Below are positions 1 through 16,930 of a stretch of 16,930 bases of DNA, piece by piece. A model generated the notes under the pieces. The model was not told the origin of the DNA and did not search any database. It was given only the letters and a program-made list of their open reading frames with translations. Position numbers and translations under genes: made by a program. Source of the stretch: Pseudomonadota bacterium. Lineage in GTDB: Bacteria > Pseudomonadota > Gammaproteobacteria > Steroidobacterales > Steroidobacteraceae. Where the stretch lies: assembly GCA_021792815.1 (NCBI GenBank), contig JAJYTX010000013.1, positions 1-16,930 on the forward strand, read 5' to 3'. Within the stretch, counting starts at the first letter, position 1. Each line of letters begins with the position of its first letter.

Positions 1-814
1 TGCCGATGCCGATCATCAGATCGACCTCGCTCCACAGGTGCCACGCCGCGGCCATGTCAACCGCAAGAGGCTGGTCCTCGCCGACGATGCCGCGGCCACC
101 GCGATGCGCCACGACCGGTGCCTGCAGGCGCTGCGCGAGGGCCTGCACGGCGCCCGCGGCATGCTGCGCGCCGCTGCCGGTGAAGATCATCGGGCGGCGC
201 GCCGCGCGGATCAGCCGCACGCAGGCGGCAACCTGCGCCGCCTCCGGCGCCGCCGCCACCGCCATCTCCGCCGCGCCGCACGCGCCGATCTGCACCGACT
301 CCGCCAGCGTGTCCCAGCACACCGAAACCGCCGCCGGCCCCGGCCGCCCGCTCAGCGCCGCGCCGATCGCCGCATTGATCGCACCCGGGGCGTCCCCGGG
401 ACGCTCGATGTGACTTGCGTGCCGGGTCAGCCGCTGCAGAATGCCGAGCTGGTCGGGCAGCTCATGCAGGTGGCCGCGCCCCTTGCCTTTGAAATCCGAC
501 GGCACCTCCCCGGTGATGCACAGCGTCGGGGCACACGCGCCATACGCGGTGCACATCGCCGCCGTCGCATTCAGCACCCCGGGACCGGGAACCGGCGCAT
601 ACACACCGAGCCTGCCGCTCGAGCGGGCATAGCCGAAGGCCATGTACGCCAGTGTCTGCTCGTGCCGCGCGCCAATGGTGCGGATCTCGTCGCGACGTCG
701 ATACAGCGCATCGAACAGCGGGTAGGTCTGCGCGCCCGGCAGACCGAACACCGTGTCGACTCCGTTGGCGATCAGCGTCTCGACGATCGCGTCCCCGGTG
801 GTTCTCTGGCTCAT
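1..814 (-). CDS. ThDP-dependent enzyme, acetolactate synthase / benzoylformate decarboxylase type, N-terminal part (runs off left edge)
   Basis: Partial gene: the start is inside the window and about 271 codons are visible before the edge; the family is usually 530-570 residues, so the second half is missing. The reading begins MSQRTTGDAIVETLIANGVD, typical of the ThDP-binding Pyr domain. GARHEQ at about residues 48-53 carries the glutamate (E52) that activates the thiamine ring in this superfamily, followed by the conserved MAFGYAR and PGPGVLNA segments. From about residue 190 the central TPP-enzyme domain begins (RPMIFTGSGAQ). The ATG at 814 is preceded by GGAGAG at good spacing. The family decarboxylates or ligates 2-oxo acids in the cytoplasm; the true substrate cannot be read from this half. 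It is divergent from the LysR gene at 974, which is therefore a likely regulator. Family assignment is firm; the exact reaction is unknown. Confidence 0.9.
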   Translation of the reverse strand, partial: MSQRTTGDAIVETLIANGVDTVFGLPGAQTYPLFDALYRRRDEIRTIGARHEQTLAYMAFGYARSSGRLGVYAPVPGPGVLNATAAMCTAYGACAPTLCITGEVPSDFKGKGRGHLHELPDQLGILQRLTRHASHIERPGDAPGAINAAIGAALSGRPGPAAVSVCWDTLAESVQIGACGAAEMAVAAAPEAAQVAACVRLIRAARRPMIFTGSGAQHAAGAVQALAQRLQAPVVAHRGGRGIVGEDQPLAVDMAAAWHLWSEVDLMIGIG

Positions 815-940
815 CTGGTGATCTCTCCGCGCGGGATTCCCCCGCCTGCCGCGCAAGAGCCGCGTGCGGCTTCGGCGCACCGGCCCAGTCGCAGACGAAG
901 GGTCACTTCAAGGTACGGAGCAGGAAGCACCGAAGAAAGC

Positions 941-975
941 GTATAATTATGTGTATCTCAATCTAAAATATAGAT
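941..975. promoter_or_regulatory. AT-rich divergent control region with LysR box
   Basis: This short AT-rich island interrupts very GC-rich DNA between the divergent ThDP-enzyme and LysR genes. Positions 961-975 form a perfect inverted repeat, ATCTA-N5-TAGAT, which matches the classical LysR motif ATC-N9-GAT and T-N11-A (T962, A974). The box includes the regulator's own start codon. TATAAT at 942-947 and TAAAAT at 964-969 are possible -10 elements for the plus strand, but neither has a convincing -35. Autoregulation and control of the ThDP gene are inferred from the arrangement. Confidence 0.55.
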
Positions 976-1897
976 GATGATGCGCCCCGACCTCGATGCA
1001 ATCAACGCTCTGGATGCGGTCGTCCGCCATGGTGGCTTCGCCCGGGCAGCCGCGGCCTTGAACCGGGTCCAGTCGGCCGTGAGCTACCAGGTCGAAAAGC
1101 TCGAGGCACAGCTCGGTGTCGCGTTGCTGGACCGGTCGGGGTACCGGGTTCGACTGACCCCTGAAGGCGAGGCGCTGCTCGCAGAGGGGCGCCGACTGCT
1201 GACCCAGGCGGATCGCATGGCGTCGATGGCCCGACAGTTTGCCGGCGGCTGGGAGCCGCGGCTCACGATGATTCTCGATGGCATTCTGCCGCTCGAGACG
1301 ACGTTGCGGGCATTGCGGACCCTGGCCGAGGAAAAGGTGCCGACACGCATTCAATTGAAGGTGGAGTATCTGAGCGGCGTGCAGCTGCGGTTCGAGAAGG
1401 ACGCCGCCGACATCATGGTCGTGAAGGACTACGAGGGCCGGCCGGATCTCGAGGCGCATCCGCTCCGGGAAGTGGAATGTGTCCTCTGTGTCTCGCGCCG
1501 GCACCCGCTCGCGGATCGACCGCGCGTGACGCTGCGCGATCTTCACGAGCACGTGGAACTCTCCGTCCAGGACTCGAGCGGCCGGGGCGATGACGAGCAC
1601 ATGTTCGGGGGCGACCGGGTGTTCTACCTCGATGGCTTCATCGCCAAGAAACAGGCTCTGCGGATGGGCCTGGGATTCGGCTGGATGCCCCGCTATCTCG
1701 TCAACCGCGAGCTGCACACCGGGACACTGAGAGAGGTGCGCTATGCCGGCGGATCCCGCTATCGCTTCACGCCGCTGCTGGTGCATCGCGCCACCGCGCC
1801 GCTCGGCCGGACCGGGAGGCGACTGGCGGAGCTGCTCGTGGGCGGATCTCTGGCAGACCACGGAGAGCCCGCCGATTTCGGGTGCGCCGTGAAGTAG
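974..1897 (+). CDS. LysR-family transcriptional regulator
   Basis: A 307-residue protein, the normal length for LysR regulators. Residues ~4-63 form the winged helix-turn-helix (ALDAVVRHGGFARAAAALNR, then QSAVSYQVEKLEAQLGVALL), and the remainder is the periplasmic-binding-protein-like effector domain, ending with the usual GLGFGWMPRYLV effector-pocket region. It binds DNA and normally responds to a small molecule linked to the adjacent divergent gene, here a ThDP-dependent enzyme. Three consecutive ATGs (974, 977, 980) could start it and none has a Shine-Dalgarno sequence. With a TAAAAT element at 964-969 a leaderless transcript is possible. Its effector is unknown. It is clearly different in sequence from the LysR remnant immediately downstream. 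Confidence 0.93.
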   Translation: MMMRPDLDAINALDAVVRHGGFARAAAALNRVQSAVSYQVEKLEAQLGVALLDRSGYRVRLTPEGEALLAEGRRLLTQADRMASMARQFAGGWEPRLTMILDGILPLETTLRALRTLAEEKVPTRIQLKVEYLSGVQLRFEKDAADIMVVKDYEGRPDLEAHPLREVECVLCVSRRHPLADRPRVTLRDLHEHVELSVQDSSGRGDDEHMFGGDRVFYLDGFIAKKQALRMGLGFGWMPRYLVNRELHTGTLREVRYAGGSRYRFTPLLVHRATAPLGRTGRRLAELLVGGSLADHGEPADFGCAVK

Positions 1898-1948
1898 CGG
1901 TGGCGTGGCTGCGACGCTGCGGGGACCGACGACCGACGCGGGCCAGGA

Positions 1949-1993
1949 GCGCGAAGCGTGGGTCAGCGCCTGTGCCGGATGGGCGCTTCGCGC
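1949..1993. terminator. Inverted repeat between convergent LysR genes, possible terminator
   Basis: GCGCGAAGCG at 1949-1958 is perfectly complementary to CGCTTCGCGC at 1984-1993, giving a 10-bp stem with a 25-base loop. It lies just after the intact LysR gene and across the stop codon of the convergent LysR remnant. There is no T-tract, so a terminator role is only a possibility. Confidence 0.3.
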
Positions 1994-2454
1994 GGGTGCA
2001 GGCGCCGGCCCGCGGCCGTGATCTGCGCGATCAGCCAGCGCAGTCCGGGGTCGTGCGACCGGGCCTTGTTGTATTGAATGGCCTCCGTGAAGCTCAATGG
2101 CGAGGCCAGTTCCTGGATCGCCAGCGGAAATTCTCTGACGTACAGCCTGGCGAGTCACAGCGGCACGATCGCAAGCCGGTCCGTCTGGACGAGAAAGCGC
2201 GGAATGAGGCCGTAACCGGCAACGAGAAATGCCGTTCCGCGCATGTGACGAGCCTTCAGGTGCGCGTTGACCATGGTGCGGGGCCGCCTGGAGTCGCCGA
2301 ACCGTGCCGCGACCCGTGGCGAGGCAGCCAGCATCGCATCGCTGAGCGGACGGGCCATGACGGGATTGTCCTTGCATCCGATGACGACATACCGGTCCGT
2401 GAGCAGCGGCACCGAAGGATGCTCCTCGGCGAGGAACTCCCGAGGCATGATCAG
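1963..2454 (-). pseudogene. LysR-family regulator remnant (NahR/NodD-type), C-terminal half only, with internal stop
   Basis: Reading the minus strand from about 2454 gives LIMPREFLAEEHPSVPLL, then TDRYVVIGCKDNPVM, GYGLIPRFLVQTDRLAIVPL, a TGA stop at 2155-2157, and in the same frame LARLYVREFPLAIQELASPL, SFTEAIQYNKARSHDPGLRW and the normal end at 1963. This is the effector-binding half of a LysR regulator of the NodD/NahR/DntR kind, with the family landmarks in order: LIMPxEF, the TDRIAxLP-like segment and the DPxxxW C-terminus. The DNA-binding half is absent; upstream sequence switches abruptly at ~2454 to the arylsulfotransferase remnant on the other strand. The in-frame TGA could be a single-base change from CGA (Arg). 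The gene is truncated and interrupted, so it is not expected to work. Recognition is by eye from family motifs. Confidence 0.8.
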
Positions 2455-2616
2455 CCGTTCACGGGCCCGATGCCGCTCAGCAACGGCCGGGTCCGCTGGG
2501 TGTACCGGATTCAGGCCATCCCTTGCGATTGGGTGCCGACGGGCGTGCCGCACACCGAGATACCGGTCCACGTGCCGCGGCTGGCAACGTTTCACCTGCC
2601 GTTGGGGCGCTCCTGA
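2452..2616 (+). pseudogene. Arylsulfotransferase-family gene remnant, last ~54 codons
   Basis: In the plus-strand frame ending at the TGA at 2614-2616, residues PFTGPMPLSNGRVRWVYRIQ and AIPCDWVPTGVPHTEIPVHV align without a gap to the C-terminal tail of the intact protein encoded at 7380-8771 (PFVGRGPGGLKAIPWVYRVQ, AVPYSWLPAGVRQSEIPVHP). Identity is high around WVYR-QA-P and EIPVH. Nothing homologous lies 5' of ~2452, where the LysR remnant begins on the other strand, so about 90% of this gene is gone, including all catalytic residues. Divergence from the intact copy suggests an old duplicate or a separately acquired paralogue rather than a recent duplication. Confidence 0.8.
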
Positions 2617-2667
2617 CGTAACCCCCGGTTGAGACAACGACGTGCCAGACGGCAATGTCCTACACGA

Positions 2668-2699
2668 GCGGCCGCGCCGGGACGCGTCGGCGCGGCCGC
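2668..2699. terminator. 11-bp perfect inverted repeat downstream of the arylsulfotransferase remnant
   Basis: GCGGCCGCGCC (2668-2678) and GGCGCGGCCGC (2689-2699) form a perfect 11-bp stem with a 10-base loop, 51 bases after the remnant's stop and 83 bases before the sigma-factor start. It is very GC-rich but has no T-tract. It may be the old terminator of the lost arylsulfotransferase gene, or may insulate the sigma-factor gene. The rest of 2617-2781 shows no gene; GGAACC at 2735-2740 resembles an ECF -35 but no matching -10 is seen. Confidence 0.45.
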
Positions 2700-2781
2700 G
2701 TTGGCCGGTTGATCTGAATGGCATTGCGCGGCCGGGAACCTCAGTGCATGCTGGCGCAGGGTGCCGATTGGGGGGGCTTGC

Positions 2782-3366
2782 GTGACGGAGACCGGAGAGC
2801 AATATCTCCGTGAAGCCCTCGAGTCCGAAGGGCTCCTGCGGGCATACCTGTTCCGTATCGTGCGGAACATGGCGGACGTGGACGAGCTGCTCCAGGAAAC
2901 GTACGCCCGGCTGCTGGCCGGCCCCGCGGCGGATCGGGGCGAGGTCCGCTCCGTACGGGCGCTCGCGCTCGCCATCGCCCGCAACGCGGCGCTCGACTGG
3001 CTGCGGCATCGCGATGTCGTGCCCATGAGCCTGATGTCGGATTTGGCCGCGCTGGACGTCTTGGATGAAAGCGCCCGGGTGGAGGAGATCGTCAATGCGC
3101 ATCAGGAGCTGGCATTGCTCGCGGAATGCGTAGAGGAGTTGCCGGCACGCTGTCGGCAGGCGTTTACGCTGCGACGCGTCTACGGCCTGTCACAGTCGGA
3201 AATCGCCGAGCGTCTCGGCATTTCCGAAGGCACCGTGGAACAGCTCATCGCCCGCGCCATCCGCCGCTGCGCCGAGCGGCTGTTCGCGCGCGAGGGCGTG
3301 GAGGACCGCCGGGACTCCCTGAGCCGGCGCCTGAGCCGGAGGCTGAGGCGTGATGCGCAGCGCTGA
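2782..3366 (+). CDS. ECF sigma factor, FecI-like
   Basis: A 194-residue RNA polymerase sigma factor of the extracytoplasmic-function class. Region 2 is at about residues 18-85 (LLRAYLFRIVRNMADVDELL, with DxDELLQETYARL), and region 4 at about 115-165 contains LPARCRQAFTLRRVYGLSQS and EIAERLGISEGTVEQLI, the -35-binding helix-turn-helix. GTG at 2782 is preferred over an in-frame GTG at 2761 because a G-rich ribosome site (2769-2775) sits at correct spacing. Its 3' end overlaps the FecR-like gene by up to 17 bases, indicating translational coupling, and a TonB receptor with an STN signalling domain follows. This is the standard cell-surface signalling order: the receptor senses its ligand, the FecR-like protein relays the signal, and the sigma factor transcribes the receptor operon. 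The substrate need not be iron. Confident family call. Confidence 0.93.
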   Translation: MTETGEQYLREALESEGLLRAYLFRIVRNMADVDELLQETYARLLAGPAADRGEVRSVRALALAIARNAALDWLRHRDVVPMSLMSDLAALDVLDESARVEEIVNAHQELALLAECVEELPARCRQAFTLRRVYGLSQSEIAERLGISEGTVEQLIARAIRRCAERLFAREGVEDRRDSLSRRLSRRLRRDAQR

Positions 3367-4405
3367 GGACATCGAGGCCCAGGCGGCGCAATGGATTGCC
3401 CGATGCGATCACGATGCCCACGGCAGCGACGCCGGCCTGCTTGCGTGGCTGGCCGCGGACCCGCGCCACCGCGCGGCCTACCTCAGACTGGCGGAAGCCT
3501 GGCGCCGTTCGGGCCGGCTGCAGCGTCTGCGACCGACCGACGGTCTCATCGATCCGGACCTGCTCGCGCCGCCCCGGCCGCCGACGGGGTGGCGGCGACT
3601 GAGGCGCCGCGACCGAGCGTCCGCTGAAAGCGGGCACCGCAGAGTGCCGCGAGCACTGGGGTGGAGTGCGGCGGCGGCCCTTGCCGCGGCCGCCTGGGTG
3701 CTGTGGTGGGCGCTGGCGCCGCCCGCGCCGCCCGCGGTGGGCACTCAGCGTACGGGCCCGGGAGATCTCTATCGGGCGGTGCTGGCCGACGGCTCATCGG
3801 TCATCCTCAATGCCGATACGGACATACGGATTCGATACACCGCCGAGCGCCGCAGCATCACCCTGGTCCGTGGTGAAGCCCAGTTCCTGGTGCGCCACGA
3901 CCCGCGCCGGCCCTTTGACGTTCACGCCGACGGCCATCTCGTGCGCGACGTCGGAACTCACTTTGACGTCCGAATCAACGGCCGCCGTTCGCTGGTGGTG
4001 CTGGTGACGCGAGGCCGGGTTGCGGTGCTGCCGGCAGACGGGCCCGGACGGTCGCCGCCGGCGATCCCGCCGCCGACCATTTCGGCCGGAGAGCTGGCTT
4101 CGGTCGAAGCGGGGCAGGTCACCGTCAGGCGCCTCACCGCCGCAGACATCTCGCGCCGCCTTGCGTGGAAGCACCGCAAACTGCACTTCCAGGGCCAGAC
4201 GCTCGGACAGGCGGTCGCCGAATTCAACCGCTACAACTCCTCACGGCTCGTGATCCGAAGTCCGTCGCTCGCATCGGTGCGGATCGGCGGAAACTTCGAC
4301 GCCATCGACACGGACAGCTTCGTCGCCGCCCTGAATCGCTCCTTCGGCATCCTCGCTCGCCACGACGGCGGCCGCATCTACCTTTTCGGTCCGGCCGCGC
4401 GTTGA
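3350..4405 (+). CDS. FecR-like anti-sigma factor / transmembrane sensor
   Basis: A 350-residue inner-membrane regulator. Residues ~5-55 form the cytoplasmic FecR N-terminal domain that binds the sigma factor (QAAQWIARCD, then DPRHRAAYLRLAEAWRR). A single membrane helix follows at ~103-123 (LGWSAAAALAAAAWVLWWAL). The periplasmic FecR domain at ~135-230 contains VLADGSSVILNADTDIRIRY and the RGEAQFLV segment. The C-terminal ~275-348 region resembles an STN fold (QGQTLGQAVAEFNRYN). The start is GTG 3350 or ATG 3353, both served by GGAGG at 3338-3342. It overlaps the sigma gene and precedes the receptor, so it should couple ligand binding by the receptor to the sigma factor, by analogy with FecR. 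Nothing looks truncated. Confidence 0.93.
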   Translation: MMRSAEDIEAQAAQWIARCDHDAHGSDAGLLAWLAADPRHRAAYLRLAEAWRRSGRLQRLRPTDGLIDPDLLAPPRPPTGWRRLRRRDRASAESGHRRVPRALGWSAAAALAAAAWVLWWALAPPAPPAVGTQRTGPGDLYRAVLADGSSVILNADTDIRIRYTAERRSITLVRGEAQFLVRHDPRRPFDVHADGHLVRDVGTHFDVRINGRRSLVVLVTRGRVAVLPADGPGRSPPAIPPPTISAGELASVEAGQVTVRRLTAADISRRLAWKHRKLHFQGQTLGQAVAEFNRYNSSRLVIRSPSLASVRIGGNFDAIDTDSFVAALNRSFGILARHDGGRIYLFGPAAR

Positions 4406-4409
4406 GACG

Positions 4410-4439
4410 TCGCGCGGGCCGTGCCGCCGCCCCGCGCGA
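4410..4439 (+). terminator. Hairpin between the FecR-like gene and the TonB receptor gene
   Basis: TCGCGCGGG (4410-4418) and CCCGCGCGA (4431-4439) form a perfect 9-bp stem with a 12-base loop, starting four bases after the fecR-like stop. With no T-tract it could be a weak terminator, an attenuator reducing read-through from the regulators into the receptor, or an mRNA-stabilising structure. The 112-base gap also holds GAGGGGG (4507-4513), a strong ribosome-binding site for the receptor. Confidence 0.4.
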
Positions 4440-4517
4440 TGTAGGAATATCCGGGCTCGGGCGTCCAGCAGTGGAAGCCCAACCACTCGGGCCGCAAAAA
4501 ACAGTAGAGGGGGATTC

Positions 4518-7307
4518 ATGTCAGAGGCCAATCGCCCGCGAACGGGCGCCGTGTGTGCCGCGCTGGGGGCATTCCTGTTGGGCATTGCCACAACCGCCGC
4601 CGCGCAGGCCACTTCGGCCGAGTTCCACATCGCGGCGCAGCCTGCGCCGCAGGCGCTGAACCAGTTTGCGGCACAGGCCCACGTGCAGCTCCTGTTCAAC
4701 TACAAGGCGCTCACGCGCTTCAGGTCGCAATCGGTCGACGGGCAAATGGCGCCCACGGATGCGCTCACGCTGTTGCTGCGCGGGACGGGCTTCACCTTTC
4801 AGCGGGTGAACCGCCGTACCTTCGCGATCGTTCCGGCGGCGCCACCTGCGGGCGACGCGCGTGCAAAGCACCGGAAACGCGCCTTGTCTCCTCCTTCCCC
4901 GCTCCGACCCGCGCCCGCGGACGGGCCGATCACCGGCTCCAGTGCGCCGCTGCCCGCCTTGCAGGAAGTGGTGGTCACGGCCGAGATGAAGCGGGAGAAC
5001 ATCCAGAATACGGCCCTGCTGATCGATGCCGTCAAAGGCTCGACACTGAGCAATATGGGAATGACCAATTCCTATTCCCTGACCCGTCTCGTTCCGTCCC
5101 TTACCCTGGAAAACGGCGGCGGCTCGAACACCGCGCTGTTCATGAACGGCGTCGGAAACAAGACCGGCAACAGCTATCTCGATCCCGCCATCGCGGTCAG
5201 CTACGATGGCGTCTACATGGGGCGTGCGGCGGCGGCCTTTGGTACCGCTTTCTTTGATCTGGCGCGGGTCGAGGTGCTGAAGGGGCCGCAGGGCATCCTG
5301 TACGGAAAGAACGCCACCGGCGGCGCGATCAACATCATCCCCAACCCGCCGCGCCTGCATCGCATGTCCGGCGGCATCGACGCATCATTGGGAGACTACG
5401 CGACGCGAGTGGTTCAGGGGCACATCAATCTGCCGATCGGCGCGGACGCGGCGGTGCGCATCGCCGGCGCCCACCAGTCGCATCGAGGCTACAATCTGGA
5501 CGGCACCGGGGACCAGGATACCGACGCCGGACGGGTGCAGTTTCTGTATGAGCCCACGCCGCTGCTCTCGCTGCGCCTGGGCGCGGACTACGCGCACCTC
5601 GGCGGCAAGGGCGCGGGCGGCAGTTATGTCGGAAACTTCACGCCCAGCAAGTCCGGTGGTTTCACCTTTACGCCTTCCAGACTGCCGGTCAACGAGGGGC
5701 TGAATACCCCCGCGGCCAATGCCTATCGCTCGACGCTGCTGGCCGCCCCCGGGTTCGGCTTCTTCACGCCGATGAATTCAACGCCGCGCGACGACTATAC
5801 GTATTGGGGATTGGACGGCCACCTCCACTATCGTACTCCGCACGGCACGCTGACGCTCATTCCCGCGTATCGGGTCACGCAAGGCGCCACGACTTTCACC
5901 GGACCGGCCTTCAACATGGCGAGGGTCGACGAAACCGATCGCCAGTACAGCTTCGAGGGCCGATACCTGGGCAGCGCGAGCATCTTCGACTATCTCGGCG
6001 GATTGTATTACTTCCATGAGACGATTCGGAGCGCTGACGAATTCAATCAGGAATTCGTGCTGCCGATGCAGCAATACCGGCAGCTCACCACATCCTGGGC
6101 GGCGTTCGGTCAGTTGACGACGCATGTCACCAGGCGGCTGCGGTTCGTGGTGGGCGGGCGCTATACGCGCGACAAGAAGACATTTGACGGCACGATCGAC
6201 AACTTCATCACCTTCTGCGGCGGCGTGCCGCCACACAATCTCTCTCCGCCCGCTTCCTTCGCGCAGGGCTGTGCATCGCCCACGGGTCTGCCGCGCTATC
6301 CGGATGACTACTACCGCCAGTCGGCGTTGAACTGGCTGATCACGAATGGCTGGATCGCGCCCGGGAGCACGCTGAGCAACGGGCCGGTGCAGGTATTTCC
6401 TCTGCTCGATGGCGTCGGGTCGATCCAGAGCGCGTACTCCAGCGTGGATACCAGCGGCACATTCAGCAAACCGACCTGGAAGACGTCGCTGCTGTACAAC
6501 GTGGCGCCCACGTCCCTGCTCTACGCGACGCTCGAGACAGGCTATCGCGCCGGCGGGTTCCAGCTCGCGCAGTCGGTGCCGCGGTACGCCCCGGAAACCA
6601 TCCGCGCCTACACCTTGGGATGGAAGAACGAGCTGCTGAACCATCGGCTGGTGCTCAATGCGGATGCCTTCCTCTGGCAGTATCACAATCAGCAGGTCAC
6701 GTACTTCACCGTCGATCCGAGCGGCGTGCTGATCAGTGCGACGGAGAATGTCGGTCAGATGAGCATCAAGGGGGTGGATCTCGACGTCATCAGCCGATTG
6801 ACGCACACCACCATCGTGAATGCCAAGCTGGACTATCTGCACAGTGTCTACGATAACTTTCTGCGCTATACGGCGGCTCCGCGCAACAACATCAACTGCC
6901 CGTATACACTGACCGGGAAGAAGGTCGGGGGCGCCCCGGAAGAGGCGTTCAACTGCGCCGGCAGGCCGGGGCTATATGCGCCGCGATGGATGGCCGACTT
7001 CGGCCTCGAGCAGCAGATGCCCATCGGCGAGGCGTACGATCTCGTCGGCAGTGTCCAGACGGCGTGGCGGGATACGGAGTATGGGGCGTTCGAGTATCTC
7101 AATTTCGAGAAGATTCCGGCCTACTTCAGCACGGATCTCAGTCTGCGGCTGATGAATCTCGATCACGGCTGGACCGTCGGGCTCTATGCGCGGAATCTCG
7201 AGAACGTTCGCCAACCGACGGGACCTCAGCTGGCCCCGACCGGGCAGGCGATCGTGCAGTACGGCGCCCCGCTGACGTACGGTATCCGAGTGAGTGACCG
7301 TTTCTGA
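4518..7307 (+). CDS. TonB-dependent outer-membrane receptor with N-terminal STN signalling domain
   Basis: A 929-residue outer-membrane transporter. Residues 1-30 are a Sec signal peptide ending TTAAAQA. Residues ~33-106 are an STN domain (QPAPQALNQFAAQAHVQLLF and TDALTLLLRGTGFTFQ), which contacts the FecR-like protein. A proline-rich linker leads to a TonB box around EVVVTAE (150-156). The plug follows at ~158-278, with the hallmark RVEVLKGPQGILYGKNATGG, and then a 22-strand barrel ending in an aromatic residue (GIRVSDRF). It takes up a ligand too large or scarce for porins, using TonB energy, and signals its presence through the upstream sigma/anti-sigma pair. Plug and barrel resemble the large proteobacterial receptor group that includes transporters of plant aromatics and other non-iron ligands. 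The substrate cannot be read directly; the arylsulfotransferase-like gene 72 bases downstream is the best clue. Confidence 0.95.
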   Translation: MSEANRPRTGAVCAALGAFLLGIATTAAAQATSAEFHIAAQPAPQALNQFAAQAHVQLLFNYKALTRFRSQSVDGQMAPTDALTLLLRGTGFTFQRVNRRTFAIVPAAPPAGDARAKHRKRALSPPSPLRPAPADGPITGSSAPLPALQEVVVTAEMKRENIQNTALLIDAVKGSTLSNMGMTNSYSLTRLVPSLTLENGGGSNTALFMNGVGNKTGNSYLDPAIAVSYDGVYMGRAAAAFGTAFFDLARVEVLKGPQGILYGKNATGGAINIIPNPPRLHRMSGGIDASLGDYATRVVQGHINLPIGADAAVRIAGAHQSHRGYNLDGTGDQDTDAGRVQFLYEPTPLLSLRLGADYAHLGGKGAGGSYVGNFTPSKSGGFTFTPSRLPVNEGLNTPAANAYRSTLLAAPGFGFFTPMNSTPRDDYTYWGLDGHLHYRTPHGTLTLIPAYRVTQGATTFTGPAFNMARVDETDRQYSFEGRYLGSASIFDYLGGLYYFHETIRSADEFNQEFVLPMQQYRQLTTSWAAFGQLTTHVTRRLRFVVGGRYTRDKKTFDGTIDNFITFCGGVPPHNLSPPASFAQGCASPTGLPRYPDDYYRQSALNWLITNGWIAPGSTLSNGPVQVFPLLDGVGSIQSAYSSVDTSGTFSKPTWKTSLLYNVAPTSLLYATLETGYRAGGFQLAQSVPRYAPETIRAYTLGWKNELLNHRLVLNADAFLWQYHNQQVTYFTVDPSGVLISATENVGQMSIKGVDLDVISRLTHTTIVNAKLDYLHSVYDNFLRYTAAPRNNINCPYTLTGKKVGGAPEEAFNCAGRPGLYAPRWMADFGLEQQMPIGEAYDLVGSVQTAWRDTEYGAFEYLNFEKIPAYFSTDLSLRLMNLDHGWTVGLYARNLENVRQPTGPQLAPTGQAIVQYGAPLTYGIRVSDRF

Positions 7308-7379
7308 TCGTTTCAGCTCGAGTGATATCCGATCATTCCGTATTGACGCACACACGTTTTGAAACCGAGGTATGGATCA

Positions 7380-8771
7380 ATGAAGTTCCTTAATCGCGGC
7401 CCGCGGGGGCCTGTCGCGAGGGTATTGCTGCTGGCGTGCTCACTGACGGCGGCCGGGGCTGTCCTGGCGGGCCCCAGCGTCTATCCGACCGGGGTGACCC
7501 GCTACGATCCTTCGAAGGCCTACAACTGCGACGTCCTGTTCAGTCCACCGGACGGGAAGACCTACCTCATCGACATGAACGGCCACGTGCTGCATGTGTG
7601 GAACTACGGAGGATTTCCGGCGAGGATGCTCAGCCCGGCTTCGACGGGCGGCATCAAGGGGGAAATCGGCGTGCAGACCGCGCTCGTGCCCGCGGGAAGC
7701 CGCGCCGGGGCGATCAGTCTGGTGCCGGGGCAGAAGGGGCAGTTTGCGGATCTGACGTTCGGCTACGTCAGCTGGCAGGGGAGGATACTCTGGCAGTGGG
7801 GCACGCAGGCCCCGGGAGGGGCGGTGCTGCAGCATCATGACTGGCAGCGCCTGCCGAACGGCGACACGCTGATTCTCGGTAACGTCGTCACGCGGCTGAA
7901 GGGATTCGGCACGCGGAGGATGCTCGACCCGGTGGTCTACGAGGTCAGTCCGGCTGGGCGGATCGTCTGGAGCTGGAGGGCGTCGCAGCACCTGAAAGGC
8001 CTGGGGTTCAGCGGCGCGCGGCTGAAGCTGATGGAGCGCGACGCGCCGGCGGATTACCTGCACATGAACGCCATGCAAGCTCTCGGCCCGAATCACTGGG
8101 CGGCGTCCGGCGATCGGCGCTTTGCGCCGGGCAACATCCTCATCAGCTCGCGCAATGCGAATTTCCTCGCCATCATCAGCCGGCGCACGGGACACATCGT
8201 CTGGCGTCTGGGCCCGAACTTTCCGCCGCGCAAAACGGTCGTGTTTTCCGATCTCGGGAAAAAGGCGCCTTTCCCGGTCGACGGCTTCAGCGGGCAACAC
8301 GACGCGCACATGATCCCGCCGGGGCTGCCGGGCGCAGGCGACCTGCTGGTGTTCGACAACGAGGGGGAGGGCGGCTATCCGCCCGCGGATCTTCCAGTGG
8401 TGTCCGGCTCGCGCGTGCTCGAGATCAATCCGGTCACCCGGGAGGTGGTGTGGCAATATACCGGCACGAAGCGCACGTTCTTCAGTCCGTTCATCGGCAG
8501 CGCGCAGCGACTGCCAAACGGCAACACGCTGATCGATGAGGGAATCTGGGGCCGGTTCTTCCAGGTGACGCCGGCCGGAAAGATCGTCTGGGAATACCTG
8601 TCGCCTTTTGTCGGCCGGGGTCCCGGCGGACTGAAGGCCATTCCATGGGTGTATCGGGTCCAGGCTGTGCCCTACAGCTGGCTGCCGGCCGGTGTGCGCC
8701 AGTCGGAAATACCCGTGCATCCACCGGTATTCGGAAAGTTTCACGTGACAGCGGGAGGGGCCGCGCGCTGA
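7380..8771 (+). CDS. Exported arylsulfotransferase-family protein
   Basis: From ATG 7380 (GAGG just upstream) the protein has 463 residues; an in-frame TTG at 7359 would add seven and is less likely. Residues 1-31 form a signal peptide (VARVLLLACSLTAAGAVLAG), so it should act in the periplasm. The body has the repeated beta-propeller motifs of arylsulfate sulfotransferases: HHDWQRLPNGDTLI, DYLHMNAM, NILISSRNANFLAIISRRTG, GQHDAHMIPPG and DLLVFDNEGEGG. By position these supply candidates for the family catalytic set: H153, H228, R258 and H307, the last being the likely sulfurylated histidine. Family enzymes move sulfuryl groups between phenols without PAPS. It lies 72 bases after the TonB receptor in the same direction, so is probably co-transcribed. 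A truncated relative is at 2452-2616. The family also contains members of untested activity, so the reaction is inferred. Confidence 0.85.
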   Translation: MKFLNRGPRGPVARVLLLACSLTAAGAVLAGPSVYPTGVTRYDPSKAYNCDVLFSPPDGKTYLIDMNGHVLHVWNYGGFPARMLSPASTGGIKGEIGVQTALVPAGSRAGAISLVPGQKGQFADLTFGYVSWQGRILWQWGTQAPGGAVLQHHDWQRLPNGDTLILGNVVTRLKGFGTRRMLDPVVYEVSPAGRIVWSWRASQHLKGLGFSGARLKLMERDAPADYLHMNAMQALGPNHWAASGDRRFAPGNILISSRNANFLAIISRRTGHIVWRLGPNFPPRKTVVFSDLGKKAPFPVDGFSGQHDAHMIPPGLPGAGDLLVFDNEGEGGYPPADLPVVSGSRVLEINPVTREVVWQYTGTKRTFFSPFIGSAQRLPNGNTLIDEGIWGRFFQVTPAGKIVWEYLSPFVGRGPGGLKAIPWVYRVQAVPYSWLPAGVRQSEIPVHPPVFGKFHVTAGGAAR

Positions 8772-8778
8772 TCGGAGT

Positions 8779-8822
8779 CTGCCGGTGCGGTGGCCTCGGC
8801 TTCGAGGCCGCGGCACCGGCAG
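8779..8822. terminator. Long hairpin terminator between convergent operons
   Basis: CTGCCGGTGC (8779-8788) pairs with GCACCGGCAG (8813-8822), and inside it GGCCTCG pairs with CGAGGCC around a GCTT loop. Together they make a ~20-bp stem with one small internal mismatch, beginning eight bases after the arylsulfotransferase stop. It lies between that gene and the convergent 68-aa gene, so it could terminate transcription from both sides. There is no T-tract, as is common in GC-rich genomes. The remaining 110 bases to the next gene hold only a minor repeat, CTCAGTC/GACTGAG (8866-8872/8886-8892). Confidence 0.65.
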
Positions 8823-8932
8823 AGCCGGGCGCGGGCCGGGATGCCGTCATGGTCATCGATGGCCGCTCAGTCGTGCGTTCCCGTGGACTGAGGAGGGGAC
8901 GGCACGAGGCGCGCGGTGTTCGGGGGCGCCGG

Positions 8933-9139
8933 CTATCCCCGCCGGAACGGCAGCGTCAGCAGAAACAGAATCGTGCGCAGGTTCAGCAGACCGAGCGCCT
9001 TGCGCGCCTCGGCCGGCTTCAATTTCGCGGTGATCGGCATGGCGCCGAACAGCTTGCCGCGGATCACCAGATCCGAGCCGCTGCGCTCGATGGAGGTGAC
9101 GGCCATCATCTCCCGGCCGTCGGCGCCGTAGATCTTCAT
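8933..9139 (-). CDS. Small conserved-looking protein coupled to the FAD oxidoreductase
   Basis: A 68-residue protein whose ATG at 9139 overlaps the TGA of the upstream oxidoreductase gene by four bases (ATGA), a hallmark of translational coupling. It begins MKIYGADGREMMAVTSIERS and ends in a short hydrophobic stretch LLNLRTILFLLTLPF, possibly an amphipathic or membrane-touching helix, with basic residues at the terminus. I do not recognise a named family. The regular alternation of charged and hydrophobic residues in the first 40 positions (SDLVIRGKLFGAMPITAKLK) suggests a small beta-rich fold. A role as partner or membrane anchor of the oxidoreductase is a guess from the overlap alone. That it is a real gene is supported by the overlap and the coherent composition. 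Confidence 0.7.
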   Translation of the reverse strand: MKIYGADGREMMAVTSIERSGSDLVIRGKLFGAMPITAKLKPAEARKALGLLNLRTILFLLTLPFRRG

Positions 9140-10725
9140 GGGCGTGCGGTCACCACTTTTTCGAAGTCGATGTTCAGGTCGTCGAACACGCGGATGGCGG
9201 TGGCGCGGCCTGCGCCGTACACGCCGCCGCCCGGGTGCATGAAGGGGCCCACCAGGTACAGCCGCTCCACGCCCGGCACCGTGAACTGTGACAGATCCGG
9301 TGTCGGCCGATGGCCGGCGGTCTGATAGAAATACGGCGCGATCCCGTGCACGTCCCCACCGGGCATGCTGGTCGGCAGGTTGCGCGCGTGATCGAGCGGG
9401 GTGACGATGGTGCGCCGGATGATGTTGTCGGCCGTCAGGTTCTTCACGAACCGCTGATAATGCCGCAGGCTCCGGTCGCCCATCTCCTCGCGGATCTCGT
9501 CCCAGCGCGCGGCGCCTCCGTCCTCGAGGTCGTAGGGCGCGAAGGTGATGCCGTGAAACAACCCGCAGCCGGGCGGCACGCGGCTGGGGTCGCCGATGCT
9601 CTCGTCGCCTCCGGCGCCGAGCACGCGCTCGGAGATGCGGCCACGGCGCAGCGCATCGAAGTCATCCAGCATGTCACTCAACCGGTCGCTCGCCATGAAC
9701 TCCAGCATGATGGCGTCTTCGACTTCCTTGCCGGCATGGTACTGGATGCGCTCCCTCAGATCGTAATGGCTCACCATGATGCTGAACGAGGCGAGCGTGG
9801 TGCGCTCGGCCCGCTGCAGCACCGGCTCGGGTACCCCGGTGACGAACCGTCGCAATACATGCGGATGCAGCGCCGCAATGACGGCATCCTTCGCCCTGAA
9901 CTGCTCGCCGGTGGTCAGCTCCAGGCCCACCGCGCGGCCGCCCGAGGTCAGCACTCTGCGCACCTCGGCGTTGCAGCGCACCTCGCCGCCGTAATGCTCG
10001 ATGCACCGCACCAGCGCCTCGGTCAGCTTGCCGCTGCCGCCGATCGGCTGCGAGACCCCGAAGCCGTGCATCAGGCCGGGCATCAGGAACATGCCGAAGC
10101 CCGTGCCGAGCTCATCGGGCATCTGCAGATTCTCGCTCACCAGACGCAGCAGCCAGATCCTGACTTTCTCGCTCTCGAAGGACTGCCGGGCGATTTCCAG
10201 CGAGCTGCGCTGCATCGCATCGAGGATCTCTCGGCCCTCGTCGCTCTGATCCATCATGGCGACGAACGCGCCGAGCGGCAGCGGCGGGGCGTAGAGGCCC
10301 GCCGCGAACATCGGCAGCATCTGCATGGCGCGCTCGGCGAAGCGGCGGTAGGTCTCGGCATCCTTCGGCGAGATCCGGGCGATGCCCTCGCAGGTCCGGT
10401 CGAGATCCTTGTACGCGACCAGGGTCGTCTGGTCGCGGAAGATCATGGCGTAAGGGGTGCCGTAGCGGTACTTCAGCCCGAACCGGGCGATCAGGCCCAG
10501 CTCGTCGTCGCGGATCAGGGGGTTGCCCTGGATCATGATGTGCACGCTCGAGTGCTCATCGTGCCAGTAGCCGGGCGTGTTGATTTCCCGGGTGACGACC
10601 CCACCGCCCGGCCAGGCCTTGCGCTCCAGGACCAACACCTTCCTGCCGGCCTTGGCGAGGTAGGCGGCCGCGGTGAGGCCGTTGTGGCCCGCGCCCAGGC
10701 CGAGGACATCGTATTGAGAGCTCAT
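9136..10725 (-). CDS. FAD-dependent oxidoreductase, phytoene desaturase / PYROXD2-like
   Basis: A 529-residue flavoprotein. The N-terminus YDVLGLGAGHNGLTAAAYLA holds the Rossmann GxGxxG (G11, G13, G16), with the ribose-binding acidic residue E34 in VLVLER followed by WPGGGV. The C-terminal FAD-contact motif is GVERLYLVGPFMHPGGGVYG followed by AGRATAIRVFDDL. This N- and C-terminal signature is that of the CrtI/PYROXD2 branch of the amine-oxidase/phytoene-desaturase superfamily. Members desaturate or oxidise hydrophobic substrates, but this branch is mostly uncharacterised. Length is normal. No convincing ribosome site precedes ATG 10725. It is divergent from the dehydrogenase at 10860 and coupled to the 68-aa gene. 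A carotenoid role is unlikely because no other carotenoid gene is nearby; a catabolic oxidation is more consistent with context. Confidence 0.88.
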   Translation of the reverse strand: MSSQYDVLGLGAGHNGLTAAAYLAKAGRKVLVLERKAWPGGGVVTREINTPGYWHDEHSSVHIMIQGNPLIRDDELGLIARFGLKYRYGTPYAMIFRDQTTLVAYKDLDRTCEGIARISPKDAETYRRFAERAMQMLPMFAAGLYAPPLPLGAFVAMMDQSDEGREILDAMQRSSLEIARQSFESEKVRIWLLRLVSENLQMPDELGTGFGMFLMPGLMHGFGVSQPIGGSGKLTEALVRCIEHYGGEVRCNAEVRRVLTSGGRAVGLELTTGEQFRAKDAVIAALHPHVLRRFVTGVPEPVLQRAERTTLASFSIMVSHYDLRERIQYHAGKEVEDAIMLEFMASDRLSDMLDDFDALRRGRISERVLGAGGDESIGDPSRVPPGCGLFHGITFAPYDLEDGGAARWDEIREEMGDRSLRHYQRFVKNLTADNIIRRTIVTPLDHARNLPTSMPGGDVHGIAPYFYQTAGHRPTPDLSQFTVPGVERLYLVGPFMHPGGGVYGAGRATAIRVFDDLNIDFEKVVTARP

Positions 10726-10859
10726 CGGCGCAGGCTAACGGGCGCGGGCACGGATGTCTAATTCATGCCGTCCATGCCCGCCATCAGCCGTAACGATGCC
10801 TCAGCGCCCGCCCACGCGGTAACATGGTTTTGTCAATGTTCAAGGCACAGGGGTACTCC

Positions 10860-11600
10860 ATGCGGCATCAGGGGAAAGTGGCGCTCGTGACCGGCGGCAG
10901 CAGCGGGATCGGTCAGGCGATCGCCTGCCGCCTGGGGCGCGAGGGCGCGAAAGTAGCGATTGCGGATGTCGCGGACGCGGGCGAGACTCTGGCGCTGCTG
11001 AGACCATCCGGCGCGGAAGGCCTCGCATCGTCGTGCGACATTTCCGATCCCCGGCAGGTCGCAGCGTTCGTGGCCCAGGTGGGCCAGCGTTTCGGCCCGC
11101 CGCAGATCCTGGTGCACAGCGCGGTCGTACAGTTTGTCCGGCCGTTCGAAGAGCTGTCGCTCGAGGACTGGCGGCGCACCCAGGCGGTCAATCAGGAGTC
11201 CATGTTCCACCTGCTGAAGGCGGTGCTCCCGGGCATGAAGGCCGGGCAGTGGGGCCGCATCATTGCCATCGCTTCCTCAACTTTCTTCGTGGGTGCGTCG
11301 GCCATGACCCATTACGTCACCAGCAAGGGCGCGCTGATCGGCCTGGTGCATGGGCTCGCAGCCGAGGTCGGCCCGTTCGGGATTACGATCAATGCCGTGG
11401 CGCCGGGGCTGACGCGGACCAAGGCGGCGGCGGCCGATCTGCCCCCGGAGCTGTTCGCCCAGATCGCTGCCCTGCAATGCATCAAGCGCAACGGCACGCC
11501 GGAAGACCAGGCGGCACTGGTGTCGTTCCTCGCTTCCGAGGAAGCCGGCTTCATCACCGGGCAGAGCATTCTGGCCGACGGCGGCCAGGGCAGGACCTGA
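10860..11600 (+). CDS. Short-chain dehydrogenase/reductase (SDR), classical type
   Basis: A 246-residue cytoplasmic NAD(P)-dependent oxidoreductase. TGGSSGIG at residues 11-18 binds the cofactor, and the aspartate in IADVAD suggests NAD(H) preference. The catalytic set is complete: S139 in IAIASSTF, Y152 and K156 in HYVTSKGA, plus an asparagine in AVNQES. The usual NNAG motif is replaced by VHSAV. PGLTRTKAA and the C-terminal GQSILADGGQ fit the family. An upstream in-frame ATG at 10824 would add twelve residues, but AGGGG at 10849-10853 fits the ATG at 10860 and places the GxxxGxG at the usual distance from the N-terminus. The next dehydrogenase follows after 33 bases, so they are probably co-transcribed. 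The substrate is unknown; a hydroxy/keto step of an aromatic or alicyclic pathway is plausible. Confidence 0.93.
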   Translation: MRHQGKVALVTGGSSGIGQAIACRLGREGAKVAIADVADAGETLALLRPSGAEGLASSCDISDPRQVAAFVAQVGQRFGPPQILVHSAVVQFVRPFEELSLEDWRRTQAVNQESMFHLLKAVLPGMKAGQWGRIIAIASSTFFVGASAMTHYVTSKGALIGLVHGLAAEVGPFGITINAVAPGLTRTKAAAADLPPELFAQIAALQCIKRNGTPEDQAALVSFLASEEAGFITGQSILADGGQGRT

Positions 11601-11633
11601 GCCCTTCAGCATCGCGCGCAGCAGGAACCTCCG

Positions 11634-12434
11634 ATGAAACCCAGTCTTGGACAATCGAGCATGCGTTCGGATCGCCTGGCGGGCAAAGTGGCGCTGGTCA
11701 CCGGTGCGGGCAACGGAATCGGTCGCGGCTGTGCCCTCATGTGCGCGCGTCATGGTGCCCAGGTGATCGGCTCGGACCTCGATGCCACGGCGGCGCAAGA
11801 GACCGTGGCCTTGGCCGCACAGGAAGGCCTCACTCTGACGAGTCTGCACCCGATCGATCTGACGGTACCGGCCGACGTCGAGCGCATGGTCGCGCGCGCG
11901 GTGGAGCAATTCGGGCGGCTCGATATCCTGGTGAACGCCGGCGCCTGGGGCGCCTTCGAGTGGATCGAGAACATGGACTACCAGCGGCATTGGCGCCGGA
12001 CGCTGGCCGCGGAGCTCGATTCGGTGTTCCTGGTGTGCAAGGCGGCATGGCCGCACCTGAAGGCGAGCGGCGCGGCGTCGATCGTCAACTTCGCTTCGGC
12101 CAATGCCTACGTGGCGCTGCCAGGCTCCGGCGCCCTGGCCCATTGCGCGGGCAAGGGCGGGGTGCTGTCGATGACCCGGCAACTCGCCATGGAAGGCGCG
12201 CCGCACCAGATCCGCGCCAACACCATCAGCCCCGGCCTGGTGCTCACCGCCGCCACCCGGCCCGTCATCGAAGGCAACCCGCAGATTCGCGAGGCGGCCC
12301 GCAGTAAGATGATGACTGGCCGCTTCGGTCAGCCGGAGGACATCGCCTGGACGGTGGTCTATCTGGCGTCCGAAGAAGCCTCCTGGGTGACCGGCGCGGA
12401 CTTCTCCATAGACGGCGGCGCGACGGCCTGGTGA
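11634..12434 (+). CDS. Atypical short-chain dehydrogenase with His replacing the catalytic Tyr
   Basis: A 266-residue SDR-fold protein. Cofactor site TGAGNGIG is at residues 23-30, LVNAGAWG replaces NNAG, serine S155 lies in IVNFASANAY, and the end is GADFSIDGGATAW. At the position of the catalytic tyrosine the sequence reads ALAHCAGKGG: H170 with K174 retained, so the YxxxK motif is HxxxK. The codon is a clear CAT. Similar HxxxK proteins are known among SDRs, and some, like 2,4-dienoyl-CoA reductase relatives, work without that tyrosine. The chemistry may therefore differ from simple alcohol oxidation. ATG 11634 has AGGA just upstream; M10 is an alternative. It follows the first SDR by 33 bases and precedes the CoA ligase. 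Confidence 0.9.
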   Translation: MKPSLGQSSMRSDRLAGKVALVTGAGNGIGRGCALMCARHGAQVIGSDLDATAAQETVALAAQEGLTLTSLHPIDLTVPADVERMVARAVEQFGRLDILVNAGAWGAFEWIENMDYQRHWRRTLAAELDSVFLVCKAAWPHLKASGAASIVNFASANAYVALPGSGALAHCAGKGGVLSMTRQLAMEGAPHQIRANTISPGLVLTAATRPVIEGNPQIREAARSKMMTGRFGQPEDIAWTVVYLASEEASWVTGADFSIDGGATAW

Positions 12435-12448
12435 CCTGACGGGCGCCC

Positions 12449-12471
12449 GGCTGGGCGTCTGTCGCCCAGCC
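12449..12471 (+). terminator. Hairpin after the SDR pair
   Basis: GGCTGGGCG (12449-12457) and CGCCCAGCC (12463-12471) make a perfect 9-bp stem with a 5-base loop, 15 bases after the second dehydrogenase stop. It has no T-tract. It probably ends or attenuates the SDR transcript before the CoA ligase. The rest of the gap to 12684 shows no recognisable gene or promoter; the ligase frame is open through it, but the translation there does not look like protein. Confidence 0.5.
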
Positions 12472-12684
12472 CGACGGGATGATCCGGGCAGGCGGGCCAT
12501 CATGCGCCGACGCATGAGCGCCGCAGGGATGCCCACCGGTTGTGTCCGGCGGGCGGTTCGGTGGCATCATGCGCTCGCGGGTGCCGACACTGCGGGGGAA
12601 TCGGATGCTCGAGGGCGAGACGAATCGTCTGGATCGCGTGGCGCGTGCCGGCACGAGACCGTCTCGCCTGGTCTTGCCGTACCC

Positions 12685-14544
12685 GTGTCCGAAATCCACC
12701 GCATGAGACCCCGACCCGGTCTGTTCGCGGATGCCGCCATCGAGTGTCAGGCCGATCCCGACGGATTCCTGCGGCTGCGTTCGCCGAGCGCGCTGGGTGC
12801 CTACCCCGCCAACATGGGCCTCTACCTCGAGCAGTGGGCCCGGACCGCTCCCGACAGAGCATTTCTCGCGGAACGAAATGAGGACGATCGGTGGCGGATC
12901 CTGACGTATGCCGAGGCGCGGCGACGCGTGCGCCGGGTCGCGACGGCGCTGCTGAGGAACGGACTCCCGGCAGACCGTCCAGTCATGATCCTGTCCGACA
13001 ACGGCATCGAGCATGCGCTGCTCATGCTGGCGGCCCTGCACGTGGGCGTTCCCAGCGTGTCGGTCTCGCCCGCCTATTCGCTGCTTTCCCGGGACTTCGC
13101 CAAGCTTCGCGACATCGTGACCCTGGTCGGGCCCGGCTGGATTTACGCCGATGATCCGCCTCGCTACCGTGACGCCCTCGAGGCGGTGCGCGGCCTGCAT
13201 TCCGCGGTCCTCGTGGCCGGGCAGGGGCGCGGCGAAGGCGCAGCCCTGGGGTTCGAGGGACTGGACGTCGAAGAAGACCGGTCCGCGGTCGACGCAGCAT
13301 TCGCCCAGGTAGGGCCGGACACGGTCGCGAAGCTGCTGTTCACTTCCGGCTCGACCGGTGAGCCCAAGGGCGTCATCAACACGCAACGGATGCTGGTGAG
13401 CAACCAGCAGGCGAGGGGGCAATGCTGGCCGTTTCTCGAGCGGGCCCCGCCGATCCTGGTCGACTGGCTGCCGTGGTCCCATACCTTCGGGGGCAACCAC
13501 AACTTCAATCTGGTCCTGCGGTTCGGCGGCACGCTGTACATCGATGCCGGTCGGCCGGTCTCCGGGCGATTCGCCCCGACCGTCGCCAACCTCAAGGAGA
13601 TCGCGCCGACGGTCTATCTCAACGTGCCCCGCGGTTATGAAATGCTGGTTGCCGCGCTCGAGCAGGACCCGGAGCTCAGACAGCGGTTTTTCAGCCGCCT
13701 CGAGCTCATGTTTTATGCGGCGGCCGCCCTGCCGCAGCACCTGTGGGAGGCGCTCACCGCGCTGGCCGTTCGGACCGTGGGCGCGCCCGTGCCGCTCGTG
13801 TCCGCGTGGGGCGCAACCGAGACGGCACCTCTGGTCACCGACTGTCATTTCCAGGCATCTGGCACCGGCTGCATCGGCATCCCGGTTCCCGGCGTCGTGC
13901 TCAAGCTGCTGCCGAGCGGCGAGAAGCTCGAGGTGCGCGTCAAGGGCCCGAATGTCACGCCGGGCTACTTCAAACGCCCCGATCTGACCGCGCAGAGCTT
14001 CGACGAGCAAGGCTTCTACCGGATCGGGGATGCCGTGCGTTTCGTCGACAGGGCGCATCCCGAACGCGGATTGCTGTTCGATGGTCGAGTGGCGGAGGAC
14101 TTCAAGCTCGATTCCGGAACCTGGGTCAATGTCACGGCGCTGCGATTGAGAGCGATCAGCGCGCTGGCGCCGATTGCCCAGGATGTCGTGGTGGCGGGGC
14201 ACGACCGTTCCGACGTGAGACTGCTGATCTTCCCCAATATGAGCGCCTGTGCGTCACTGTGCGCCGGCGCCCGAGCAGACGCCTCGATCCAGGAAGTTCT
14301 GGCCCATCCTGCCGTTCGCGCCCGCGTCGGGCTGGCGCTGCGGGCGTTGCGCGCCGAGGGCGGCGGATCCTCGAGGTACGCGGCCGCGGCACTCCTCATG
14401 GACGAGCCGGCCTCGATCGACGCCGGAGAAATCACGGACAAGGGGTACATCAATCAGGGCGTGGTGCTGCGCCGGCGCGGCGATCTCGTCACGCGGCTGT
14501 ACGCGGCGGACACGCCGGATGTCATCCCGTTGGCTGAGCGCTGA
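12685..14544 (+). CDS. fcs: Feruloyl-CoA synthetase-type AMP-forming acyl-CoA ligase
   Basis: An adenylate-forming ligase of ~619 residues. LLFTSGSTGEPKGVINTQRM is the AMP-binding signature. WLPWSHTFGGNHNFNLVL, FGGTLYIDAGRP and IAPTVYLNVPRGYEMLV are the distinctive segments of the feruloyl-CoA synthetase subgroup, followed by WGATETAPL, the FDGRVAEDFKLDSGTWVNV region and GEITDKGYINQ, which carries the likely catalytic lysine. Such enzymes convert ferulate and related hydroxycinnamates to CoA thioesters in the cytoplasm using ATP. The frame is open back to ATG 12502, but residues encoded before ~12685 look unlike protein and exceed the family length; GTG 12685 or ATG 12703 fits, though neither has a strong ribosome site. 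No hydratase/lyase gene (ech) or vanillin dehydrogenase (vdh) is adjacent, so the true acid substrate is uncertain. Confidence 0.88.
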   Translation: MSEIHRMRPRPGLFADAAIECQADPDGFLRLRSPSALGAYPANMGLYLEQWARTAPDRAFLAERNEDDRWRILTYAEARRRVRRVATALLRNGLPADRPVMILSDNGIEHALLMLAALHVGVPSVSVSPAYSLLSRDFAKLRDIVTLVGPGWIYADDPPRYRDALEAVRGLHSAVLVAGQGRGEGAALGFEGLDVEEDRSAVDAAFAQVGPDTVAKLLFTSGSTGEPKGVINTQRMLVSNQQARGQCWPFLERAPPILVDWLPWSHTFGGNHNFNLVLRFGGTLYIDAGRPVSGRFAPTVANLKEIAPTVYLNVPRGYEMLVAALEQDPELRQRFFSRLELMFYAAAALPQHLWEALTALAVRTVGAPVPLVSAWGATETAPLVTDCHFQASGTGCIGIPVPGVVLKLLPSGEKLEVRVKGPNVTPGYFKRPDLTAQSFDEQGFYRIGDAVRFVDRAHPERGLLFDGRVAEDFKLDSGTWVNVTALRLRAISALAPIAQDVVVAGHDRSDVRLLIFPNMSACASLCAGARADASIQEVLAHPAVRARVGLALRALRAEGGGSSRYAAAALLMDEPASIDAGEITDKGYINQGVVLRRRGDLVTRLYAADTPDVIPLAER

Positions 14545-14635
14545 CGCGGCTCCAGGGGGCGGAGCAGCCGCTCGCGCCTGAGGCGCTGCGCGTGTCCGGC
14601 AGTCCGGTCGAGAATCCGGGCCGGCGCGGGCCTCC

Positions 14636-15187
14636 TCAGGGTAGGCCGCGCGCGGACGGTTTGACCGGTCCGGGCGTCCGGGCCGCCCGGTCGTAGTGCC
14701 GGCGTGCCTCCCGGATCCGCGCGCTGCGCTCGCACACCCACATCGCCAGCGAGTGCGCCTTCTGCACCAGATCCCTGCCCAGGGGAGTCAGCGAGTATTC
14801 GACCTGCGGCGGCACGTGCGCCGTGACGCGGCGTTGGATGATGCCATCCCGCTCGAGCATGCGCAGCCTGAGTGTCAGCATGCGCTGGGATATCGGCTTC
14901 TCGCCTGCCGGAACCACGGCGCTCGCAAGCCGCCTCAGGGTCGCATGCCGGAACGAGGCGACACGCAGCAATTGCAGCAGGAGAATGCTCCATCGATCGC
15001 CCAGCCGCGCGAACACGCTGCGCACCGGATCCTCACGTCTGCTGCCGTACCGGGCCAGGGTCTCGAGGAATGTTGCCATCTCGCGCAACACCGCCGCGCC
15101 GTGCGGCGGCGAGTGGTCGACGAGGATCCGGCGCACGGCGGGCCAGGCGGTGTGCTCGGACTGTTTTGAGACTGCGCTGCGGCTCAT
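14636..15187 (-). CDS. HxlR-family winged-helix transcriptional regulator
   Basis: A 183-residue protein with an HxlR domain in its middle: DPVRSVFARLGDRWSILLLQ, SQRMLTLRLRMLERDGIIQR and VEYSLTPLGRDL match the start, recognition-helix/wing and end of that family. The ~55-residue N-terminal and ~30-residue basic C-terminal extensions are longer than in typical 100-150-residue members. ATG 15187 is chosen over GTG 15223 because GGGAG lies at proper spacing before it. It is divergent from the Rieske oxygenase gene 102 bases away, so it most likely controls that gene and itself. HxlR proteins usually act as dimers sensing redox state, aldehydes or small aromatic molecules; the signal here is unknown. 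The 91 bases to the CoA-ligase stop show nothing else. Confidence 0.88.
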   Translation of the reverse strand: MSRSAVSKQSEHTAWPAVRRILVDHSPPHGAAVLREMATFLETLARYGSRREDPVRSVFARLGDRWSILLLQLLRVASFRHATLRRLASAVVPAGEKPISQRMLTLRLRMLERDGIIQRRVTAHVPPQVEYSLTPLGRDLVQKAHSLAMWVCERSARIREARRHYDRAARTPGPVKPSARGLP

Positions 15188-15218
15188 CGGAATCTCCCGG
15201 GCACAAAAAGGTGCCGTC

Positions 15219-15247
15219 TTCACAGGAGCAGGCTCTCATCCTAGGCT
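15219..15247 (+). promoter_or_regulatory. Candidate promoter of the Rieske oxygenase gene
   Basis: TTCACA (15219-15224) and TAGGCT (15242-15247) are spaced by 17 bases and lie 42 bases before the oxygenase ATG. The first hexamer matches the sigma-70 -35 consensus at five of six positions, the second matches -10 at only three, as expected for an activated or regulated promoter. The site is inside the divergent HxlR/oxygenase gap, where an HxlR dimer should bind. Tentative. Confidence 0.35.
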
Positions 15248-15289
15248 TGTGCCTCAGACCGCGCGCCGAGACGCGGCCGAGGAGCCCAC

Positions 15290-16318
15290 ATGGCGTTTCT
15301 CAAGAATACCTGGTATCTGGCGGCCTGGAGCGGCGAGCTGGCCGGCCAGGTCCCGCTGGCGAGAACCGTGGCGGGCGAACCCCTGGTGCTGTTTCGCGAC
15401 GCGCAGGGGAGCGTCACCGCCCTGCTCGACCGGTGTCCGCACCGGTTCGCCCCACTGTCCCGCGGTGTCGTGCGAGCGGACGGGATTCAGTGTGGCTATC
15501 ACGGGCTGGTATTCGGCACCAGCGGACAGTGCATCGCCAATCCCCATGGCGCGGTGTTGAGTGCGCTCAAGGTGCCCGCCTTTCCCGTGGTGGAACGCCA
15601 TGCGGCGGTGTGGGTGTGGCTCGGCGCGCCGCAGCTCAAAGATGAGACGGCGATTGCGGATCTGAGCTTCATCGACGCCACGCCGGAGCCTGCCCGCGTC
15701 ACGGGCTACCTGCATGTTCAGGCGTGCTATCAGCTCATGACGGACAACATCATGGATCTGACTCACGCCGACTATCTGCACCCCGATACGCTCGGTGGCG
15801 GGATCAATACCCGGGCGAAGGCCCGGGTCGAGGAAGGGACGGACGGCGTGACCGTGCGATGGGAGGCAAAGGCCGAACGGGTCCCTCCCCTGATGAGCGT
15901 GCGGCTCGAGCGGCCCGATACGCTGTGCGACTTTCTCAACGAGGTGCGCTGGTCCGCGCCGGGGGTGATGCGGCAGCGGGTGCTGTTCGGGCCGTCCGGC
16001 AGGCTCGCCGAGGCGGGACACGACAGCTGGAACGCGCACGTCATGATCCCCGAGACCGAGGGGGCCACGCATTATTTCTTTTGCCACACGAGCGACCATG
16101 TCACTGCGAACCCGACGGTCGCGCCGATGGCCAGGGCGGCACTGATGCAGGCCTTTCAAGGGGAGGACGCGCCCATGATCGAGGCTCAGCAACGTCAGCT
16201 CCGGGGTCGCAGCTTCGAGGCGATGCGCCCCATGCTTCTGCCCACGGACGCGGCTGCGGTGGCCGTGCGACGCAGGATGCAACGCCTGCTCGAGGCGGAA
16301 ACGCCCGCCCCGACCTGA
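15290..16318 (+). CDS. Rieske non-heme iron oxygenase, VanA-like aromatic O-demethylase family
   Basis: A 342-residue oxygenase component, the normal length of the vanillate-demethylase/dicamba-monooxygenase/toluenesulfonate-monooxygenase group. The Rieske [2Fe-2S] cluster ligands are C49 and H51 (RCPHRFAPLSRG) and C68 and H71 (IQCGYHGLVF). The mononuclear iron site is NIMDLTHADYLH with H159 and H164, and D156 as the bridging aspartate between subunits. Such enzymes use O2 and NAD(P)H-derived electrons, often to remove a methyl group from a methoxy-aromatic as formaldehyde. GAGGAG at 15279-15284 directly precedes the ATG. No reductase gene (VanB-like) is in the window, so electrons must come from a partner encoded elsewhere. 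The substrate is inferred only from family and from the ferulate-type ligase nearby. Confidence 0.92.
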   Translation: MAFLKNTWYLAAWSGELAGQVPLARTVAGEPLVLFRDAQGSVTALLDRCPHRFAPLSRGVVRADGIQCGYHGLVFGTSGQCIANPHGAVLSALKVPAFPVVERHAAVWVWLGAPQLKDETAIADLSFIDATPEPARVTGYLHVQACYQLMTDNIMDLTHADYLHPDTLGGGINTRAKARVEEGTDGVTVRWEAKAERVPPLMSVRLERPDTLCDFLNEVRWSAPGVMRQRVLFGPSGRLAEAGHDSWNAHVMIPETEGATHYFFCHTSDHVTANPTVAPMARAALMQAFQGEDAPMIEAQQRQLRGRSFEAMRPMLLPTDAAAVAVRRRMQRLLEAETPAPT

Positions 16319-16388
16319 GTCCGGAGGGCCGAGCGGCTTCGCCCTGACCCCGTGCCACGCACTCCATCCGTATCCGCCTGACGTTGGA

Positions 16389-16442
16389 ATGGGAGTCCCA
16401 TGCCGGCAGGGTGCAGGCGTGTCTTCGGATCCCGTGGATCCG
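16389..16442. promoter_or_regulatory. Two palindromes upstream of the TetR gene, candidate operators
   Basis: ATGGGA-G-TCCCAT (16389-16401) is a perfect 13-base palindrome, and CGGATCC-CGT-GGATCCG (16426-16442) is a perfect 7-bp inverted repeat with a 3-base spacer. Both lie in the 214-base gap between the oxygenase gene and the TetR gene, in the place expected for an autoregulatory TetR operator. The second could equally be a short hairpin ending the oxygenase transcript. Confidence 0.4.
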
Positions 16443-16532
16443 TCACAGGCCTCGCGGGGTTGCCATCCGGCCTGCGCTGTGCGAATCATGGACACCCGCC
16501 CTGCCAGGGCGCAGGCAGGTCAAGGGGCCGCC

Positions 16533-16930
16533 ATGTCCGTCAGGTCTCCGAGGAGTCTCACCCCGCGTCACCGCATCCGGCCGCCGCTGCAGCAGCGCAG
16601 TCAGGCCGCCTGGGATCGGATCCTGGACGCCGGAATGCGCATCCTGATCGAGCAGGGCCGGGATGCGCTCACGGTCCAGGCCACCTGCCGGCGTGCCCGG
16701 GTCGCCCCCACGGCCCTCTACGCCCGGGTGGACGGGCTGTCGGGTCTGTTCTGGGCGATCTACGACCGCTGGATCGGACAGGTCGTCACGACCTACGAGC
16801 GGCTGTTGCAGGCGGCGGCCCGGACCGAGGATCCGATCGAGAGAGTGCGGGCCGTGGTGCGCGCCATGTGCGAGAACATCGAGCAGCACGAGCGCTTCCT
16901 GCACCAGATCATCAATCTCACGGTCACGGA
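16533..16930 (+). CDS. TetR-family transcriptional regulator, N-terminal part (runs off right edge)
   Basis: The ATG at 16533 has AGGGG five bases upstream; 132 codons are visible and no stop is reached. After a basic N-terminal stretch (RSPRSLTPRHRIRPPLQQRS) the TetR DNA-binding domain follows: AAWDRILDAGMRILIEQGRD, then ALTVQATCRRARVAPTALYA as the helix-turn-helix and RVDGLSGLFWAIYDRW. The next residues begin the all-helical ligand-binding domain. TetR members are usually about 200 residues, so roughly a third is missing. They normally repress adjacent genes until a small molecule binds; the two palindromes just upstream are natural candidate sites. Whether it controls the oxygenase to its left or genes beyond the window cannot be told. 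Confidence 0.87.
   Translation, partial: MSVRSPRSLTPRHRIRPPLQQRSQAAWDRILDAGMRILIEQGRDALTVQATCRRARVAPTALYARVDGLSGLFWAIYDRWIGQVVTTYERLLQAAARTEDPIERVRAVVRAMCENIEQHERFLHQIINLTVT

Follow-up and report, generated by a model that had tools for sequence, protein, structure and literature searches.

Near the left end of the window (the whole stretch of 16,930 nucleotides analysed here), a fragment of a LysR-type regulator gene and a fragment of an arylsulfotransferase gene meet at their broken ends, upstream of an intact arylsulfotransferase unit that begins with an ECF sigma factor gene (Table 1). Given this arrangement, we wondered whether the two fragments are what one deletion left of a divergent gene pair or whether they came together in another way, and whether the loss says anything about the control of the surviving sulfotransferase. 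The first-pass annotation, made from the sequence itself, had read the locus as a deletion scar and as the trace of a LysR-controlled arylsulfotransferase whose control was replaced.

Table 1. Features of the window discussed in the text, with the evidence on which each assignment rests
Feature	Position	Strand	Evidence
Intact LysR gene, left flank	974..1897	+	Pfam HTH_1 and LysR_substrate; 87-96% protein identity in L117-L120
~7.04-kb block that four relatives lack (an island, or lost repeatedly)	1889..8926		blastn; edges placed to within some tens of bases
NahR/NodD-type LysR relic, codons 149-311 and stop (C-terminal 163 codons)	1963..2454	-	matches to P0121, P0122 and NodD2
In-frame TGA in LysR relic, codon 248 of P0121	2155..2157	-	translation and alignment
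Junction of the two truncated genes	2454..2455		points on the window where the P0121 and P0009 alignments end
Second arylsulfotransferase relic, last 53 codons and stop	2455..2616	+	homology to P0009 tail
Perfect 12-bp inverted repeat, 8-nt loop, no T run, between relic and sigma gene	2668..2699		repeat search
ECF sigma factor gene	2761..3366	+	Pfam Sigma70_r2 and r4_2
FecR-type anti-sigma gene	3350..4405	+	Pfam FecR; DUF4880 below cut-off
TonB-dependent receptor gene with N-terminal STN domain	4518..7307	+	Pfam STN, Plug and TonB_dep_Rec_b-barrel
Intact arylsulfotransferase, present copy	7359..8771	+	Pfam Arylsulfotrans and Arylsulfotran_2; clade with P0001/P0002
FAD oxidoreductase gene, right flank	9136..10725	-	Pfam Amino_oxidase; 93-94% identity in L117-L120

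The nature of the junction was addressed by TBLASTN of three close relatives of the fragments, P0121 and P0122 for LysR and P0009 for the sulfotransferase, against the window. Residues 147-310 of P0121 align with positions 2460-1969 on the minus strand at 88.4% identity over 164 aa (E 6e-93), and P0122 reaches 72% over 153 aa. On the plus strand, residues 401-461 of P0009 align with positions 2428-2610 at 70% over 61 aa, the first nine residues matching poorly, while the relic proper is 80-81% identical to the P0009 tail (80% over 46 aa). Residue by residue, the LysR homology stops at Leu149 of P0121 (window 2454-2452) and the sulfotransferase homology begins at Pro410 of P0009 (window 2455-2457), with a mismatch at the adjacent outward codon in both cases; the ends of the alignments thus place the junction at 2454|2455 within about one codon. 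LysR codons 1-148 and sulfotransferase codons 1-409 are missing, and the natural 3′ ends are retained on both sides (LysR stop at 1963-1965, sulfotransferase stop at 2614-2616). The meeting of two relics at about 2454, each with its 3′ end kept and its 5′ end lost, is therefore real, as the first-pass annotation had claimed, and what it had described as the last ~54 codons of an arylsulfotransferase proved to be 53 codons and a stop; homologs of both stretches, LysR and arylsulfotransferase, were recovered. In 200 shuffled copies of positions 1963-2616, scored against the same three proteins, the highest bit score was 24, compared with 292, 223, and 95 for the real sequence (P0121, P0122, and P0009, respectively). 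A Pfam search of both relic fragments gave no match at E up to 1. Taken together, two 5′ truncations, two intact 3′ ends, and one sharp junction were found, the pattern of a deletion across a divergent pair, and the locus is likely the deletion scar of a former LysR/arylsulfotransferase pair. A direct repeat (2385-2410/2556-2581, 81% of 26 nt) is not regarded as the cause of the deletion, given that it flanks the junction and does not lie on it.

The NahR/NodD-type class previously assigned to the LysR half is borne out by NodD2 of Rhizobium plasmids, which matches the relic at 33% identity over 159 of 161 aa (E 2e-16; 271 records match), and by the solved relatives of P0121, where 1utb, 1uth, and 2uye, which we take to be DntR of the NahR/NodD type, align over residues 3-289, with the solved LysR chains 9x6w and 9iib scoring above them. 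It is the effector-binding C-terminal domain that can be aligned to the NodD/NahR relatives. The N-terminal winged helix-turn-helix (HTH_1), present along with LysR_substrate in intact P0121 and P0122, is absent from the relic. Unlike the regulators that it resembles, the relic has nothing of the DNA-binding half and contains a stop, the in-frame TGA that had already been pointed out and that we recovered in the alignment. It is a remnant, not a working member of the family. With P0122 as the outgroup (149 columns, TGA left out), the relic carries 7 unique changes versus 3 in P0121, a small difference that weakly fits relaxed constraint. A search with 100 residues of the relic, compared with 5.8 billion proteins, gave 276 candidates and 2 matches, P0121 and P0122. 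No close relative was found in 217 genomes searched with the relic at 1e-12 (13 matches, best identity just 37%) or in 396 genomes searched with P0121 at 1e-45 (15 matches, best identity just 42%), and viral contigs searched with P0009 and with P0121 returned no match.

On the other side of the junction, P0009, like the present sulfotransferase of the window, matches both bacterial arylsulfotransferase (ASST) families of Pfam (PF05935 and PF14269) above the cut-off. Both domain matches end ahead of the tail, and the relic, which keeps 53 of 462 codons and matches the tail of P0009, differs from arylsulfotransferases in lying beyond the Pfam domain altogether; accordingly, the 47 aa of tail that were scanned had no match to either family. 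The surviving tail would hardly be active, as far as the sequence can tell. None of the conserved histidine blocks of the sulfotransferase alignment falls within it, and in the family profile, which has 465 positions, the match of the solved sulfotransferase 9kf4 spans 148-405. Among 5.8 billion proteins, the 53-residue tail had P0009 as its sole candidate and sole match. In short-query blastp at E up to 10, it matched 118 of the 120 sulfotransferases listed (the best 120 of 5119), the lower ranks weakly, and it is 54% identical over 37 aa to the sulfotransferase of the window itself. We also considered the relic as a recent duplicate of that gene and rejected this origin: in a tree built from the present gene together with 62 relatives (the first 62 among the best 120 of 5119), P0009 groups with P0012 (support 97/82) and the present gene with P0001/P0002 (98/89).

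Whether the two lost genes had been a pair before the deletion is a separate question, and here P0122 and P0009 are informative. One was retrieved with the LysR half and the other with the sulfotransferase half, and they agree in their longest contig (3970 bp) and in their sources (ncbi and ena), suggesting that they are probably neighbors on one contig; we regard this as indirect but strong evidence of adjacency. P0009 is the only one among the best 120 of 5119 sulfotransferases with a longest contig of 3970, and the single check that we made of contig size as a pointer was positive, with P0028 (listed 6594) encoded on a contig of 6594 bp, L002. A LysR gene of 942 bp and a sulfotransferase gene of 1389 bp account for 2331 of the 3970 bp, which leaves at most 1639 bp (1.64 kb) for everything else, and a former divergent LysR/arylsulfotransferase pair is therefore likely. 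The order and orientation of P0122 and P0009 we infer from their common contig size together with the scar, which supplies the divergence. An intact pair in a relative is suggested by the shared contig size and sources; no genome with such a pair came to light among the 217 to 396 genomes searched. For P0121, the closest LysR (contig 10273), no matching sulfotransferase was among the hits. A P0121-like LysR was found beside none of 62 sulfotransferase loci at E 0.1, most of these loci being distant (many at 25-35%) and some of the contigs short; likewise, for 60 of these 62 loci, which came from a scan of genome contigs, the relic LysR matched within the stored flanks of none at E 0.01. The other LysR of the window, in the left flank, weakly matched three of the 62 (L006, L016, and L057). 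Sulfotransferases reaching E 1e-60 occurred in 12 of 296 genomes in the order search and in 3 of 217 in the family search (5 to 7 candidates scored per genome where shown), and none of them is close to P0009.

Beyond the earlier observations, what is new is the place of the scar, which lies at the left margin of a block of 7.0 kb that is absent from four relatives. We searched the whole window against 217 genomes of one family, reached via the gammaproteobacterial locus L002, with two candidates scored per genome. Both flanks lie on a single contig in at least four genomes among the matches listed (G167, G082, G117, and G313; blastn), and the block is missing in all four of these; there may be further genomes in which the two flanks occur together, whether the block is present or not. 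At the empty sites, window position 1862/1888 is followed by 8927-8937, with gaps between the flanks of 96 nt in G167, 986 nt in G082, and 193 nt in each of G117 and G313. The flanks are well conserved, as in G167, where window 3-1888 and 8927-12434 match at 90 and 88% identity, and as in the proteins of the two flanking genes, the FAD oxidoreductase match in L120 covering residues 303-528 only. Four further genomes (L121-L124) have the left flank only and no piece of the block. About 566 bp of block sequence separate the left edge from the junction. The intact LysR of the left flank is not close to the relic, the best blastp match between them being 11 residues. Judged from these sequences, insertion of the block in the lineage of the window would be the simplest reading, and loss in the four relatives is possible. 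Among the best 120 of 5119 sulfotransferase matches, four are named Steroidobacteraceae. No tRNA and no Rfam match at gathering score were found in the window, no integrase among the four intact genes of the block (Pfam), and no exact repeat longer than 9 bp common to the block edges (1840-2010 and 8741-8960).

Since the scar sits in a block absent from four genomes with both flanks on one contig, the pair probably arrived with this accessory block rather than being ancestral to the site. Of the claim that a LysR-controlled arylsulfotransferase once stood here, the pair itself is supported by P0122 and P0009, and control of the sulfotransferase by the LysR protein is putative. The empty site has a history of its own. 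In G082, the gap (L118, between 10299 and 11286) holds an intact gene X of 259 aa from ATG, with Chalcone_N just above the cut-off, of which G117 and G313 keep just a 36-codon 3′ tail at 53-56% identity (L119:4631-4738 and L120:2838-2945). This truncation in sister genomes implies that the convergent intergenic site has seen gene loss there too. We also looked for remains of gene X, the resident of this site, at the two edges of the block and rejected this possibility, as the matches were no better than chance. To the right, G167 and G082 also lack a second stretch of the window (12435-16457, with an AMP-binding enzyme, an HxlR regulator, and a Rieske/VanA oxygenase); in both genomes, window 12434 comes within 100 bp of 16458/16459.

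As a whole account, we favor a single-deletion scar of a divergent LysR/sulfotransferase pair inside the accessory block, with a probability of roughly 0.7. According to this reading, a NahR/NodD-type LysR gene on the minus strand and an arylsulfotransferase gene on the plus strand would once have stood divergently at the left end of the block, upstream of a second, differently controlled unit of sigma factor, FecR, TonB receptor, and sulfotransferase. One deletion would then have taken the front codons of both genes and their common promoter region, a coding loss of 1.67 kb, to which no more than 1.64 kb of spacer would be added if the layout was as on the 3970-bp contig of P0009 and P0122. 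The remaining 3′ ends, joined at their broken ends and facing outward, would since have decayed without function, as the TGA and the few extra substitutions suggest. In itself, the scar is an ordinary, well-preserved case of gene loss and decay in an accessory block.

The main alternative is a larger deletion that also removed genes between the two, such as a TonB-dependent receptor, in which case direct LysR control of the sulfotransferase is not required. A divergent TonB receptor does lie directly upstream in 7 of 10 distant loci of NodD-like LysR genes (L125-L128, L130, L131, and L134; 34-42% identity; 10 of the 15 matches in 396 genomes), but a receptor gene of 2.2-2.8 kb is too big for the 1.64 kb or less available if a single 3970-bp contig carries both P0122 and P0009, and we regard this course as unlikely. 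An assembly chimera, with the ends of two unrelated contigs fused at 2454/2455 and the intact genes elsewhere in the organism, deserves mention given that many of the closest matches come from sources that we take to be metagenome assemblies. Against it, the TGA lies inside the LysR half, away from the junction, the join is inside a block bounded by conserved flanks, and a random chimera is not expected to unite halves whose nearest relatives share a 3970-bp contig size and sources; such an artifact appears quite improbable. Two truncations or a rearrangement, for example tails united by block insertion or recombination, would suit the position close to the left boundary of a block that relatives lack, where recombination joins happen, but with the junction ~566 bp inside that boundary and the halves matching the outcome of one deletion in a divergent pair, we consider this very improbable.

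If a divergent pair was lost by one deletion, as we favor, the scar is a clean fossil of a regulator probably paired with a rare sulfotransferase lineage, and P0122/P0009 would be a testable candidate for a LysR-controlled sulfotransferase pair whose inducer could be found. In the literature, judged from titles and abstract beginnings, we found no report of a LysR gene beside an arylsulfotransferase of this kind. A parallel is the SftR cluster of Pseudomonas, likewise a LysR regulator beside sulfate ester genes, described for Pseudomonas sp. UW4 as atsACBR-sftR-atsK-sftP (PMC3596284); the part of that paper dealing with the cluster names an arylsulfatase and an alkylsulfatase, and not this sulfotransferase. 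The likeness is one of gene arrangement. The SftR paper itself is Kahnert et al. 2002, as cited in PMC9694294.

We then turn to the suggestion that the control of this activity was replaced, which these data do not demonstrate. Over its full length, the present sulfotransferase shares 68% identity with P0009, and it falls in a different supported clade, so that the present and the relic genes are not recent copies of each other; the survivor may just have outlived a separately acquired second unit. The data are explained just as well if two units were acquired separately and one of them was later lost as they are by replaced control. Both sulfotransferase units, of different ancestry, may once have coexisted side by side, and the loss of one need not mean a change of control. 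The sigma and FecR genes themselves resemble those of a widespread module found in the same bacterial family: in 6 of 6 fetched sigma/FecR/receptor loci, the sigma factor of the window is 73-84% identical and FecR is similar. Unlike in the window, however, the gene after the receptor (the frame taken as such) encodes a PBP-like protein, and not a sulfotransferase, in all six. The N-terminal STN part of the receptor is 53-64% identical in two of these loci (L136 and L138), the rest of the receptor having no match there, and in the other four the receptor is 29-32% identical over a longer stretch. This pattern, read from sequence comparison, would be compatible with possible domain shuffling in the receptor of the window. 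A search with the receptor barrel at 1e-90 (4 candidates scored per genome) found it in 3 of 217 genomes; around these matches, the fetched stretch contains a LysR gene in two cases (at a distance of 5 kb in one; 29% identical and located downstream in the other), whereas FecR and an STN part accompany the third. Evidence that the barrel was taken from a LysR-paired receptor is thus mixed. Members of the receptor family occur both close to LysR genes and together with FecR, and mixing of control parts seems common here, which leans somewhat toward replaced control without giving an order of events. It is tempting to speculate that a LysR-run, inducible sulfotransferase was followed by, and then lost to, a cell-surface-signaling unit whose sigma/FecR/STN parts came from a widespread module fitted to another receptor and sulfotransferase; we hold this to be rather unlikely. 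Between the relic and the sigma gene, the inverted repeat at 2668-2699 was not recognized by our scan as a terminator-like site.

Sulfotransferase loss is not confined to this locus. In G082, a broken arylsulfotransferase lies at another place (L089:8522-9705, on contig 67), with a luciferase-like monooxygenase on one side and a CofH-like radical SAM gene on the other. It is 80-82% identical in nucleotides to the copy of the window and has a gap of ~50 codons and four frame changes, implying that the sulfotransferase family has been lost at least twice.
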